From contig NZ_JAMZDZ010000001.1 in NCBI RefSeq assembly GCF_024172085.1, forward strand, positions 7,192,001 to 7,256,000: a DNA stretch of 64,000 bases, written 5' to 3'. This stretch comes from Hamadaea flava. Its GTDB lineage: Bacteria > Actinomycetota > Actinomycetes > Mycobacteriales > Micromonosporaceae. This document shows, piece by piece, positions 1-64,000 of the stretch; the first letter of the stretch is position 1; every line of letters begins with the position of its first letter. The notes under the pieces are model-generated. The model saw only the letters and a program-made list of their open reading frames with translations, did not search any database and was not told the DNA's origin. Position numbers and translations under genes: made by a program.

Positions 1-1
1 C

Positions 2-880
2 ACCCGTAGTTCCGCCGGGGTCTACTCGGTGCGGTTCGCCGGGATGGCCGTCGGCGGGGGAGTCGCCCAGGTCCGCCCGTACGGCTCGGGCAATACAGCG
101 ATCTGCACGCTCGCGAGCTGGCTGGCGATCGGTGCCGACGAGGTCCTCAGCGTCCGCTGCTTCACCGCCGCCGGGGTGCCGGCCGACTCGTACTTCGTCG
201 CGCACTTCACCAACCGGACCGCGGCGTACGGGACGTTCGCGTACTTCTGGGCGCACGACGCGTACTCCGCGACGCCGTACACGCCGAGCACCGCGTACTC
301 CTACGACTCCACCGGCGGGTCGCCGCTGGCGTGGCGGCAGTCGCAAGGCGTGTACATGGTGCAGATCCCGACCGTCGACGCGCACTATCCGGCCGACAAC
401 GACGACGGGCACTACCAGATCACCGCGTACGGGACGACCGCGGTGCGCTGCGAGGTCCACGGCGAGAACGACGAGACGCCCACCCCGATCGGCGTCTTCT
501 GCGTCGACGCCAACGGCAACCCCGCCGACACGCGCTTCTCGGTCAGCTACTCGCGCGGGGTCAACGTCCTGGGCACGACGACCACGCGCGGCAACGCGTA
601 CTTCCGGCATTCCTGGGGCGATCCCGCCTCGTACTACGCGACGGGCTTCTGGAACACCGGCGGCACGCCCACGGTCACCTACCTCGCCGTCGGCCGCTAC
701 CGGGTCACCTTCCCCGGCCTTTCCATTCCCTACGGGTACGCCCAGAGCGGCTCGCGGGGCGATCCGTCCACGTACTGCGCGACCGCGTACTGGGGGTCCA
801 ATGCCGTGACGGTGAACTGCTACAACAACGTCACCGACACGTACGCCGACTCGGACTTCACCGTGGCGTTCACCAGTTGA
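2..880 (+). CDS. Secreted-type Cys-pair repeat protein, 5' end missing
   Basis: The frame is open to the left edge of the window, so the N-terminus and any signal peptide are missing; the GTG at 29 is probably internal. About 292 residues remain and read as roughly three tandem modules of about 110 residues. Each starts with a G-x-Y-x-V strand, runs through an Ala/Tyr/Gly-rich stretch, and has two Cys about 20-25 residues apart (AIC/RCF, RCE/VFC, TYC/VNC). After these comes a PAD-S/T-x-F-x-V strand; the last module ends the protein. Paired Cys and beta-strand periodicity suggest disulfide-bonded extracellular beta domains (inference). I do not recognise a named family. It lies 57 bp upstream of the AAA+ gene and is probably transcribed separately. 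Confidence 0.7.
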   Translation, partial: TRSSAGVYSVRFAGMAVGGGVAQVRPYGSGNTAICTLASWLAIGADEVLSVRCFTAAGVPADSYFVAHFTNRTAAYGTFAYFWAHDAYSATPYTPSTAYSYDSTGGSPLAWRQSQGVYMVQIPTVDAHYPADNDDGHYQITAYGTTAVRCEVHGENDETPTPIGVFCVDANGNPADTRFSVSYSRGVNVLGTTTTRGNAYFRHSWGDPASYYATGFWNTGGTPTVTYLAVGRYRVTFPGLSIPYGYAQSGSRGDPSTYCATAYWGSNAVTVNCYNNVTDTYADSDFTVAFTS

Positions 881-937
881 CGAGGTATTAAGCGCTCAGC
901 GAACGCCGCCGGGTGAAGATCGCGCTAGCGTCGAACG

Positions 938-2356
938 GTGACGAACACACCGGAAGGTCTCCCGCGGACGCTGGGCGAGCTGCGCGCCGCCGGCCACCGC
1001 TATCGCACCGTCAAGGAGGAGCTCCGGGAGAACCTGCTGGCCCGGATGCGCTCGGGTGAGCAGCGGTTCCCGGGGATCGTCGGCTACGACGACACCGTGC
1101 TGCCCGAGGTCGAGCGGGCGCTGCTGGCCGGGCACGACATGGTGCTGCTCGGCGAGCGCGGCCAGGGCAAGACCCGGCTCATCCGTACGCTGATCGAACT
1201 GCTCGACGAGTGGACGCCGGTGATCGCCGGCTCCGAGCTGAACGAGCACCCGATGCACCCGATCAGCCCCGGGTCGGTGCGGCTGGCCGAGGAGTTCGGC
1301 GACGCGCTGCGCGTGACCTGGCTGCACCGGTCGCAGCGCTACGGCGAGAAGCTGGCCACCCCGGACACCAGCGTCGGCGACCTGATCGGCGACGTCGACC
1401 CGATCCGCATCGCCCAGGGGCGTACGCTCGGCGACCCGGAGACCATCCATTTCGGACTCGTGCCGCGTACCAATCGGGGCGTCTTCGCCGTGAACGAACT
1501 GCCCGACCTGGCCGAGCGAATCCAGGTGTCGCTGCTGAACGTGCTCGAAGAGCGGGACGTACAGATCCGTGGCTACCAGCTGCGGCTGCCGCTGGACCTG
1601 TTCCTGGTGGCCAGCGCGAACCCCGAGGACTACACCAACCGGGGCCGGATCATCACCCCGCTGAAGGACCGCTTCGGCGCCGAGATCCGTACGCACTACC
1701 CGATCGACCTGGAGCTGGAGCTGGACCTGATCCGGCAGGAGGCGGCCCTGGTCGCGCCGGTGCCCGAGCACGTGCTGGAGGTGCTGGCGCGGTTCGCCCG
1801 CAACGTCCGCGAGTCGCCGTCGGTCGACCAGCGCTCCGGCGTCTCCGCGCGGTTCGCGATCGCCGCGGCCGAGACGGTCGCCGCGTCGGCGCTGCGTCGC
1901 GCTGGGCTGCTGGGCGAGGCCGAGCCGGTGGCGCGCATCGGCGACACCGTGTCGGTGACCAGCACGCTGCGTGGCAAGGTCGAGTTCGAGAGCGGTGAGG
2001 AGGGTCGCGAGTCTGAGATCCTCGCCCACCTGCTGCGGGCGGCGACCGCCGAGACGTTCCGGGCGCACCTGGCCGGGCTCGACCTGTCCGGGTTCACCGC
2101 CCTGGTCGCCGAGGGTGGCGTGATCGAGACCGGTGACCTGGTCGCGGCCGATGATCTGCTGCGGCAGGTCGGCACGGTGCCGGGGCTGGCCAAGGCGCTG
2201 GAACGGCTGGGACTGGGCGACGGTCCGTCGCGTAGCGAGGCCGCCGCCGGGGTCGAGTTCGTGCTGGAGGGTCTGCACCTGACGCGGCGGCTGGCCAAGG
2301 ATCTGACCGACGACGGGCGCGCCCGCTACCGGGGCGCCGAGCGCGGGCGCGGCTGA
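938..2356 (+). CDS. ChlI/MoxR-like AAA+ ATPase (first MoxR-VWA pair)
   Basis: 472-aa AAA+ ATPase of the magnesium-chelatase-I-like group. Walker A is GERGQGKT near residue 72. The Walker B position reads FAVNELPDL near residue 185, with Asn where most family members have Asp, so ATP hydrolysis may be altered or this may be a subfamily trait. A sensor-1-like ASANPEDYTNRGR follows. The GTG start at 938 gives a normal family length. The stop is 2 bp before the ATG of the VWA gene, so the two are an operon. Such pairs act as ATP-driven cofactor-insertion or complex-remodelling machines; the substrate cannot be told here. It could be mis-annotated as a sigma-54 activator, but the GAFTGA loop is absent. 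Confidence 0.88.
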   Translation: MTNTPEGLPRTLGELRAAGHRYRTVKEELRENLLARMRSGEQRFPGIVGYDDTVLPEVERALLAGHDMVLLGERGQGKTRLIRTLIELLDEWTPVIAGSELNEHPMHPISPGSVRLAEEFGDALRVTWLHRSQRYGEKLATPDTSVGDLIGDVDPIRIAQGRTLGDPETIHFGLVPRTNRGVFAVNELPDLAERIQVSLLNVLEERDVQIRGYQLRLPLDLFLVASANPEDYTNRGRIITPLKDRFGAEIRTHYPIDLELELDLIRQEAALVAPVPEHVLEVLARFARNVRESPSVDQRSGVSARFAIAAAETVAASALRRAGLLGEAEPVARIGDTVSVTSTLRGKVEFESGEEGRESEILAHLLRAATAETFRAHLAGLDLSGFTALVAEGGVIETGDLVAADDLLRQVGTVPGLAKALERLGLGDGPSRSEAAAGVEFVLEGLHLTRRLAKDLTDDGRARYRGAERGRG

Positions 2357-2358
2357 CC

Positions 2359-4335
2359 ATGGCCGACGGCAACAAGGCGGGCGGCAACCGGTTCCGCTAC
2401 GGCCTGTGGCGCGGCGGCCCCGATCCGCTGGCCCCGCCGTACGACGTGCGGGCGGCGGTCGACGAGGTCGGCGCGGACGTGCTGAGCGGCGGCAGCCTCC
2501 GCGAGGCGCTGCGCGACCTGCTGCGGCGCGGTCCGTCCGGGCGTGGCGGGCTCGACGACCTGTCGGCGCGCGCCCGGCGGATGCGTCTGGAGGCGATGCG
2601 GCGCGGTTCGCTCGACGGGACGGTGACCCGCTCGCAGGCGCTGCTGGATCAGGCGCTGGCGGCCGAGCGGGACGAGCTGGCCGGGCGCGACGACGACGCG
2701 GCCCGGTTCGCTGAGGCCACTTTGGACAGCCTGCCGCGCTCCACCGCGCGGGCCGTCGAGGAGCTGTCCGGTTACGAATGGGCCAGCGAACAGGCCCGGC
2801 AGACGTACCAGCAGATCCTCGACGGACTGCGGCAGGAGGTGCTGGAGCAGCGCTTCAGCGGCCTGCGCGACGCGCTGGGCGCCACCGCGAACGATCCGGC
2901 GGCGCAGCAGCGGCTGGCCCGGATGATGAGCGACCTCAACGATCTGCTCGGGCGGCACGCCCGGGGTGAGGACACGCAGGACGCGTTCGCCGCGTTCATG
3001 CGGGAGCATGGGGAGTTCTTCCCGGAGCAGCCCGGTTCGGTCGAGGAGCTGATCGACGCGCTGGCCCGCCGGGCCGCCGCGGGGGAGCAGCTCATGCGGT
3101 CGCTGTCGGCGAGCCAGCGTGCCGAGCTGGAAGGGCTCATGGATCAGGCGCTGGCCGGTTCCGGGCTGGCCGGGCAGATGGCGGAGCTGACGGCCAACCT
3201 GCGGGCGCTGCGACCCGACCTGCCGTGGGACCGCCAGTCCCGCGTACGCGGGCAGGAGCCGCTCGGCTACGGCGAGGCGACCGGCGCCCTCGGCGAGATC
3301 GCCGACCTCGACGAGCTGATCGAACAGCTGGCCCAGGAGCATCCGGGGGCGACCCTGGACGACGTGGACGTCGAGGCGGTCGAGCGGAACCTGGGCCGCG
3401 CCGCCGCCGACGACGTACGCCGCCTGCGGGAGCTGGAGCGGGAACTGCGCCGGCAGGGCTGGGTCACCCGGGGCGCCGACGGGCTCACGTTGAGCCCCAA
3501 GGCTTTGCGGCGACTCGGGGGCACCGCGTTGCGCCGCGTGTTCGCCGATCTGGCCGAAGGCCGGCGGGGCCAGCACGACCTGCGGGACGCGGGCGCTGCG
3601 GGCGAGGTGACCGGGGCGTCGCGGCTGTGGGCGTACGGGGATGAGCAGCCCTTGGACGTGGTGCGGACGGTGACCCGGGCGGTGACCCGCCGTGGCGCGG
3701 GTGTCCCCGTGACCTTGCAGGTGGACGACTTCGAGGTGGCCGAGACCGAGCGGCGGGCGTCGGCGGCGGTGGCGTTGTGCGTCGACCTGTCGTTCTCGAT
3801 GATGGCCGACGGCCGGTGGGGGCCGATGAAGCAGACCGCGCTGGCGCTGTCACATCTGGTGGCCACGCGGTTCCCGCAGGACGCGCTGCAGATCGTCGGG
3901 TTCAGCCGGGTGGCCGGGGTGCTGTCGCAGCAGGAGCTGGCGGCGGTCGAGCCGGACTTCGTCCAGGGCACCAACCTGCAGCACGCGTTGCGGCTGGCGG
4001 CGCGGCATCTGCACCGCCATCCGGGGTTCGAGCCGGTGGTCCTGATCATCACCGACGGCGAGCCGACGGCGCACCTGGACACCGACGGCGAGGCGGTGTT
4101 CTCGTGGCCGCCGATGCACGAGACGGTGCAGGCGACGGTGGCCGAAGTGGACGGTCTGACCCGCTCGGGCGCCACGCTGAACTTCTTCATGCTGGGCGAG
4201 GACCCCGGGCTGCGGCGGTTCGTCGACGCGGTGGCGCGGCGCAACGGCGGGCGGGTCTTCACCCCGGAGGCGGAGGAGCTGGGCCGATACGTAGTCTCGG
4301 ACTACCTGCGGGCGCGGCGCGGCCGGCGGGGCTGA
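2359..4335 (+). CDS. VWA-domain protein, partner of upstream AAA+ ATPase
   Basis: 658-aa cytosolic protein. The N-terminal about 450 residues are Arg/Glu/Ala-rich and helical (coiled-coil-like). The C-terminal about 200 residues form a von Willebrand A domain with a complete MIDAS: DLSFS near residue 476, a Thr in QGTN, and Asp in IITDGEPT. No signal peptide or membrane segment is seen. The layout (helical arm plus C-terminal VWA) matches ChlD/ViaA-like partners of MoxR ATPases, where Mg-dependent VWA binding couples the ATPase to a client. The ATG at 2359 lies 2 bp after the ATPase stop, implying translational coupling. A perfect hairpin at 4350-4375 follows the stop codon. Confidence 0.88.
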   Translation: MADGNKAGGNRFRYGLWRGGPDPLAPPYDVRAAVDEVGADVLSGGSLREALRDLLRRGPSGRGGLDDLSARARRMRLEAMRRGSLDGTVTRSQALLDQALAAERDELAGRDDDAARFAEATLDSLPRSTARAVEELSGYEWASEQARQTYQQILDGLRQEVLEQRFSGLRDALGATANDPAAQQRLARMMSDLNDLLGRHARGEDTQDAFAAFMREHGEFFPEQPGSVEELIDALARRAAAGEQLMRSLSASQRAELEGLMDQALAGSGLAGQMAELTANLRALRPDLPWDRQSRVRGQEPLGYGEATGALGEIADLDELIEQLAQEHPGATLDDVDVEAVERNLGRAAADDVRRLRELERELRRQGWVTRGADGLTLSPKALRRLGGTALRRVFADLAEGRRGQHDLRDAGAAGEVTGASRLWAYGDEQPLDVVRTVTRAVTRRGAGVPVTLQVDDFEVAETERRASAAVALCVDLSFSMMADGRWGPMKQTALALSHLVATRFPQDALQIVGFSRVAGVLSQQELAAVEPDFVQGTNLQHALRLAARHLHRHPGFEPVVLIITDGEPTAHLDTDGEAVFSWPPMHETVQATVAEVDGLTRSGATLNFFMLGEDPGLRRFVDAVARRNGGRVFTPEAEELGRYVVSDYLRARRGRRG

Positions 4336-4341
4336 CGGCGG

Positions 4342-4400
4342 TAGGTATACCTAGATCGCGGTGAGCCGATCTAGGTAGCTCGGCCCGACCAAGATAGGTA
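4342..4400 (+). promoter_or_regulatory. Hairpin and triple TAGGTA motif upstream of small ORF
   Basis: Directly after the VWA stop codon lie TAGGTATACCTA (4342-4353, perfect palindrome) and a 9-bp perfect inverted repeat CCTAGATCG/CGATCTAGG (4350-4358 and 4367-4375, 8-nt loop). TAGGTA occurs three times (4342, 4372, 4395). The region is AT-richer than its surroundings. It may combine a terminator for the VWA operon with an operator/promoter for the 48-aa gene at 4492. No T-run follows the stem, so the terminator role is uncertain. Confidence 0.45.
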
Positions 4401-4491
4401 ATCGCTCCTGATGGCCTATGCCCCTTACTCAGGCAACATATTCCTTGTCGAAAGAAGAAGCAAGACCTGGCACCACGACAAGGAGTCCACA

Positions 4492-4638
4492 ATGTTCACC
4501 TCGCCGCAGACAGTCCTCGAACTCGCGAAGCTCCACCACCAGGAACTCGTGGCCGAGGCGCAGCGCAACCGCCTGTCCGCCCGCGTACGCAGAGCCGCTC
4601 GCCAGCGCTCCGCTCGCGCGCATAGTCAGACGGTCTGA
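4492..4638 (+). CDS. Small conserved-type actinobacterial protein (48 aa)
   Basis: A 48-aa ORF whose ATG at 4492 is preceded by AAGGAG at the correct spacing; in-frame upstream starts lack a ribosome site. The first half has a predicted amphipathic helix (LELAKLHHQELVAEAQ), the second half is Arg-rich and basic (RLSARVRRAARQRSARA). Short proteins with an ELA..RH..L..EA helix followed by a basic tail are common in actinobacteria, but their role is not known to me. Its 3' end overlaps the convergent gene by 13 bp inside a GTCAGAC/GTCTGAC inverted repeat. Transcription probably starts in the TAGGTA-containing region just upstream. Confidence 0.6.
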   Translation: MFTSPQTVLELAKLHHQELVAEAQRNRLSARVRRAARQRSARAHSQTV

Positions 4639-4991
4639 CCCTGAACTGAGCGGGCCGCTCCGGATTCGTCCGGGGCGGCCCGCTTCTGGTATCCCGACCA
4701 CCACGCCTCGGCGGCTTCGGCCAGCGACGGCGTCGGCGCGGTGACCCGCTGCTGATCGAGCGAGCCGAGCCAGCGGCCGAGCAGGTCGGCGATGGTGCCC
4801 CGGTCCTGCGCGGCGACCGCCGGCCGCGTGGCGAAGTAGGCGATCAGCTCCGCGCCGTGCGGGTTGTCCGCGTCGCAGCGGGGGCACAGGCCGACGCTGC
4901 GGCCCGCCGACGTGATCCGGGCGGTGAGGCAGAGCCGCTCCCCGCAGAGGTCGCATCGCCCACCCGCTACGCTCACCTGCACCGAGGTCAT
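4626..4991 (-). CDS. Small zinc-ribbon protein, DUF6300-like
   Basis: 121-aa protein with two Cys pairs, CDLCGERLC near residues 13-21 and CPRCD near 36-40, which fit a zinc ribbon. The remainder is helical and ends WWSGYQKR followed by a polar tail. The CxxC...CPxCD layout and length resemble DUF6300 proteins of actinobacteria (from memory; moderate confidence). Function unknown. The ATG at 4991 has GGGAG just upstream. A 14-bp-arm GC hairpin (4650-4683) lies inside its 3' coding part and could terminate transcription of the opposing small gene. The SDR gene upstream is on the same strand, separated by a hairpin at 5010-5028. Confidence 0.6.
   Translation of the reverse strand: MTSVQVSVAGGRCDLCGERLCLTARITSAGRSVGLCPRCDADNPHGAELIAYFATRPAVAAQDRGTIADLLGRWLGSLDQQRVTAPTPSLAEAAEAWWSGYQKRAAPDESGAARSVQGQTV
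4650..4683. terminator. Strong GC hairpin at convergent gene ends
   Basis: Inverted repeat GCGGGCCGC/GCGGCCCGC (4650-4658 and 4675-4683), extended inward by CCGG pairs around an ATTCGT loop. It lies just past the stop of the 48-aa gene and within the 3' coding part of the zinc-ribbon gene. It has no T-tract, so it is a plausible rather than certain terminator. Confidence 0.4.
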
Positions 4992-5009
4992 CTCACTCCC
5001 GCCCGCGTC

Positions 5010-5028
5010 ATCCGCAAATGCTGCGGAA
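5010..5028 (-). terminator. Hairpin after SDR gene
   Basis: TCCGCA/TGCGGA stem (5011-5016 and 5022-5027) with a 5-nt loop, between the stop of the SDR gene at 5055 and the start of the zinc-ribbon gene at 4991. It is probably a short terminator or attenuator for minus-strand transcription. Confidence 0.3.
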
Positions 5029-5054
5029 TGACCTTATCCTTCGGCGGGGCCAGG

Positions 5055-5993
5055 TCAGCTCAGGGTGTCGACCGACACCTGCCAGAGCCGCTGCGCGGCC
5101 TCCGGGTCGAGGGCGTACGCGGCCACGCCGACGCGCGTGCCCGGCTGGTTGGGCTCGGCCTCGGTGCAGTTCTCGAAGTAACGCCCGCCGATCCCGTCGA
5201 GCAGCGGCGAGGCCGCGAGCAGCACAGACGTGGCCGCGCCCTGCTCGGTGGTCTTCCACTGCAGCGGGCCGGTCCCGCCGCTGCGGGCCCGCATCGCCAT
5301 CAGATCTTCCTCGGTGACGTGGCGCTGCAGGTTGGTCCGGATCGCTCCGGGCATCAGCGAGTTGGCGTAGATCCCGTCGTCGGCCCAGCGGCCGGTCAGC
5401 TCCAGCGCGAACAGGATGTTGGCCGTCTTGGACTGCCCGTACGCCTGCCACGGGTCGTAGGGGCGTCGCTCGAAGTGGATGTCGTCGAACACGACCGGCG
5501 AGTTGAGGTGACCGGCCGAGCTGACCGAGACGACCCGGGCGCCACCGGCGGCGGCCAGTGCCCGGTGCAGTCCGGTGGTCAGCGCGAAGTGGCCGAGGTG
5601 GTTCGTGGCGAACTGCAGTTCCCAGCCCTGCGGCGTACGCGTCAGCGGCGAAGCCATCACGCCGGCGTTGTTCACCAGCACGTGCAGCGGCCCTTCCCAG
5701 GTGGCGGCGAACCCGGTGGCGGACGCGGGGTCGGCCAGGTCGAGGTGGGCCACGTGGATGTGCTTGTTGCCGGTCGACGCGACGATGTCCTCAGCCGTAC
5801 GCGCTCCGGCCGCCAGGTCGCGGACGGCGAGGGTGACCTCGGCGCCCGCACCGGCCAGCGCGCGTGCGGTCTCGACGCCGATGCCGGAGGCGCCACCGGT
5901 GACGATCGCGCGGCGGCCGCCGAGGTCGACGCCCGCGATGACCTCGGCGGCCGTCGACGTCGCACCGAACGGTGTGGTGATCCTGGTGCTCAT
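5055..5993 (-). CDS. Short-chain dehydrogenase/reductase
   Basis: About 312-aa classical/extended SDR oxidoreductase. It carries the cofactor-binding TGGASGIG motif near residue 34, the NNAG motif (VLVNNAGVM), and an active-site YGQSK with an upstream catalytic Ser (SVSSAGH). It is probably NADP(H)-dependent, since a basic residue (AVRD) follows the second beta strand where NAD-binding forms have an acid. Family members close to retinol-dehydrogenase/WWOX-like SDRs share this length. I prefer the ATG at 5993 because GGAG lies 7-8 nt upstream; the ATG at 6003-6005 overlaps that ribosome site. It is divergent from the TetR gene at 6089 across two palindromes and so is probably that regulator's target. 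Substrate unknown. Confidence 0.9.
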   Translation of the reverse strand: MSTRITTPFGATSTAAEVIAGVDLGGRRAIVTGGASGIGVETARALAGAGAEVTLAVRDLAAGARTAEDIVASTGNKHIHVAHLDLADPASATGFAATWEGPLHVLVNNAGVMASPLTRTPQGWELQFATNHLGHFALTTGLHRALAAAGGARVVSVSSAGHLNSPVVFDDIHFERRPYDPWQAYGQSKTANILFALELTGRWADDGIYANSLMPGAIRTNLQRHVTEEDLMAMRARSGGTGPLQWKTTEQGAATSVLLAASPLLDGIGGRYFENCTEAEPNQPGTRVGVAAYALDPEAAQRLWQVSVDTLS

Positions 5994-6025
5994 GTTCTGC
6001 TCCATCCCGCTACACTCGCACTAAG

Positions 6026-6039
6026 CGGAGGTTCCTCCG
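6026..6039. promoter_or_regulatory. TetR operator candidate 1
   Basis: CGGAGG-TT-CCTCCG inverted repeat in the SDR/TetR divergent intergenic region, 33 bp from the SDR start. It shares the CGGAGG half-site with the perfect palindrome at 6056-6075, so both probably bind the adjacent TetR protein. Confidence 0.6.
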
Positions 6040-6055
6040 TTACGTTGCCGACTCT

Positions 6056-6075
6056 AACCGGAGGGCCCTCCGGTT
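6056..6075. promoter_or_regulatory. TetR operator candidate 2 (perfect 20-bp palindrome)
   Basis: AACCGGAGGGCCCTCCGGTT is a perfect 20-bp palindrome ending 13 bp before the TetR start at 6089. The position implies autoregulation plus repression of the divergent SDR gene. Confidence 0.7.
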
Positions 6076-6088
6076 GCCAGGGGATCCG

Positions 6089-6637
6089 ATGCGCGCAGAC
6101 GCCCAGCGCAACCGCGACCGGCTGCTGACCGTGGCCGTCGAGGCGTTCACCGGCCCCGACGGCGGCGATGTGACGCTCGACTCCATCGCCAAGCAGGCCG
6201 GCGTCGGCATCGGCACGCTCTACCGGCACTTTCCCACGCGAGAGGCGCTCGTCGAGGCGGCGTACCGCAATGAGCTGGAGAAACTCTGCGAATCCGCGCC
6301 CGAGCTGCTGACTGAGCGGCCGCCCGCGGACGCTCTGCGGGACTGGATGGATCACTTCGTCGACTACATGACCACCAAACGGGGCATGGCCGACGCGCTC
6401 AAGGCGGTCATCGCGTCCGGCGGCAACCCGTACGAGCACAGCCGGGCGAAGCTGCTGGCGGCGCTGTCCACGCTGCTGACCGTCGGCGGGGCCGACGGCA
6501 CGCTGCGATCCGACGTCGCCGTCGAGGACGTCTTCGCCGGACTCGGCGGTGTCACCATGATCGCCGGGGAGCCGGCGCAACGAGAGCAGGCCGGACGGCT
6601 GCTCGACCTACTGCTGGACGGCCTGCGCTCCCGCTGA
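6089..6637 (+). CDS. TetR-family regulator (likely controls the SDR gene)
   Basis: 182-aa TetR/AcrR regulator. The N-terminal helix-turn-helix spans about residues 20-60 (VTLDSIAKQAGVGIGTLYRHFPTREAL), followed by the usual all-helical ligand domain ending GRLLDLLLDGLR. The ATG at 6089 preceded by AGGGGA is preferred over an in-frame TTG at 6074, which lies inside the operator palindrome. It is divergent from the SDR gene, and both palindromes lie between them. It probably senses the SDR substrate or a related small molecule and derepresses the SDR gene (inference). The gene ends in a hairpin-rich spacer facing the deaminase-like gene. Confidence 0.9.
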   Translation: MRADAQRNRDRLLTVAVEAFTGPDGGDVTLDSIAKQAGVGIGTLYRHFPTREALVEAAYRNELEKLCESAPELLTERPPADALRDWMDHFVDYMTTKRGMADALKAVIASGGNPYEHSRAKLLAALSTLLTVGGADGTLRSDVAVEDVFAGLGGVTMIAGEPAQREQAGRLLDLLLDGLRSR

Positions 6638-6647
6638 GCCCAGCTGT

Positions 6648-6727
6648 ATCCCGCAGGCTTTCCCTGCGGATCACGGTTGTCCAGGCTTCCCGCGCCGCAG
6701 ATCACCTGCATAACCGTGATCTGCGGC
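6648..6727. terminator. Nested hairpins between convergent genes
   Basis: A 12-bp perfect stem GCCGCAGATCAC/GTGATCTGCGGC (6694-6705 and 6716-6727, 10-nt loop) follows a smaller CGCAGG/CCTGCG hairpin near 6653-6668. GATCACGGTT (6668-6677) can also pair with AACCGTGATC (6712-6721), so two mutually exclusive folds exist. Position between convergent genes argues for a bidirectional terminator. Confidence 0.6.
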
Positions 6728-6733
6728 GAACTG

Positions 6734-7693
6734 CTATGACGACAGCCAGCTGTCCACCTCGGCGAGCAGCTGGGTGCGTACCGGGGTGGGGGCGGCGGAG
6801 GCGGCGATCGACTGCCGAGCGAGCAGCGCGAGCGTGGCGTCGTCGAGGCCGAGCTGGCGGGCGATGGCGTACTGGGCGCTCAGGTCGGCGCCGAACAGCA
6901 GCGGATCGTCGGTGCCCAGCGCCACCGGCACGCCCGCCTCGATCAGCCGGGCGATCGGCAGCGTCGCCAGGTCGCCCACCCCGAGTGGCGGGTACGACGT
7001 CGGACACACCTCCAGCGTCACGCTCCGCTCCGCCAGCAGGGCCAGCGTGGCCGGGTCGGCGGCCGCCGTCAGCCCGTGGCCGATCCGGCTCGCGCCCAGC
7101 CGCTCGACGCACTCGCGTACGTGCCAGGCCGCCTCGTAGAACCCCGCATGCGGCACCGCGAGGAGCCCGGCGTCGGCGGCGACCCGGAACGCCTCGGCGA
7201 AATCCGCGACCCGGCCTCGACGTTCGTCATTGGACAGTCCGAAGCCCACGACACCGTGCGACTGGTACCGCGCGGCCAGCCGGGCGATCCGGGCGGCGGT
7301 CTGCGGCGTCCCGGCCCAGCTCGAGGCCAGCACGATCCCGGCCCGCCCGGCCGTGGCGGCCAGCGCGGTCTCCACGACCACCGCCTCGCCGCCCAGGCGC
7401 CGCGCGTACGAGGTGGGATCGATCTGGATCTCCACCCACGCCGCGCCGTCGCGCTCGCTGTCGGTGATCGTCTCGCGGATCACGCGCGAGACGTCCTCAG
7501 CGGTACGTACAGCGGAGCGGGCGATGTCGTACCGCTCCTGGAAGGTGTCCCACCCGTGGGTCACGCCGTCCGGAAGCGGGGGCGGCAGCCGCAGCCCGGC
7601 CCGTGCGGCCAGCTCGACGAGGGTGGCCGGGCGCATGGCGCCCGTCAGATGCAGATGCAGATTCGCCTTGGGCAGGCGCCGCAGGTCGCGCAT
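6734..7693 (-). CDS. Adenosine-deaminase-like metal hydrolase with altered active site
   Basis: 319-aa amidohydrolase of the adenosine/AMP deaminase family. Zn-site motifs are visible: NLHLHLTG (H-x-H) near residue 12, PHAG near 210, the RIGHGL His, and GTDDPLLFG near 280. The HAGE motif, whose Glu is the catalytic proton shuttle in the family, reads HAGF here, and the CPTSN motif reads CPTSY. Deaminase activity is therefore doubtful, or the substrate differs. The ATG at 7693 is at the conserved start of the fold (LPKANLHLHLTG). The TetR gene upstream on the same strand ends 8 bp before this start, so the two are probably co-transcribed. Confidence 0.82.
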   Translation of the reverse strand: MRDLRRLPKANLHLHLTGAMRPATLVELAARAGLRLPPPLPDGVTHGWDTFQERYDIARSAVRTAEDVSRVIRETITDSERDGAAWVEIQIDPTSYARRLGGEAVVVETALAATAGRAGIVLASSWAGTPQTAARIARLAARYQSHGVVGFGLSNDERRGRVADFAEAFRVAADAGLLAVPHAGFYEAAWHVRECVERLGASRIGHGLTAAADPATLALLAERSVTLEVCPTSYPPLGVGDLATLPIARLIEAGVPVALGTDDPLLFGADLSAQYAIARQLGLDDATLALLARQSIAASAAPTPVRTQLLAEVDSWLSS

Positions 7694-7701
7694 GACCGAC
7701 C

Positions 7702-8277
7702 CTAAACCGGCAGGCGGTCGCGCAGCCGGGCCTCCGCCGCGACGAGCCGATCGCCGTCGATCGCCAGCCCGGGGTCCAGCAGCGCCTGGAGGAGCAGCCC
7801 GTCGAACAACGCCAGCGCCACTCCGCCGGCGTCCTCGCCCAGTGCGTCCGTGCCCAGGCCGAGCACCCGCGCCACGTCGGCCCGGGAGCGGCGGAACCCC
7901 TCGGTCAGCAGCCCGCGGACGCGGTCGTCGTGCTGGGACCGGGCCAGCGCACCGACGAACATCCTGGCCAGCCCCTCGTGCCGCCGCCGGGTCGCCGCGA
8001 TCGCCTCGGCCGTGCGCCGGAACCGGATCGTCGGATCGTGCCCGGCCAGGTCGCCTAGCGCCGCCGCGATCTCGGCCAGCCAGCGGTCGAGCCCTTCGAC
8101 GACGGCCGCGGTCATCAGGGCGTCCTTGGACCCGAAGTGATAGGTGATCGAGGCCAGGTTGGCTCCGGACTCGGCAGCGATCTCCCGCGCGGTGACCTTG
8201 TCCCAGGGCAGCCGTTCCAAGCAGCGCAGGACGCCGTCGATCAGCTCGCCTCGATTGCTGTGCTGTGGCACGGGCAC
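7702..8277 (-). CDS. TetR-family regulator
   Basis: 191-aa TetR regulator. The helix-turn-helix lies in residues about 12-58 (KVTAREIAAESGANLASITYHFGSKDAL), followed by a helical effector domain. GTG at 8277 gives a normal TetR length; a second GTG two codons downstream is possible. It is divergent from the DoxX-like gene at 8324 (46-bp gap) and co-directional with the deaminase-like gene. It probably regulates one or both through a site in the 8278-8323 spacer, where TTGTACAA (8298-8305) is a perfect palindrome. Confidence 0.88.
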   Translation of the reverse strand: MPVPQHSNRGELIDGVLRCLERLPWDKVTAREIAAESGANLASITYHFGSKDALMTAAVVEGLDRWLAEIAAALGDLAGHDPTIRFRRTAEAIAATRRRHEGLARMFVGALARSQHDDRVRGLLTEGFRRSRADVARVLGLGTDALGEDAGGVALALFDGLLLQALLDPGLAIDGDRLVAAEARLRDRLPV

Positions 8278-8297
8278 ACTCTATCCGTTGCGTGAAT

Positions 8298-8305
8298 TTG
8301 TACAA
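8298..8305. promoter_or_regulatory. Short palindrome in TetR/DoxX promoter region
   Basis: TTGTACAA, a perfect 8-bp palindrome followed 3 bp later by TATAGAT, a possible -10 for the DoxX-like gene. Candidate operator for the adjacent TetR protein; weak on its own because it is short. Confidence 0.35.
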
Positions 8306-8323
8306 GCGTATAGATTGGAGAGC

Positions 8324-8674
8324 GTGTTCGCAGCAACCATCGCCGTCACCGCAGCTCTCGCGGCTCTGCTGGCGTACGCGGCGATCCGAAAACTCAGTCA
8401 CGAGCCGTCCGTCGTCGCGAGCTACGCCCGGGTGGGCGTACCGGAGCGACGGCTCAACCTGCTCGCGGCGATCCTGATCGCCGGGGCCGCCGGTGCGCTG
8501 GCCGGACTGGTCTGGGCGCCACTCGGGATCGCCGCCGGGGCCTGCCTTGTCCTCTACTTCGCACTGGCGGTCGGCGCGCACGTGCGCTTCCATGATCTCG
8601 CCCACATCGGGCCGCCGATCGTCCTGCTCATGCGGGCCGCAGCCGCCCTGGCGCTGCGACTTCTGACCGGCTGA
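8324..8674 (+). CDS. DoxX-like integral membrane protein
   Basis: 116-aa membrane protein with four hydrophobic segments (about residues 2-20, 42-60, 66-85, 97-115). The signature YAAIRKLSHEPSVVASYARVGVPE between helices 1 and 2 is typical of DoxX-like family 2 proteins. The GTG at 8324 follows GGAG by 3-4 nt; longer in-frame extensions read into the TetR gene. The biochemical role of the family is unclear. It is often paired with a divergent TetR gene, as here. Confidence 0.82.
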   Translation: MFAATIAVTAALAALLAYAAIRKLSHEPSVVASYARVGVPERRLNLLAAILIAGAAGALAGLVWAPLGIAAGACLVLYFALAVGAHVRFHDLAHIGPPIVLLMRAAAALALRLLTG

Positions 8675-8741
8675 GGGTTTATCGGCCGGGCGTGCCGGAA
8701 TATATGGGATCTTCAAAGGTGCCGGTGAAGGGAGTGACGCG

Positions 8742-9977
8742 GTGCCGTTGTGGATCGCCGCCCTCAGCGCGGCCGTTGCCGCGCTCATCGTCGTGGAGAT
8801 CATCCATCGGACGATCGTCCGGGCCGGGCGCCGCTCGCCGATCATGGCCGAACTGGCCGACCACGCTCATCGGGCGTTCCAGGTCTTCGCGGTGATCTTC
8901 GCCGTCCGAGCCGTCGTCCTCGTCTCCCGCCAGAGTTTCGAGCTCAAACACGGGGTGCTGCACGCGATGGGCATCGCCCTGATCGTCGCCGCCGCGTGGC
9001 TCGTCGCGATGGTCCTGCTGGCGCTGGAGGACGCCGCCGAAGCGCGGTACCGCATCGACGTGCCCGACAACCGGGCGGCCCGCCGAATCCGTACGCAGAT
9101 CGTGGTGGTCCGCCGGGTCACCATCGCCGCGATCGTGCTGCTGGCCGTCGGCGTGGTGCTGATGACCTTCCCCGCGGTACGCACCATCGGGGCCAGCCTG
9201 CTCGCCTCGGCCGGCATCATCGGCATCATCGCCGCGCTGGCGGCGCAGAGCGTACTGGGCAACGTGATCGCCGGGCTGCAACTGGCCTTCAGCGAAGCCA
9301 TCCGGATCGACGACGTGATCGTGGTCGAGAACGAGTGGGCGCGCGTCGAGGAGATCACGCTGAGCCATGTCGTGCTGCAGATCTGGGACGACCGCCGGCT
9401 CGTGATGCCCACCTCGTACTTCACCACCAAGCCGTTCCAGAACTGGACGCGTACGCGGTCGGAGATCCTCGGCTCGGTCGAGTTCGACGTCGACTGGGCC
9501 GTGCACGTGCAGCCGATCCGCGACGAGCTGCGGCGGCTGCTGGAGACCAGCGATCTCTGGGACGGGCGGGTGTGCGTACTGCAGGTCACCGACGCGATCG
9601 AGGGCCGGGTGCGGCTGCGGGCCCTGTGCAGCGCCCGCGACGCCCCGTCGTTGTGGGACCTGCGGTGCCTCGTCCGGGAGCACCTGGTCTCATGGATACG
9701 CGATCAGCAGCCGTCGGCCTTCGCGCGTACCAGGACGGAGGCGGCCTGGATCGACGCGCGGCGGGAGTGGGCATGGGTGGCCGCCACCCCGGCGATCGTG
9801 CCGACCGTGCCGCCGGAGCCCGCGCCGGAGGAGGACGCGCGGGTCTTCAGCGGCAGCCCGGACGGGGAGGCGCGCGGGCAGGCGTTCGGCGGCCCGGAGG
9901 CGCCGCTGCACGACATCGTGTTGCACGAGCAGGCGGCGCTGGACGAGGTGGACGACGATCCGCCGGAAAGCCTCTGA
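8742..9977 (+). CDS. MscS-type mechanosensitive channel
   Basis: 411-aa small-conductance mechanosensitive ion channel. About four N-terminal membrane helices precede the pore helix and MscS beta domain: residues about 140-175 (SLLASAGIIGIIAALAAQSVLGN) are pore-like, followed by AFSEAIRIDDVIVVE..WARVEEITLSHVVLQIWDDRRLVMP. The C-terminal alpha/beta region follows, plus an acidic Pro-rich tail of about 75 residues not found in short MscS. GTG at 8742 has GAAGGGAG 7 nt upstream. It would release solutes from the cytoplasm under osmotic downshock. It appears to be its own transcription unit. Confidence 0.9.
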   Translation: MPLWIAALSAAVAALIVVEIIHRTIVRAGRRSPIMAELADHAHRAFQVFAVIFAVRAVVLVSRQSFELKHGVLHAMGIALIVAAAWLVAMVLLALEDAAEARYRIDVPDNRAARRIRTQIVVVRRVTIAAIVLLAVGVVLMTFPAVRTIGASLLASAGIIGIIAALAAQSVLGNVIAGLQLAFSEAIRIDDVIVVENEWARVEEITLSHVVLQIWDDRRLVMPTSYFTTKPFQNWTRTRSEILGSVEFDVDWAVHVQPIRDELRRLLETSDLWDGRVCVLQVTDAIEGRVRLRALCSARDAPSLWDLRCLVREHLVSWIRDQQPSAFARTRTEAAWIDARREWAWVAATPAIVPTVPPEPAPEEDARVFSGSPDGEARGQAFGGPEAPLHDIVLHEQAALDEVDDDPPESL

Positions 9978-10088
9978 GCCCGGGGGAGGGATTGTCGGTG
10001 GCGTGCTGTAGAACTGTCGCGTTCACGGATCATCCGTTCCGCGGGCGTCCACAGTGGCGCGCGCGTTTCGCCTGGGGAGGTCGATGGC

Positions 10089-10622
10089 GTGCAGCCACCT
10101 GTGTCGCCGGTACTGGACTGGGAAGCCCGTAGCACCGCAGTGGTGGTGCCGCCGGCCCGGCCGCGAAAACTCGCGAAGGTGCCCTTCGTGGAGTTGGCCG
10201 AGGGTCGATTGCAGGGGGTCGTCTCGTCGGGATCGGACATCGAACGGGTCTACGTCTCGCAGTTCACTGCGGGCGACCACACCTACAGCTGTTCGACGAA
10301 CAACAACCGGCCGTGCGGCGGCCTCTACGGTGACGACTACACCTGCAAGCACCTCGACTCGCTGATCGACGAGGCCGTCGTGCAGTTCGGCGCCGAGCAG
10401 GTGGCCCGCTACCTGCGCATCGACGCCGAGGGTGAGAATCTGCGCGGCCGGGACCTGGTCGGGATGACCTCCTGGAAGCTGGAGCGGTCGCCGGCCGCCG
10501 GGGTGTTCGCCCGGTTCCTGCGGCATCTGTCCTACCTGGAGCTTCCGGGTTCGGTCGAGCCGCTGCCGGAGCTGCACTGGTTCCCGGCGACGCAGACGCC
10601 GTCGGCGAAGGCGGGGCGCTGA
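10089..10622 (+). CDS. SWIM-type zinc-finger protein, first gene of second MoxR-VWA operon
   Basis: 177-aa soluble protein. Residues about 70-95 contain SCSTNNNRPC followed by YTCKHLDSL, fitting a SWIM-like zinc finger (C-x-C/C..CxH). No membrane segment is present. The GTG at 10089 has GGGGAGG 8 nt upstream. The stop overlaps the next ATG by one base (TGATG), so translation is coupled. SWIM proteins co-occur with MoxR and VWA genes in several bacterial clusters, where they are thought to bind nucleic acid or protein clients (inference). The operon runs unbroken for five genes to 17207. Confidence 0.65.
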   Translation: MQPPVSPVLDWEARSTAVVVPPARPRKLAKVPFVELAEGRLQGVVSSGSDIERVYVSQFTAGDHTYSCSTNNNRPCGGLYGDDYTCKHLDSLIDEAVVQFGAEQVARYLRIDAEGENLRGRDLVGMTSWKLERSPAAGVFARFLRHLSYLELPGSVEPLPELHWFPATQTPSAKAGR

Positions 10623-11974
10623 TGTTGGTGGAATGGCTGGCGCAGACGCCGACCGGCGTCGCGGAGACCATGGAGACGGTGACCGCCTTCGACGAGGCGC
10701 TCACTCACGGCTTCGGCCGGTTGAGCGAGTCGCGGCAGGCGGCGCTGACCGGGCTGGCCGGCGCGTTCGGCGCGACCCCGCTCGGTGAGCGACTGGCCGA
10801 CGCGGCGGCGAAGGTCGTGGCCGGTTCGCCCGGCGACGAGTATCTCGCGGCGCTGGCGGGTGGCCGGCTGGCGCTGCTCGGAGCGGTGCACGACGCGCTG
10901 CACACCGGGCTTGACAGCGCCATCGGCCGGCAGCGGGAGCCGTGGCAGGCGCCGCCGGCGGCGGACGCGGTCGCGGAGAACCTGCTCAGCGGCGTACGCA
11001 CCTGGCTGGTCGAGCTGGCGGTGGCGGGCTGGCGGGGAGTCACCGAGGATCTCGTCGGCACGGCCGACCCGCTGATCGAAGGACTGCTGGCCGAACCGCG
11101 TACGCGTCGCCTCGCGGTGCTGCTCGACGGGTTCGCCGCCGAGCTGCGCGCGTCGAGCCCCATCCTGACGCTGCCGCAGTTGCCGGTGCGTCGCTGGGCC
11201 GACCTCTGGTCCCGGGCGATGTTGCTGGCTCAGCCGGGATTCCCGGTGTCGGCGGCCGGTCAGCCGGTCACCGGGCGGTTCTTGCCGCTGGGCGTCGACC
11301 TGCACGAGCACCCGACCGCGGTGCAGGCGCAGGTGCACGGTCTGCTGGAGGCCGGTGGCGCGCCCAAGCTGGTGCGGATCTCGGTCAGCGCCGCGAAGGT
11401 CGACACGATCAGCGGCGCGGCCGTGTGGCGGCTGCTGCGCGGTTATCCGCAGTTGCTGGCCGCGCTGGCCGAGCAGCGCAGTCTCGACCTGACGGGCATG
11501 ACCCTGCTCGGCTCGGGCGACCTGCTCTGGGACGAGGCGTGCGCGGCGGCGGGCGAGCCGGCCGATCCGCTCGCGACCGCGCGGGTGCAACTCGCGCAGG
11601 CCGTGGCCGCCGCGGTGCCGCCGCTGGACCGGCATCCCGTCCGCCCGGCCGAGCCGGTGTTCCTCGAGGCGCACCAGCTGGCCGCGGACGGTCCGCTGAC
11701 CGTCGACACCGACCGGATCAGCTCGGCCGGTCCGATCACGGCCGAGATGGCGGCCGGGGCGTCGGCGATGATCGGCCTGCTGCGCTGGGACGCCGGGCGG
11801 TGGCTGGTGCAGCCGCTGGCGGTGGCGGCGACGGTGAAGAAGAAGCCGGTCACGGCGTACAGCGGCGACTGGGCGATGGGGCCGTCGGATCCCAAGGAGG
11901 CCAAGGCGGAGGCCGCGGCCGGGGACGCGGTTGGCGTACTGCGCGAGCGCGCGGGAAGGCTGCTGCGTAAATGA
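10622..11974 (+). CDS. Uncharacterised helical protein of MoxR-VWA-SWIM operon
   Basis: 450-aa Ala/Leu-rich soluble protein. I do not recognise a named domain. The middle (about residues 170-270) has strand-rich stretches around PQLPVRRWADLWSRAM and GRFLPLGVDLHEHPTAVQAQVHG, and the C-terminus ends KKKPVTAYSGDWAMGPSDP plus a helical tail. It overlaps the SWIM gene by one base and the VWA gene by four (ATGA). Its constant position between these partners suggests it completes the SWIM protein or serves as client adaptor. In related operons the SWIM domain and this region may be one polypeptide; here they are split. Confidence 0.6.
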   Translation: MLVEWLAQTPTGVAETMETVTAFDEALTHGFGRLSESRQAALTGLAGAFGATPLGERLADAAAKVVAGSPGDEYLAALAGGRLALLGAVHDALHTGLDSAIGRQREPWQAPPAADAVAENLLSGVRTWLVELAVAGWRGVTEDLVGTADPLIEGLLAEPRTRRLAVLLDGFAAELRASSPILTLPQLPVRRWADLWSRAMLLAQPGFPVSAAGQPVTGRFLPLGVDLHEHPTAVQAQVHGLLEAGGAPKLVRISVSAAKVDTISGAAVWRLLRGYPQLLAALAEQRSLDLTGMTLLGSGDLLWDEACAAAGEPADPLATARVQLAQAVAAAVPPLDRHPVRPAEPVFLEAHQLAADGPLTVDTDRISSAGPITAEMAAGASAMIGLLRWDAGRWLVQPLAVAATVKKKPVTAYSGDWAMGPSDPKEAKAEAAAGDAVGVLRERAGRLLRK

Positions 11975-13278
11975 CCGAGTTGGATGCCCGCCGCCAGGTG
12001 CTCTACTGGCGGCTGCTGGCCCGTATCTTCGACGGCGGCGAGGAACAGCCCGCGCTGGAGTCGGCGAGCATGGCGACGGTGCAGGCGGCGGGGTTGCCCG
12101 CGGCCCTGCTCGACCCGTCGGTCGCGGTCGACACAGTGGTGCAGCGGTTCCCGGAGCTGGCCGCCGAGTTCGACGGCCTCATGGTGCCCCCGGAGGACGA
12201 GGCGCCCACCGGCGAAGCCCAGGTACGCCGGGCCGCGCTGGTGTCGAAGGTGCTGCTCAACGTCTTCGCCACCGGGTCGGGCAATGTCTCCGCGACGCAG
12301 TTGGCCCAGTGGCAGTCGGACGCGGGCTGGTTCGAGAAGGCGATGGGCTGCGAGCCGGGGCAGCTGCGGTCGCGGCCGGGCGCTGCCGGTGAGCTGGCCG
12401 GGGTGCTCGCCGGGGTGGAAGGCGACCTGGTGAAGCGGATGCAGCTGCGGGAGGTGCTGGCCGATCCGAAACTGGCCAAGCAGCTGACTCCGAGCATGTC
12501 GCTGATCGAGCAGCTGCTGCGGGACAAGGACAACCTGTCCGGGGTGGCGCTGGCCAACGCCAAGGCGCTCATCCGGCGGTTCGTGGACGAGGTCGCCGAG
12601 GTTCTGCGTACGCAGGTACAGCAGACCAGCACCGGGACGCTGGACCGGTCGGTGCCGCCGAAGCGGGTGTACCGCAACCTCGACCTCGAACGCACGATCT
12701 GGAAGAACCTGACCAACTGGAACCCGGAGGACGAGCGGCTCTACGTCGACAAGCTGTTCTACCGGCAGACCGCCAAGCGCACCACCCCGGCGCGCCTGAT
12801 CGTGGTGGTCGACCAGTCCGGGTCCATGGTCGACGCCATGGTCAACTGCACGATCCTGGCGTCGATCTTCGCCGGGCTGCCCAAGGTCGACGTGCACCTG
12901 ATCGCGTACGACACGCGGGCGCTGGACCTGACCCCGTGGGTGCAGGACCCGTTCGAGGTGTTGCTGCGCACCAACCTCGGCGGCGGCACCGACGGCACGG
13001 TCGCTCTGGACCTGGCCCGGCCGAAGGTCGCCGATCCGCGCAACACCGTGCTCGTCTGGATCTCCGACTTCTACGAGTCGCAGGACCAGGCTGTCTTCAA
13101 CGGCCTGCAGGCCGTGCACCGCTCGGGGGCCAAGCTGATTCCGGTCGGCTCGGTCAACAGCGGCGGCCAGGCCAGCGTCAATCCCTGGTTCCGGCAGAAG
13201 CTCAAGGATCAGGGCACCCCGGTGATCTCCGGGCACATCCGCAAACTCGTCACCGAGCTCAAGAACTTCCTCGCTTAG
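11971..13278 (+). CDS. VWA-domain protein of second MoxR operon
   Basis: 435-aa protein with a helical N-terminal arm (about 270 residues) and a C-terminal VWA domain. MIDAS is complete: DQSGS near residue 276, Thr in GGGTDGT, and Asp in ISDFYES. It resembles the YehP-type VWA proteins from memory. Start ATG overlaps the previous stop (ATGA); the stop is 12 bp before the MoxR ATG. Length and layout differ from the 658-aa VWA protein at 2359-4335, so the two systems are not recent duplicates. It probably links the MoxR hexamer to its target in an Mg-dependent way. Confidence 0.88.
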   Translation: MTELDARRQVLYWRLLARIFDGGEEQPALESASMATVQAAGLPAALLDPSVAVDTVVQRFPELAAEFDGLMVPPEDEAPTGEAQVRRAALVSKVLLNVFATGSGNVSATQLAQWQSDAGWFEKAMGCEPGQLRSRPGAAGELAGVLAGVEGDLVKRMQLREVLADPKLAKQLTPSMSLIEQLLRDKDNLSGVALANAKALIRRFVDEVAEVLRTQVQQTSTGTLDRSVPPKRVYRNLDLERTIWKNLTNWNPEDERLYVDKLFYRQTAKRTTPARLIVVVDQSGSMVDAMVNCTILASIFAGLPKVDVHLIAYDTRALDLTPWVQDPFEVLLRTNLGGGTDGTVALDLARPKVADPRNTVLVWISDFYESQDQAVFNGLQAVHRSGAKLIPVGSVNSGGQASVNPWFRQKLKDQGTPVISGHIRKLVTELKNFLA

Positions 13279-13290
13279 GAGAAAACGCTG

Positions 13291-14418
13291 ATGACTCAAG
13301 AACAATCAGTCAACCTGCTGCGCGCTCCCGCCGAGGTGAAGTACGCCGAGGAGCTGGACTACCTGGAGTCGATCGACACCGGTGCCAAGCCCTTCACCTG
13401 GCGGCTGAGCCCGCGGATGGTCCGGATGTTCGTGCTGGGTTCGGAGCGGGCCGACGGCATCGACCGGGAGATCCCGCAGAAGTGGTTCGGCGACCGCAGT
13501 TTCGTCGAGCGCGCCATCGTCACCCTGGCGTCGGATCGGGGCCTGTTGCTGATCGGCGACCCGGGCACCGGCAAGAGCTGGCTGGCCGAGCTGCTGTCCG
13601 CGGCGATCTGCCGCAACTCGACGCTGGTCGTGCAGGGCACCGCCGGCACCACCGAGGACCACATCAAGTACTCGTGGAACGTCGCGATGGTGATCGCGCG
13701 GGGCCAGTCGCGTGACTCGCTGATCCCGTCGCCCATCATGGCCGCCATGGAGCAGGGCGTGGTCGGCCGGTTCGAGGAGCTGACCCGGTCGACCAGCGAT
13801 GTGCAGGACGCGCTGATCTCGATCCTGTCGGAGAAGTACGTGTCGATCCCCGAGCTGGACGACGACAACATCGTCTTCGCCAAGCCCGGCTTCTCCATCA
13901 TCGCCACCGCCAACAGCCGGGACCGGGGCGTCAACGACCTGTCGTCGGCCCTCAAGCGGCGCTTCAACTTCGTGCGCATCCCGGTGGTGACGAACAAGAA
14001 GAGCGAGGCGGAGATCGTCCGCTTCCGCACCGTCGAGCTGCTCAAGCGGCACCAGATCGAGCTGGACGTGCCGCCGACGCTGCTGGACATCCTGCTGCAG
14101 AGCTTCGCCGACCTGCGTACCGCGGCGGCCTCGGCGACCAGCGACGACGAGAAGCTGGAGTCGGCGTTGTCGACCGCCGAGCAGATCGGCGTGCTGGAGG
14201 ACGCCATCCTGCACAGCCAGTTCTTCGGCGACGCCCAGCTGAAGGCGCACACGCTGGCCGGTTCGCTGGTCGGGTCGCTGGCCCGGCGCAGCCCGGAGGA
14301 TCTGGCCATCCTCAACAAGTACTGGCACGGCGTGGTGGAGCCGCGCAGCAAGGCCGACGGCGGCGAGTGGCCGGAGTTCCTCGCCGGCGGCCGTGAGGCG
14401 ATCGCCACCCTGTCATGA
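13291..14418 (+). CDS. MoxR-family AAA+ ATPase of second system
   Basis: 375-aa AAA+ ATPase with Walker A GDPGTGKSW near residue 93 and sensor 1 in ATANSRDRG followed by the arginine-rich LKRRFNFVRIP. The Walker B region reads VVGRFEELTR, with Glu-Glu in place of Asp-Glu. The ATG at 13291 has AGGAGA 9 nt upstream. It sits between the VWA gene (12-bp gap) and the large DUF5682-like gene (4-bp overlap). The set of genes resembles, from memory, the yehL/yehM/yehP/yehQ cluster of E. coli. The role is likely chaperone-like remodelling of a protein complex. Confidence 0.9.
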   Translation: MTQEQSVNLLRAPAEVKYAEELDYLESIDTGAKPFTWRLSPRMVRMFVLGSERADGIDREIPQKWFGDRSFVERAIVTLASDRGLLLIGDPGTGKSWLAELLSAAICRNSTLVVQGTAGTTEDHIKYSWNVAMVIARGQSRDSLIPSPIMAAMEQGVVGRFEELTRSTSDVQDALISILSEKYVSIPELDDDNIVFAKPGFSIIATANSRDRGVNDLSSALKRRFNFVRIPVVTNKKSEAEIVRFRTVELLKRHQIELDVPPTLLDILLQSFADLRTAAASATSDDEKLESALSTAEQIGVLEDAILHSQFFGDAQLKAHTLAGSLVGSLARRSPEDLAILNKYWHGVVEPRSKADGGEWPEFLAGGREAIATLS

Positions 14419-17207
14419 CCGCCTTCGATCCCCTGAGGGACCAGCTGCTGGAGGCGGCGGCGGAGTTCGCGGGCGGCCCGGGCGACCTCGACGGCATCCT
14501 GGCCGGCATCGTCACCGACGTCGACCGGGCGTTGCGGGAGCCGCTGGAGATCTTCCCGGTCTGCCATCACTCGCCGGCCTCGGCGCTGGCGATGGCCCGC
14601 CGGCTGCGGGAGAAACGACCGCAGGTCGTCTACCTCGAACTGTGCGAGGATCTGCGGCCGCTGCTGGACGAGCTGCGCAACTGCAAGCTGCCGGTCGCGG
14701 TGCAGGCGTTCGCCTCCGAGGTGGACGGCTTCCCGCCGGACTGGTCGCCGCTGAGCGTGGTCGCGCCGATCACCGAGGCCTCGGCCGAGTACCAGGCGAT
14801 CGCGTACGCCCTGGACACGCCGGGGGTCGAACTGGTCTGTGTGGACCGGTCGACCGACCACGTGTTCCAGTGGTCGCCGCGGGCGGAGGAGACGACGACG
14901 CAGGACGGCGACGCCGACTCCGAGGACGACGCCGAGGGCAAGGATCTGCACGGCGACGCGGTCGGCGTGGAGATCGGCGACCTGCGGCCCCGGTTCGGCC
15001 AGCTGGAGGCGTACCTGCTGCACCACGGCAAGGTGCGGCACTGGTCGGAGTGGTGGGACCAGTACGTCGAGCAGCCGCTCGGTTCGACCGGCGCGGACCA
15101 TGCGACGTATCGACAGGTCATGGTCCTCATCGGCAGTCTGTTCCGGCGGCTGGCCCCGGGCGACCCGAGCCGGGTCACCGTGGACGAGGACCGCGAACGC
15201 TACATGTGGACGCGGATGCGTGAGCACCTCGCTTCGTCCGGAGTGGACCCGTCGCAGGCGCTGTATGTGTGCGGCGCGTTCCACGCGGCCAGTCACGTGC
15301 CGGAGTTCGGGCTGACGGGCTCGGACTGGGAGATCAGCCCGCGGTCGGCCACCAAGTGGCTCTACGGGCTCATCCCGTCCAGCCACTCGGCGATCGAGGC
15401 CCAGTTCGGGCTCGCCTCGGGCTCGGTCTCGATCGCGGCCGCCACCTGGGCCAAGTCCCTCACGCGGACCGGCGTCAAGCCGTTCCAGCTCCAGGGCCAG
15501 ACGGGTACGCGCAAACGGGCGGCCGCCAAGACTACGGTGGCACCGCCGGCGGCCGTCGCCGAACCGGTGACGGACAAGCTCACGAAGTTCCTGGCCAGCC
15601 CGCCGCGGCTGGACGGCCTGGACGAGGCGGAGCTGCTGGGCTGGTCGGTGGAGATCGTGCGGCTGGCCCGCCGGCACGGCTACCTGGCCAGTACGGCCGA
15701 CGCGATCGCGGTGTTCGAGACGTCGATCCTGCTGGCCGGGATGCGCAACCGGGCCCGGCCGACGCCGTACGACTTCGCCGACGCCGCGGTGACCTGCATC
15801 GAGAAGGAGGCCGTGCCGGGTCGCCGGGACGTCCGGCGGCTCTGCGAGATCATGCTCGGCGGCGACCGGATCGGGCAGGTCGGCTACGACGCGTTGCCGC
15901 CGTTGGCCCGCGACGTCTACGACCGGCTCGAACCGCTCAAGGTGAACGTGGAGGCGCGCACCATCCAGCGGGCGCTGCTGGACTTGAAGGCGCAGCCCGA
16001 ACTGGTGCCGTGTTCGGATCTGCTGTGGGTGCTGCGGCGGCTGATGCCGCCCGACGTCGTCCGCCCGATCATGGGCGAGCGGACGCTGGGCCGGAAGTCC
16101 ATTCAGGAGAGCTGGGACCTCGCGATCGGGCGCAGCCAGCGGTATCTCATCGAGCTGGGCTACGAGGGGATCACCGTCGAGCAGGTGCTCGAGCAGCGGC
16201 TGCGGCGGGAGGTCTGGGCGCCGTCGGCGACGGCGGCCGGCGCCTTGACCGCGGTCGAGGACTCGCTGCTCTACCTGCGCAGCCGCCGGTTCACCGACGA
16301 ACTCGGCGCGCGGGCGGTCGAACTGCTGGCCGCCGAGCGTACGGTCGACGAGGCTCCGGAGGTGTTGCAGCGCATCCGCCGGCTGCTCGCGTACTACCGG
16401 TCGGGGGAGCGCGGCGGGCTGCCCGGCTGGTGCGAGGACTTCGTCAAGACCGGGTACGCCCACTACTGCACGCTGCTGCCGACGGCGTTCGTGGAGGACG
16501 AGACCGGCGTACGCCAGGTCGCGGCGATGCTGGGTTTCCTGTTCGGGATGGAGAACCTGGCCCTGTCGCTGGGGTGTGACCGGGCGCAGCTGGAGATCTC
16601 GGTCCAGCAGTCGCACCCGGAGGCCCCGGCGAAGGTGGCGCTGCTGTGGGCGGCGCACCATCAGCTGGGTCTGCTGCCGCTGGCGCGGTTGCGGGAGCGG
16701 GTCGACGAGCTGCTCGGCAACCCGATGGTGCTGCCCGCGATGCCGCAGTACGTCAGCGGTTTCCTCCAGGCGCTGGTGCCGGTGCCGGGGCTCACCTCGT
16801 TCGTCGTCGAGATGTTGTCGAAGGCCTTCGCGCAGCTGCCCGACCCGGTGCTGCTGCCGTGGCTGCCGCAGCTCATCAAGACGCTGAAGGAGCAGGCCCC
16901 GGAGTTGGTCCCGGTCCTCGTCCGGGAGGCCGGCCGGACCTTCCCGGGCAGTCTGCCGGAGCTGGACAGCTGGACGCCGCCGTGGTCGCCCGACGCGGCC
17001 GCCCCGGCCGCTGCGGCGGGCGTGGTGGTCTCCGGCGGACCGGTCGCGCGGCTGCTGGCCGAGCATCCCGAGCCGACGGACGCGGTCGCCGGCCTGCTGG
17101 GCGTCACCGGTTCGTGGGGCGTCCTGGACGCCGGTTCGCCGGTCGCCGACCTGCTCGGCGCGTACGGCGAGACGACGGAGGCGGTGGCCGAACTGCTCAG
17201 CGTCTGA
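14415..17207 (+). CDS. Large DUF5682-like protein of MoxR-VWA system
   Basis: 930-aa soluble protein. The N-terminus has FPVCHHSPASALAMARRL near residues 40-60, an EVDGFPPDW region, and later a CGAFHAASHVPEF stretch near 285. The conserved HHSPA and GAFH segments are suggestive of the family called DUF5682 and, more loosely, of the TraB/ChaN-like erythromycin-esterase fold (inference). The C-terminal half is helical. It overlaps the MoxR stop by 4 bp and ends the operon. It is the presumed effector or client-binding component. No signal peptide or membrane segment is visible. Confidence 0.75.
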   Translation: MTAFDPLRDQLLEAAAEFAGGPGDLDGILAGIVTDVDRALREPLEIFPVCHHSPASALAMARRLREKRPQVVYLELCEDLRPLLDELRNCKLPVAVQAFASEVDGFPPDWSPLSVVAPITEASAEYQAIAYALDTPGVELVCVDRSTDHVFQWSPRAEETTTQDGDADSEDDAEGKDLHGDAVGVEIGDLRPRFGQLEAYLLHHGKVRHWSEWWDQYVEQPLGSTGADHATYRQVMVLIGSLFRRLAPGDPSRVTVDEDRERYMWTRMREHLASSGVDPSQALYVCGAFHAASHVPEFGLTGSDWEISPRSATKWLYGLIPSSHSAIEAQFGLASGSVSIAAATWAKSLTRTGVKPFQLQGQTGTRKRAAAKTTVAPPAAVAEPVTDKLTKFLASPPRLDGLDEAELLGWSVEIVRLARRHGYLASTADAIAVFETSILLAGMRNRARPTPYDFADAAVTCIEKEAVPGRRDVRRLCEIMLGGDRIGQVGYDALPPLARDVYDRLEPLKVNVEARTIQRALLDLKAQPELVPCSDLLWVLRRLMPPDVVRPIMGERTLGRKSIQESWDLAIGRSQRYLIELGYEGITVEQVLEQRLRREVWAPSATAAGALTAVEDSLLYLRSRRFTDELGARAVELLAAERTVDEAPEVLQRIRRLLAYYRSGERGGLPGWCEDFVKTGYAHYCTLLPTAFVEDETGVRQVAAMLGFLFGMENLALSLGCDRAQLEISVQQSHPEAPAKVALLWAAHHQLGLLPLARLRERVDELLGNPMVLPAMPQYVSGFLQALVPVPGLTSFVVEMLSKAFAQLPDPVLLPWLPQLIKTLKEQAPELVPVLVREAGRTFPGSLPELDSWTPPWSPDAAAPAAAAGVVVSGGPVARLLAEHPEPTDAVAGLLGVTGSWGVLDAGSPVADLLGAYGETTEAVAELLSV

Positions 17208-17221
17208 TCGAGCAGGCCGGA

Positions 17222-17719
17222 CTACGGAACGACGGTCACCGGCCAGCGCCCAGCTCGGACGAGCCGGGCGGCGACCGACCCGATGAACCGATGTCCGGCC
17301 TGCTCGGACGCGCCGACCACGACCATGTCGGCGCGCAGTTCGACGGCGGCGTCGCGCAACTCGGCGAAGGCGTCGCCCCGGCGGACCATGAACGTGGTGG
17401 AGATGCCGAACTCGGCGGCCCGGTCCCGGATCTGCGTACGCAGTTCCTGGATCTGGTCGTCGAACAACTGCTCCTGCGCCGCGGCGGCGCTGGCGGCCAT
17501 CGCCGTCCACACCGATGGGGTGGCGACGTAGACCACGACCAGGCGGGATCGCTGTCGGCGGGCCAGGCCACCGGCGTACGCCCCGGCGCGCAGGCCGGTC
17601 GACGATCCGTCGACGCCGGCGACGATGACGCGGGGGCCGTCGGTGCCTCGTTCGAAGGGGCCTGGATGCCACGCCGGCCCGTACTCCTCGATCAGCCGCT
17701 CGGGCCACCCGTCGCTCAC
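17222..17719 (-). CDS. Universal stress protein (UspA family)
   Basis: 165-aa single-domain Usp protein. The N-terminal strand is VIVAGVDGSSTGLRAGAYA near residue 32, and the C-terminal part is ADMVVVGASEQAGHRFIGSVAARLVRAGRWPVTVVP. The ATP-binding signature G-x2-G-x9-G-S/T is shortened here (G-x10-GS), so nucleotide binding is uncertain. GTG at 17719 is preceded by CATAAT and then GAGGGC only, so the mRNA may be leaderless or nearly so. It is convergent with the DUF5682-like gene, with only 14 bp between stops. Confidence 0.85.
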   Translation of the reverse strand: MSDGWPERLIEEYGPAWHPGPFERGTDGPRVIVAGVDGSSTGLRAGAYAGGLARRQRSRLVVVYVATPSVWTAMAASAAAAQEQLFDDQIQELRTQIRDRAAEFGISTTFMVRRGDAFAELRDAAVELRADMVVVGASEQAGHRFIGSVAARLVRAGRWPVTVVP

Positions 17720-17801
17720 GCCCTCATTATGGCTTCCGGCGTAAGAATCGGCGGCGCACGCACATCTCTGGATGACCTACCGAGAAGGAAACGGAGTCAT
17801 C

Positions 17802-19580
17802 ATGAGACGAGTGCTGAGCGTTCTCGGCACGATCGCGCTGCTGATCGCCGGGCCGCTGCCGAGCCGGGCGACCGGCGAACCGACGCAGGCCACCATCGAC
17901 GCGACGGGTACGCGGCTGCCGACCGGGGATCGCGTGACGATGGTCGGCGGCGCGCCCGTCGTCGACCCGGGACCTGGGCGCGACAAGGTCCCGTTCGTGA
18001 CGCGGGTCGCGGGCGGGCGCGTACGCGTGGCGGCGGCCGACGCGCTGGACTCCCCGGCGACCTTCGCGCTGCCCGGCGCGAAAGCCGCTGTGTCGAAGCC
18101 GGCGGCGACGGCGACGGCGACCTATCAGGTCACGTTCATCCACATCGGATTCGACGGGGAGCCGGCAGCGGACTACCAGTCAGCGTTGCTGTCGGAGGAC
18201 CTCTCCACCTACTACGACGTGACCTCCCGAGGGCCGGCGACGATCGAGGTCCCGGCGGGTGCGTACCTGCTCGACGGGGTCATCACCAACGGCGATCGGA
18301 CCGCGTTGAAGGCGGCCGAACTGGTGCAGCCGCGCTTCGAGGTCGCCGGGGACACCACGGTGGTGCTCGACGCGCGTACGGCCAAGCGCAGTTCGCTGAC
18401 CGTGCCCGACGCCGCCGCCGGACTGGTGATGGCCTCGGCGCACTACACCTTCACCAACGCCGCCGGGCTGATGACCGAGGGCGGGTTGTTCACCGGCAGC
18501 TGGGACTCGCTGTACACCGCGCAGCTCGGCGACGACGTGGCCGGCTTCGCCTCCTCGATCAGCGGACAGTGGCGAACCGACTCCGGCCACGACGTGTACG
18601 CCGTGCGCTACAACCAGGACGGCCACCTGATCTCCGGCTACCAGCGGGCGGTGCAGCCGGCCGAGCTGGCAACGGTCACCACCACCTTCGCCGGCGGCAA
18701 CGACCCGGCGATGACGGCCGACTGGTACGCCGTCAGCCGCCTGCCCGGCCAGGAGACGCACGCGTCGGCGGTCGCGTACGCCGCACCCGTGCCGGGCACG
18801 ATCGTGCGGCACTTCAACGGCGACGGGCCGACGCAGTGGCGTACGCGGGTCTACGAGACCTGGGGCGAGTGCTTCGGCTGCACCGTCACGACCGGCGCGT
18901 GGACGGCGTACCGGGGCGGGTCGGCGAGCACGGAGACGTTCAACGGCGGGGTCGTCTCGCCGTCGCTGCCCGGCCCGGAGGTCACCTGGCATTCGGGGGT
19001 GACCCGGTCCGGCGACACGATCACGGTCGACCTGCCGATGTACGCCGACGGCGCGGGACATCCCGGCGACAGCGGGGAAACCGGCTCCACTGTGCTGTAT
19101 CGCGACGGTGCCGAGGCCGGGCGGGAAGAGTGGGCCGGATACGGCTCGTTCGCCGTCCCGGCCGCCGACTCGCGCTACCGCCTGGTCGCCCAAAGCACCC
19201 GGGGCATCCCGTACGCGTTGTCGACGAACATCACGGCGGCGTGGGAGTTCCGTTCGGCGTACGCCCCCAGCCGGGTCCTGCCCCTGTGGGCGATCCGATT
19301 CGCCCCGCGCCTGGACGGGCAGAACACCGCCACGAGCATGGATCTGCTGATGCCGGTGCAGGTGACGCCCGCGCCCGGCGCCCGGGTCGGCGCGCTGCGT
19401 GAGGTGACCGTCGAAGTCTCCGTCGACGACGGGCTCAGCTGGCTCCGCGTCCCGTACGCGGCCGGCCTGGCCCTGGTTCGGCACCCCGCCGGGCACGGCT
19501 TCATGTCCCTGCGCGGCTCGGTACGAGACAGCGACGGCAACACCGTCACGCTGACGGTGATCCGGGCCTACCGGTACTGA
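17802..19580 (+). CDS. Exported protein resembling S8 protease flanking regions without the protease domain
   Basis: 592-aa exported protein. A signal peptide is clear (basic MRRV, hydrophobic core to about residue 19, then PSRATG). Next comes TRLPTGDRVTMVGG..VDPGPGR, which resembles the TGDRV motif at the start of actinobacterial S8 (subtilisin-like) protease propeptides. The rest (ATYQVTFIHIGFDGEPAADYQ.., VPAGAYLLDGVI.., EVTVEVSVDDGLSWLRVP) resembles the beta-rich regions after the catalytic domain. No Asp-His-Ser triad motifs (DTG, HGT, GTSM/A) are present. It may be a decoy, inhibitor, or surface protein. ATG 17802 has AAGGAAACGGAG upstream. Transcribed alone. Confidence 0.7.
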   Translation: MRRVLSVLGTIALLIAGPLPSRATGEPTQATIDATGTRLPTGDRVTMVGGAPVVDPGPGRDKVPFVTRVAGGRVRVAAADALDSPATFALPGAKAAVSKPAATATATYQVTFIHIGFDGEPAADYQSALLSEDLSTYYDVTSRGPATIEVPAGAYLLDGVITNGDRTALKAAELVQPRFEVAGDTTVVLDARTAKRSSLTVPDAAAGLVMASAHYTFTNAAGLMTEGGLFTGSWDSLYTAQLGDDVAGFASSISGQWRTDSGHDVYAVRYNQDGHLISGYQRAVQPAELATVTTTFAGGNDPAMTADWYAVSRLPGQETHASAVAYAAPVPGTIVRHFNGDGPTQWRTRVYETWGECFGCTVTTGAWTAYRGGSASTETFNGGVVSPSLPGPEVTWHSGVTRSGDTITVDLPMYADGAGHPGDSGETGSTVLYRDGAEAGREEWAGYGSFAVPAADSRYRLVAQSTRGIPYALSTNITAAWEFRSAYAPSRVLPLWAIRFAPRLDGQNTATSMDLLMPVQVTPAPGARVGALREVTVEVSVDDGLSWLRVPYAAGLALVRHPAGHGFMSLRGSVRDSDGNTVTLTVIRAYRY

Positions 19581-19609
19581 GTGTCGGCGGGCGGGAGCAG
19601 AATGAGGCG

Positions 19610-20092
19610 GTGAGCCTCCGTGATCTTCCGCCCGCCGCCCGGTCGATGGCGGCTGCGGCGAACGCCGCGGTCGAGGCGGCCCGGGTCGCCGACGCCGACG
19701 AACTGCGGGCCGCGGCCGCCGACCTAGCCGCGTTCGACCCGTCGACCGCCGGTCCGCTGCTCGGCGACGTGCTGCGGATGCTGCTGGAGGAGTCGCATCC
19801 CGACGGGCTCGACGCGGACGACCTGCGCTCGGTGCTGGAGACCACGACGAAGTCCGCGCTCGCCTGGCTGCCCGAGGCCGACCCCGAAGTGCTTCTCGTG
19901 ATCCTGGCCGGTGCGCTGGGCGTACATCCGGAAGAAGCGGATGGGATCGCGCGGCCGGGAGCGCGCGCCGTGGCCCTGCACGCCCCGGTGATGATCGCGG
20001 ATCTGCTGGCCGGGACCCGGCGCGGCCTGGATTTCTATCTGGAGGCCGCGTTCCGCGAGATGGCCCGGTCCCAGACGATGGAGGCGCCGTAG
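19610..20092 (+). CDS. Hypothetical helical protein
   Basis: 160-aa Ala/Asp/Leu-rich soluble protein starting at GTG 19610. It is predicted all-helical (RSMAAAANAAVEAARVADADELRAAAADLAAFD) with no Cys and no hydrophobic segment long enough for a membrane helix. The middle part (LLGDVLRMLLEESHPDGLDADDLRSVLE) looks like a small repeat fold. I do not recognise a family. It is convergent with the YqeB-like gene, 4 bp between stops. Codon third positions are as GC-rich as neighbours, supporting a real gene. Confidence 0.65.
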   Translation: MSLRDLPPAARSMAAAANAAVEAARVADADELRAAAADLAAFDPSTAGPLLGDVLRMLLEESHPDGLDADDLRSVLETTTKSALAWLPEADPEVLLVILAGALGVHPEEADGIARPGARAVALHAPVMIADLLAGTRRGLDFYLEAAFREMARSQTMEAP

Positions 20093-20096
20093 CGCG

Positions 20097-20789
20097 TCAG
20101 CCGGGCAATCGCCAGTACTGGTGCTTCTTCTCGTCGCGCACGATCACGCCGAGCCGCAGCAGTTCCTTGCGGTACGTCGCCTTGTCGCCGTCCTCGCTCT
20201 TACGGACTGCCTCGGCCCGCGCGGCGAGGACCGCGTCGGCGCCTTCCGGCAGACCTGGCACGCCAGGCACCCACAGCTTGTACGCCTCATGGTGCGGATC
20301 GCCGCCGTCGAGCCAGGGAAAGCCGTGCCCAGCGAAGGCGGCCTTCAGCTGCTCGGTCTTGATGTCGGACTTCTCCCGGGCCAGCTCCTGACCCTGCGAC
20401 CCGAGCAGGACGAGGTCCTTGCCGTCGGCGAAGACGCTCGCCACGTCGCCGCGCGCGATCTCGGTGACCGGTTCGCCGACCCGGGCGAGCGACGCCGACG
20501 CGGGCGTGACCGTCACGGTGAGCCACTCGCCGACGGCGGTGAACGCGAACACGACACCGGCGGCGAATCCGATCGCGATCGTGACCAGCGTCGCGGCGGG
20601 CTCGCTGAAGCTGTCGATCGTCTTGAACACGCCCTGGAACGGGGCCCAGGGCAACCCGGCGATCCAGCCCGCGGCCAGCCTCGCGAGCCAGCCGACTCCG
20701 GCTCCGGCGAGGGGGAGGCCGACGGCCCCCACGAGACGGTCGGCCATCGGCGTGGCCACGACAGTGCGGGTCTCGACCATGCGGACCAT
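20097..20789 (-). CDS. YqeB-like membrane protein
   Basis: About 230-aa protein with two N-terminal hydrophobic segments (about residues 18-40 and 57-82), the motif GWIAGLPWAPFQGVFKTIDSF between them, and a cytosolic C-terminal domain. The C-terminus carries SLARVGEPVTEIARGDVASVFADGKDLVLLG and ends RDEKKHQYWRLPG. This is the layout I know as the YqeB family of actinobacteria and bacilli; function unknown. I chose ATG 20789 (weak GATGAG site); a longer frame to 20921 would run across the divergent hydrolase start and is unlikely. Divergent from the isochorismatase-like gene. Confidence 0.75.
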   Translation of the reverse strand: MVRMVETRTVVATPMADRLVGAVGLPLAGAGVGWLARLAAGWIAGLPWAPFQGVFKTIDSFSEPAATLVTIAIGFAAGVVFAFTAVGEWLTVTVTPASASLARVGEPVTEIARGDVASVFADGKDLVLLGSQGQELAREKSDIKTEQLKAAFAGHGFPWLDGGDPHHEAYKLWVPGVPGLPEGADAVLAARAEAVRKSEDGDKATYRKELLRLGVIVRDEKKHQYWRLPG

Positions 20790-20895
20790 GATCTCATCAC
20801 CGGGCAAATGCCGTCGCGGCCGGTGACCGGATCGGTCCGGTGCGCGGCATGATGGTGCCTGACGCCGCACGGCGTACGCGGGCAGGATCGGGAAC

Positions 20896-21483
20896 ATGAA
20901 GAAGCGAGCACTCATCGTCATCGACGTTCAGGAGTCGTTCCGGCAGCGGCCGATCTGGGCGGCCTCCTCCAACCCGGAGATCGCCAAGCAGGTCTCCCGG
21001 TTGGCCGAAACGTTCCGGGCGAACGGCGAGCAGATCGTCTGGGTCCTGCACGAGGAGCCGGGCTCCGGCACGGTGTTCGATCCCGCGCTCGGGTTCGTGC
21101 GGCTGTTCGACGGCCTCGCCCCGGCCGATGGCGAGCCGATCCTGCGCAAGACCTCGCACAACGCGTTCACCACGACGAACCTGCAGCAGCGGCTGGTCGA
21201 GGCCGGGATCGGCGAGGTCGTCGTCTGCGGCATCCGCACCGAGCAGTGCGTCGAGACCACCGCGCGCGTCGCCTCCGACCTCGGGTACGCGGTGACCTTC
21301 GTGACCGACGCGACCGCCACCAACCCGATCGAGCACCGCGACGCCCCGGGGGGCCGGTCGATCGAGGAGATCCTGGCCGACCCCCGCACGCTCGGCGTCG
21401 AAGCGATCCTCGCCCGCACCGAGTACGCGCTGAGCGGCCGGTTCGCCACGATCGCCACCGTCGAGGAGCTGACCGGACCGTGA
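20896..21483 (+). CDS. Isochorismatase-like cysteine hydrolase
   Basis: 195-aa cysteine hydrolase of the isochorismatase/nicotinamidase superfamily. The catalytic triad is visible: Asp10 (IVIDVQ), Lys85 (LRKTSHNAF) and Cys118 (GIRTEQCVETTAR), with the usual cis-peptide region before the Cys. It would hydrolyse an amide or ether-type small molecule; the metal-binding residues of nicotinamidase are not obvious, so isochorismatase-like is the safer call. Stop overlaps the start of the GlxA-like regulator (GTGA), so the two genes are translationally coupled. Confidence 0.9.
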   Translation: MKKRALIVIDVQESFRQRPIWAASSNPEIAKQVSRLAETFRANGEQIVWVLHEEPGSGTVFDPALGFVRLFDGLAPADGEPILRKTSHNAFTTTNLQQRLVEAGIGEVVVCGIRTEQCVETTARVASDLGYAVTFVTDATATNPIEHRDAPGGRSIEEILADPRTLGVEAILARTEYALSGRFATIATVEELTGP

Positions 21484-22388
21484 GCACCGTCGTCTTCCTG
21501 CTCGCCCCCGGCGTGCACCTGCTGGACCTGGCCGGACCGGCGCAGACGTTCTCGTCCGCGGCCGACTTCGGCGCGGGCTACCGGCTGGCGTACGTGGGCG
21601 AGCGGGAAGACGTCCTCGCCAATCAGGGTCTGCCCCTGCGTGGCGCGACGGAATGGCCGGAGCTGACCGCCGACGACCTCGTGGTGGTGCCCGGCTGGAA
21701 GTCGGCATCGGCGCACAATCGGACAAAGTTTACCCCTTCGACCTTGGAGCGGCTGCGCGAACACCACCGTCGAGGTGGGACGGTCGCGTCGGTATGCGCG
21801 GGCGCGTTCGCCCTCGGCGAGGCGGGCCTGCTCGACGGCCGCCGCTGCACGACCCACCACGACCTGCAGGACGAACTCGCCCACGTCTACCGCCGGGCCA
21901 GCGTCGTGCGCGACGTCCTCTACGTCGTGGACGGCCGAGTCGTCACCTCGGCCGGCATCGCGAGCGGCATCGACCTGGCCCTGCACCTGCTCGCCCAGCG
22001 GCACGGCCCGGCCCTGGCCGCGCGGGTCGCCCGCGAGATGGTCGTGTACGCCCGCCGCAACGGCGACGAACGCCAGGAAAGCGCGATGCTGCGCCACCGA
22101 GCCCACGTCAACGACGCGGTGCACCGCGTTCAAGACGTCATCGACACCCGGTACGCCGACCGCCTGCCACTGGCCCAGCTGGCCGCCTCCGGCGGAGTCA
22201 GCGAGCGTACGCTCACCCGCCTGTTCGATCGGGTGCTGGGCCTGACCCCGTTGCGCTACCAGCAACTGCTGCGCGTCGAACGCGCGGAGCACCTGATCGG
22301 GCACGGTGCGACGGTGGAGGCGGCGGCGCGTGCCGTCGGCTTCGAGGACGCTCGGATGCTGCGGCGGCTACGCTCCCGCGCTATCTAG
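21480..22388 (+). CDS. GlxA-type AraC regulator (DJ-1/PfpI + AraC HTH)
   Basis: 302-aa regulator. The N-terminal DJ-1/PfpI domain spans about residues 1-175, with the conserved Cys in VASVCAGAFALGEAGLLDG. Two AraC helix-turn-helix motifs occupy the C-terminus (DRLPLAQLAASGGVSERTLTRLFDRVLGLTPLRYQ and ATVEAAARAVGFEDARMLRR). The GTG at 21480 overlaps the hydrolase stop. Coupling suggests it activates the hydrolase operon in response to a metabolite. The C-terminus is a few residues shorter than usual (ends RSRAI). The first palindromic repeat of the local family starts about 50 bp after its stop. Confidence 0.9.
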   Translation: MSTVVFLLAPGVHLLDLAGPAQTFSSAADFGAGYRLAYVGEREDVLANQGLPLRGATEWPELTADDLVVVPGWKSASAHNRTKFTPSTLERLREHHRRGGTVASVCAGAFALGEAGLLDGRRCTTHHDLQDELAHVYRRASVVRDVLYVVDGRVVTSAGIASGIDLALHLLAQRHGPALAARVAREMVVYARRNGDERQESAMLRHRAHVNDAVHRVQDVIDTRYADRLPLAQLAASGGVSERTLTRLFDRVLGLTPLRYQQLLRVERAEHLIGHGATVEAAARAVGFEDARMLRRLRSRAI

Positions 22389-22441
22389 CTCCGCTTCGCT
22401 TCCGCCCTCGCGCCGGCGCTCGCGTCGGGCGCTTTTTGGCG

Positions 22442-22500
22442 CTGGATCAGGGTTCTGGGTCGAATCTTGGGCAATGATTCGGCTTAGAACCCTGATCTGG
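22442..22500. repeat. Palindromic intergenic repeat, copy A
   Basis: Imperfect palindrome with arms CTGGATCAGGGTTCT (22442-22456) and AGAACCCTGATCTGG (22486-22500) and an inner GGGTCGAATCTT / ATGATTCGGCTT pair. Related copies are at 25350 and 26859. The right arm contains the TAA stop codon and last six sense codons of the minus-strand MFS gene. It lies between two convergent genes, so it may double as terminator. Confidence 0.8.
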
Positions 22501-23743
22501 TTGCTTCCTGAGGGCGCGACGGGCGGTCCGGGCGCTCCGGGCTGGGTTCGGCGCGAGAGAACAGGGCTAGGCCGACGACGGCCACCAGTCCGAGCACGGC
22601 CGGGACTCCGAACACCAGCGGCAGCCCGACGGCGTCCGCCCCGAGTCCGCCGGCCACCCCGCCGAGGGCCATGGCCAGCGAGGTCGAGGTCAGGAAGATC
22701 GCCGAGGCGGTGGCGACCGCCGTCGGCAGCAGTCGCTGGGCCACGATGATGCCGAGGGCGGCGAAGACGCCCCATACGGCGCCCATGAGGATCTGCCCGG
22801 CGAACAGTCCGGCGGCGCTGCCGGTCAACGCGAAGCAGAGGTTGGCGGCCACGCCGAACGCCGCGCCCGCGACCATCAGCCACACCATGCCGGTCCGCCG
22901 GGCCACCAGCACCGCAAGTGGCATCAGGACGATCTCGACCAGCGGCTGGATGCCTATGATCGATCCGCTCAGCGTGGCGGAGAAGTGCAGCTGTCCGGTC
23001 ATGTAGATCGGCAGGTACGCGTACTTGATGGGTTCGCCGACGTAGACCAGCACGTAGAGCGCCGTGAACGCCAGCAACGGCAGCATGGTGCGTACGCCGG
23101 GGGCGGGTTGCGCCGCCGGGCGGGTCGCGACGCCGGTGGTCCGGATTCGGCCCAGCGGCAGGATCTGGGCCAGCGTCGCGACCGCCGACGCGGCGAGCAT
23201 CGTGCGTACGGAGGTGTGGGCGGCCAGGAAGTATCCGGCGACCGGGCCGATCACCCAGCCGGCGGTCAGCGCCATCCGGACGATGGCGATCACCCCGTCG
23301 TTGGCGGGGTTCGGATGGGCCACCTGTTCGTCGTGGACGGCGGCGAACACCTGCGACGTCGCCGCCCAGCCGAAGCCGAGCACGACCGCGCTGATCGCGT
23401 ACGGCATCCAGAGCTGGGTGGAGCAGGCGATGCCGAGCCAGCCGAGGAACCCGAGAACGGCGCAGACACGGAACAGACCCAGTCGCCGGCCGGTGCGGTC
23501 GGAGCGTACGCCGACGAGATAGCCGGCGATCGGGGCCGTCAGGCTGGTCAGGTAGAACAGTCCGGCCGCGGCGAGCGATCCGCCGAGATCGTTGACGAGG
23601 AACGACGCGATCTGCGGTGCGGCCGCCGACAGCCCGAGGGCGGACACGAAGAGAGCGACGGCGGCGCCGCGGTAGAGCGGGGAGGCGAGCGTCAGACGCA
23701 GCGCCGACGGGCGGGCCTCGACCCGCTCCTCCGAAAGCACCAC
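22484..23743 (-). CDS. MFS sugar-efflux-type transporter
   Basis: 419-aa membrane protein with twelve predicted helices in two halves. The GVRSDRTGRRLGLFR loop between helices 2 and 3 matches the MFS signature A, and the helix content resembles sugar efflux transporters (SetA-like; moderate confidence). GTG at 23743 is adjacent to a second GTG. It begins 22 bp after the LacI-type regulator on the same strand, so the two form an operon controlled by the operator at 24863. The C-terminal residues ATRSGF are encoded inside a palindromic repeat, suggesting that repeat insertion reset the stop codon. Confidence 0.85.
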   Translation of the reverse strand: MVLSEERVEARPSALRLTLASPLYRGAAVALFVSALGLSAAAPQIASFLVNDLGGSLAAAGLFYLTSLTAPIAGYLVGVRSDRTGRRLGLFRVCAVLGFLGWLGIACSTQLWMPYAISAVVLGFGWAATSQVFAAVHDEQVAHPNPANDGVIAIVRMALTAGWVIGPVAGYFLAAHTSVRTMLAASAVATLAQILPLGRIRTTGVATRPAAQPAPGVRTMLPLLAFTALYVLVYVGEPIKYAYLPIYMTGQLHFSATLSGSIIGIQPLVEIVLMPLAVLVARRTGMVWLMVAGAAFGVAANLCFALTGSAAGLFAGQILMGAVWGVFAALGIIVAQRLLPTAVATASAIFLTSTSLAMALGGVAGGLGADAVGLPLVFGVPAVLGLVAVVGLALFSRAEPSPERPDRPSRPQEATRSGF

Positions 23744-23765
23744 AGGGGGCCTGCCTTTCGACAGC

Positions 23766-24806
23766 TCAGCAGTTCATCAGGCCGTTCGGCGGTTCAGCGG
23801 GTGCGGTGCCGGCCACGCGTCGGGTGCTGTCGCGGCGGACGAGCTTGACGGGGAAGCGCATCCGGAGGCCGCTCGGCGGCACGCCGTCGAGCAACAGGCG
23901 GGTGGCGGCCGCGGCCATCTCTTCGACGGGCAGCCCCATCGTGGTCAGGGGCGGGTTGGTGCAGCTCGCGACGATGCTGTCGTCGAACCCGATGACGCTG
24001 ACGTCGTCGGGCACGCGCCGCCCGCTCGCGGTGATCGCCTGGATCGCCCCGGCGGCCATGAGGTCGCAGGCGACGAAGATGCCGTCGATGTCGGGGTGCC
24101 GCTCGAGCAGCCGCTGGGTCGCCCGGTAGCCGCCGTGGCGGTTGAAGTCCTCGTCGGCGCTCAGCTCGGCGAGGCCGAACCGCTCGATCGCCCGCCGATG
24201 ACCGGTACGCCGTTCGGTCGCGCAGGGATTGAGGATCGGGCCGTGCACGGCGGCGATCCTCCGGCAACCCAGCCGGTGCAGTTCCTCGATCGCGGCGTAC
24301 GCCCCGCCGATGTTGTCGGCCGCCATCCCCGGAACGACGGAGGAGGTGGGCACCATCGACACGACGCGGCGGCACCGGCGATGGAACCGGGCCGCCAAGT
24401 CGGGCGGAACGTCGGCGAGCACCGCACCGAGCGTGGCGTTCGCGGCGATCTCGTCGATGGCGTCGGCGGCTTGCCCGCGGCCGATGGCGTGCAACCGCAG
24501 CTGGGTGTTGACGCCGTCGAGCACGGGCACCATGCCGGCGAGGACGCGGCCGAAGTAGGGGTGATTGCCGAGCCAGCCCGCGTCGGGACAGCTGATCGCG
24601 ACGACGTCGACGGCCCGCGTACGCCCTGAGGCCAATGCCCGTGCGTGCTCGTCGGGCCGGTATCCCAGAGATGCGATCGCAGCCTCGACGCGGGCCCGCA
24701 ACGGGGCCGCCACCCCGGGCGCGTTGTTGATCACGCGGGATGCGGTCGCCCGGGACACTCCGGCCGCACGCCCCACGTCCTCGATCGTGGGCTTGAACTT
24801 GCTCAT
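23766..24806 (-). CDS. LacI-family transcriptional regulator
   Basis: 346-aa LacI/GalR regulator. The N-terminal helix-turn-helix is TIEDVGRAAGVSRATASRVINNAPGVAAP (about residues 6-34), followed by the hinge helix and a periplasmic-binding-protein-like effector domain (VVAISCPDAGW.., FVACDLMAAGAIQAI.., SVIGFDDSIVASCTNPPLTTM). The Asp in IGFDDS is the usual ligand/dimer residue. ATG 24806 is preferred, with GAGAGG 9 nt upstream; an in-frame ATG at 24827 is also possible. It is followed 22 bp later by the sugar-efflux MFS gene. It is probably autoregulated via the CG-centred palindrome at 24863-24874. Confidence 0.92.
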   Translation of the reverse strand: MSKFKPTIEDVGRAAGVSRATASRVINNAPGVAAPLRARVEAAIASLGYRPDEHARALASGRTRAVDVVAISCPDAGWLGNHPYFGRVLAGMVPVLDGVNTQLRLHAIGRGQAADAIDEIAANATLGAVLADVPPDLAARFHRRCRRVVSMVPTSSVVPGMAADNIGGAYAAIEELHRLGCRRIAAVHGPILNPCATERRTGHRRAIERFGLAELSADEDFNRHGGYRATQRLLERHPDIDGIFVACDLMAAGAIQAITASGRRVPDDVSVIGFDDSIVASCTNPPLTTMGLPVEEMAAAATRLLLDGVPPSGLRMRFPVKLVRRDSTRRVAGTAPAEPPNGLMNC

Positions 24807-24862
24807 CGGGTCTGGCCTCTCTGCCATGCGGCTCGGGACGCCGCAGCCAGAACGCTAGACCC

Positions 24863-24874
24863 GAGAGCGCTCTC
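24863..24874. promoter_or_regulatory. LacI-type operator
   Basis: GAGAGCGCTCTC, a perfect 12-bp palindrome with a central CG, the hallmark of LacI/GalR operators. It lies 57 bp upstream of the LacI-type start codon at 24806, where it would overlap the promoter of the regulator-MFS operon. Confidence 0.8.
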
Positions 24875-24890
24875 AGGAGAAGAGCCGGAC

Positions 24891-25328
24891 CTAGTCGCCG
24901 CGCAGCATCGCGATCGCCTTCTCGATGCGCCGCGCCCGGGTCTCCGGCTTCTTCGCGCTCTCGATCGCCAGCACATGCTCCCGCTTATGGCTGTGCGCCA
25001 ACCCGTCGTACGCCGCCCGAGCAGCGGGATCGGCGTCGAGCGCGCGGGCGAAGTCGTCGGGTTCGACCACGACGCGGGGTTCGGCGTCGAGTTCCAGCGT
25101 GACCTCGACCTCCTCGCCCACGGTGACGCCGGCGGCCTGACGGTTGGCGTTGCTCAGGCCGAGCAGGTTGCGTCCGCGCATGATGGCGACCCGGCTCTTC
25201 CAGGTATGCCCGTTGACCGTGATGACGACCGGCGGGCGCTTGCCGCCGCCGAGGGCTTCCACCACCTCGGGCGGCACCTCCAGCCCGTGCATCGGCTCCG
25301 GCGGCTCGACGTACGTCCGAAACTTCAT
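24891..25328 (-). CDS. DUF1905/YdeI-OmpD-associated-like protein
   Basis: 145-aa protein with two parts. The N-terminal beta-barrel-like DUF1905 domain spans about residues 1-85 (KFRTYVEPPEP..HGLEVPPEVVEALGGGKRPPVVITVNGH), and the C-terminal helical YdeI-like tail is PDDFARALDADPAARAAYDGLAHSHKREHVLAIESAKKPETRARRIEKAIAMLR. The DF..AL..DP.AR..F/Y..L..S..RE pattern is typical of the family. Function is unknown; some members are linked to envelope stress. The ATG at 25328 has GAAGGA about 10 nt upstream. Its stop lies 16 bp from the LacI operator. Confidence 0.82.
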   Translation of the reverse strand: MKFRTYVEPPEPMHGLEVPPEVVEALGGGKRPPVVITVNGHTWKSRVAIMRGRNLLGLSNANRQAAGVTVGEEVEVTLELDAEPRVVVEPDDFARALDADPAARAAYDGLAHSHKREHVLAIESAKKPETRARRIEKAIAMLRGD

Positions 25329-25349
25329 GACTCAATCCTTCCGGCTTCT

Positions 25350-25415
25350 CCCGCTGGATCAGGGTTCCCGGTCGAATCTTGACCCAAGATCCGTCCCGGA
25401 TTCCTGATCCAGCGG
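25350..25415. repeat. Palindromic intergenic repeat, copy B
   Basis: Perfect 14-bp outer arms CCCGCTGGATCAGG (25350-25363) and CCTGATCCAGCGGG (25402-25415), with inner GGTTCCCGGTCGAATCTT matching copy A (GGTTCTGGGTCGAATCTT) at 16 of 18 positions. It lies between two minus-strand genes. Confidence 0.8.
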
Positions 25416-25444
25416 GAAAACGCAGCTGGCAAATGCGGGGAGGG

Positions 25445-25837
25445 TCACTCGCCGTAGGTGGTGACCTTCCAGAGGTAGCCGTCCGGGTCGCTGAAGTAGC
25501 CGAAGTATCCGCCCCACTGGGCGGCGGCCGCCTCCTTCACCACGCTGCCGCCGGCGGCGACCGCCTTGGCGATCGTCTCGTCGACCTCGGCCCGGGTGGC
25601 CGGGTTGTAGTGGAACGAAGCGCCCCGGAAGCCGGTTCCCTCGGCGGAGACACCGGCGTCCTGGGCCGCCGCGTCCCATTCGTAGAGCGCCAGCTGCGGC
25701 GAACCGTCGCCGAGGTTGAGCAGCGCGAAGTGCCGGGTGTCCTTCTCGATCTCGCAGCCCAGCCCTTCGGCGTAGAACTTCTTGGCCCGGTCCAGGTCTC
25801 GTACGCCGAGCATCAGGGCGCTCAGGTGCAGGTTCAT
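25445..25837 (-). CDS. VOC/glyoxalase-fold protein
   Basis: 130-aa vicinal-oxygen-chelate fold protein made of two beta-alpha-beta-beta-beta modules: LSALMLGVRDLDRAKKFYAEGLGCEI at the N-terminus and GYFGYFSDPDGYLWKVTTY at the C-terminus. The ATG at 25837 has AAGGAGA 5-6 nt upstream. Metal ligands are incomplete by eye, so it may be a binding or resistance protein and not an enzyme. It is divergent from the ECF41/SigJ-like sigma factor; VOC or similar enzymes next to ECF41-type genes are common, so it may be part of that regulon. Confidence 0.85.
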   Translation of the reverse strand: MNLHLSALMLGVRDLDRAKKFYAEGLGCEIEKDTRHFALLNLGDGSPQLALYEWDAAAQDAGVSAEGTGFRGASFHYNPATRAEVDETIAKAVAAGGSVVKEAAAAQWGGYFGYFSDPDGYLWKVTTYGE

Positions 25838-25863
25838 GGGTTTCTCCTTGTAGTTTTTCGGGA

Positions 25864-25890
25864 TGTCACATCGGCTGGTTCTCGCCGGTC
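25864..25890 (+). promoter_or_regulatory. ECF41-type promoter candidate
   Basis: TGTCACA (25864-25870) followed after 16-17 bp by GGTC. The ECF41 promoter consensus, from memory, is TGTCACA with a CGTC -10 at about this spacing. It lies 36 bp upstream of the sigma factor ATG at 25926 and points toward it, implying positive autoregulation. Confidence 0.5.
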
Positions 25891-25925
25891 ATTCGGTATG
25901 ACAGGGGAGAGCGGAGGAACGTGAC

Positions 25926-26774
25926 ATGGCCGAGCAGGAGTGGCTCAACGAGCAGTTCGCCGAGCATCAGGACCGGCTCCGGGCGGTGGCGTACCGGATG
26001 CTGCGCTCGTCGAGCGACGCCGAGGACGCGGTGCAGGAAGCGTGGCTGCGGGTGAGCCGGGCCGACACCGATCAGGTGGAGAACCCGGCCGGCTGGCTGA
26101 CCACGGTCGTCGCCCGGGTCTGCCTCAACATGCTGGAATCCCGCCGTACGCGACGCGAGGACCCGGCTGGAGCACTGCCGCCTGAGCAGGAGGAGCCTGC
26201 GATGCCGACCGGCTCGGCCGGTCCCGAGGACGAGGCGCTGCTGGCGGACTCGGTCGGCGTCGCGCTGCTGGTGGTGCTGGACACGCTGACCCCCGCCGAG
26301 CGGCTGGCGTTCGTCATGCACGACGTCTTCGACGTCTCGTTCGCCGAGATCGGCACGATCCTCGACCGGTCCCCGGTCGCGGCACGCCAGCTCGCCAGCC
26401 GGGCCCGGCGCCGGGTACAGGGCGCGGCGGCCGCGTCCGACGCCGCCCGATCGCGTAAGCGCGAAGTCATCGCGGCGTTCCTGGCGGCCTCCCGTGCCGG
26501 GGACTTCACCGCGCTCGTCGAGCTGCTCGATCCCGACGCGGTTGCCGGTGACGCTCAAGGCGCTCAAGCGGTGGCGGCGATGTTCTCCGGGCGGGCGCAA
26601 GCCGCCGTGCTCGCGCTGGTCGACGGCGTACCTGCGGCGGTATGGGCGCATCGTGGCAGGGCCAAGGCGGTCCTGGCGTTCACCTTCGACGCCGACAAGA
26701 TCACCGGCATCGAGTTCGAGACCGATGAGGACCGGCTGCGCGACCTCGACATCGTCCTGCTCGGCGTCAGCTGA
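25926..26774 (+). CDS. ECF sigma factor, SigJ/ECF41-like with C-terminal extension
   Basis: 282-aa ECF sigma factor. Region 2 is FAEHQDRLRAVAYRMLRSSSDAEDAVQEAWLRV, region 4 is LDTLTPAERLAFVMHDVFDVSFAEIGTILDRSPVAARQLASRARRRV, followed by a SnoaL-like C-terminal extension (EVIAAFLAASRAGDFTALVELLDPDAV..VLAFTFDADKITGIEFETD). The DADKI stretch resembles the NPDKL motif that controls ECF41 activity. The extension seems about 20-25 residues shorter than typical around LDPDAVAGDAQGAQAVAAMF. No anti-sigma gene is adjacent, as expected for a group controlled by its own C-terminus. Divergent from the VOC gene. Confidence 0.88.
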   Translation: MAEQEWLNEQFAEHQDRLRAVAYRMLRSSSDAEDAVQEAWLRVSRADTDQVENPAGWLTTVVARVCLNMLESRRTRREDPAGALPPEQEEPAMPTGSAGPEDEALLADSVGVALLVVLDTLTPAERLAFVMHDVFDVSFAEIGTILDRSPVAARQLASRARRRVQGAAAASDAARSRKREVIAAFLAASRAGDFTALVELLDPDAVAGDAQGAQAVAAMFSGRAQAAVLALVDGVPAAVWAHRGRAKAVLAFTFDADKITGIEFETDEDRLRDLDIVLLGVS

Positions 26775-26775
26775 C

Positions 26776-26820
26776 CGCTCGCCCCGCCCCGCTCGCCCCG
26801 CCCGCCCCGCTCGCCCCGCG
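26776..26820. repeat. Short tandem GC repeat
   Basis: Three imperfect units of CGCTCGCCCCG at about 26776, 26790 and 26808 just after the sigma factor stop. Low-complexity slippage-type sequence with no coding potential evident. Confidence 0.6.
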
Positions 26821-26858
26821 CAGTCGCGGCGCGGCGCGCTCACGCCTCGCGGAAGCAG

Positions 26859-26917
26859 CCGGATCAGGGATCTAAGCCGAATCTTGGGCCGAGATTCGAC
26901 CCAGATCCCTGATCCAG
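26859..26917. repeat. Palindromic intergenic repeat, copy C (inverted)
   Basis: Perfect 13-bp arms GGATCAGGGATCT (26861-26873) and AGATCCCTGATCC (26903-26915). The inner CTAAGCCGAATC and AGATTCGACCCAG match the reverse complement of copy A, so this copy is inverted relative to A. It lies between the convergent sigma factor and CPBP genes. Confidence 0.8.
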
Positions 26918-26976
26918 CGCGAAAGGGCCGCGAACGCGGGCCGTATCTGCGCCCGTTCCGACGCGTCGGGTCCTCA

Positions 26977-27840
26977 CTAGAGGCTGGCCACCCGCAGGGT
27001 CGGTGCGCGCAGACCTTGCTTCTTCCGGGTGATGGCCAGGACCACCAGCAACGCCACGGTCATCGCCACGAGGTAGCCGAGGCGAAACACCGCCGGGTTG
27101 TCCGCGTAATGCGCTGTGACGATCGGATTCCACAATCCGATCGGATTGTCGTCACCCGGAAAGGTGAAGAACTGCCACTGCATCCAGTTCCAGCCCAGAT
27201 GCAGCCCGAGCGGAAGCGCGATGCCGCCGGTGCGCAGCGCGGCTACGCCGAAGACGATCGCGCCGACCAGCGGACCCACCGCGGTCCACACCAATTCGCT
27301 GCCGCCGCTTTTCACGGACAGGCTCGACCCGATGCTGAGCACGTGGTAGCCGCCGAAAAGGGCAGCCATGACCACAATCGCCTTGGTTTTGCCGATCCCC
27401 TCGGCGAGCCGCCGCAACGCGTAACCTCGAAAGACCAGTTCCTCCACCAACACCGCGAACACGAAGTATGTCGTGCCGGACAGCATCAGTGCCATGGTGA
27501 ACGGCCGATTCGGCTGCCAATAAAGGACTCCGCCGAGCATGAGCAACCATGCCAGTCCTCCGACGAGCGCGGCGCCCGAGCACAGTCCTATCGCGAGCTG
27601 ACGCAGCCAGGCCCAGCCCGGCCGCAGTCCCGCAGTCGCCCAGCCACGCCGCTCGAGCCGAAGGCAGAGCGCGGTCACGCCGAGGATCAGAAGGGCACCC
27701 ACCGTCATCACCGGCCACGGCTGCCCGTCGCGCGACGCCCACGCCGGGGCGAACATCCCGACGAGCATCGCCGCGAGCACCACCGACGCCACGGACAGGA
27801 CGAGAAACCCCAAAGCCTTCCCCAAGGTCTTCAACAACAT
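26977..27840 (-). CDS. CPBP-family intramembrane metalloprotease
   Basis: About 287-aa protein with roughly eight hydrophobic helices. The CPBP/Abi (CAAX-type) signature is complete: EELVFRGYALRR (E-E-x3-R) near residue 132, FGGYHVLSI with the first His, and HLGWNWMQ with the second. Such proteins cleave in the membrane or protect against peptides; the substrate is unknown. I chose the ATG at 27840, but no good ribosome site precedes it, and a TTG at 27876 adding MPGPRGSWLRCL is possible. It follows the GntR-TetR fusion gene on the same strand after about 70 bp. Confidence 0.85.
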   Translation of the reverse strand: MLLKTLGKALGFLVLSVASVVLAAMLVGMFAPAWASRDGQPWPVMTVGALLILGVTALCLRLERRGWATAGLRPGWAWLRQLAIGLCSGAALVGGLAWLLMLGGVLYWQPNRPFTMALMLSGTTYFVFAVLVEELVFRGYALRRLAEGIGKTKAIVVMAALFGGYHVLSIGSSLSVKSGGSELVWTAVGPLVGAIVFGVAALRTGGIALPLGLHLGWNWMQWQFFTFPGDDNPIGLWNPIVTAHYADNPAVFRLGYLVAMTVALLVVLAITRKKQGLRAPTLRVASL

Positions 27841-27912
27841 CAGGCAACGCAACCACGATCCACGAGGGCCGGGCAACCAGGGGCAACCCTGATCCGCCCC
27901 GGAGACAAGGCG

Positions 27913-28875
27913 CTAAGGCCGAGCGTGTTCGACGAAGGCGGCCAGGCCGTCCAGCATCCGGCCGAGCCCGAACTCGAACAGCTTGTCCAGGTCGAAGTCG
28001 AACTCGACGGTCTTGGTGAACTCGAAGAACCGCTTCAGGTGCCCGGCGCTCACGAAGTCGTGGAAGGCCTGTTCCTGGGTCTGCATCCATTCGTCCTCGG
28101 TCAGCCCGGTCTCGCGCTGGGCCTCCTGCTCCGGTTCGAAGGCGGTGGCGATGCCGCGGACGAAACTGAACATCGTGATGTGGACGAGCATCCGGGTCAG
28201 CATGTCGAGGCCCTCGTCGTCGAACGCGCCGAGGATCCACTCGGTGTGCTGGAGTGCGTTCGGGGCCAGTTGGGGCCGGGTCAGGGACAGGACCGGCGCG
28301 AGCCACGGGTGGCGGTGGAACAGCCGCCATTGGAGCCGCGCGGCGAACTCGAGCTGTGCGCGCCAGCCCGCCGGGCGTTCAGGGGGGAAGTTCTCCTCGC
28401 CCATGGTGACGTCGATCATGTGGATGATCAGGTCGTCCTTGCTCGGCACGTACCGGTAGAGCGACATCGTCGCCGCGCCGAGTTCGGCCGCGATGCGGCG
28501 CATCGAGACCTCGTTCATCCCTTCGGCGTCGGCGATCTCGACCGCCTTGCGGACGATCTTGTCGCGGGTCAGCTCGCCTTCGGCCCGCCGGCCCGACACC
28601 CGTGCGGCCGCGCCGCTCGAAGGCCCCGCGGTCGAGCGCGCATCGTTCGCCGGGGCCGCGTCGAGTTCCGCAACGATCGTGCCGATCCCGGGCACGACGG
28701 TGACCACGCCGTCCTGCTGGAGCACGGCGAGCACCTTGGTCGCGGTCGCCAGCGCCACACCCCATTCGCGGGTGATCGCGCGCGCGGACGGCACCCGGTG
28801 TCCCGGTTGCAGCTCCCCGGTGCTGATGCGATGCCGGATCTGGTCGGCGATGCGCTGGTAGGGCGGGACGCTCAC
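27913..28875 (-). CDS. GntR-TetR fusion transcriptional regulator
   Basis: 320-aa protein with two DNA-binding domains. A GntR winged helix spans about residues 3-70 (PYQRIADQIRHRISTGELQPGHRVPSARAITREWGVALATATKVLAVL). A TetR helix-turn-helix spans about 105-150 (VEIADAEGMNEVSMRRIAAELGAATMSLYRYVPSKDDLI), followed by a TetR_C-type ligand domain. GTG 28875 follows GGAGG by 4-5 nt. It is divergent from the FAD monooxygenase at 29099; the 223-bp spacer contains four TGTNCTAG motifs. Its position suggests it represses the monooxygenase until a hydrophobic substrate binds (inference). The fusion type is known in actinobacteria but uncommon. Confidence 0.88.
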   Translation of the reverse strand: MSVPPYQRIADQIRHRISTGELQPGHRVPSARAITREWGVALATATKVLAVLQQDGVVTVVPGIGTIVAELDAAPANDARSTAGPSSGAAARVSGRRAEGELTRDKIVRKAVEIADAEGMNEVSMRRIAAELGAATMSLYRYVPSKDDLIIHMIDVTMGEENFPPERPAGWRAQLEFAARLQWRLFHRHPWLAPVLSLTRPQLAPNALQHTEWILGAFDDEGLDMLTRMLVHITMFSFVRGIATAFEPEQEAQRETGLTEDEWMQTQEQAFHDFVSAGHLKRFFEFTKTVEFDFDLDKLFEFGLGRMLDGLAAFVEHARP

Positions 28876-28899
28876 GGCTCCTCCGTCACAGGGTCGGGC

Positions 28900-29040
28900 T
28901 GTACTAGTACACCACTGTCCGCGACCGGACTTTGCGGCGCCGCTTGTCGGTTCCCGGCAGCTCCGCGCGTACCGAGGTGTTCTAGTACAGCGGCGAGCTG
29001 AAACAGCTGGTGTTCTAGGCACTTGCGCTGTTCTAGGGGG
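28900..29040. promoter_or_regulatory. Four-copy TGTNCTAG operator array
   Basis: TGTACTAGTACA (28900-28911, perfect 12-bp palindrome), TGTTCTAGTACA (28978-28989), TGTTCTAGGCAC (29011-29022) and TGTTCTAGGGGG (29029-29040). The sites decay progressively from perfect palindrome to half-site toward the monooxygenase. They are probable binding sites for the GntR half of the adjacent fusion regulator. Confidence 0.7.
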
Positions 29041-29051
29041 CGAACGTATGG

Positions 29052-29078
29052 TGTACGCATCACGATGTACAGCGTACA
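29052..29078. promoter_or_regulatory. TGTACGC/GCGTACA operator of the monooxygenase gene
   Basis: Inverted repeat TGTACGC (29052-29058) and GCGTACA (29072-29078) with a central TGTACA palindrome, ending 20 bp before the monooxygenase ATG. It differs from the TGTNCTAG sites and may be the TetR-half operator or a second factor's site. Confidence 0.55.
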
Positions 29079-29098
29079 CGAGACACCCTGGGGGAGTC

Positions 29099-30316
29099 AT
29101 GAGCAAGACGGTCCTGATCTCCGGCGCGAGCATCGCCGGACCGGCCCTGGCCTTCTGGCTGAAGCGGTACGGCTTCACGCCGACGGTGGTCGAGATCGCG
29201 CCGACGTTCCGGCCCGGCGGCCAGGCCGTCGATCTGCGCGGCGCCGGTAAAGAGGTCACCGAGCGGATGGGCATCATGCCCCGCGTCAAGGAACTACGCG
29301 TCGACGAGCGCGGCATCGCCGGCGTCAACGCCAAGGGGCAGCGCACGTACGCGATGCCCGCCGACATGTTCGGCGGCGAGGGGATCGTGGCCGAGATCGA
29401 GATCATGCGCGGCGATCTGACGCAGGTGCTGGCCGAGGCGACGACCGACGTCGAGTACCTGTTCGGCGACCGCATCGCCGAGATGACCGAGCTGGCCGAC
29501 GGCGTACAGGTCACCTTCGCCAGCGGAACCGTCCGCCGGTTCGACATGGTCGTCGGTGCGGACGGCGTGCACTCGGGCGTACGCCGGTTGGTCTTCGGGC
29601 CGGAGGAGAAGTTCGTGACGCAGCTGGGCGCGTACACGGCGTATTTCACCGTGCCGGACCCGGGCGATCTGGACCACTGGTTCCTGATGTACAACGAGCC
29701 CGGCGGCCTGTGCGTGGGCATCCGGCCGGAGCGTGGCGGCACCGCGAAGGCGATGCTGACGTTCCTGTCGCCGCCTTTGCAGTTCGACCGGCGCGACATC
29801 CGGGCGCAGCAGGAGATCCTGCGGCGCAAGTTCGGCCGGGCCGCCTGGAAGGTCCCCGCGATCCTGGCCGCGATGCCCGCGGCCGACGACTTCTACTTCG
29901 ACAACATGTGCCAGGTGCGCGTGGACCAGTGGTGGCAGGGCCGCACGGCGCTGCTCGGCGACGCGGCGTACTGCGCCTCGCCACTAGCCGGGCTGGGCAC
30001 CAGCCTGTCGCTGGTCGGGGCGTACGTGCTGGCCGGTGAGCTGGCGGCGACGCCGGACGACCACGAGGCGGCGTTCGCCCGCTATCAGCGGGAGATGGCC
30101 GCCTACGTCAAGCAGGGCCAGGAACTGCCGCCGGGTGGGGCCAAGGGCATGGCGCCGGCGAACAACTTCATGATCTCGATGCGGAACCTGTCCATGCGCA
30201 TGGCCAACCACTGGCCGATGAAGAACATGATGACCAAGCTGATGTCCAAGGCGGACGCCATCACGCTCAAGGACTACAGCCGGTCCGTGCTGGTCCCGCC
30301 GGCCATGTCCAGGTAG
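29099..30316 (+). CDS. FAD-dependent monooxygenase (aromatic hydroxylase type)
   Basis: 405-aa class A flavoprotein monooxygenase. The N-terminal Rossmann motif reads SGASIAGPALA (G-x-S/G-x-x-G variant), and the second motif DGVHSGVRR near residue 155 and third motif GDAAYCASPLAGLGTSLS near 285 bind FAD. Conserved Glu/Arg for the ribose are in VVEIAPTFRPGG. It resembles TetX/RdmE-type hydroxylases that modify polyketide or antibiotic aromatic rings; the substrate is not evident. The ATG at 29099 follows GGGGGAGT. It is controlled by the operators upstream and probably induced by its substrate. A hairpin follows at 30331. Confidence 0.9.
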   Translation: MSKTVLISGASIAGPALAFWLKRYGFTPTVVEIAPTFRPGGQAVDLRGAGKEVTERMGIMPRVKELRVDERGIAGVNAKGQRTYAMPADMFGGEGIVAEIEIMRGDLTQVLAEATTDVEYLFGDRIAEMTELADGVQVTFASGTVRRFDMVVGADGVHSGVRRLVFGPEEKFVTQLGAYTAYFTVPDPGDLDHWFLMYNEPGGLCVGIRPERGGTAKAMLTFLSPPLQFDRRDIRAQQEILRRKFGRAAWKVPAILAAMPAADDFYFDNMCQVRVDQWWQGRTALLGDAAYCASPLAGLGTSLSLVGAYVLAGELAATPDDHEAAFARYQREMAAYVKQGQELPPGGAKGMAPANNFMISMRNLSMRMANHWPMKNMMTKLMSKADAITLKDYSRSVLVPPAMSR

Positions 30317-30330
30317 CGACTCGTAGGCGT

Positions 30331-30361
30331 CAAGAGGATACGACTCTGTCGTATCCTCTTG
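30331..30361. terminator. Perfect 14-bp hairpin with 3-nt loop
   Basis: CAAGAGGATACGAC (30331-30344), loop TCT, GTCGTATCCTCTTG (30348-30361). It lies 14 bp past the monooxygenase stop and 15 bp before the exonuclease ATG. It could be a terminator, an operator, or a 5' UTR hairpin. The stem is less GC-rich than the surroundings and has no T-tract after it. Confidence 0.5.
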
Positions 30362-30376
30362 CGACAATCGGACGCG

Positions 30377-31744
30377 ATGGAGCTTTTCGCGTATGCCGAG
30401 CTGGGCGTGGACGGCCATGAGCTGCCTCGCGGCCCGTATGTCGTGATCGACCTGGAGACCACCGGGCTCTTCCCCGTGGAGGACCGGATCGTCGAGATCG
30501 CGATGGCCCGGGTGGAGGACGACCGGATCGTCGAGGAATGGGCGACCCTGATCGACCCGGGCCGCGATCCCGGCCCGACCTTCCTGCACCACATCAGCCA
30601 GGACATGGTCACCGGCGCGCCCACCTTCCGCGACATCGCCGGGGAGATCCTCGCCCGGCTCGACGGCACGATCGTGGTGGCGCACAACGCCGCGTTCGAG
30701 GAGGGTTTCCTCGCCGCCGAGCTGGCCCGACTGCCGATCGAGGTGCCGCCGATCCCGGCGTTCTGCACTCTGCGTATCGCCCGGGAAGTCCTGGCCTCGC
30801 CCAACTATCGGCTGGCCACCTGCTGCGAGGTGTGCGGCATCGACCTGCGCGACGCGCATACCGCGCTCGGCGACGTCCGGGCCACCGCCGAACTCCTGCC
30901 GCGGCTGGTGGCGGCGGCGCCGACGCTGCGCTATCCGGTGACGCCGACGGCGCTGCCCCGGCTGCGGCGACTCGCCGGTCCGCGTACGCGGGTCACCCGG
31001 CTGCGCAAGGGTCAGGACGGCTGGATCCGGTCCATCGTCACCAAGCTGCCGGTCTCGATGTCTGATCACGACCCGATCGGGGCGCAGCCGTACCTCGACT
31101 ACCTCACCGAGGCGCTGGCCGACGGCCGGCTCACCGGCGACAAGGCCCGACGCCTCGGCCGCCTCGCCGGTAGGGCCGGGTTGGGCGCTGAGCAGGTGCG
31201 GGAACTGCACCTTCGCTTCCTAGACGGACTCCGCGACGCGGCGCTCGGCAGTGGGGTACTGACCCAGCCGGAACAACTGCGGCTGACCACGATCGCGAGG
31301 CTGCTCGACGTGCCCGACTACTTCGCCGACCTCACTCCGGACCTCCCGGCGCAGCCGACCGGCACCGGCCCTCGCGTGTGGTGCAGCCCGCACGTCCCCC
31401 GGCAGACGCGGGTACGCCTGGAGGACGCGGGCTACCAGCTCGCCACGAACCTCACCCGTTCGGTCGCCGCGGCCGTGCTCGCCGACACGGACGTACGCCT
31501 CCCGCAAGCCCGGCGCGCAGGCGAACTCGGCGCGCGGCTGGTCCCGCTGAACGATGTGGACACGTTCCTCGACGGCGGGCTGGAGGTCATCCCCGAACGG
31601 GACCGGCTGCCCGCCCCGACTGCGCCGCCCGGCTGGTATCCCGACCCCACCGGCCGGCACGTCTATCGATTCTGGGACGGTTCGGCCTGGACCGATCGGG
31701 TCAGCCCCGGCGGCACGGCGATCTTCGCCGACCCGCTCCGCTGA
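30377..31744 (+). CDS. DnaQ-type exonuclease fused to BRCT-like and DUF2510 segments
   Basis: 455-aa protein. Residues about 15-185 form a DEDDh 3'-5' exonuclease: YVVIDLETTG, VVAHNAAFEEGFL, and HTALGDVRATAELL with the catalytic Asp. The middle (about 235-330) is helical and TerB-like. Around 335-405 a BRCT-like stretch (RVWCSPHVPRQTRVRLEDAGYQLATNLTRSVAAAVLAD) follows. The C-terminus ends with a DUF2510 motif PPGWYPDPTGRHVYRFWDGSAWT. ATG 30377 begins 15 bp after the hairpin. Likely role is proofreading or DNA repair; DUF2510 suggests membrane or partner association. The domain combination is unusual and worth checking. Confidence 0.85.
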   Translation: MELFAYAELGVDGHELPRGPYVVIDLETTGLFPVEDRIVEIAMARVEDDRIVEEWATLIDPGRDPGPTFLHHISQDMVTGAPTFRDIAGEILARLDGTIVVAHNAAFEEGFLAAELARLPIEVPPIPAFCTLRIAREVLASPNYRLATCCEVCGIDLRDAHTALGDVRATAELLPRLVAAAPTLRYPVTPTALPRLRRLAGPRTRVTRLRKGQDGWIRSIVTKLPVSMSDHDPIGAQPYLDYLTEALADGRLTGDKARRLGRLAGRAGLGAEQVRELHLRFLDGLRDAALGSGVLTQPEQLRLTTIARLLDVPDYFADLTPDLPAQPTGTGPRVWCSPHVPRQTRVRLEDAGYQLATNLTRSVAAAVLADTDVRLPQARRAGELGARLVPLNDVDTFLDGGLEVIPERDRLPAPTAPPGWYPDPTGRHVYRFWDGSAWTDRVSPGGTAIFADPLR

Positions 31745-31797
31745 CCTGACCCGCTGCCCGCCACCCCGGCCGCGACCACGCTGGCGGAGGTAGGCTG

Positions 31798-33822
31798 GTG
31801 GTGACGGGACGGGGGTTTCCGTTGGCCAAAAGATCCACGGCACCGACAGAGTCACGCGGTTTGGCGTCGTGGCGGGTGTTGGTCGCGGTGGTAGCCGTTG
31901 TGATCTTGACAGTTGTCACCGGCGTTCTGGCCTTCCGCGAGCAGATCCGGTCGCGGACGCTGGAGAGCGCTGTCCAGGAGGCTGAGCTCCTCAGCTCGGT
32001 CGTGATCGACCGTAGCCTGACCCTGACCGACATCACCCACGGAATGCATCCGGTGAACCGCTCGGATTTGAAGGCGGACGTCATCCTCCTGAAGCGTCGC
32101 GGTGAGGTGGTCGACCTCAGCATCTGGTCGATGGCGACCAGAAAGCTCGTCTACGCGGACGAAGGCCAGGACGGCATCGTCGCACCGAGTCCCGATGTCT
32201 TCGAGCGGGCGCAGGCCGGCAAGCCGTTCATCGGCGAGGCGACCGGCGATCCCAGCCACGGCGAAAACCTGGTCGTCTACCACCCGTACGACGCCAACGG
32301 CGACGGCGTCGTGGACGCGGTGGCCGAGGTGGTGCTGCCGAGCACGTCGGTCGAGGAGTCGTTGAGCCGATCGACGTGGCTGCTCTATGGCGGCGGGCTA
32401 CTCGCCCTCGTTCTCGCGATCGCCGGCATTCTGCAGGTACGCCGCAACCAACTCAGACAAGACCGTGCCGCGGTTCAGGACCCCCTGACCGGTCTGGGCA
32501 ACCGGATGCTGATGCGCCGAGTGGCGCCGCAGATCCTGGCCGACGCGACCGATGCGGCTCCGGCCGCGCTGCTGCTGATAGACCTCGACAGGTTCAAGGC
32601 TGTCAACGACACCTTGGGCCACCATGCCGGCGATGAACTACTCGCCGCGGTGGCCGACGTGATTCAACGGGAGAGCGGGCCTTCCAGCGTCGCGGCCAGG
32701 CTCGGTGGGGACGAGTTCGCGGTGCTGTTGCCCCGTGTGGCCGACCGCGCCGCAGCCCGCGCGGTGCCCGACAGGATTCGCGACGCCATCCGCCGGCCCA
32801 TGACGATCGCCGGCAGCCAGGTGCAAGTCGACGCCAGCATCGGAATGGCGTGGGCGCCCGCCGACGGCACCGCGGCGGAGGACCTCCTGCGCAGCGCCGA
32901 CATGGCCATGTATCGAGCGAAGCACTCGGGAGCGGGCGTCGCCGAATACACCGAGGTCGCGGTCACCAAGCCGCCGGAACCCGCGGCCACGACCGTGCGG
33001 GAGCTGAGCCGGGCGCTGGCCGACCATCAGCTCGAGCTCTATTACCAGCCAGTCCGAGCCGCCGACTCGACGATCTGCTCGGCGGAGGTCTTGGCGCGAT
33101 GGCGCCATCCCGAATTCGAACTGCTCGAGGCGAGCATGTTCATCCCCGAGGTCGCCCACACCTCGTTGATGTCGACCCTGACCGAGTGGGTGCTGCGAGA
33201 GGCCGCTGACAGGCAGGCCCAGTGGCTGGCCCGCGGACTCGACGTCAGGGTTTCGGTGAACCTCGCAGCACGCAGCCTCTACGGCGAGTCCGTCGCTGAT
33301 CTCGTGCGGCGCCTCATCGAAGATCGCCGACTGCCACCGGCCTCGCTCGAACTTGAGGTGAGCGAAGCGATCATGATGATCGAGCCAGACCGCGCTATCC
33401 CGGCGATGCTGCGTCTGCGCGATGCGGGTGCCGGCTTGTGCCTCGACAACTTCGGCGCGGCCTACGGCGCGGTGTCGATCCTGGCCGACGCTCCGGTCCA
33501 GACCGTGAAGATCGACCAACGGTTCGGCGGCCAGGTTGTCGAGAGTCGGCTGGCCAGAACCCTGGTGAGCGGGTGGGTGAGGGCCGCGCATGAACGGGGC
33601 CTGTGCGTGATCGCCCAGGGTGTCGAGACGCCGGCGACCGGGCGGTGCCTGATCGATCTCGGTTGTGACGGCGTGCAGGGGTACGGCGTGTGCCGGCCGA
33701 TGCCCGCGCAGGACTTCACCCAGTGGCTGACCTCCGTGACCTCCGCCAGCCAGGATGTCGGCAGAAAGGAGCAAGCCTACGAGGCCGGACACCCGCCGGA
33801 AACGTCGATGACAGACGCGTGA
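31798..33822 (+). CDS. Membrane GGDEF protein with degenerate EAL domain
   Basis: 674-aa c-di-GMP protein. It has an N-terminal membrane helix (about residues 24-45), an extracytoplasmic sensor domain to about 190, a second helix (about 192-212), then GGDEF and EAL domains. The cyclase site is intact (RLGGDEFAVLL near 303, DLDRFKAVND). The EAL domain is degenerate: the EAL motif reads EVL, DDFG reads DNFG near 550, and the AEGVE Glu reads AQGVE near 606, while K in VKIDQRF remains. It is therefore probably a cyclase with an inactive or c-di-GMP-binding EAL. GTG 31798 has GGAGG 7 nt upstream. It is followed 45 bp later by a lipoprotein. Confidence 0.88.
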   Translation: MVTGRGFPLAKRSTAPTESRGLASWRVLVAVVAVVILTVVTGVLAFREQIRSRTLESAVQEAELLSSVVIDRSLTLTDITHGMHPVNRSDLKADVILLKRRGEVVDLSIWSMATRKLVYADEGQDGIVAPSPDVFERAQAGKPFIGEATGDPSHGENLVVYHPYDANGDGVVDAVAEVVLPSTSVEESLSRSTWLLYGGGLLALVLAIAGILQVRRNQLRQDRAAVQDPLTGLGNRMLMRRVAPQILADATDAAPAALLLIDLDRFKAVNDTLGHHAGDELLAAVADVIQRESGPSSVAARLGGDEFAVLLPRVADRAAARAVPDRIRDAIRRPMTIAGSQVQVDASIGMAWAPADGTAAEDLLRSADMAMYRAKHSGAGVAEYTEVAVTKPPEPAATTVRELSRALADHQLELYYQPVRAADSTICSAEVLARWRHPEFELLEASMFIPEVAHTSLMSTLTEWVLREAADRQAQWLARGLDVRVSVNLAARSLYGESVADLVRRLIEDRRLPPASLELEVSEAIMMIEPDRAIPAMLRLRDAGAGLCLDNFGAAYGAVSILADAPVQTVKIDQRFGGQVVESRLARTLVSGWVRAAHERGLCVIAQGVETPATGRCLIDLGCDGVQGYGVCRPMPAQDFTQWLTSVTSASQDVGRKEQAYEAGHPPETSMTDA

Positions 33823-33867
33823 CGACACACTTCACGAGGACCCACGTCCGCCACCCGGGGAGGCGAC

Positions 33868-35031
33868 ATGTATGCAGTCCGACGGCCACGGCCGCTTGCC
33901 CGTGCTGTCGTCGCGTTCGCCTTCGTCGCGATCATCGCCCTCACCGGGTGCACGTCCGGTCCCGGCGACTCGGCTCGGCATCGGCCACCGCCCGGCGACG
34001 GATCCAGCTGTCCGGGCGGGTACGCCTCGGCCAGGGCGGCGGTGGACCGCGCGAAGGTCCCTTCACAGTCGTGGACTGGTCCGACCACCGGCCCCCGTGC
34101 TGCGGTGGGCAAGACCGTCGTGTTCGTCGCGGCGACCATGACCAACCCTGGGATAGCCGGCGTCGCCAAAGGCACCTCGGAAGCCGCGGGCGCCATCGGC
34201 TGGAACCTGCAGGTCATCGACGGCGATGGCACGCCAGCCGGTATCAACCTCGCCTTCAGCCAAGCCCTCGGCCTGGATCCCGACGGCATCATCGTCGCCG
34301 GGTTCGACACCAAGCTGACGTCTCGCCAAGTGCGACAGGCAAAGGCGGCCGGCATCCCACTGGTCGGCTGGCACGTCGCCGACACGCCTCGTCCAGGCGC
34401 GGGATCGGAACTGTTCGCGAACGTCACCACCGACGTCCAGGACGTCGCCAGAATCAGTGCGCAGTGGATCATCGCGGAATCGGGAGGCAGCGCCGGTGTC
34501 GTGATCTTCACCGATCTGTCCATCCCGTTCGCCCGGAACAAGTCCCAGCTGATCAAGCGGGCGCTGGAGGACTGCTCTGGAGTCAAGATCCTTTCGACTG
34601 AGGACATACCGATCGCCGATTCCAGCAATCAGACGCCGCAGCGAACCGCATCGTTGATCGGTCGCCTGGGCGACGCGTGGACATACTCCGTCGCGATCAA
34701 CGATCTTTACTTCGCCGACGCCGCGGCGGCACTGCATGATGCCGGGAAGCCGGGTGACGGTGCGCCCCTCAACCTCGGAGCCGGTGACGGCGACCCGATG
34801 GCCTTCAACAGCATCCGAACCGGCCACTATCAGGCCGCGACTGTGCCCGAGCCGCTGCTCGAACAGGGGTGGCAGACGATCGACGAACTCAATCGAGCCC
34901 TCAGCGGCAAGCCCCGCAGCGGGTACGTCGCGCCAGTGCACCTCACGACCATCGACAACATCGACGGCGCTACCTACTGGGAACCCGCCGACAACTATCG
35001 TGAGCACTACATGCAGGTCTGGCGCAGGTAG
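33868..35031 (+). CDS. Sugar-binding-type periplasmic lipoprotein
   Basis: 387-aa lipoprotein. The signal ends in lipobox LTGC (Cys28), followed by a Gly/Pro-rich linker and a periplasmic-binding-protein domain of the ribose/galactose type: GKTVVFVAATMTNPGIAGVAKGTSEAAGAIGW, SQALGLDPDGIIVAGFD, GIPLVGWHVADTPRPG, and near the C-terminus LNLGAGDGDPMAFNSIR. No ABC permease or ATPase gene is adjacent. Because it begins 45 bp after the GGDEF gene, it may deliver the ligand to that protein's extracytoplasmic sensor (inference), not to a transporter. ATG 33868 has GGGGAGG 5 nt upstream. Confidence 0.85.
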   Translation: MYAVRRPRPLARAVVAFAFVAIIALTGCTSGPGDSARHRPPPGDGSSCPGGYASARAAVDRAKVPSQSWTGPTTGPRAAVGKTVVFVAATMTNPGIAGVAKGTSEAAGAIGWNLQVIDGDGTPAGINLAFSQALGLDPDGIIVAGFDTKLTSRQVRQAKAAGIPLVGWHVADTPRPGAGSELFANVTTDVQDVARISAQWIIAESGGSAGVVIFTDLSIPFARNKSQLIKRALEDCSGVKILSTEDIPIADSSNQTPQRTASLIGRLGDAWTYSVAINDLYFADAAAALHDAGKPGDGAPLNLGAGDGDPMAFNSIRTGHYQAATVPEPLLEQGWQTIDELNRALSGKPRSGYVAPVHLTTIDNIDGATYWEPADNYREHYMQVWRR

Positions 35032-35053
35032 CGCAGCTCAGCTGAGACCCGTG

Positions 35054-35129
35054 TGGTGCCCTCGGCTGGACTCGAACCAGCGACCCCCGGGTTCGGAACC
35101 CGGTGCTCTCTCCGCTGAGCTACGAAGGC
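35054..35129 (-). tRNA. tRNA-Arg(CCG)
   Basis: Cloverleaf folds by eye: acceptor GCCTTCG/CGAGGGC with one T-G pair, anticodon stem CCGGG/CCCGG and loop TTCCGAA giving anticodon CCG (positions 35094-35096), and T-arm TTCGAGT. The 3' CCA is encoded (35054-35056), unlike the other members of the cluster. It is the last gene of the minus-strand tRNA cluster. Confidence 0.9.
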
Positions 35130-35156
35130 TTGAACCGCACGAAGCGGTGAAATCGG

Positions 35157-35230
35157 TACGCCTGGCAGGACTCGAACCTGCCACCTCCCGCTTCGTAGGC
35201 GGGCGCTCTGTCCTGATGAGCTACAGGCGT
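35157..35230 (-). tRNA. tRNA-Arg(ACG)
   Basis: Perfect 7-bp acceptor ACGCCTG/CAGGCGT, anticodon stem CCCGC/GCGGG, loop CTACGAA giving anticodon ACG at 35194-35196 (read as ICG), and T-arm GCAGG-TTCGAGT-CCTGC. CCA is not encoded. It lies 27 bp from tRNA-Arg(CCG). Confidence 0.9.
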
Positions 35231-35247
35231 GTGTTCAGTTGTGCCAG

Positions 35248-35320
35248 TACCCGGCGAGGGATTCGAACCCCCAACCTGCGCGTTCTAAGCGCGCCGCCTC
35301 TCCCGTTGGGCCAGCCGGGC
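35248..35320 (-). tRNA. Class I tRNA with UAG anticodon
   Basis: A 73-nt cloverleaf with acceptor GCCCGGC/GCCGGGT (G-U closing pair), anticodon stem GCGCG/CGCGC, loop CTTAGAA giving anticodon TAG, and T-arm loop TTCGAAT. The TAG anticodon would read the Leu codon CUA, but the variable loop is only five nucleotides, whereas bacterial tRNA-Leu are class II with a long arm. Identity is therefore uncertain. No CCA is encoded. Confidence 0.7.
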
Positions 35321-35324
35321 ATCG

Positions 35325-35397
35325 TGGACAACCGGGGTATCGAACCCCACCCGCGATGTTTGCAAAACATCGCTACGCACCTGCGCGTCGCCCGAGT
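35325..35397 (-). pseudogene. Degenerate tRNA (TGC anticodon), acceptor stem disrupted
   Basis: Recognisable T-arm (GGGG-TTCGATA-CCCC), an anticodon arm GATGT-TTTGCAA-ACATC giving TGC, and a D-arm-like ACGC/GCGT. The 3' acceptor strand GTTGTCC finds no partner at the expected 5' end, which reads near ACTCGGG. It is probably a decayed tRNA gene; the 5' limit is approximate. Confidence 0.55.
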
Positions 35398-35454
35398 ACG
35401 CGCCCGCCCCCCGCGGGCACGCCGTCGCGTACCCACCCCCGTCGGGCGCGTCAG

Positions 35455-35516
35455 TCCGGAACCTCCGAGTCGAACGGAGTTTCTTTCATGCGGAGAAACC
35501 GTCTCCGTCGTTCCGG
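35455..35516 (-). ncRNA. tRNA-like element lacking an anticodon arm
   Basis: Perfect 7-bp acceptor CCGGAAC/GTTCCGG, D-arm CGGAG-ACGGTTT-CTCCG (loop contains the usual GG) and T-arm CTCCG-TTCGACT-CGGAG, but only 11 nt (CATGAAAGAAA) between D- and T-arms where the anticodon arm should be. The discriminator base is A; no CCA is encoded. 62 nt in total. Confidence 0.6.
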
Positions 35517-35608
35517 TTGAATTGCACGATCCACTATGGATCGAAAAGGCATGGAATAAGCGCGGCCACCGAAATGGAGGCCAACTGAGACAACCTCAGG
35601 GAGATGCG

Positions 35609-35639
35609 AAAAAGCCGTCCACCGGAGCCCGGGGACGGC
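35609..35639 (-). terminator. Rho-independent terminator (minus strand)
   Basis: On the minus strand: GCCGTCC (35633-35639), a 12-nt loop, GGACGGC (35614-35620), then TTTTT (35609-35613). It ends the possible 30-aa ORF transcript upstream of the tRNA cluster and may act as an attenuator for it. Confidence 0.8.
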
Positions 35640-35659
35640 GAAAGCCGAATGTGGCGCGC

Positions 35660-35752
35660 TTAGCGGCGCCGACCATCCCGGGTGAGCGAGCCCCGTTCGG
35701 GGCACGACAGTGCGGCGGCGAGTGAGGCTCGGCGCCGTAGTCGGCTTCGCAT
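35660..35752 (-). CDS. Possible 30-aa Arg-rich leader ORF
   Basis: ATG at 35752 with a good ribosome site (GGAAAGGGGA, 6 nt spacing) and a 30-codon frame ending TAA at 35660; the product is Arg-rich (begins MRSRLRRRASLAAAL). A terminator follows 20 bp after the stop. Two 16-bp direct repeats lie in the leader (35777-35792 and 35794-35809). Too short to be sure; it could be a leader peptide or an sRNA. Confidence 0.4.
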   Translation of the reverse strand: MRSRLRRRASLAAALSCPERGSLTRDGRRR

Positions 35753-35776
35753 GTCGTTCCCCTTTCCGATCGGTGC

Positions 35777-35809
35777 CGGTGTCTCATCGGTCTCGGTGTC
35801 TCATCGGTC
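35777..35809. repeat. 16-bp direct repeat in leader region
   Basis: CGGTGTCTCATCGGTC occurs at 35777-35792 and 35794-35809 (17-bp period), between the promoter region of the minus-strand leader ORF and its ribosome site. Confidence 0.75.
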
Positions 35810-35873
35810 GCTGAGCGACTGAGGACAACGATAAGGCGTCCGCGCGCATAGCGCAATGAATTAAAGCGGTATT

Positions 35874-36827
35874 GTGGTCGCCGTGACGACTCTGGTGACT
35901 CTAGCCGACATTCGCGCTGCCGCCGACCGCATCGAGGGGGTCGTCGTGCGTACGCCGCTGCTGCCGGCTCCGGGGGTCGGCCCGGATCTGTGGCTCAAAC
36001 CCGAGAGCCTGCAACCCACCGGCGCGTTCAAGCTGCGCGGCGCGACCAACGCCGTCCGCTCGCTGGGCGCCGAGGCGCTACCGGCCGGAGTCGTGACTCA
36101 CTCGTCGGGCAACCACGGCCAGGCTTTGGCGTACGCCGCCCGGGCGGCCGGGATCCCCTGCTGGGTGGTGGTTCCAGAGGGTGCGCCGAAGGTGAAGGTG
36201 GCGGCGATCCGGGCGCAGGGCGCCGAGATCGTGCTCGTCCCGCCCGCGCAACGGCTGGCGGCGGCGGAGAAGATCGCGGCCGAGCGTGGTGCCACTCTCG
36301 TGCCGCCGTTCGACGACCCGGCGGTCATCGCCGGTCAGGGCACGGTCGGGTTGGAGATCGTCGAGGATCTGCCCGACGTGGATGTGATCCTCGTGCAGGT
36401 CGGCGGTGGGGGACTGGTCTCCGGCGTGGCGGCGGCGGTCAAGGCGGTCAGCCCGTCGGCGCGCGTCATCGGGGTGGAGCCGGAGTTGGCGGCCGAGACC
36501 GCCGAAGGGCTGCGCGCCGGGACGCTGGTGCCGTGGCCGGTGGAACGGACCTATCGGACCATCGCCGACGGCGTACGCACCAGCCCGTCCGAGCTGACCT
36601 TCGCGCACATCCAGACCTATGTGGACGATATCGTCACCGTCACGGAGGAACAGATCCGGGCGGCGGTCGGCGTGCTGGCGTACCAGGCCCGCATCGTCGC
36701 CGAGCCCAGCGGCGCGCTCACCGCGGCGGCGTACCTGGCGGGGAAGGCGCCCACCGGGCGTACCGTCGCGATCGTCTCCGGCGGAAACGCGGATCCGGCG
36801 CTGTTGCACGACCTTCTACGGCCGTAA
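35874..36827 (+). CDS. Threonine/serine dehydratase-type PLP enzyme
   Basis: 317-aa fold-type II PLP enzyme. The Schiff-base Lys is in PTGAFKLRG (Lys53 from the first GTG), followed by HSSGNHGQALA, a Gly-rich phosphate loop VGGGGLVSG near residue 180, and VSGGNADP near the end. No ACT regulatory domain is present, so it matches catabolic threonine dehydratase or serine racemase-like enzymes of about 320 aa. Either GTG 35874 or 35883 may be used; no ribosome site precedes them, so the mRNA may be leaderless. The next gene begins 18 bp downstream. Confidence 0.9.
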   Translation: MVAVTTLVTLADIRAAADRIEGVVVRTPLLPAPGVGPDLWLKPESLQPTGAFKLRGATNAVRSLGAEALPAGVVTHSSGNHGQALAYAARAAGIPCWVVVPEGAPKVKVAAIRAQGAEIVLVPPAQRLAAAEKIAAERGATLVPPFDDPAVIAGQGTVGLEIVEDLPDVDVILVQVGGGGLVSGVAAAVKAVSPSARVIGVEPELAAETAEGLRAGTLVPWPVERTYRTIADGVRTSPSELTFAHIQTYVDDIVTVTEEQIRAAVGVLAYQARIVAEPSGALTAAAYLAGKAPTGRTVAIVSGGNADPALLHDLLRP

Positions 36828-36845
36828 GCAGGATAATCAGACCCC

Positions 36846-37622
36846 GTGAGGTGGACGGCGGGGGCTGTGCGGATCGCGCGTGACGTGCTGCGGCGGATGG
36901 CGCAGGTCGAGTTGCTCGACCGGGTCTACGTGATCGCGGCCGGCACGTTCGTCTCGGCGTTGCCGGTGTTGTTGCTGCTCACCGGGGCACTGGGATCCTC
37001 GCGGCGCAGCGAGTCGGTGTTCGCGGGCCAGCTGATCGACCGGCTCGGGCTCGGTGGGCCCGCGGCCGACGCGGTGCGCACCTTGCTCCCCGCGAGCCGG
37101 TTGCGCCTCTACGTGGTCGGTCTGGGGATCAGCCTCTTCGGGCTCTACTCGCTGACCCGTCGCGTCGCGCGGGCGTACTCGGCGATCTGGCAGATTCCGG
37201 ACCTCCCGCGGAGCCGCTGGTGGCGCGCGGGGGTCTGGCTGCTCGTGGAACTCGCCGCGATCGTGTCGGTCGCGGTCGCGCGCGACCTTGCGCGTGAGTC
37301 GACGCCCGTCGCGCGAGTCGCGCTGTTCGTGCTCGCGCTCATCATCTGGTACGCCGCGGAGCTGGCCGGCCAGCGCTTGATCACCGACGGCCGGGTGCCG
37401 TGGCGAGCGCTGCACCTGGCCGCCGGATTGACTGCGGCCGGTCGCCTCGGCGTGGCGATCTGGGCCGCGGTCTATCTCGGCACCTCGATGACCCGGCAGG
37501 CCGAGCTGTACGGGCCGATCGGCGTGGTGTTCGCGCTGTTCACCAGCCTGTTCGCGTCGATCGCGGCGACGTTGGTGGCGACCTTGATCGCCGCCACCGT
37601 CACCGCGAGATCCACTGACTGA
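36846..37622 (+). CDS. YihY/BrkB-like membrane protein
   Basis: 258-aa integral membrane protein with about six hydrophobic segments. The C-terminal part RQAELYGPIGVVFALFTSLFASIAATLVATL matches the signature region of YihY/BrkB proteins, and the middle RRVARAYSAIWQIPDLPRSRWWRAG is consistent. Function is unclear; some members affect resistance to complement or envelope integrity. GTG at 36846, 18 bp after the PLP-enzyme stop, so the two may be co-transcribed. The first helix is less hydrophobic than usual. Confidence 0.75.
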   Translation: MRWTAGAVRIARDVLRRMAQVELLDRVYVIAAGTFVSALPVLLLLTGALGSSRRSESVFAGQLIDRLGLGGPAADAVRTLLPASRLRLYVVGLGISLFGLYSLTRRVARAYSAIWQIPDLPRSRWWRAGVWLLVELAAIVSVAVARDLARESTPVARVALFVLALIIWYAAELAGQRLITDGRVPWRALHLAAGLTAAGRLGVAIWAAVYLGTSMTRQAELYGPIGVVFALFTSLFASIAATLVATLIAATVTARSTD

Positions 37623-37802
37623 TCAGGCTCCTTCGAGGACCGGTTCTGGCGTCCTGGCGACCGGCGTCGCGGACGGGTCCTGCTTGCGGAACAGCTTTCC
37701 GGGCCACCACATCCACCGGCAGACGTCGACGGTCAGGGCGGTGACCGGCACCGACCGCACGACCGTCGTGTCGAGCAGGACCGCCGCGTTCCCGCCGACT
37801 TG
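37623..37802 (-). pseudogene. C-terminal remnant of an MMPL-family transporter
   Basis: On the minus strand about 60 codons read AVLLDTTVVRSVPVTALTV..CRWMWWPGKLFRKQDP, ending in TGA at 37623. The LLDTTVVR..L..RW.WWP pattern is the typical C-terminal end of MMPL/RND-type transporters. Nothing upstream in any frame continues the homology and no start is visible, so this is a decayed fragment. Confidence 0.7.
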
Positions 37803-37895
37803 AGCGTCCGCACCGGCGCGGCAGCCACGGCGGGTTCGACCGCTTCACGACCCAGGCCCGCGAATGATCAAGATCAACACTTGTATGCTGGCCTC

Positions 37896-38558
37896 ATGGA
37901 CGTCTACGGAGCGGTCCTGACACGTCAGTCGATTCGCAAGTTCACCGATCAACCCGTGCCGCGCGAGACGCTGGAGCGGGTGCTGGCGGTGGCCGCCCAC
38001 GCGCCGTCCGGCAGCAACCTGCAACCGTGGCACATCTACGCGGTATCCGGCGAACCGTTGGCGGACCTGAAGAAGCGGGTCGCCGAGCGGGTGGCGGCGG
38101 GGGACACCGGCGACGAACGCGAGTTCGCGATCTATCCACCGCAGCTGCGGCCGGCCTACCTGGAACGCATGGGGGCGCTCGGCGAAGGCCGCTACGGTTC
38201 GCTCGGCATCGCCCGCGACGATGTGGCCGCCCGCGCCCGCGTACGCGCGGAGAACTGGAACTGCTTCGGGGCGGGCACCGCGCTGTTCTGCTATCTGGAC
38301 CGGGACATGCCGCTGCCGCGCTGGTCCGACGCCGGGATCTACCTGCAGACGGTGATGCTGCTGTTGCGGGGCGAAGGGCTGCACAGCTGTACGCAGGAGG
38401 CATGGGCGGAATACCACCGCAGCGTCGCGGAGGTCCTCTCGCCGCCGCCCGAGCGGATGCTGTTCTGCGGCATGTCGATCGGGTACGCCGACCCGACGGT
38501 CCCGCATCCGCGCATCCGCCGGGCGGAGTTGTCGGAGACCGTGACGTTCCTCGACTGA
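37896..38558 (+). CDS. Nitroreductase-family flavoprotein
   Basis: 220-aa FMN-dependent nitroreductase. Motifs are RQSIRKFTDQPVPRE near residue 9, APSGSNLQPWHIYAV near 37, and GIYLQTVMLLLRGEGLHSC near 148. It would reduce nitro compounds or quinones with NAD(P)H. The ATG at 37896 fits the family start. TTGTATGCT lies 14 bp upstream and could be a -10, with TGATCAAGATCA before it. The MMPL remnant is on the other strand, so an efflux/nitroreductase pair may once have existed here. Confidence 0.9.
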   Translation: MDVYGAVLTRQSIRKFTDQPVPRETLERVLAVAAHAPSGSNLQPWHIYAVSGEPLADLKKRVAERVAAGDTGDEREFAIYPPQLRPAYLERMGALGEGRYGSLGIARDDVAARARVRAENWNCFGAGTALFCYLDRDMPLPRWSDAGIYLQTVMLLLRGEGLHSCTQEAWAEYHRSVAEVLSPPPERMLFCGMSIGYADPTVPHPRIRRAELSETVTFLD

Positions 38559-38614
38559 TGCCCTCGGGTCGTACAGGCCGCGTTGGAGGCGCGATTCGCC
38601 GAACCGGCCCAGCG

Positions 38615-39358
38615 TCAGCGCGCCGACTGATCGGCCCAGGCGTTCACGTCGGCGTACGCCGGAAGCCCCGCGTCGACGTCTGCGCCGTCGCGTACGGCGA
38701 GTGCGGTGCGCAGGGTGGCCGCGAGTGCGGCGCGGAACAGCAGCGAACCCGCGCTGATCCGGCGTACGCCCAACTCTGCCAGCCCGGCGACGGTCGTGCG
38801 GCCGGGCAGGAACAGGATGTTCACCGGGACGTCGACCGCCGCCACCACCGCTGCGACGTCCGCCGGGTCGGCCAGCCCGGGAACGAAGACGCCGTCCGCG
38901 CCCGCGTCGGCGTACAGCCGCACCCGCCGCAGGGTCTCGGTGAGGTCGCCGGTCCGCAGCCAGTGGGTGTCGGTCCGGGCGTTGACGAACAGGCCGGGCG
39001 CTTCCCGTTTCACCGAGCGGATCATCGCGGCGTGCGGCTCGGCCGGGCCGAATGCGTCCTCGACGTTGACCCCGGCCGCACCTGCTTCGGCAGCGGCGAC
39101 CGCAGCGGAGACCGAGCCGCCCTCGATGTCCGCGGTGACGTACGCCGCCAGCCCGGCCAGGTTCCGGACCAGCTCCAGCGTGGCCGCCTCGGCGGCGCCG
39201 ACCCCGTCGGGCAGCCCGGCCGCGGCCGCGACGCCGAGACTGGTCGTGCCGACGGCCGGAAACCCGGCTTCGACCAGGCAGTGAGCGGACGCGACGTCCC
39301 AAGCGTTCGGCAGCACGAGCGGGTCGCCCGTGCGATGAAGTTCGGCGAACGTGGTCAC
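38615..39358 (-). CDS. PEP-mutase/isocitrate-lyase superfamily enzyme
   Basis: 247-aa TIM-barrel enzyme of the PEP mutase/ICL group. Signatures are PLVLPNAWDVASAHCLVEAGFPAVGTTS near residues 11-40, AYVTADIEGG (metal-binding Asp), GVNVEDAFGP (Glu/Asp pair), FVNARTDTHW, and YADAGADGVFVPGL. It lacks the KKCGH motif of isocitrate lyase, so a carboxyphosphoenolpyruvate or methylisocitrate-lyase-like activity is more likely. GTG 39358 has GGAAGGAG 7 nt upstream and overlaps the compact P450 stop by 4 bp. The two are coupled; the joint substrate is unknown. Confidence 0.85.
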   Translation of the reverse strand: MTTFAELHRTGDPLVLPNAWDVASAHCLVEAGFPAVGTTSLGVAAAAGLPDGVGAAEAATLELVRNLAGLAAYVTADIEGGSVSAAVAAAEAGAAGVNVEDAFGPAEPHAAMIRSVKREAPGLFVNARTDTHWLRTGDLTETLRRVRLYADAGADGVFVPGLADPADVAAVVAAVDVPVNILFLPGRTTVAGLAELGVRRISAGSLLFRAALAATLRTALAVRDGADVDAGLPAYADVNAWADQSAR

Positions 39359-40017
39359 GACGATGCTCCTTCCACCAGGGATAAAGCGTGGGTGCGGCCG
39401 GGACACGCCCGTGGGCCGGCTCCGAAGGCCAGTTCACCGGAGAGCTGGACCTGCACGGTTTCACCAGCCGCCACGGTGAGGTCGCCGACCGTGGTGCCCG
39501 CGAGAGCTTGCCGTTTCGTGAACGGCACCGGCGGCCGGTCGCGCAGGACCTCGTCGAGCGGCGCGTGGCGCGTACGGTCGATCAGGGTCGCCGTCGCCTC
39601 GCACGCTTGCACGAGGACGCCGATCCGCGCCGCGGTCGCTTCGTCGGCCACACCGCCGAAGACGGCGACGAGCTGATCCACTGCGGCATCGGCCCGCGCC
39701 TCGTCACCTGTCCCCGGCTGGTACGCCTGTGCGACGTCGCGTACCAGCTGAACGATGTCCTCGGTGACACCCATGGCCGCCGCCAGTACCGCCGCTGGAT
39801 GGCGCATACTGTTGTGCCGCAACACTTCCAGCGGGATCGCGTCGATGACGGCGACCGACAGCGCCCGTCGCCGGGTGTGGTCGTCGCCCGAGCTGAACCG
39901 TCCTACGGCCGACCGCAGCCAGGCGATGCCACCCGCGCCGGGCGGCACCGGCGGCACGATGAACCCGGGATCGGTCAGGACGGCGAGCGCGGCGTCGTGC
40001 CCGCGAATCTGCTGCAT
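39355..40017 (-). CDS. Compact cytochrome P450-like protein
   Basis: 220-aa protein that keeps the P450 motif order in about half the usual length. There is an HTRRRALS region near residue 47 (C-helix-like), an I-helix-like VLVQACEATATLID near 133-146, an ExxR-like EVLRDRPPVPFTKR near 154, and a heme-Cys loop AFGAGPRACPG with Cys205. Normal bacterial P450s are near 400 aa; segments between helices F-H and J-K' are missing. It may still bind heme or be a decayed paralogue. ATG 40017. Its stop overlaps the PEP-mutase-like start by 4 bp (GTGA). Confidence 0.7.
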   Translation of the reverse strand: MQQIRGHDAALAVLTDPGFIVPPVPPGAGGIAWLRSAVGRFSSGDDHTRRRALSVAVIDAIPLEVLRHNSMRHPAAVLAAAMGVTEDIVQLVRDVAQAYQPGTGDEARADAAVDQLVAVFGGVADEATAARIGVLVQACEATATLIDRTRHAPLDEVLRDRPPVPFTKRQALAGTTVGDLTVAAGETVQVQLSGELAFGAGPRACPGRTHALSLVEGASS

Positions 40018-40063
40018 ACCTCGACGCTACGGGCTCAACGGTTCGGCCTGGGCCGAAACGTCC

Positions 40064-42352
40064 TCAGTCGTTTCGCTCGGCGCACTGCATGACCATGCCG
40101 TGGGTGAGGATGCTCGGCGCGCTCGGGTCGGGATGGTCGGCGATCCGCAGTTCGGTCACGTCGTCCGGGCCCATCCGCGGCTCCCGCAGTTCGGGGACCG
40201 CCGCGACGACGGCGTCCCAGTCGACGGTGATCGCCACGGCGTCGCCCTCGCGTTCCCAGATCGCCTCTCGCTGGTCGGCGGTGGGGGCCAGTGCGCTGCC
40301 GTCGGCGAACTGCACCCGGAAGTACGCCGCCAGGTCGAGCCCGCCGCTCAGTGTGCCGTGCTGCACCGTCCACAGTCGCCAGATGAAGTCCGTGGTGACC
40401 ACTTCGAGCGCCGACCCGATCGCCGCATAGTCCGCCCCTGGTGCGACGCAGCCGATCGACTCGACGAGGATGCGCGCCTGATCGAGGTCCGGAAACGAGA
40501 ACGCGAGCGAGAGGGTGCGCCAGACCGATGAGCCGGAGCATTCCACGACGTAGAAGCTGGGGTCCTGGGTGGTCTGCGCCGGTGGCGTGGCCGGCGTGTG
40601 CTCGTCGGCGGCCAGTCCGGGCAGCTCCAGCGTCTCGCCGGGGAGCAAGTCCCGGCGCAGGTCCGGGACCACGTCGGCGAGGGAGAGCCGCCAGGCGCCG
40701 CTGCCGCCGCCGGCCAGCAACAGGTCGCTCACCGGGTCGTACGCCACGCGGCTGCTGGTGTCGAAGAGGACGATCTTGCTCCGGTCGGGCTTCGACAGCG
40801 CGCAGCCGGGCGGCAGATCCGTCACGTGCTGGAACCGCCCGTCGCGCCAGACGCCGACGCCCTCGTTGGACACCGACCACAGGCCGCCGTGGCGCGGTGA
40901 CCAGAACAGCTCGTGTGGCTTCCAGTCGGCGTCCGTGCCGACCTGCGCCCACTCGTCGCCGCGCAGCAGCCACAGTTCGCCGTCGGCGAAGCAGTACAGT
41001 CCGCGTGGGTTGGCGCACAGCAGCGACTCGCCCTGGGGCGGACCGTCCTCGGTGTCCAGCGCGTGCCATCGGCCCCGCTGATGCACCAGGGTTTCCTGGT
41101 CCCCGCCGCTCCACAGGACGAGCCGTTCGCCGGCCTCGTCCCAGCCGAGCCGATCGTCGTTGAACAGGTAGGTCCGGCTGGCAACGTTCTGCTCAGGTGG
41201 GCTCAGCTGGAGCGTCCGCCCGGCGGCGTCGGCCCGGAGGATCGCTCCGTCGCTGTCGAGGAGAAGCAGGCCCTTCGGAGCCGCCGTGGCCAGTTCTACG
41301 TCGTCGACGGGGTGCGACGCCGACGACCAGTGGCCGTCGGTCAAGCGAGCCACGTCGCCCGAATCGCGTTTGAACGCCCATAGTGGACCGTCGGACAGTG
41401 CGGTGAACTGCCAATCCTTGTCGCCGGTGTCGAACGGGAACTCCGTCGTCGGCGTACCGGCCGGGGTGAACTCCGCGGCGCCGGAGGGGGCGATGTGAGC
41501 GGTGTTGTTCCGGTCCAGCAGGAGCCACGTTCCGGTGGTCTGATCGCGGGCCACCGGCGCCGCGCGGGTGAAGGACGGCAGGCTGGGCCCTTCGGCGTCG
41601 GGCTGGTCGAACGGGCGCAGGGTCTGCGGCGCCGCACCGCACAACACCTCCACGCGGCGGTCGACCGGATTCCAGACGATGCTGTTGCCCTCGTGCCCGG
41701 TGGCGGGTCCGTCGGTCCAGCCCGTGTCGGCGCTCCAGCGGAACATCCGGCCGTCGAAGTCGTCGCTGCCGGCCACGACGACGCCGTGGTCCGGGTCGGC
41801 GGCCGCCGTGCGCAGGGCGTACTTCTCCAGGTCCAGGTCGGGAATCGGCCCGGCCACGAAGTCCAGGGTGTCGCCGTCGTCCGGCACGGCGAGCAGGGTT
41901 CCGTCGTGGACGAGGAGCAGCATGCGATCGCCCAGCCGGAACGCGGCGAACACCCGCCGGTCGTCGGCCAGCTGCGGCGGGTACGCCAGCGTCCGCTCCC
42001 ACTGCGGATAGCGCACCGAGCTGATCACCACACCAGTGAGCGCCGCGCGCGCCTCGGGTTCGGGCCGGGAACCGGTCAGCCCGAACAGGAACGTGTCGGC
42101 GTGCACCGGGTCGTAGCAGGCGAAGAGGCCGTGTACGCCGTCGCCGTACGAACGATCCGGGAAGATTCCGCCGGCGATGTGCGTGAACCGGTCGCCGGAC
42201 CAGCGCCACAGATCACGCTGGTGTACGCCGGCGCCCTGGGTGAACAGCAGGATCCCGCGCAGACCCGGATCCTGGGCGAGCGCACGGGTGTGCTGGAAGC
42301 CGGCGAGGCCCGCCGGACTGACCGCTGCCCACCGTGTCGCGTCAATTGTCAT
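40064..42352 (-). CDS. Large beta-propeller-like protein
   Basis: 762-aa soluble protein with many repeated strand patterns of the type LWRWSGDRFTHI, MFRWSADTGWTDG, LLLLDSDGAILRAD, LVLWSGGDQETLV and LLLAGGGSGAWRLS. These suggest a kelch- or WD-like propeller over about residues 10-580, followed by an alpha/beta C-terminal domain of about 180 residues. No signal peptide is seen. The ATG at 42352 has GGAGG 6 nt upstream; an ATG at 42394 is in frame but lacks one. It is divergent from two HEAT-repeat genes, with which it may form a complex. I do not recognise a family name. Confidence 0.7.
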   Translation of the reverse strand: MTIDATRWAAVSPAGLAGFQHTRALAQDPGLRGILLFTQGAGVHQRDLWRWSGDRFTHIAGGIFPDRSYGDGVHGLFACYDPVHADTFLFGLTGSRPEPEARAALTGVVISSVRYPQWERTLAYPPQLADDRRVFAAFRLGDRMLLLVHDGTLLAVPDDGDTLDFVAGPIPDLDLEKYALRTAAADPDHGVVVAGSDDFDGRMFRWSADTGWTDGPATGHEGNSIVWNPVDRRVEVLCGAAPQTLRPFDQPDAEGPSLPSFTRAAPVARDQTTGTWLLLDRNNTAHIAPSGAAEFTPAGTPTTEFPFDTGDKDWQFTALSDGPLWAFKRDSGDVARLTDGHWSSASHPVDDVELATAAPKGLLLLDSDGAILRADAAGRTLQLSPPEQNVASRTYLFNDDRLGWDEAGERLVLWSGGDQETLVHQRGRWHALDTEDGPPQGESLLCANPRGLYCFADGELWLLRGDEWAQVGTDADWKPHELFWSPRHGGLWSVSNEGVGVWRDGRFQHVTDLPPGCALSKPDRSKIVLFDTSSRVAYDPVSDLLLAGGGSGAWRLSLADVVPDLRRDLLPGETLELPGLAADEHTPATPPAQTTQDPSFYVVECSGSSVWRTLSLAFSFPDLDQARILVESIGCVAPGADYAAIGSALEVVTTDFIWRLWTVQHGTLSGGLDLAAYFRVQFADGSALAPTADQREAIWEREGDAVAITVDWDAVVAAVPELREPRMGPDDVTELRIADHPDPSAPSILTHGMVMQCAERND

Positions 42353-42488
42353 CCGGGGCCTCCATTGTGTTGCCTCAACCGCGATCGTGCCCATTACACT
42401 GCTTCGCGGCCGTTTGGCCGAAAGCGCTACGGCACCATACCTGGGGAGGGGACGCAGTGAGAAAACGTCGGGATAGGACGGTCGACCG

Positions 42489-43742
42489 GTGAGCCGCGCC
42501 CAGGTCCTCGGCCGCAAAGCCGCCGGCCGGCTGGTGGCGGACCCGCCCGCCTGGCTCACCGCGCTGCGACTCGATCCGGCCGTCGAAGCGCTCGGTGTGA
42601 CGTGGCACGACGACGAGTCGATCACCCGGGAGTCGGCCGAAGCCGACGAACGGCCGTCCGACTGGGGCCTGCACACCCAGGCGACCATGCAGCACATCCG
42701 GCTGAACCGGCCGCACCTGGTGCCGGTCGCGCGCGGGCCGCAGTACACCGGGCGCGGCCTGGGGATCGAGAGCGACGCCGTCTGGTACGTCGACGGTCGC
42801 GATCCGCGTCAGCTGCTGTTCGCGCCGAGTGCGGCGTACCCGACGTTCCTGCATGTGCCCGGCGGCACGACCGCGGACCAGATGGCCGAGGCGCTGCGCG
42901 GGTTCTTCCCGGCGGAGCGGCCGACCCGCGTGACCCTGCCGAAGGTCGCGCGCGGCTTCCTCGGCTACGCCGAGCGGCTGGGTGTTCCGAGCCCGTACAC
43001 AGGCCAGGTGGAGGGCATCGACGGCCTGACCCTCGACCGATACTTCACGATGAACCTGTACGCCGAGGCCGGCTCCTGGGGCAGCGCCTACTACGACGAC
43101 CCGTACCCGGAGGAGTTCGGCCGGCCGATCGAGATGATCGGGATCGGCCGCGAGGCGCAGAAGCAGGCGGACGGGGTGCCGTCGATGACCTGGCGCACCG
43201 CGCACAGCGGCTCCTACGTGACTTTCGAGGCGCACTATGGCGAGATGCTCGTGGGCGAGGTCCGCTATCGGCCCAGCACGTACCCGGAGGTGGTGGAGGC
43301 GCTCAACGCCTACTTCGGCTCGTACTTCCCCACGGACCTGCCGGTCGACGTGATCGGCGCGTTGCTGGGGTTCGACTTCCAGACGATCGACATGCTGGAA
43401 CGCGAACTCGACGTGGAGACCGACCTGGGCGACAAGCTCGGCCAGCTCCACATCGCGGTGGCCCTGGCCCACGGCGATGTCGACGCGCTCGCCCGGTTGC
43501 GGCCCTACTTCCACGACGACAACGGGTCCTACCGGTCGCAGGCCATGAACTTCCTGCTGCCGTACAACTACGAGTGGATGCTGGAGGAACTTGTCCTCAC
43601 CGAACCGGAGGAACAGCTGACGCGGCAGCTCAACCAGATCCTCGACCGCGGCATCAGCGGCCGGCACCCCGACATCTTCGACGGCGACGGCTACGCCGGC
43701 TATGACGACGAAGAAGACGACGAAGGCGAGGACGACGAGTGA
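42489..43742 (+). CDS. HEAT-repeat-type acidic-tail protein
   Basis: 417-aa soluble protein. The N-terminal about 280 residues are mixed alpha/beta (HDDESITRESAEADE.., LFAPSAAYPTFLHVPGGTTAD, TMNLYAEAGSWGSAYYDDPYPEEF). The C-terminal part has repeated amphipathic helices (KLGQLHIAVALAHGDVDALARL) and ends with a strongly acidic tail of Asp/Glu after GYAGYD. GTG 42489. Its stop overlaps the next start (GTGA), so translation is coupled. It is divergent from the propeller gene across 136 bp. Function not recognised. Confidence 0.65.
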   Translation: MSRAQVLGRKAAGRLVADPPAWLTALRLDPAVEALGVTWHDDESITRESAEADERPSDWGLHTQATMQHIRLNRPHLVPVARGPQYTGRGLGIESDAVWYVDGRDPRQLLFAPSAAYPTFLHVPGGTTADQMAEALRGFFPAERPTRVTLPKVARGFLGYAERLGVPSPYTGQVEGIDGLTLDRYFTMNLYAEAGSWGSAYYDDPYPEEFGRPIEMIGIGREAQKQADGVPSMTWRTAHSGSYVTFEAHYGEMLVGEVRYRPSTYPEVVEALNAYFGSYFPTDLPVDVIGALLGFDFQTIDMLERELDVETDLGDKLGQLHIAVALAHGDVDALARLRPYFHDDNGSYRSQAMNFLLPYNYEWMLEELVLTEPEEQLTRQLNQILDRGISGRHPDIFDGDGYAGYDDEEDDEGEDDE

Positions 43743-44410
43743 CGACCGACCGCAGTGACTCGCACTGCTACGTACTGCGGGCCGGCACACCGGCCTCGGT
43801 CGTGACGGACCTCGCGGCCGAGCGCGGCTGGGTCCTCGTCAGCGACGAACCGCCCAGCTTCAACCGAGCCGCGATCAAACGGTGGCGCCCGTCCGAGGAA
43901 GCCGACGCCGGTCAGGTGGAACTGATCTGCGACCACATGTCGGGCTGCCACACCCTCACCGCGCCCGAACCGGTCCGGGCCTGGATCGCGGAGGCCCTTC
44001 CCGTCTGGACGGCCGACGAGCTGTTGGACCAGGCGCGATCGCAGGAGGACCCGCTGGTACGCATGCGCGCTCTCCGGGCGCTCCAGTACTTCCAGATCGC
44101 AGCCGCCCTTCGTGCCGCACCGGATTCGCCGCTCGACCCGGACGAGCCGCACCTGCGGCTGATCGCCGACGACGAGCGCTATCTCGACGGGTTCCGCCAG
44201 GGACTCGACGACCCGGTTCCCGGCGTACGCCGAGCGGCGGTCGACGGGCTGTGCCGGACGTTCTATCCCGGCGCTCAGCCGATCCTGCGGGCGTACCGCG
44301 ACCGCCTGGCCGAGCAGGGCGAGCCCAGCGACCAGCTGGAGACGATCGACTGGTACCTGGAGAAGGGACTGCACCGCATCCGCGCCACGTCCGGCGACGA
44401 CGACGCGTGA
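43739..44410 (+). CDS. Small HEAT-repeat-like protein
   Basis: 223-aa soluble helical protein. Amphipathic repeats such as QEDPLVRMRALRALQYFQIAAAL and DDPVPGVRRAAVDGLCRTFYPGAQPIL fit HEAT/armadillo-like helices. GTG start overlaps the previous gene by 4 bp. It is probably a partner of that protein and of the divergent propeller protein (inference). A strong bidirectional hairpin (44505-44527) follows before the convergent MFS gene. Confidence 0.65.
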   Translation: MTTDRSDSHCYVLRAGTPASVVTDLAAERGWVLVSDEPPSFNRAAIKRWRPSEEADAGQVELICDHMSGCHTLTAPEPVRAWIAEALPVWTADELLDQARSQEDPLVRMRALRALQYFQIAAALRAAPDSPLDPDEPHLRLIADDERYLDGFRQGLDDPVPGVRRAAVDGLCRTFYPGAQPILRAYRDRLAEQGEPSDQLETIDWYLEKGLHRIRATSGDDDA

Positions 44411-44504
44411 CGAGTTCCCCGCCCGGTTGCGGCGTCAGCGCAGCCAGCGGCGTACGCGCCAACTCCTCGTCGCCTCCGCCACGCGTACGACGATAGGCCG
44501 ACGA

Positions 44505-44527
44505 CCCGGAGCGGCGCACGCTCCGGG
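44505..44527. terminator. Bidirectional terminator hairpin
   Basis: CCCGGAGCG (44505-44513) and CGCTCCGGG (44519-44527), 9-bp perfect stem, 5-nt loop, between convergent genes ending at 44410 and 44544. No T-run, as is common in high-GC actinobacteria. Confidence 0.7.
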
Positions 44528-44543
44528 CCGTCGAGCGGCGGAA

Positions 44544-45977
44544 TCAGACGGAGGCGTGCTCCTCCGCCCGCACCACCTCGGTCGATCCACTGTGGCGGGC
44601 GGGCCGCCGGAAGGTGAGCGCCGCGAGCAGCGCCCCGGCCAGGGCCACCGCCGCCGTGACGGTGAACGCGGTGGTGTAGCCGCTGGTCAGCTCGACCGGG
44701 TCGGTGCTCTGCCCGGCTCCGTTGGCCACGGCGACGGCGGTCATCGCGGCCAGGCCCAGGGCCGAGCCGACCTGGTACGTCGTGTTGACGATGCCGGAGG
44801 CGAGACCGCCCTCGGTCGGGGCGACGCCGCCGATCGCGGTCATCGTGGCCGGGATGAAGGCCAGCGCCATGCCGGCTGCGGCGACCAGCGAACCGGGCAG
44901 CACGTCGGCGACGAAGCTGCCGTGCGGATCGGCCAGGGCCAGCAGACCCAGTCCGGCCGCGAGGACCGCCAGCCCGGTGACGACGAGCGGTCGCGCGCCG
45001 AACCGGGCGAGCAGGCGGCCGGTGACCCCGATCATGCCGACCATGATGAGCGCGGTCATCGGCAGCAGCGCCGCTCCGCTGGCGAACGAACCGAATCCGA
45101 GCACCTGCTGGATGTAGAGGTTCAGGAAGTACCACATCGGAATCCAGGCCGCGCCGAGCAGGGCCATCGACAGGTTGGCCGCCGCCAGTCCGGGCGTACG
45201 CCAGATGCGCAGCGGCATCAGCGGTGCGCGTACCAGTCGCTGAAGCAGCAGGAACCCGGCGATCAGCGCGACCGATGCGATCAGCTGGCCCAGGGTCGCG
45301 GCCGAGGTCCAGCCGTTGGCCGGTGCGGTGACCAGCGCCGCGACGGCGAGGGCGAGACCCGCGGTGACCGCGAGCGCGCCGGCGAGGTCGGTGCTGCTGC
45401 GGCGGCCGGGCACCGCGGGCAGGGTCGCGGGGGTCAGGGCGAGGGTGACCAGGCCGATCGGGACGTAGATGACGAACACCCACGGCCAGGTGAGCCACTC
45501 GGTGATGACGCCGCCGAGGAACACCCCGGCGGTGCCGCCGGCGGGGGCGGCCGCGCCATAGAAGGACAGCGCCTTCGGCAGTTCCGTCGGCTGACCGGCG
45601 AACAGGACCATGAGCAGCGTCATCGCGGCCGGGGCGAGCAGCGCCGCGCCGACGCCCTGGACCGCGCGGCCGGCGACCTCGACACCGGGAGTTCCGGCCG
45701 CCGCGGCCAGGACGGACCCGGCGATCAGGACCAGCCAGCCGGTGGCGAAGACGCGGCGGGCGCCGAACAGGTCCGACAGTCGGCCGCCGAGCAGGAGCAG
45801 ACCGCCGAACGCGACGGCGTAACCGTTGAACACCCACTGCAGGCCGCTGGGGCTGAAGCCCAGATCCTCCTGCATCCGGGGCAGCGCGACGGCGATGATC
45901 GAGGTGTCCATGATGACCATGAACTGGGCGGTGGCGAGGACCGCGAGGGCCCACCAGCGCCGGGGATCGGGATTCAT
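44544..45977 (-). CDS. DHA2-type MFS drug exporter
   Basis: 477-aa membrane protein with about fourteen predicted helices, typical of the DHA2 (EmrB/QacA) branch. Landmarks are ATAQFMVIMDTSIIAVALPRMQEDLGFS at the first helix (motif D1), GGRLSDLFGARRVFATG (motif A) and the GGxAGVFLGG helix-5 region. The ATG at 45977 overlaps the stop of the HMA-domain gene (ATGA), so exporter and metallochaperone-like protein are translationally coupled. CsoR-like boxes lie upstream of that gene. Substrate: unknown drug or metal complex; copper induction is inferred from the boxes. Confidence 0.88.
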   Translation of the reverse strand: MNPDPRRWWALAVLATAQFMVIMDTSIIAVALPRMQEDLGFSPSGLQWVFNGYAVAFGGLLLLGGRLSDLFGARRVFATGWLVLIAGSVLAAAAGTPGVEVAGRAVQGVGAALLAPAAMTLLMVLFAGQPTELPKALSFYGAAAPAGGTAGVFLGGVITEWLTWPWVFVIYVPIGLVTLALTPATLPAVPGRRSSTDLAGALAVTAGLALAVAALVTAPANGWTSAATLGQLIASVALIAGFLLLQRLVRAPLMPLRIWRTPGLAAANLSMALLGAAWIPMWYFLNLYIQQVLGFGSFASGAALLPMTALIMVGMIGVTGRLLARFGARPLVVTGLAVLAAGLGLLALADPHGSFVADVLPGSLVAAAGMALAFIPATMTAIGGVAPTEGGLASGIVNTTYQVGSALGLAAMTAVAVANGAGQSTDPVELTSGYTTAFTVTAAVALAGALLAALTFRRPARHSGSTEVVRAEEHASV

Positions 45978-46234
45978 GACAAGCCTTCCGAAGGTTCGAG
46001 GTGGTAGCCGGCCGCGCCGACGGCGGCGGCGATCGCTGAGGTGGTGGCGGGACCGGCCACGGTGACGCGCCCGGCGCGCAGGTCGACGCTGACGCCGGTG
46101 ACTCCGGGCACGCCCTGGAGGGCGTCGGTCACCTTCGTCGCGCAGGACTGGCAGGTCATGCCGGAGACGGCGAAGTCGCGGCCGTCGACGACCGCGGGAG
46201 TGGCGGAATCGCTTGTCTGGCAACAGGTGCACAT
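45974..46234 (-). CDS. Heavy-metal-associated (CopZ-like) domain protein
   Basis: 86-aa protein. It opens MCTCCQTSD, an extra Cys-rich start, then an HMA fold with the GMTCQSCATKV metal-binding motif (GMTCxxC) and the usual beta-alpha-beta pattern ending AAAVGAAGYHLEPSE. ATG 46234 is chosen because it follows GAGGGG; longer in-frame starts read into the CsoR-like boxes. It would bind Cu(I) or another soft metal in the cytoplasm. It forms an operon with the overlapping MFS exporter gene. The N-terminal CxCC motif is unusual and might bind additional metal. Confidence 0.85.
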   Translation of the reverse strand: MCTCCQTSDSATPAVVDGRDFAVSGMTCQSCATKVTDALQGVPGVTGVSVDLRAGRVTVAGPATTSAIAAAVGAAGYHLEPSEGLS

Positions 46235-46253
46235 GGCATGTCCCCTCGAAAAG

Positions 46254-46270
46254 ATACCCCCCATGGGTAT
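46254..46270. promoter_or_regulatory. CsoR-like box 1
   Basis: ATACCC-CCCAT-GGGTAT, a 17-bp inverted repeat located 20 bp upstream of the HMA-domain start codon. The pattern of C- and G-runs flanked by AT/TA is typical of CsoR/RicR copper operators. Confidence 0.65.
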
Positions 46271-46289
46271 CCGGTTCGGAGACAGTAAC

Positions 46290-46305
46290 ATACCCCCGGG
46301 GGGTA
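46290..46305. promoter_or_regulatory. CsoR-like box 2
   Basis: TACCCCCGGGGGGTA (46291-46305), a G/C-run palindrome with TA ends, 20 bp upstream of box 1. With box 1 it gives a two-site copper-type operator in the spacer between the HMA-domain gene and the AfsR-like gene. Confidence 0.75.
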
Positions 46306-46323
46306 GCAAAAGAGGATCTTGGC

Positions 46324-48915
46324 TCAGCCGAGGTCGACGGCGGCCAGCAGCTCGCGACCCCGGGCGACCAGCTCGGCGAGCCCGGCCTCGTCCGCCGACG
46401 CGATCATGCGGTGAACCTGCTCGACCGCTCGCGGCCGCTCACCGAGCCGGTGCCAGGCGTACGCGATGTTGAGCCGGGCGACACCGGCCACCTGGGGACG
46501 ATCGAGGCGTACGGCGATCGCCAGCCCTCGTTGGAAGTCCTCGATCGCCTCCGGGTACGCGTGCCGCAGCCCCGACAGCAGGCCGGAACTGAGATGCACG
46601 GTCATCGCGAGGTGGTCGTCAGCGGCTCGGGCGGCCAAGGCGAGCGCCTGATTCAGCCGTGCCTGGGCGTCGGCGTACTCGGCGACCGGGTCCGCGCCGG
46701 TGGCGAGCATGTCCTGGATGTACCCGGCCAACGCCGCCTCGTCCTGCCCCCGGGCCAGCTCCAGCGCTCGCTCCAAGGTCGGGCGGGCGGCGGCGTACTG
46801 CCGACGACGACGGCGTACCGCGTCCTCGGCCGACAACAACTGGGCGTCCACGGATGCGTCGTCGAGTTCGATCCCCGAGCGGAGACCGACCTCGCAGACA
46901 GTCGTCCAATCCGGACGCTGAGACCGCATCCGCAGATACGGGCGCAGCAGCATGCCCAGTGAACGACTCCACGCCGGATGACCATGCTCCACGGCGACGG
47001 CCTTGGCCGCCAGGAGGTTCGCCGCTTCGACGTCGAACCAGGCCATCGCGTCGGCGGCGGACTCGAACGCAGATCCGCCGTCCGGCGTACGCTCGGCTAT
47101 GCGCTGATGCGCCTCCGTCGTCTTCGTCACATACCAGGCCAGCGCCCGCGTCCGGACATCGGCGTGCTCCGCCGATCGGCTCGCGGCATACTCGCGTACC
47201 AGGTCGTGCAGGGTGAACCGGCCCGGTGTCGGTTCCACCACGAGCCAGGCCTCCACCAGCTGCTTGAGCAGTACGCCGACCTCGTCGCCCGTCAGCTCCA
47301 GCACGCCGGCGACAACGCCGATCCCGAAGTCGTCGCCCGGCAACGCGGGCAGGGATCGCACGACCGTCTGCTGCGCCGCGGTGAGCCGTTCATAGGACTG
47401 GTCGATGACGGCGTGCAGCGTCCGCCGAGGATCGCCGGCCACGGCGAACCGGCCGAGGCGGCTCGGCGCGGCCAACCAGTCCGCGTGCTCGCGGATGGTC
47501 TCCTCGGGCCGATCAGCGAGATTCGCCGCCGCGATCCGCAACGCGAGCGGCAGGTGCCCGCACGCTGCCACCAGATCGGCCAGCGCCCTCGGCTCGCGAG
47601 CCGCCCGGTCGGCTCCCACCATCCGGGTGACCAGCTCGGCCGACTCCGTGGCGGCCAGCTCGCCCAGCACGATGCGGGACGCGCCGTCCCCGGCGATCAG
47701 CCCGCCGAGCCGGTCACGACTGGTGACCAGCACCATCGGACCGGGCCCGCCCGGCAGCAGCGGGCGTACCTGGTCCGCGGTGGCGGCGTTGTCCAACACG
47801 ATCAGCGCCGCCGAACCAGCGAGCCGGGCCCGGTACAGTGCGGCGGCGGCGTCCACATCGGCCGGGACGTCACCAGCGGGGAAGCCGAGCGCACGCAGCA
47901 GGTGGCGCAGCGCCTCGGCGGGCGGCATCGGGTCACGGGGACCATAGCCATGCAGGTCGACGTAGAACCGCCCATCGGGGAACCGGTGCGCGCTGGCGTG
48001 CGCCCAGCGTACGGCGAGTGCGGTCTTGCCCACGCCACCCGGGCCGCTGATCACGGCGACCGCCGCGCTCGGCACCGCGTCCAGGTCGGCCAGCGCGGCA
48101 GTCCGCCCCGTGAAGTCGGGGATGTCGTGCGGCAGGGTGCTCGCCCCCGGCCCCCGCACCACCGTCGCGGTCACCGGCAGATCCAGCGCCGGGTCGCCGG
48201 TGAGCACCGACTGATGCAGCCGGCGCAGCGACGCCGACGGCTCGACGCCCAGTTCCTCGACCAGATTCCGGCGGATCTGCTGATACGCCGCCAGCGCGTC
48301 CGCCGGCCGCCCGGCCCGGTACAAGGCCAGCATCAGCCGCCCGGCCAGATCCTCGCGGAACGGATGCGCCTCGGCCAGCGCGGTCAACTCCGGAACCACC
48401 TCCCGGTGCCGGCCGCGGTCCAGCTCGATGCCGAACAACAAGTCGTACGCGGAGCGCAGTTGCTCCTCCAGATGCGCTCGCACGATCGCGGCGTACGGCG
48501 CGGAGACGCCCGACAGCGGCGTACCCCGCCACAACGCCAACGCGGCCCGCACCTCGTCCGCGGCGTACTGCGTGGCCCCCTGGCCCCGAGCCGCCCGCAC
48601 TCGGGCCGTGAACTGCGCGAAGTCGAACTCGTCCGGAATGACCGTCAGCTGGTAGCCGCCCTTCACGGAGCGGATCGGGTCGCGACCGGCCGCGCGCAGC
48701 GCCCGGCGTACCGCCGAGATCGCGACCTGGATCTGGGTGCGGGCCGTCGCCGGCGGCGCGTCGCCCCACAACGCGTCGACCAACTGATCGGCCGAGATCG
48801 ACCGGCCGGAGTGGAGCAGCAGGTACGCGAGCACCGCGCGGCGCTGAGCCCGGCCCAGCTCGACCGGAACACCGCCGGACGAAACCTCGACCGGACCGAG
48901 CACCGTGAACCACAT
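46324..48915 (-). CDS. AfsR/SARP-type regulator (BTAD, NB-ARC, TPR)
   Basis: 863-aa regulator. An OmpR-type winged helix (about residues 1-90: LGPVEVSSGGVPVELGRAQRRAVLAYLLLHSGRSISADQLVDALWG) is followed by the BTAD domain (about 95-240, RLMLALYRAGRPADALAAYQQIRRNLVEELGVEPS). The NB-ARC ATPase comes next (ISGPGGVGKTALAVRWAH near 290, FYVDLHGYG, LIVLDNA, VTSRDRLGGL), then C-terminal TPR-type helices. ATG 48915 is well placed. Such regulators activate secondary metabolite or development genes through oligomerisation. Divergent from the Rhs gene at 49076, which may be its target. The gene is full length. Confidence 0.92.
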   Translation of the reverse strand: MWFTVLGPVEVSSGGVPVELGRAQRRAVLAYLLLHSGRSISADQLVDALWGDAPPATARTQIQVAISAVRRALRAAGRDPIRSVKGGYQLTVIPDEFDFAQFTARVRAARGQGATQYAADEVRAALALWRGTPLSGVSAPYAAIVRAHLEEQLRSAYDLLFGIELDRGRHREVVPELTALAEAHPFREDLAGRLMLALYRAGRPADALAAYQQIRRNLVEELGVEPSASLRRLHQSVLTGDPALDLPVTATVVRGPGASTLPHDIPDFTGRTAALADLDAVPSAAVAVISGPGGVGKTALAVRWAHASAHRFPDGRFYVDLHGYGPRDPMPPAEALRHLLRALGFPAGDVPADVDAAAALYRARLAGSAALIVLDNAATADQVRPLLPGGPGPMVLVTSRDRLGGLIAGDGASRIVLGELAATESAELVTRMVGADRAAREPRALADLVAACGHLPLALRIAAANLADRPEETIREHADWLAAPSRLGRFAVAGDPRRTLHAVIDQSYERLTAAQQTVVRSLPALPGDDFGIGVVAGVLELTGDEVGVLLKQLVEAWLVVEPTPGRFTLHDLVREYAASRSAEHADVRTRALAWYVTKTTEAHQRIAERTPDGGSAFESAADAMAWFDVEAANLLAAKAVAVEHGHPAWSRSLGMLLRPYLRMRSQRPDWTTVCEVGLRSGIELDDASVDAQLLSAEDAVRRRRRQYAAARPTLERALELARGQDEAALAGYIQDMLATGADPVAEYADAQARLNQALALAARAADDHLAMTVHLSSGLLSGLRHAYPEAIEDFQRGLAIAVRLDRPQVAGVARLNIAYAWHRLGERPRAVEQVHRMIASADEAGLAELVARGRELLAAVDLG

Positions 48916-49075
48916 CGCGCACCCCCGAGCAGCCGGCTAGATCGGAGGTTATCAACCGGTAGCCGCCATGATCCACCCGTCGCGGGCTCGCGTATAGCGG
49001 ACGTATAAACGGGCTCCCCGACACTTCCTTCTCCCGGCTGCCAAGGGGCGAGCCGGTCTCCAGGAAGGAACGTGG

Positions 49076-52000
49076 ATGCGACAACGCGTGTTCGGCGTAC
49101 CCGTGCGTGCAATGCGCAGTCCCGGAATGAGGCGACCTCGACGGAGAGGTCGCCTTCCGGTGTTCGGATCAGTCCGTGGATCGTTGGCCGTCATCGTCTC
49201 GACCGCGGTCGCGATGTCGATGCTGGGCAGCGCGCCGGTGTTCGCTGCCAAGCCGAAGCAGGCCACCGCCGAGACTGCCGACACGGCCGTCCCAGTGTCG
49301 GTGGCAAAAAGCAAGCAGCCGTCCGCGTCGCAGACCGATGGTCCTGGCGTACGCGCCATGGACCGCAAATCGCCGCCCGCCGGTGGTGCGAACGTGGTGG
49401 CCGTCGACGGCCGTGCCGCGACGGTCGGGGGGCTCGCGATCGCGGTCTCGCCCGCCTCCAGCGACCCCGAGGACCGGCGAGCCACCGCTGCTGCGGCCGG
49501 TGCGCCGTCTTCCGTCCGCGTACACGTGGCTGATCAGCAGCTGAGCGCGAAGCTGCACCTGCGCGGCGTCGCGCTGAGTCTGTCCCGGGCCGATTCCGCC
49601 ACGGATTCCGGCCGAGTCCGCGTTCGGGTCGATTATTCGCAGTTCGCCAACCTGTATGGCGCGGACTACGGACAACGGCTGCGGCTGGTGCAGCTTCCGT
49701 CGTGCGCACTGACCACGCCGGACCTGGCCGAATGCCAGACTCGTACGCCGCTGGCGTCGACGAACGCAGCCGGAGCGGTGTCGGCCGAAGTCACGGTCAG
49801 CGGCGACTCGTCCGCCGCCTCCGGCTCGGTGGTGGCCCTGGCCTCCTCCACCTCGTCGGACGGAGCCACGTTCTCGGCGACGACGCTTTCGCCGGCGTAC
49901 TCGTGGACGGCGGGAACCCCCGGTGGCGGCTTCTCCTGGAACTATCCGCTGAAGGTTCCGGCCGGGCTGGGCGGCCCGACGCCCGACCTCTCGCTGTCGT
50001 ACGACTCCGGTTCGGTCGACGCACAGACGCTGGCGCAGAACGGGCAGGCGTCCTGGGTTGGCGAAGGGTGGGACCTGCCGGTCAACTTCATCGAGCGCTC
50101 CTATCGGTCCTGTGCGCTGGACGGGGTCCTCACCGCCGACCTCTGCTGGTTCTCGTCCTACAACGCCACCCTGGTCTTCCAAGGTCGTTCGTCGATTCTG
50201 GTCCGGGACAGCGCCACCGGCGTGTGGCACGCGTCCGACGACTCCGGGCTGAAGGTCGAGAAGCTCGCCGACACCTCGCTGGGCAACGGCGACAACGACG
50301 GCGAGTACTGGAAGGTCACCACCCTCGACGGGACGCAGTACTTCTTCGGAAAGCACAAGCGGTACAGCGGCGACACGGCCGTGACCAATTCGGTGCAGAC
50401 CGAGCCGGTCTTCGGCAACAACTCCGGCGAGCCGTGCTACAACTCGTCCGGGTACGCCGCGTCGTCGTGCCAGCAGGCGTACCGGTGGAACCTGGACTAT
50501 GTCGTCGACCCGCGCGGCAACTCGATGACCTACTTCTACGCGAAGAAGACCGGGTACGTCGGGACGAACAACAACACGAAGGTGCAGCCGTATGTGATCA
50601 ACGGGACGCTGGATCACATCGACTACGGCACCCGGGCGGGTTCGGAGGCGTCGGGCAACGCGCCCGCGCAGGTGTGGTTCACCCGCGCGGAGCGTTGCGT
50701 CAACACGTGCGCGCAGAACACCTCCGACTATCCCGACACCCCGTGGGACCTGTACTGCTCGTCGTCGACGTCGTGCCCGGACGTGCTGAACCCGGCGTTC
50801 TGGACGCAGTACCGGCTGTCGGACGTGCACACCCAGGTGTGGGATGCCGGCCGCAGTGCGTACCGCCGAGTCGATCAGTGGAACCTGACCCACACCTGGC
50901 CGACCTCCGGCGACAACATCACCCCGGCGGGCGCCGACACGTCGCCCAATCTCTGGCTTCAGAGCCTGACCCACGTCGGGTACGCCGCCGACGGGACCAC
51001 GACGATGGCTGAGCCGGCGATCACATTCGGCGGTACGGCGATGTTCAACCGGGTCGACTGGGGCAACGACATCGGCGTCGCGCCGTACACCCATTACCGG
51101 ATCACGTCGGTCCTCAACGGCACCGGCGGGCAGACCGTCGTCGCGTACGCCCCGACGCAGTGCGTACGGGCGACGAAGCCGCTGTCGGACTCCAACCCGT
51201 TGCGCTGCTTCCCGCAGTACTTCAAGCCGCAGATCGCGGATGCCGGCTGGGGCTGGTTCCACAAGTACATCGTCAACTCCGTGACCGAGAAGGACCTGGT
51301 CGGCGGCTCGCCGGACATGGTGACGTCGTACGCCTATTCGACCAGCGGCACGACCGACGCCGCCCTGTGGCACCACGACTACGGCGAGACCGCCGACATG
51401 AGCTTCACGTCGTGGGCGCTGTGGCGTGGGTACGCGTCGGTCACCGTCACGCGCGGCAGCGGCCCGCAGACTGTGACCCGGTCGACCTACTACCGGGGCA
51501 TGGACAACGACGCCAAGCACAAGACAACCGCGATCGCGTGGGGTGCCCGCCGATCCGCCGTCACCGCCTCGCTCGACGTGCCGAACACCGTCGGCGGCCT
51601 TACGGGCGCCGGTACGAAATGCCTGGACCTGGCCAACGGCGGTACCGCCAACGGCACCAACGTTCAGTTGGGGGACTGCACCGGCGCGGCCAGCCAGGTA
51701 TGGGACCTGATCGCCGACGGCAACGGCGCTCACTATCTGAAGAACCCGGCCTCCGGTCGCTGCCTGGATCTGAATCAGAATGGAACCGCCAACGGGACCA
51801 ACGTTCAGCTATGGGACTGCACCAACGGCACCAACCAACTGTGGGAGCACCAGGCTGACGGCTCGTGGAAGAATCCGGTCTCTGGGCGCTGCCTCGACAT
51901 CGACAACGCGCGTACGGCCAACGGCACGAACGTCCGGCTCTTCGACTGTTCCGGCGGCTGGAACCAGATGTGGCAGCCCCAGGCCAACGGGTCGATGGCC

Positions 52001-55000
52001 AGCGTGCAAGCGACCCGGTGCGTGGACCTGGCCGGATACGGCACGACGAACGGTGTCCGCGTGCAAACGTGGGACTGCACAGGTGTCGACAACCAGCTGT
52101 GGCAGTTGCAGGCGGACGGGACCATCAAGAACCCGTACTCCGGTCGTTGCATCGACGTCAAAGACTCCGCTACCGCGGCCGGCAGCCCGGTCCAATTGTG
52201 GGACTGCACCGCGGCCGCCAACCAGATCTGGACGCTGCAGGCGAACGGGACTCTGAAGAATCCGGCTTCCGGACGCTGCCTCGACATCGGCGTCAATCCA
52301 GTGCTGACCGCCCCTCTGATCATCGCCGACTGCACCGGGGCCATCGGCCAAACCTGGATCAGCTGGCTCCGGGACGCCGACGGCACCCAGGGTTTCCTCC
52401 GTGAAACGGCCCGGCTCGACGGCAGCCAGGTAACCACGTCGACAATCCATACCGCGACGGTCCGGCAGACCGCGCAGCGAGCGTCGGCGGCCACCGGCGG
52501 CCAGGACGTCACCGCGTACATGGTCAGCGACGCCGAGGAGCAGACCCGCACCTGGCTGGCGGCCAGTTCGAAGTGGCGGTGGACCGACACTCAGACCACT
52601 TACGACGCCTACGGCCTGGCGACCGGGGTCAAGGAATGGGGCGACCCCGCCACAGCGGCGGACGACAAGTGCACGGACACCACCTATGTCGCGCGCGACA
52701 CCGCCAAGTATTTGATCGACTATGTCGCGATGTCCGTCGTGCACGACTGCGCGGTCCCGCGCGACCGGCGCTACCTGAGTGGGAAGGAATACTGGTACGA
52801 CAACCAGACAATCTTTGGCGACGTGCCCACCCGGGGCCTGGCCACCACGACCAAGGCATTGACCTACGTGGCCCCGATCAGGTCCTCGGAGACCTGGGAG
52901 CAGCAGAGCCGCACCGAGTACGACGCGTACGGTCGCCCAACTGCAAGCTACGACGCACTGGATCGCAAGACGACCACGGCGTACACGCCCGCCACGGGTG
53001 GGCCGATCACCGCGGTGGCCGTGACGAACCCCAAGGGCGTCGGGTGGACGACCACCACGACCGTCGAGCCCGGGCACGGCACTGCGCTGACCGTGACCGA
53101 TGTCAACGGAAAGGTCACCACCGGCGCCTATGACCCGCTCGGCCGCCTGGTGAGGACCTGGCAGCCCGGGCACGCCACGTCCGGCACGCCCGACAACGCT
53201 TACCAGTACGTGCTCAGCGGTTCCGCCTCGTCCTACGTGTTGGCGAAGACCCTTGGCCCGGGTGGGCAGCAGATCGTGTCGTACCAGATCCTCGACGGCA
53301 ACTTGCGCGCTCGCCAGAGCCAGACCCCGACTGCCGACGGCGGCCGGACGATCAGCGACACCACCTACGACAATCGTGGCCTGACGGCCAAGACGTCGAC
53401 CTTCTATAGCACCGGCGCGCCGGCAGCCACCCTTGCCACGTTCGCCGACACTGCCGTCGGGAACCAGCACCGGTACACATACGACGCGCTCGAACGTCAG
53501 CTAACCGACCAGTTGTGGTCCACGAACGTTCTCAAGTGGACAGTCGCCAGCGCCTCCTTCGACGGCGACCGCACCACGGTCGACAACGTCGCCGGGGGCA
53601 CCGACACCACCAAGATCGTGGACGCCCTCGGGCGCACCGTCGAACTCTGGCAGTACCAGGGTTCCAGCCCGACCGGTGCCCACGACACCACCCGCTACCA
53701 GTACGACCAGCTCGCACGTCTGGTCAAGACGATCGGCCCGGACAACGCCCAGTGGACCTACACCTACGACATGCTCGACCGGCGAAAGCAGACGGTTGAC
53801 CCGGACACCAGCACCTCGATCATCGGGTATGACGCGGCCGGTCAGGTCACCTCGACCACCGACAACCGCGGCCAGGTCCTCGTCTACACCTATGACGAGC
53901 TGGGCCGCAAAACCGCCGAGTACGCCGGCAGCCAGTCCGATGCCAACCAGCGGGCCCAGTGGCAGTACGACACGCTGGCCAAGGGGCAGCTCTATTCCTC
54001 GAAACGGCTGCCGAGCGGAGTCGGGGGGGCCACCTACACCACCACGACCTACGCGGTGGACGACAACTATCGTCCATTGACGGTCAGCCAGTTCTTCTCC
54101 GCAGCCGAAGGCTCCGCAGTCGGGGGGAAGACCTTCACGGTCAACTACACCTACAAGCCGAACGGGAGTCTCGCGACCAGCACCACCGCCAACGTGGCCG
54201 GGGCCGCAATCGGCGGGCTGCCCGTAGAGACCCTCACCTACGGCTACAACTCCGTCGGCCAGCCCGTCACCCTGACCGGCGCGCAGACCTACATCGCCGA
54301 CACCGCCTACACCTACGACGGCCAGATCGGCCAGCAGATCCTGGGCGTACCAGGCAAGCAGGTCCGGCAGACCTACTCCTACGACGCGGCCACCCGGTTC
54401 ATGACCGCCGCTCAGGTAGACACGGAAAGCCAGAGCACGCCGGGAACCTGGACCGACAAACTCACCGACGAGTACGGCTACGACAGTGCCGGAAACGTCC
54501 AATGGACGGCAACCAAGAACGCCGGTACCCGCGACGGAGCCGAGTGCTTCGACTACGACTACCTCCGCCGGCTCACCGACGCATGGACCGAATCCGCCGT
54601 CACCTGCAACAGTTCCGCCAAGCAGAAGACCGGAGCGGCACCGGCGTACCGGATGTCCTGGACCTTCGACGCTGCCGGCAACCGCAAGACCGAAACCAAC
54701 TACAACACCGACGGGAGCATCGGATACCAGTCGACGTACGCCTACGGCGGCACGGGGAAACCACTCCACTCGCTCGCCTCGGTGACGACCACCGGCTCCG
54801 GAGCCGGCACCACCACGTACGACTACGACGCCTCAGGCAACACCACGAGCCGGCCCGGAGCGGGCGGCGCCCAGCAAGCCCTGACGTGGGATGAGGAGGG
54901 CAAGCTCAGCAAGGTCACGGACAGCACGGACACCGTCATGGTGTACGACGCCGACGGCGAACGGATCGTGCGCCGTGATCCCGGTGGCTACCGCACTCTC

Positions 55001-56080
55001 TTCCTGCTCGACGGCACCGAACTACGGGTCAACGCGGACGGCGCGATCGCCGCGACCCGCTACTACGGCACGGTCGGCGTACGCACCGCGAACGTCGACG
55101 CCTCAGGGAACCTGACCTCTGGTGACACGCTCACCTGGACGTTCAGTGACCACCACGGCACCGGCAACATCGCCGTCGACTCGTCGACCCTGACATGTCA
55201 GCGGCGACGCTCACTGCCCTACGGGGCTGCTCGCGGCAGCCAGCCGGCTGGCTTCGGGAGCAAGGGCTTCGTGGGCGGCACCAACGACGCGACCGGACTG
55301 GTCGACATCGGCGCTCGCCAGTACGACCCGACGATCGGGCGCTTCATCAGCGTCGACCCGGTCTTCACCGCCGACGATCCGCAGAGCTGGAACGGCTACG
55401 CGTACGCCAACGACGCACCGGTCACCTCCAGCGACCCCACCGGCGAAACCGCCAAGGACCCCGGCGACGGAGGTAGCTGCGACAAGAAGTGCCAAGACGA
55501 CCGCGACGACTACTACGACACCTGCGGCCCGCACGACGAGAAGTGCAAGGACGACGGCGGTTACCAGCAGAAGAAGGAGAAGGAGAGGCAGAAGGAGAAG
55601 CAGCGGAAGGAGGACGAGCAGCGCGGAAAGGAGGATCGCGAGAAGCCGAAGCCACGTGAGTGCGGGTTCATTTGCGAGTTGATGGTGGAATCCGCCACCA
55701 CGATCGGTGAGTACGCCTGCAAGGCAGCTGTCGGTGCGGGCGGCCTGATCGGAGTTGCCGCGTGCGGGTTGGCAGTCGGCGCAGTGTCGGGAATCGTCGA
55801 GTATCTGTATCAGCACTACAATCGTGACTTCGACTGGGTCGACTTTGGTATGACGGTTCTGTGGAAGGCGGTCGCCGGGGCATTGGTGGCCACGGGAGCC
55901 GGTTTCCTGGCCAAGTACGCCATAGATATCGGGCTGATGTTCGAATCTGTGTCAGCCAAACTGGCCTCTGTTGTCGGGCGTGTTGCGGGTGCCAAGGCAG
56001 GTGATCTGGCACTGAGCGCCCTCAAGACCATCGGTGACGGACTCTACTTTGTGCTCCGAACAGTCCGGAACAAGGATTGA
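49076..56080 (+). CDS. Secreted Rhs/YD-repeat polymorphic toxin with ricin-B lectin domains
   Basis: 2334-aa protein. A long signal peptide (hydrophobic core about residues 36-55, cleavage near VFA-AKP) indicates secretion. Six ricin-B repeats (GRCLDL..ANGTNVQLWDC..QxW) at about 845-1095 make two beta-trefoil lectins. YD repeats run from about 1280 to 1960. The RHS-associated core (GFVGGTNDATGLVDIGARQYDPTIGRFISVDP) lies near 2060-2120. The C-terminal about 210 residues after DPTGE are a variable tip: a Cys/Lys/Glu-rich charged linker, then two hydrophobic segments near 2235-2255 and 2280-2300. The tip is lower in GC, pointing to module exchange. ATG 49076 follows AGGAAGGA. Confidence 0.9.
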   Translation: MRQRVFGVPVRAMRSPGMRRPRRRGRLPVFGSVRGSLAVIVSTAVAMSMLGSAPVFAAKPKQATAETADTAVPVSVAKSKQPSASQTDGPGVRAMDRKSPPAGGANVVAVDGRAATVGGLAIAVSPASSDPEDRRATAAAAGAPSSVRVHVADQQLSAKLHLRGVALSLSRADSATDSGRVRVRVDYSQFANLYGADYGQRLRLVQLPSCALTTPDLAECQTRTPLASTNAAGAVSAEVTVSGDSSAASGSVVALASSTSSDGATFSATTLSPAYSWTAGTPGGGFSWNYPLKVPAGLGGPTPDLSLSYDSGSVDAQTLAQNGQASWVGEGWDLPVNFIERSYRSCALDGVLTADLCWFSSYNATLVFQGRSSILVRDSATGVWHASDDSGLKVEKLADTSLGNGDNDGEYWKVTTLDGTQYFFGKHKRYSGDTAVTNSVQTEPVFGNNSGEPCYNSSGYAASSCQQAYRWNLDYVVDPRGNSMTYFYAKKTGYVGTNNNTKVQPYVINGTLDHIDYGTRAGSEASGNAPAQVWFTRAERCVNTCAQNTSDYPDTPWDLYCSSSTSCPDVLNPAFWTQYRLSDVHTQVWDAGRSAYRRVDQWNLTHTWPTSGDNITPAGADTSPNLWLQSLTHVGYAADGTTTMAEPAITFGGTAMFNRVDWGNDIGVAPYTHYRITSVLNGTGGQTVVAYAPTQCVRATKPLSDSNPLRCFPQYFKPQIADAGWGWFHKYIVNSVTEKDLVGGSPDMVTSYAYSTSGTTDAALWHHDYGETADMSFTSWALWRGYASVTVTRGSGPQTVTRSTYYRGMDNDAKHKTTAIAWGARRSAVTASLDVPNTVGGLTGAGTKCLDLANGGTANGTNVQLGDCTGAASQVWDLIADGNGAHYLKNPASGRCLDLNQNGTANGTNVQLWDCTNGTNQLWEHQADGSWKNPVSGRCLDIDNARTANGTNVRLFDCSGGWNQMWQPQANGSMASVQATRCVDLAGYGTTNGVRVQTWDCTGVDNQLWQLQADGTIKNPYSGRCIDVKDSATAAGSPVQLWDCTAAANQIWTLQANGTLKNPASGRCLDIGVNPVLTAPLIIADCTGAIGQTWISWLRDADGTQGFLRETARLDGSQVTTSTIHTATVRQTAQRASAATGGQDVTAYMVSDAEEQTRTWLAASSKWRWTDTQTTYDAYGLATGVKEWGDPATAADDKCTDTTYVARDTAKYLIDYVAMSVVHDCAVPRDRRYLSGKEYWYDNQTIFGDVPTRGLATTTKALTYVAPIRSSETWEQQSRTEYDAYGRPTASYDALDRKTTTAYTPATGGPITAVAVTNPKGVGWTTTTTVEPGHGTALTVTDVNGKVTTGAYDPLGRLVRTWQPGHATSGTPDNAYQYVLSGSASSYVLAKTLGPGGQQIVSYQILDGNLRARQSQTPTADGGRTISDTTYDNRGLTAKTSTFYSTGAPAATLATFADTAVGNQHRYTYDALERQLTDQLWSTNVLKWTVASASFDGDRTTVDNVAGGTDTTKIVDALGRTVELWQYQGSSPTGAHDTTRYQYDQLARLVKTIGPDNAQWTYTYDMLDRRKQTVDPDTSTSIIGYDAAGQVTSTTDNRGQVLVYTYDELGRKTAEYAGSQSDANQRAQWQYDTLAKGQLYSSKRLPSGVGGATYTTTTYAVDDNYRPLTVSQFFSAAEGSAVGGKTFTVNYTYKPNGSLATSTTANVAGAAIGGLPVETLTYGYNSVGQPVTLTGAQTYIADTAYTYDGQIGQQILGVPGKQVRQTYSYDAATRFMTAAQVDTESQSTPGTWTDKLTDEYGYDSAGNVQWTATKNAGTRDGAECFDYDYLRRLTDAWTESAVTCNSSAKQKTGAAPAYRMSWTFDAAGNRKTETNYNTDGSIGYQSTYAYGGTGKPLHSLASVTTTGSGAGTTTYDYDASGNTTSRPGAGGAQQALTWDEEGKLSKVTDSTDTVMVYDADGERIVRRDPGGYRTLFLLDGTELRVNADGAIAATRYYGTVGVRTANVDASGNLTSGDTLTWTFSDHHGTGNIAVDSSTLTCQRRRSLPYGAARGSQPAGFGSKGFVGGTNDATGLVDIGARQYDPTIGRFISVDPVFTADDPQSWNGYAYANDAPVTSSDPTGETAKDPGDGGSCDKKCQDDRDDYYDTCGPHDEKCKDDGGYQQKKEKERQKEKQRKEDEQRGKEDREKPKPRECGFICELMVESATTIGEYACKAAVGAGGLIGVAACGLAVGAVSGIVEYLYQHYNRDFDWVDFGMTVLWKAVAGALVATGAGFLAKYAIDIGLMFESVSAKLASVVGRVAGAKAGDLALSALKTIGDGLYFVLRTVRNKD

Positions 56081-56098
56081 GACTCAGAGGATGGGCAA

Positions 56099-56413
56099 GT
56101 GTTGATGCAGGCGCTTCGGGACACTCTCCTGGGCTGTTGCGGCGCCTCGATCGTTATCGCGGCATGGGCGTTGATATTCAAGAGAGAGCCTCGGGAGCGT
56201 CGTAATTCATCCACTATGGATAGAGAGACGATGCTGAAGCTGATCGAGAAAGGGCGCCTCCTGGAGGTGATGCAGGCGATTCGGAAGCAGACGGGAGTCC
56301 CGCATGACCAAGCTCTGAAGGCGATCAAGGCTGCCAGGGCTGGGGACCGATCGCTCCTCGACGCCTGTTTCGAACCGGATGCGTCCAGACCGGGGGGCAC
56401 GCGAGACGTCTGA
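56099..56413 (+). CDS. Small membrane protein, candidate Rhs immunity factor
   Basis: 104-aa protein beginning 18 bp after the Rhs stop. It has an N-terminal hydrophobic segment (about residues 9-27, LLGCCGASIVIAAWALIF), a basic linker, and a C-terminal helical pair MLKLIEKGRLLEVMQAIRKQTGVPHDQALKAIKAARAG. That pair resembles the C-terminal fold of ribosomal L7/L12 seen in small actinobacterial proteins. GTG 56099 has GAGG 8 nt upstream; ATG 56105 is an alternative. Composition is lower in GC than neighbours, like the Rhs tip. Position suggests immunity to the membrane-active tip (inference only). Confidence 0.7.
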   Translation: MLMQALRDTLLGCCGASIVIAAWALIFKREPRERRNSSTMDRETMLKLIEKGRLLEVMQAIRKQTGVPHDQALKAIKAARAGDRSLLDACFEPDASRPGGTRDV

Positions 56414-56431
56414 ATAACGCGGCGAAAGTTG

Positions 56432-56466
56432 CTGCCCGCGTCGAGACGCTGTCTTGACGCGGGCAG
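56432..56466 (+). terminator. Terminator of the Rhs/immunity unit
   Basis: CTGCCCGCGTC (56432-56442) pairs perfectly with GACGCGGGCAG (56456-56466); the 13-nt loop contains a further GAGAC/GTCTT pair. It is an 11-bp perfect stem 18 bp after the small gene's stop. Confidence 0.75.
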
Positions 56467-56604
56467 CCTGCTGTCCGAGTGCCGGCCTCAGCTCGTACGG
56501 GCGCGGAGCGCCGCCGCGAATCCCACCTTCCCCTGCGCCTCATGCAGCCCGACCGCCCTGCGTCTTCGCCGTCGACGGCGGATGCCGTTGGCTACCCTCG
56601 GTGG

Positions 56605-57213
56605 GTGATCAAGGTGTTGCTGGTCGAGGACATGCATCTCATCCGGGGTGCGCTGGCGGCGCTGATCGCCCTCGAACCGGATCTGGCGGTCGCCGGTCAG
56701 GTGGCGACCGGGGAGGAGGCCGTCTCGCTCGCCCGGGTGGTGCGCCCGGACGTCGCGCTCCTGGACATTCGGCTGCCCGGTCGGTGGGACGGCCTCGACA
56801 CCGCGGAGCAGTTGCGGGAATGGGTTCCGGAGTGCGCGCTGCTGATGCTGACTTCGGCCGGGCGGCCGGAGACGTTGCGGCGGGCGCTGGAAATAGGTGC
56901 ACGGGGGTTCATGCTCAAGGATGCCGAGCCGGCGCGGCTGGCCGAGGCGATCCGGCGGGTCGCCGTGGGGGAGACGGTCGTGGATCCGGGGCTGGCCGCC
57001 GCCGCGATCGTGCAGCGACCCAATCCGCTGACCGCCCGGGAGGTCGAGGTGCTGCGCCGGGCGGGGGAGGGCGCTGACTTGGCCGACATCGCCGCGGAGT
57101 TCTTCCTGAGTAAGGGGACCGTTCGCAATTATCTCGGTGCGATCGTCACGAAACTAGGTGCGCGCAATCGGCTCGACGCGGTCCGGATCGCGGCCGATAA
57201 CAGCTGGATATAG
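56605..57213 (+). CDS. NarL/FixJ-family response regulator
   Basis: 202-aa response regulator. The receiver domain has the acidic pair in VLLVEDMHLIRG (Asp9), phospho-acceptor Asp54 (DVALLDIRLPG), Thr in MLTSAG and Lys in FMLKDAE. The LuxR-type helix-turn-helix is LTAREVEVLRRAGEGADLADIAAEFFLSKGTVRNYLGAIVTKLGARNRLDAVRIA. GTG at 56605 begins exactly at the receiver fold (IKVLLVED). It is convergent with the histidine kinase gene, and the two coding sequences overlap by 60 bp at their 3' ends. It is a presumed cognate pair despite opposite orientation. Confidence 0.92.
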   Translation: MIKVLLVEDMHLIRGALAALIALEPDLAVAGQVATGEEAVSLARVVRPDVALLDIRLPGRWDGLDTAEQLREWVPECALLMLTSAGRPETLRRALEIGARGFMLKDAEPARLAEAIRRVAVGETVVDPGLAAAAIVQRPNPLTAREVEVLRRAGEGADLADIAAEFFLSKGTVRNYLGAIVTKLGARNRLDAVRIAADNSWI

Positions 57214-58821
57214 CACCGTCAGGCGGTACTCTTCGCCGGTCTGTTCGATGTGGAAGGTGCCGCCGGCGGCCGTCACGCGTTCGGTCAGGTTCGCGGTGCC
57301 GCTACCAGTCTCGGCGACACTGCCGGAGACGCCGTCGTTGACGATGGTCAAGCCGTCGGGGGTGACTTCGATCCGGCAGCGGGTGGCGGCGCTGTGCCGC
57401 AGGACGTTGGTGACGGCTTCGCGCAGGACCACGGCCAGCAGCGGGTCGTCGCGGTCGGCGGTGCGGTCGACGTCGACGTGCGTACCGGCGGCCGTGAGGA
57501 GCGTGCGGGCCGTGTCCAGCTCGGCGGCCAGCGACAGGCGTGGGTCGGGGTCTGCCGGAATGGCGCGCAGGGCGGCCAGGGAGTCGCGGGCGACCGACGT
57601 GATCGTGGACAGCTCTGTGCGTACACTTTGGACATGCTTGGCCAGTTCGGCCTGGAGCGTGATCGCGGACAGGCCGGACCCGAGCAGATCGTGGACGTCG
57701 CGCGAGATGCGTCGGCGCTCACCGGCGGCGGCCAGCGCGGACAGCGCGCGCCGGGCCTCGCGGGCCTGGAGCACGAGGGTGGTCTGCGCGGCGAGGCCGG
57801 CGAACATGACGCCGATCGCGACCGTGTTGAAGCTCCAGTACACGTTCTCGGGCAGGTCGTAGCCGCGGGCCGCGAGCACCGCGGCCGTGCCCGCCACCGA
57901 CACCGCGGCGAGCGGCCACCAGAACCGCCCGGCGGCCAGGAATCCGGCCGCCGCGAAACCCGCGAGCTGCGGGTAGGCGCGCCCGGGATAGACCAGGCCC
58001 ACGGCCGCGACTGCGCCTAACGCCCATAAAGGCCATATAGTACGCGGAACGGGAATAGTCAGCGCGAGATGAAGTCCCAGCGCGACCGCCAGAAGCACCG
58101 ACGGCAACGGCCGGCCGCCGAGGTAGATCAGCCCGGTGATCAGGTAGCCGCCGTGGACCGCGAGCAGGATCGGCAGCGCCAGCCGGGGCGGGAGGTCGGG
58201 CTCGGGCACTAGCTGGGCCGGGGTAAGCGAGACCGCACGGGCCTGGGCGGTGGCCGACCGGGCGACCTCGGCGATCCCCGCGAGATCACCCTGCGCGGCC
58301 AGCGCGATGATCCTCGACAACGCGGTCCCGACTGCGGATTCGAGATGCTGGGCGGCTTGGGCGCGTTCGGCTTCGACGGTACGCGCGGCCAGTTCCGCCC
58401 GAGTCGCCTCGACGGCTGCGCGGGTGTCGCCGAGCCGGGTCACCGCGAACAGCACCAGACCCTGACCACCGGCGTTGAGGACGGCCAGCGCGATCCCGAA
58501 GGGAACTGCTGGGACCAGCAGCGCGGCCAGGAGGACGGCTGCCGCGTACACGATCCACCGGGCGGCGCCGCGCACGACGAGCAGGGCGGACGCGGCGACC
58601 ATCCCAGCCGCGCCCGGACCGGCGAAGGGCAGGAGGACGACTTGGGCGGCGAGCGTCCACCGGCTGCGCCAGGGCGTCAGACAGTGCAGCAGTTGCAGAA
58701 CGACGACCGCCGCGAAGGCGGGGTTCGGCACCGGGCGCAGCGGATCGAGGGCGACACCCGCGAGGACCACCAGAATGATCAACGCGTTACGTCCGGCCTG
58801 CCCCACTCGTGCATTCTGCAC
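57154..58821 (-). CDS. NarL-type sensor histidine kinase with duplicated DHp region
   Basis: 555-aa membrane kinase. Two membrane blocks (about residues 12-125 and 212-350) are each followed by a DHp-like helix. The functional HisKA_3 region is RRRISRDVHDLLGSGLSAI with phospho-His377, then the ATPase with N-box VLREAVTNVLRHSAATR and G-box TGSGTANLTERVTAAGG. The earlier copy, LESAVGTALSRIIALAAQGD near 160, lacks the His (Glu at the aligned position). This suggests an internal duplication with one decayed half. Its 3' end overlaps the response regulator by 60 bp. Start at 58821 reads from a GTG/ATG region near the window-wide GC norm. Confidence 0.88.
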   Translation of the reverse strand: MQNARVGQAGRNALIILVVLAGVALDPLRPVPNPAFAAVVVLQLLHCLTPWRSRWTLAAQVVLLPFAGPGAAGMVAASALLVVRGAARWIVYAAAVLLAALLVPAVPFGIALAVLNAGGQGLVLFAVTRLGDTRAAVEATRAELAARTVEAERAQAAQHLESAVGTALSRIIALAAQGDLAGIAEVARSATAQARAVSLTPAQLVPEPDLPPRLALPILLAVHGGYLITGLIYLGGRPLPSVLLAVALGLHLALTIPVPRTIWPLWALGAVAAVGLVYPGRAYPQLAGFAAAGFLAAGRFWWPLAAVSVAGTAAVLAARGYDLPENVYWSFNTVAIGVMFAGLAAQTTLVLQAREARRALSALAAAGERRRISRDVHDLLGSGLSAITLQAELAKHVQSVRTELSTITSVARDSLAALRAIPADPDPRLSLAAELDTARTLLTAAGTHVDVDRTADRDDPLLAVVLREAVTNVLRHSAATRCRIEVTPDGLTIVNDGVSGSVAETGSGTANLTERVTAAGGTFHIEQTGEEYRLTVLYPAVIGRDPDRVEPIART

Positions 58822-58879
58822 GCCGGATCGAGGCGCCTGACACTGATGTGAGCGGGATCCCGCCGGGCAGGCTCAGCGT

Positions 58880-60682
58880 ATGAAGATCGCGCTCGCCGCC
58901 CTGCTCATGACCCTGACGATCGCGCCAGCCCCGGCCGCCGACCTCGACGCGTCGGTCGCCGCAATGCTCGCCGAGGACCGCATACCGGGGGCCGCGGTCG
59001 TCATCGTCGAACGCGGCAAGCCGGCCGTCATCGAGACCTATGGGGACGCCGACGTCACGTCGCACCGCCCGGTCGACGCCACCACACCGTTCCTCACCGG
59101 CTCGCTGGCCAAGGTGTTCACGGCCGAAGCCGTGCTGCGGCAGGCCGCGTCCGGCGCGGTCGACCTGACCGCCGACGTGAACCGTTACCTGACCGGGTTC
59201 CAGATCGACGACACCTACCCGGGGCGGCCCGTCACGGTGCAGAACCTGCTCACCTACACCGCCGGGTTCGACGAAGACCTCGTCGGCCTGGCGGGCGATC
59301 CGGACGACCTGCCGTCGCTGGCCGACAGCGTGGCCGCCCGCCAGCCGGAGCGCGTACGCCCGCCGGGCACGCGGATCGCGTACGACAACTACGCCCTGGC
59401 GCTGGCCGGGCGGATCGTGGAGACGACCTCCGGTCAGGCGTACGCCGATTATGTGGCCCAGCATGTGTTCGCCGCCCACGGCATGACCGGCTCCACCGCC
59501 GCAGTCCCGCATCCCGCCGAGGTCGCACAGCGTCTCGCGGTGGGCTATCGGCCCGACGGCGACGGCTACGCCGAACAGCGCGGCCAGTACGCCCCCTGGA
59601 CCCCGTCGGGCACCGGGCCGGCGGTGACCCCGTCGGACATGGCGGCGTACCTGGCGTATCAGCTGTCCGGCGATCCGATCGCCGAGCAGATGCAGCGTCA
59701 GCACGTCACCCAGGACGCCCGCATGCCCGGCATGGGGTACGTGCTGGAGGAACGGCCCCGCAACGGGCAGCGGGTGCTGTTCAAGGACGGCGACGTTCCC
59801 GGCTACCACAACGCGATGGCGCTGCTGCCGGACCAGGGATTCGGCGTGTACGCCGTCGTCAACGGCGACGGGGTGGACGGGGTCGGCCCGTGGGCCGTCC
59901 AGAGACTCGTCAACCAGCTTATCGACCAGCGCTTTCCCGGTTCGGCGGCAGCGACGCAGTCCACTGCCACCGACGTGTCGGGTCTCGCCGGGGTCTACCG
60001 GTCGGCCCGGACCAGCCACACCAGCCTGATGAAGGCGGCCGCGTTGTTCGCGGCGCCGACCGTCGCCGCCAACGCCGACGGCACGCTCACCACCACCGGG
60101 CTGTCGCCGGACCCCGACCGGGCGACGCAGACGTGGCTGCCGATCGGGCCCGGCCTGTTCCAGGAACGCGACGGGCAGGCGCGCCTCTCGTTCCCCGGCG
60201 ACGGCGTCCTCGTCTCGTCGGCGTTGCCGTCGGAGGTCTACGAGAAACTGCCCTGGTACGACACGCCGACGGTGAACCTCGCCCTGTTCGGTGTCGGAGC
60301 GTTGGCGTTGGTGCTCGCGGCGCTCGGGCTGCCCGTCGCGCTGGCCGTACGCCGTCGCCTCGCCCCATCGCGGTGGACTCGCCTGGCGACGCTGTGCGCC
60401 TGGCTCAGCGGTGTGACCACCACGGCATTCCTGACCGGGTTCGTGCTCGTCATGTCGGACCCGAACACGATGGGTGCGTCGCTGGCGCTGAACTCCTGGG
60501 ATGTGGCGGTGCTGCCGATCCTGGCCCGGATCTCGGCCGGCTTCGCCGCACCGATGCTGCCGTTTGCCGTGGCGGCTTGGCGGTCGCGGTGGTGGGGGCC
60601 GGTCGGGCGGATCGCGTACACGGTGCTCGCGGTGGCGGCGGTGGGCTTCTTCGCGGTGGCGCTCCGCTACCACCTGCTCTGA
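58880..60682 (+). CDS. Membrane-anchored serine beta-lactamase-like hydrolase
   Basis: 600-aa protein. A signal peptide (to about residue 20) precedes a class C beta-lactamase/DD-peptidase-like domain (about 22-330). It has catalytic Ser75-x-x-Lys78 in TGSLAKVF, the Tyr motif YDNYALA near 171, and GDVPGYHNAM near 305 in place of the usual KTG/HTG. A beta-rich linker follows, then four membrane helices at about 470-600. It would act outside the membrane on peptides or esters. ATG 58880. Divergent from the histidine kinase (58 bp), so it may be in that system's regulon. Confidence 0.88.
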   Translation: MKIALAALLMTLTIAPAPAADLDASVAAMLAEDRIPGAAVVIVERGKPAVIETYGDADVTSHRPVDATTPFLTGSLAKVFTAEAVLRQAASGAVDLTADVNRYLTGFQIDDTYPGRPVTVQNLLTYTAGFDEDLVGLAGDPDDLPSLADSVAARQPERVRPPGTRIAYDNYALALAGRIVETTSGQAYADYVAQHVFAAHGMTGSTAAVPHPAEVAQRLAVGYRPDGDGYAEQRGQYAPWTPSGTGPAVTPSDMAAYLAYQLSGDPIAEQMQRQHVTQDARMPGMGYVLEERPRNGQRVLFKDGDVPGYHNAMALLPDQGFGVYAVVNGDGVDGVGPWAVQRLVNQLIDQRFPGSAAATQSTATDVSGLAGVYRSARTSHTSLMKAAALFAAPTVAANADGTLTTTGLSPDPDRATQTWLPIGPGLFQERDGQARLSFPGDGVLVSSALPSEVYEKLPWYDTPTVNLALFGVGALALVLAALGLPVALAVRRRLAPSRWTRLATLCAWLSGVTTTAFLTGFVLVMSDPNTMGASLALNSWDVAVLPILARISAGFAAPMLPFAVAAWRSRWWGPVGRIAYTVLAVAAVGFFAVALRYHLL

Positions 60683-60795
60683 CCCATCTCCGCGACGGAA
60701 GCCCGCGCTGTGTCGGATTCGGCTCCGGAGAACATCACCAGGGCGAAAGTTCCGCCGGTAGTTCCGTCGCTCAGCGGCCTTCTTACAGCGCCGTC

Positions 60796-60917
60796 ACCGG
60801 TTCGGGAGCGCCTGACTCATCGCGGCGACGTCCTGGTACTCGCGCCACTGCACGACCTGGCCGTCGCGTACGCGAAGCACGGTGCAGAGATTCAACGAGC
60901 GTTGAGCGAACGTGGCC
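60796..60917 (-). pseudogene. C-terminal remnant of a SnoaL/NTF2-like protein
   Basis: On the minus strand about 40 codons read LNLCTVLRVRDGQVVQWREYQD then end at TGA (60794-60796). The RV.DG.VV.WREY pattern is typical of the last strand and helix of SnoaL-like NTF2 proteins. An in-frame stop lies just upstream, so the N-terminal two thirds are gone. Confidence 0.6.
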
Positions 60918-60950
60918 CGGGGTCAACCTCGGCACCGATAGAGTCGAGCG

Positions 60951-61268
60951 GTGAGCGAATCCGTGTCCCGCGCTGAGCGGCGGCGGCGTACCGAGGAACG
61001 CATCCTGGCCGCCGCCCGGAAGAGCTTCGCCGAGGTCGGCTACGAACGGACCACGATCCGTTCGGTCGCGGGCGCGGCCCGAGTGGACCCGGCTCTGGTC
61101 ATGCAGTACTTCGGGGCGAAGGAGGAGCTGCTACTCGTCGCGATCATCGTCGGCGTGACGATGACCCGGGGCATGATCGAGCTCGATCACCTGCAAGCGG
61201 CCACCCCTGAGCAGATCACCCGGCTGCTTCGGCCCAGCATCGAGGCGCTCGTCGGTGACGGCGCCTGA
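60951..61268 (+). CDS. Truncated TetR-type DNA-binding protein
   Basis: 105-aa protein with a complete TetR helix-turn-helix (residues about 10-62: RTEERILAAARKSFAEVGYERTTIRSVAGAARVDPALVMQYFGAKEELL) but only a short helical stretch after it. TetR proteins are normally about 190 aa, so most of the ligand-binding domain is missing. GTG 60951. Its 3' end overlaps the next gene by 14 bp. It is divergent from the SnoaL-like remnant, so both may be leftovers of one inactivated locus. It might still bind DNA as a dimer-defective repressor. Confidence 0.7.
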   Translation: MSESVSRAERRRRTEERILAAARKSFAEVGYERTTIRSVAGAARVDPALVMQYFGAKEELLLVAIIVGVTMTRGMIELDHLQAATPEQITRLLRPSIEALVGDGA

Positions 61269-61746
61269 GCTGGCGCGGCGGCTGCGGGCGATCAGCTGGG
61301 ACGGCGGCTTCCGGCATACCCGATCCCGCGTCGCGCTGATGTCGGAGTACCTGCGCCGGGCCGCCTGGTGGGCCGGCCACGTCGGCCATCCCGGCGAGTG
61401 GCCTTTCTTCGACCTCGCCGGCGCCGTGGATCCCACCGTCCGCGCCGACGTCACGCTGCTCGGCACCGGCATTCCCGGCTGGTACGCCAGACGCATATGC
61501 ACGTGGGCGCTGCACTTCGCCGAACTGCGCACAGTGGCCGGTGATCGGCTGCCCGGCCTCGACGACCCGTTCGAGCCGCTGATCGTGCTGTTCGAACGCG
61601 GCGGCGACTTCACCACCGCCCACGGCCGGATCGAGGTCGACCTCGTCCAGTTCCCGCAGCGACCGTGGACGGCGTACCGGACGGCGGTCCCGGTGGTCGA
61701 CCTCGACCCGGCCGCCTTGGACCGAATCGACGGGATTACGCCTTAG
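61255..61746 (+). CDS. Uncharacterised protein
   Basis: 163-aa soluble protein starting at GTG 61255 inside the end of the truncated TetR gene. It contains RAISWDGGFRHTRSRVALMSEYLRRAAWWAGHVGHPGEWPFFDLAG and LLGTGIPGWYARRICTWALHF with several Trp, and ends in a strand-rich part (GRIEVDLVQFPQRPWTAYRTAVPVVDLDPAALD). No membrane segment. I do not recognise a family; its length and codon bias support a real gene. Its stop overlaps the convergent NB-ARC regulator by 11 bp. Confidence 0.6.
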   Translation: MTAPELARRLRAISWDGGFRHTRSRVALMSEYLRRAAWWAGHVGHPGEWPFFDLAGAVDPTVRADVTLLGTGIPGWYARRICTWALHFAELRTVAGDRLPGLDDPFEPLIVLFERGGDFTTAHGRIEVDLVQFPQRPWTAYRTAVPVVDLDPAALDRIDGITP

Positions 61747-64000
61747 CCGTCGGCTCGGCGAGTGCCGTACGCGCGTCGTCGGCCTCCGGCATGCCCAGCC
61801 CGGTGTAGAGCTCGAGGGCCGTCTCGAAATGGGCCCGCGCGCGGTCTTCGTCGTCCAGCGCGCGGAGGACGTGGCCCATCCCGAGATGGGCCTGGGCCTC
61901 CTGGTGGAACCCTCTGATCTGCTCCGCCATGGCCAGCGCCCGCCGATAGAGCGCCAGGGCATCCTCGGGCCGGCCTTGGCGGAGGGCCGCCTCACCCATG
62001 CCGTTGAGCGAGCCGGCCTCGGCGGCCGGTACGCCGACCTGATGGAAGAGCTGGACCGCCTGGCGAAACCGTTCGGACGCCGCCGGGGCGTCCCCGAGGC
62101 GCAGGAGCAACATCCCCAGTTTGTCCAGCGTGTGCGCTTCCACGATCGGGGTGCTCAGTTCGTGGAGGATGACCAGCGAGGCATCGAAGTGGTCCGCGGC
62201 CGCCGCGAGATCTCCGAGTCTGGTCTCGATGACCCCGAGATTGGTCAGCGCGTTCGCCTGGAACCGCCGCGCGTCGAGGTCCCGGAACCGCCTCAGCGCC
62301 TCGCGCTGGTGCTCGCCCGCCTCGGCGTACCGGCCGTGTTGTTGCAGGAGGACGGCCAGATTGTTGAACGCGATCGCCTCGCCGAGCGCGTCGTCCGCTT
62401 TGGTCGCGACGGCGATCGCCTCGCGTGTCTGTGCCATCGACTCCGCACCGCGGCCGAGGTGACTCAGCGCCACGCCGAGGCCGAGGTACGCCAAAGTCTC
62501 GGCGAGTGGGTCGCCGGCTCGGCGAGCGTGGGCGAGCGAACCCTGCTGGCACTCGAGGGCCAGGTCGACCTGACTCATCCGGCTGTAGGCCGCCCCGAGC
62601 AGCCGCAATGCGTGCGCCAGCGCGCTCGGGTCGTCGGTCCCCTCCGCCGAGCGCCGGGCCTGGTCGCCGAGCGCGATCGCCTCGGTGAGATGAGTGTCGA
62701 TCAGATACCGATGCACGATCCGGGCGAGGGCGACCACGTACGAGTACTTGCCGCAGGCGGCGACGTGGGCGGCGACGGCGATCAGGCAGAAGCGTTCGGC
62801 GTCGAGCCAGGCACCGGCCGCATCCGGTGTCGTCAGGTCTGGAATCGTTGCGCTGGAAGGGATTCGTGGTGGTCGGTGGGATGCTTCGGCCGGGTGCAGG
62901 CAGTCCATCGCGGCCGTCGCAGCCGCCCGATAGAAGTCGAGCAACCGTCCCGTGGCGTTCTCCCGTTCGTCCCGGGTGAGGTGGAGGTTCGCCAGGCTTC
63001 CGGCGTACGCGCGCAGCAGATCGTGCAAGCCGTAGCGGTTGGGCGCCGATCGGTGCACCAGGTGCGCCCGGGCGAGGACGGCGAGGTTCTGGCGCGCCTG
63101 GTCGATGGGCACACCGGTCAGCGCGGCGACGGCGTACGGGTCGATGTCGGGTCCGGGATGCAGCCCGAGCAGTCGAAACGTTTCGAGCGCAGCCGTGGGC
63201 AGGTGATGGATCGACCACGAGAAGACCTCGCGCACTGCGGCGTACGGGTCGCCCCCGGGATCGAGCAGGTCGAGCCGGGATTGCCGATCGGTCAGCTCCG
63301 CGTTGAGTTCGGCGAGCGTGCTGTCGGGCCGGGAGACGGCCAGCTCCGCCGCGACCCGCAGGGCCAGCGACAACCGCGCGCACTGCTCGGCGAGCAGGGC
63401 GGTGGCTACCGGTTCCTCCTCCGCTCGGCGGCCGATGAGGCGGTTCAGCAGGTCGACCGCTTCGGTGATCGTCAGCAGTCCAAGATCCAGCCGGTACGCC
63501 CCGTCCACCGCGACCAGTCCGGCCAGGCTGTCCCGGCTGGTGACCACGACCAGACACGAGCCCGAACCTGGCAGCAGCGACCGGACCTGCCGTACGCCCG
63601 CGGCGTTGTCCAGCACGATCAGCATCCGCTTGCCGGCGACCTCGCTGCGGAATCGCGCAGCCCGATCGTCCTCCGCGAGCGGGACGTTGTGGCTGGTCAG
63701 ACCGAGCGCGGTGAGGAAACGGGCGAGGGCGTCGCCGGTGGCCATCGGCTGCTCGGGGTCATAACCACGCAGATTCACATAGAGCTGGCCATCCGGGAAC
63801 CTGGCGCGTACGCGGTGCGCCCAGTGCACGGCCAGCGTGGTCTTGCCGACGCCGGCGGTGCCACCGATCACGGCGATCTTCATCGCCTGCTCCGGTACGC
63901 CGCCCTCGGGGCTCAGGAACGTGTCGAGCCGGTCCAGTTCGGCCGCTCGTCCGGTAAATCCGGCGACGTCCGCCGGGAGCTGCGCCGGCACAACCGCAGG
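61736..64000 (-). CDS. NB-ARC/TPR regulator, 5' end outside window
   Basis: The frame is open to the right edge; a GTG at 63991 is internal to PAVVPAQLPADVAGFTGR, a junction typical of regulators with an upstream DNA-binding domain. About 754 residues remain. The NB-ARC ATPase includes VIGGTAGVGKTTLAVHWAH, LYVNLRGYDPEQP, LIVLDNA and VVVTSRDSLAGL. At least six TPR-like repeats follow (AFNNLAVLLQQHGRYAEAGEHQREALRRF, ANALTNLGVIETRLGDLAAAADHFDAS). It is probably an AfsR- or XRE-type signalling protein. It is similar in layout to the regulator at 46324-48915. Confidence 0.88.
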   Translation of the reverse strand, partial: PAVVPAQLPADVAGFTGRAAELDRLDTFLSPEGGVPEQAMKIAVIGGTAGVGKTTLAVHWAHRVRARFPDGQLYVNLRGYDPEQPMATGDALARFLTALGLTSHNVPLAEDDRAARFRSEVAGKRMLIVLDNAAGVRQVRSLLPGSGSCLVVVTSRDSLAGLVAVDGAYRLDLGLLTITEAVDLLNRLIGRRAEEEPVATALLAEQCARLSLALRVAAELAVSRPDSTLAELNAELTDRQSRLDLLDPGGDPYAAVREVFSWSIHHLPTAALETFRLLGLHPGPDIDPYAVAALTGVPIDQARQNLAVLARAHLVHRSAPNRYGLHDLLRAYAGSLANLHLTRDERENATGRLLDFYRAAATAAMDCLHPAEASHRPPRIPSSATIPDLTTPDAAGAWLDAERFCLIAVAAHVAACGKYSYVVALARIVHRYLIDTHLTEAIALGDQARRSAEGTDDPSALAHALRLLGAAYSRMSQVDLALECQQGSLAHARRAGDPLAETLAYLGLGVALSHLGRGAESMAQTREAIAVATKADDALGEAIAFNNLAVLLQQHGRYAEAGEHQREALRRFRDLDARRFQANALTNLGVIETRLGDLAAAADHFDASLVILHELSTPIVEAHTLDKLGMLLLRLGDAPAASERFRQAVQLFHQVGVPAAEAGSLNGMGEAALRQGRPEDALALYRRALAMAEQIRGFHQEAQAHLGMGHVLRALDDEDRARAHFETALELYTGLGMPEADDARTALAEPTAKA

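What the first reader, a model, noticed from the sequence alone, without database searches (positions are those of the whole stretch)
55442..56413. Candidate new Rhs toxin tip with membrane-type immunity protein
The last about 210 residues of the Rhs protein follow the RHS core's DPTGE end point. They consist of a Cys/Lys/Glu-rich charged linker and two hydrophobic segments with no recognisable nuclease, deaminase or protease motif. The next gene, 18 bp away, encodes a 104-aa protein with a membrane helix and an L7/L12-like tail. Both look lower in GC than the surrounding DNA, as expected for exchanged toxin/immunity modules. The tip could be membrane-active.
Basis: partly seen in the sequence, partly recalled or inferred. 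Interest (0 to 1): 0.85.

Follow-up and report, generated by a model that had tools for sequence, protein, structure and literature searches.

The report
Rhs protein ending in membrane module
A soil actinobacterium carries a large, probably secreted Rhs-type protein whose exchangeable tail is mostly a greasy two-helix module, usually found in front of other toxins but here almost at the very end, followed by a small membrane protein that may protect the cell; it looks like an unusual but not wholly new membrane-attacking toxin and immunity pair, not yet tested.

Summary
The anatomy is real. The Rhs gene (49076-56080) keeps 85.4% DNA identity with a same-genus relative up to 55419, where homology stops; tip and next gene differ. 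Hydrophobic tip plus ORF 56099-56413 is the lowest-GC stretch of the window. Genus probably Hamadaea. No close relatives of tip or partner in 300 family and 394 class genomes.

The key inference needs correction: the hydrophobic segments match a recurrent actinobacterial pre-toxin module (E 5.9e-6 against a profile built without them; 0 of 200 shuffles). It usually precedes Hint or other cargo; here 54 residues follow.

Two readings remain: a Tse5-like membrane-acting tip with membrane immunity (0.5), or a delivery module with lost or minimal cargo. In the discovery set 3 of 3 short-tail tips, but 0 of 9 cargo tips, have a membrane-protein ORF next door. My pre-specified retest was not significant (1 of 5 against 1 of 35); a second had no short-tail case. 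DUF6346-type proteins follow four other short-tail tips. The partner weakly resembles L7/L12-hairpin membrane proteins. Nothing was bench-tested.

The parts
49076..56080 (+). Rhs/YD-repeat protein, 2334 aa: signal-peptide-like N terminus (by reading), ricin-type lectin repeats, YD repeats, RHS core, tip
   Evidence: ORF; Pfam Ricin_B_lectin 1.6e-58, RHS_repeat 4e-11; TIGR03696 9.2e-15 at aa 2048-2123
55349..55444 (+). end of RHS core, reading SVDPVF...SDPTG; the two Asp-Pro motifs that by analogy form the autocleavage site
   Evidence: sequence; aspartyl protease motif DPXGX18DPXG as described in PMC10684867 (passages); here the first motif reads DPVF, so the match is partial
55445..55660 (+). 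charged Cys/Lys/Glu-rich linker, native GC3 (0.88)
   Evidence: tip residues 3-28 align with the Rhs tip of another genome (L158, E 6.9e-7)
55661..56077 (+). exchanged part of the tip: hydrophobic module plus 54-aa tail, GC3 0.70
55715..55915 (+). pre-toxin-type hydrophobic module (tip residues 91-157), two hydrophobic segments, some GxxxG-like motifs
   Evidence: profile match E 5.9e-6, 19.4 bits; hydrophobic part alone 20.5 bits, 0 of 200 shuffles; zipper-motif count 4 against shuffle mean 0.96, P 0.02, over the whole hydrophobic part, two of the four lying in the tail
55916..56077 (+). 54-residue C-terminal tail, predicted helical at low confidence
56086..56091 (+). Shine-Dalgarno-like AGAGGA, 7 nt before the GTG start
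   Evidence: read from sequence
56099..56413 (+). candidate membrane immunity protein, 104 aa: one TM helix, basic linker, L7/L12-like helical hairpin
   Evidence: (pLDDT block means 82-87 over residues 41-90)

Best explanation
An exported Rhs protein (Sec route inferred from the N terminus) with an exchangeable tip. After autocleavage at the end of the core (inferred), the released tip inserts its two-helix glycine-rich module into the cytoplasmic membrane of a neighbouring cell and depolarises or permeabilises it, as Tse5-CT does (inferred). The downstream 104-aa protein sits in the producer's membrane through one helix, with its hairpin domain probably on the cytoplasmic side, and blocks insertion or assembly of kin tips (inferred). 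Shown: gene anatomy, replacement of the tip at the core boundary, low GC of tip plus partner, match of the hydrophobic part to a recurrent module, a predicted TM helix in the partner. Not shown: toxicity, membrane insertion, immunity.
For: The hydrophobic part is almost terminal, with no Hint and only 54 residues after it. It and the partner gene form the lowest-GC stretch of the window, as one cassette would. In the discovery set of 12 module-bearing tips, 3 of 3 short-tail ones (this locus, its orthologue L048 in the same genus, L179) have a TM-containing ORF downstream, against 0 of 9 with Hint or longer cargo. Among 128 tips (2 excluded), hydrophobic tips without Hint have a TM ORF next door in 7 of 14 cases with an ORF, against 12 of 80 for the rest (p 0.007; against Hint-less non-hydrophobic tips alone p 0.047); with a Shine-Dalgarno filter 6 of 8 against 6 of 35 (p 0.003); at a place 300 nt further on, 2 of 9 against 6 of 61 (all post hoc). 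DUF6346-type membrane proteins stand 8-14 nt behind four other short-tail module tips (L179, L232, L233, L239; two of the four tested against Pfam), and a PF19873 search found L247, also behind a module frame. Precedent: Tse5-CT forms pores and its immunity Tsi5 has two predicted TM regions (PMC9637101, passages).
Against: A first scoring rule gave no association (3 of 7 against 8 of 29, p 0.36). The pre-specified test on new genomes was not significant (short-tail 1 of 5, cargo 1 of 35, p 0.24). The second pre-specified test yielded no short-tail locus (0 of 22 kept), so the same module usually serves other toxins. Under the second rule the first new set has 2 of 9 short-tail tips with a TM partner and 7 without. 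The module match is partly compositional (bias correction 9.2 bits beside a score of 19.4), and the best single-sequence match of the hydrophobic part (L069, E 0.0047) was equalled by 2 of 100 shuffles. The structure models are poor (tip mean pLDDT 56; partner 67.8) and Foldseek against PDB gave 0 matches with E <= 0.001. A glycine zipper can serve translocation rather than killing (Tde1, PMC10240207, passages).
Confidence: 0.5

Rival explanations
1. The hydrophobic part is only the generic delivery (pre-toxin) module, and the toxin that once followed it has been lost or cut down to a 54-residue stub. The downstream gene is a leftover or unrelated small gene.
For: 8 of the other 11 module tips of the discovery set carry Hint plus cargo and L166 carries 133 aa of cargo; 22 of 22 kept loci of the second test set carry more than 135 aa or Hint after the module. 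No relative of the hydrophobic part with tail was found in 300 family or 394 class genomes beyond weak hydrophobic matches.
Against: The partner is a membrane protein, which would be odd for an enzymatic cargo (0 of 9). Module, tail and partner share low GC. The same-genus orthologue L048 is also short-tailed (39 aa) with a different TM partner. Short-tail module tips with DUF6346-type partners occur in four other genomes.
Confidence: 0.25
2. The module carries the 54-residue tail into the target cell, where the tail acts as a small soluble or membrane-surface toxin.
For: Module-first, cargo-last is the common arrangement; the tail is predicted helical (low confidence).
Against: The tail is short, the tip as a whole has no significant family match, and the only candidate partner gene is membrane-anchored.
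Confidence: 0.13
3. The protein is not a weapon: the tip anchors or plugs a surface-displayed YD/lectin adhesin, and the next gene is a small chromosomal membrane protein of the TM + L7/L12-hairpin type.
For: Ricin-type lectin repeats inside the Rhs protein; proteins with TM plus L7/L12 hairpin lie elsewhere in this and related genomes, not beside the Rhs matches listed.
Against: The tip is replaced in the paralogue and the orthologue, unlike a structural anchor; tip and neighbour share unusual composition.
Confidence: 0.12

Closest known systems
Tse5 / Tsi5 of Pseudomonas aeruginosa (Rhs pore-forming toxin and membrane immunity protein; PMC9637101 and PMC10684867, passages seen)
   Same: Rhs core with a short, non-enzymatic hydrophobic C-terminal fragment; small membrane immunity gene next door
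   Different: Tse5 is T6SS-delivered with a PAAR-like N terminus; this protein has a signal-peptide-like N terminus (by reading), lectin repeats and a charged linker; no match to it among PDB chains; the partner has one predicted TM helix plus a hairpin domain instead of two TM regions
Glycine-zipper membrane-depolarising toxins EsxX, TelE, TspA of T7SS (PMC12744356, passages seen)
   Same: Hydrophobic helix with GxxxG-type motifs near the C terminus; membrane-integrated immunity (ExiCD for EsxX, TsaI for TspA)
   Different: T7SS toxins, not Rhs tips; the zipper-like motifs here are few and only moderately above shuffles (P 0.02)
Pre-toxin modules before Hint in Micromonosporaceae Rhs proteins
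   Same: Similar hydrophobic module
   Different: There Hint and cargo follow and no TM-containing ORF was seen directly downstream; here the module is nearly terminal
Short-tail module tips plus DUF6346 (PF19873)-type membrane protein (L179, L232, L239; also L233 and L247, whose RHS core I did not show)
   Same: Module nearly terminal, TM protein directly downstream
   Different: Tails are 84-131 aa in L179, L232, L233 and L239; the partner family is different; the window's partner does not match DUF6346
TM + L7/L12-hairpin small proteins (e.g. L008-L012, L014, L143)
   Same: N-terminal helix, charged linker, hairpin of the L7/L12 C-terminal type (by reading)
   Different: Those mostly have two hairpins and are not next to Rhs genes as far as seen; the window's protein has one divergent hairpin and is not hit by PF00542

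Membership tests
Rhs polymorphic toxins | RHS-associated core and YD repeats | tested here: met
   TIGR03696 9.2e-15, YD_repeat_2x 2.4e-14
Rhs polymorphic toxins | conserved core with exchanged C-terminal tip | tested here: met
   85.4% DNA identity over 9106 bp ends at 55419; tip differs in L048 and in paralogue L045
Rhs polymorphic toxins | aspartyl autocleavage motif DPXGX18DPXG | tested here: inconclusive
   by reading: SVDPVF-X22-SDPTG; both Asp-Pro present, first Gly absent, spacing longer
Rhs polymorphic toxins | toxicity of the tip and protection by the adjacent gene | not testable with these tools
   needs expression assays
Tse5-type pore-forming Rhs toxin | sequence homology to Tse5 | tested here: inconclusive
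   phmmer of the tip against PDB chains gave 3 weak hits up to E 10, none named Tse5; I did not check that the set holds a Tse5 chain
Tse5-type pore-forming Rhs toxin | hydrophobic TM-like helices in the C-terminal fragment | tested here: met
   segments 93-122 and 138-156 of the tip at KD19 >= 1.6; hydropathy only
Tse5-type pore-forming Rhs toxin | T6SS delivery with PAAR-like N-terminal domain | tested here: not met
   no PAAR family among the Pfam and NCBIfam matches of the whole protein
Tse5-type pore-forming Rhs toxin | membrane immunity protein next door | tested here: inconclusive
   one TM helix predicted by hydropathy; function untested
Actinobacterial pre-toxin hydrophobic module | match to the module profile built without this tip | tested here: met
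   E 5.9e-6; reversed hydrophobic part 5.9 bits; 0 of 200 shuffles
Actinobacterial pre-toxin hydrophobic module | followed by Hint or toxin cargo | tested here: not met
   54 residues follow, no Hint
Tox-WTIP pore-forming domain (Zhang et al. 2012, PMC3482391, passages) | RxxR in helix 1 and Wx[ST]IP in helix 2 | tested here: not met
   neither is seen in the two hydrophobic segments, by reading
Ribosomal_L12 (PF00542) for the downstream protein | Pfam match | tested here: not met
   no hit at E <= 1; not among the hits listed
TM + L7/L12-hairpin proteins for the downstream protein | hairpin profile match and N-terminal TM | tested here: inconclusive
   12.0 bits, 0 of 200 shuffles, but some profile members were found with this very protein
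DUF6346 (PF19873) for the downstream protein | Pfam match | tested here: not met
   no hit at E <= 1

The most novel reading that the evidence does not exclude
In Micromonosporaceae a generic Rhs delivery module has repeatedly become the weapon itself by losing its cargo. Each such case then acquired a membrane immunity protein from a different source: DUF6346 in several genomes, and here a membrane-anchored L7/L12-type hairpin protein recruited from a chromosomal family, which would be a new type of immunity protein.
Probability: 0.25. Interest if true: 0.68.

Novelty: new variant of a known kind. Interest (0 to 1): 0.45.

Why it matters
If true, it would give actinobacterial, signal-peptide-bearing Rhs proteins a Tse5-like membrane weapon. 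It would suggest that the helper segment that carries many toxins into cells can itself become a toxin, and it would offer a testable function for DUF6346 (0 papers in the held library) as membrane immunity. If the rival is right, it is a useful caution: hydrophobic ends of Rhs tips in this group are often delivery modules, not new toxins.

Tried and rejected
Close relatives of the tip: only weak hydrophobic matches besides itself in 300 family genomes (three matches in two genomes, L004-L006; L004 and L005 lie in unrelated proteins by reading) and in 394 class genomes (three matches at E 0.007-0.008); none in plasmids; 231 pattern stretches but none confirmed in genome contigs. The partner: 7 other family genomes at E <= 0.01, 3 other class genomes, 1 weak plasmid match at E 0.8.

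Folds: tip modelled without an alignment (pLDDT 56), partner likewise (67.8); Foldseek against PDB gave 0 matches with E <= 0.001 for both (best E 2.7 for the partner, 0.26 for the tip). Solved-structure search of the partner: best E 0.025 to Exonuclease 1, judged chance.

Association of hydrophobic tips with TM partners: three rules were tried on the same 128 tips. The codon-score rule failed (p 0.36; it disfavours low-GC genes). The two offset rules gave p 0.007 and 0.003. The pre-specified test on new genomes gave p 0.24; a second had no short-tail case. Rows dropped: 2 of 128, 1 of 42 without module and 1 cut, 2 of 24 without RHS motif. The 42 loci were those listed from genomes outside G000-G060 with frames below about 3000 aa; leaving out the larger frames was not in my written rule. 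The first new set re-scored under the second rule (post hoc) kept 33 of 42 (8 without RHS motif, 1 without module): 2 of 9 against 0 of 24, p 0.07; both sets pooled kept 51 of 66: 2 of 9 against 2 of 42, p 0.14. The named set is not fully independent: L274 is the contig of L107, and 4 tails were duplicates between the sets.

Association of L7/L12-hairpin proteins with Rhs genes: a motif scan of the stored downstream ORFs of the 101 tips found none; its strict pattern missed this locus's own protein too, so it is a weak test. Comparing by eye the places listed (the list is cut), the non-ribosomal PF00542 matches do not lie beside Rhs matches.

A downstream frame shared with the Rhs gene: the 104-aa ORF is in the same frame as the Rhs gene, so one stop codon and 18 nt separate them. 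A good Shine-Dalgarno makes two genes more likely; I did not read through the stop.
Full report
WHAT IS THERE. The window lies in a single-contig genome of 8.86 Mb. A same-genus genome (G001) has a contig C2 of 565073 bases. The record of Hamadaea tsunoensis DSM 44101 fetched (L274) has a contig of the same length with the module at the same place (compare G001:C2:365882-366187). The genus is therefore most likely Hamadaea, family Micromonosporaceae (inference; lineage). The Rhs gene is 49076-56080 on the + strand, 2334 aa. It carries ricin-type lectin repeats (1.6e-58), RHS repeats and a weak SpvB-like stretch (0.0099, below the cut-off), and the RHS-associated core match ends at aa 2123. The N terminus reads like a Sec signal peptide (my reading, no predictor run).

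EXCHANGE AT THE CORE BOUNDARY. BLASTN of the window against stretches of the same-genus genome G003 (contig C51, 56001-112000) gives one long collinear block, window 46347-55419, 85.4% identity over 9106 bp, and two short matches (138 and 163 bp) elsewhere among those of 120 bp or more. The block covers the upstream regulator gene and the Rhs gene up to just before the DPTG motif. The G003 gene then has a different 264-residue tip and a different 70-aa downstream ORF (L048). The own-genome paralogue with 74% core identity has another tip again (L045). No match of 120 bp or more from window 55420-63718 was seen in that G003 stretch, so a larger rearrangement cannot be told from a pure cassette swap. 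Of 61 genomes searched, own included, 39 have core relatives at E <= 1e-10.

COMPOSITION. The four lowest of 1268 600-bp windows start at 55651-55801. GC3 is 0.88 in the core and 0.88 in the charged linker, 0.70 in the hydrophobic part and 0.72 in the downstream ORF. The lowest 139-codon stretch of the core is 0.763 (n = 133); for the shorter downstream ORF the core minimum is the same 0.721.

THE HYDROPHOBIC PART IS A RECURRENT MODULE. I collected 128 Rhs tips from the own genome and relatives, chosen from the places listed (loci; assembled; not every match was fetched). A profile was grown from the segment before Hint in L069 without the window tip; it converged on 11 tips. It scores the window tip at E 5.9e-6 (residues 91-157); hydrophobic part alone 20.5 bits, reversed 5.9 bits, 0 of 200 shuffles as high (best 8.9). 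The bias correction is large (9.2 bits), and in single-sequence comparison the best match was only E 0.0047, equalled by 2 of 100 shuffles, so I treat the match as good but not overwhelming. Of the 12 tips, 8 continue into Hint plus cargo, one (L166) has 133 aa of cargo, and three are short-tailed: this one (54 aa), its orthologue L048 (39 aa) and L179 (98 aa). A search with the module alignment found it at E <= 1e-5 in 80 of 300 family genomes; the window's own tip did not reach that threshold there.

THE PARTNER. The downstream 104-aa protein has an N-terminal hydrophobic helix, a basic stretch and a helical domain modelled at pLDDT block means of 82-87 over residues 41-90 without an alignment. 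Its matches in 300 family genomes (7 besides itself at E <= 0.01) are small hairpin proteins; six of the seven (L008-L012, L014) also show an N-terminal hydrophobic helix by reading, and the seventh (L013) is a confirmed PF00542 match. A hairpin profile gives 12.0 bits and 0 of 200 shuffles, with the caveat that part of the profile came from the same search. PF00542 itself does not reach it. Basic residues after the helix suggest a cytoplasmic hairpin domain (positive-inside rule, recalled; inference). A motif scan found no such protein among the stored downstream ORFs of the 101 tips, but its pattern was strict and missed this one too.

DOES A NEAR-TERMINAL MODULE GO WITH A MEMBRANE PARTNER? 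Discovery set: TM ORF downstream in 3 of 3 short-tail tips against 0 of 9 cargo tips. A broader comparison of hydrophobic Hint-less tips gave 7 of 14 against 12 of 80 (p 0.007), or 6 of 8 against 6 of 35 with a Shine-Dalgarno filter (p 0.003); displaced by 300 nt the figures are 2 of 9 against 6 of 61. An earlier codon-score rule gave 3 of 7 against 8 of 29 (p 0.36). These are post hoc, on related loci, and include the window locus. I then wrote a rule in the notebook and tested new genomes: 1 of 5 against 1 of 35, p 0.24. Two of the five short-tail cases looked non-genic (L242, L243), and one (L233) has a 333-aa membrane partner that exceeded my length limit. A second pre-specified test on 24 loci from named genomes kept 22, none short-tailed, so it could not decide. 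Re-scored under the second rule, the first new set gives 2 of 9 against 0 of 24 (p 0.07) and both sets 2 of 9 against 2 of 42 (p 0.14). The hypothesis is therefore suggestive, not established.

A SIDE RESULT THAT BEARS ON IT. Four short-tail module tips (L179, L232, L233, L239) have, 8-14 nt downstream, membrane proteins sharing a stretch like GP[VA]SxxGxGYWWxC. RHS context was shown for L179 and, by motif, for L232 and L239; for L233 the motif was not found in the stretch held. Two of the four partners (L179, L239) were tested against Pfam and match DUF6346 (PF19873; 7.7e-20 and 1.3e-28). A PF19873 search in 61 relatives gave 8 matches in 7 genomes. Two of the 8 (L247, and L251, which is the L179 locus) have a frame with the module upstream. 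Three others (L244-L246) follow frames with hydrophobic stretches that I did not classify; for L248-L250 I saw no such frame. No paper in the held library mentions DUF6346.

MECHANISM. Best reading: a Tse5-like tip. In Tse5 the C-terminal fragment of an Rhs protein inserts into membranes and forms ion-selective pores, and Tsi5, with two predicted TM regions, protects (PMC9637101 and PMC10684867, passages). EsxX is a membrane-depolarising toxin with a glycine zipper matched by a membrane-integrated immunity pair and by cytoplasmic ones (PMC12744356, passages). But Tde1 shows that a glycine zipper can serve translocation of another toxin domain (PMC10240207, passages), and that fits the usual place of this module before Hint. 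The choice between weapon and carrier cannot be made from sequence; I give 0.5 to the weapon, 0.25 to lost cargo, the rest to a tail toxin or a non-toxic role.

NOVELTY. Rhs proteins with exchanged tips, pore-forming Rhs tips and membrane immunity are all known kinds. New here, if confirmed, would be the Gram-positive carrier, the module turned terminal, and an L7/L12-hairpin membrane immunity protein. Paper searches for Rhs with glycine zipper, toxin and immunity (10 of 17 listed), Rhs with Streptomyces, polymorphic toxin and immunity (12 of 21), Rhs with Actinobacteria, pore-forming and related terms (15 of 43) and L7 L12 with immunity protein and related terms (8 of 310) showed nothing describing this in the titles and abstract starts listed; the papers not listed were not seen.

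Noticed in passing
L179, L232, L233, L239, L247: Membrane proteins of the DUF6346 (PF19873) kind stand directly downstream of frames that end shortly after the hydrophobic module; candidate membrane immunity family (Pfam-tested: L179, L239; found by PF19873: L247).
   Followed up: partly
L244, L245, L246: DUF6346 genes here lie behind frames with long hydrophobic stretches sharing a common look; possibly other effector types with membrane-acting tips.
   Followed up: no
window about 51600-52620 (within the Rhs gene): Ricin-type beta-trefoil lectin repeats (three matched stretches, about aa 845-1180) are inserted in the YD-repeat protein; could serve target binding.
   Followed up: no
window 46324-48915 (-): Regulator gene (AfsR/SARP-like by reading) upstream of the Rhs gene is conserved in the same place in the related genome G003.
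   Followed up: partly
G000:C1:6184588-6184851 (L143): Own-genome protein with an N-terminal hydrophobic helix and two L7/L12-type hairpins; possible source family of the Rhs neighbour.
   Followed up: partly
window 56078-56098: The 104-aa ORF is in the same reading frame as the Rhs gene, separated by one stop codon and 18 nt.
   Followed up: partly
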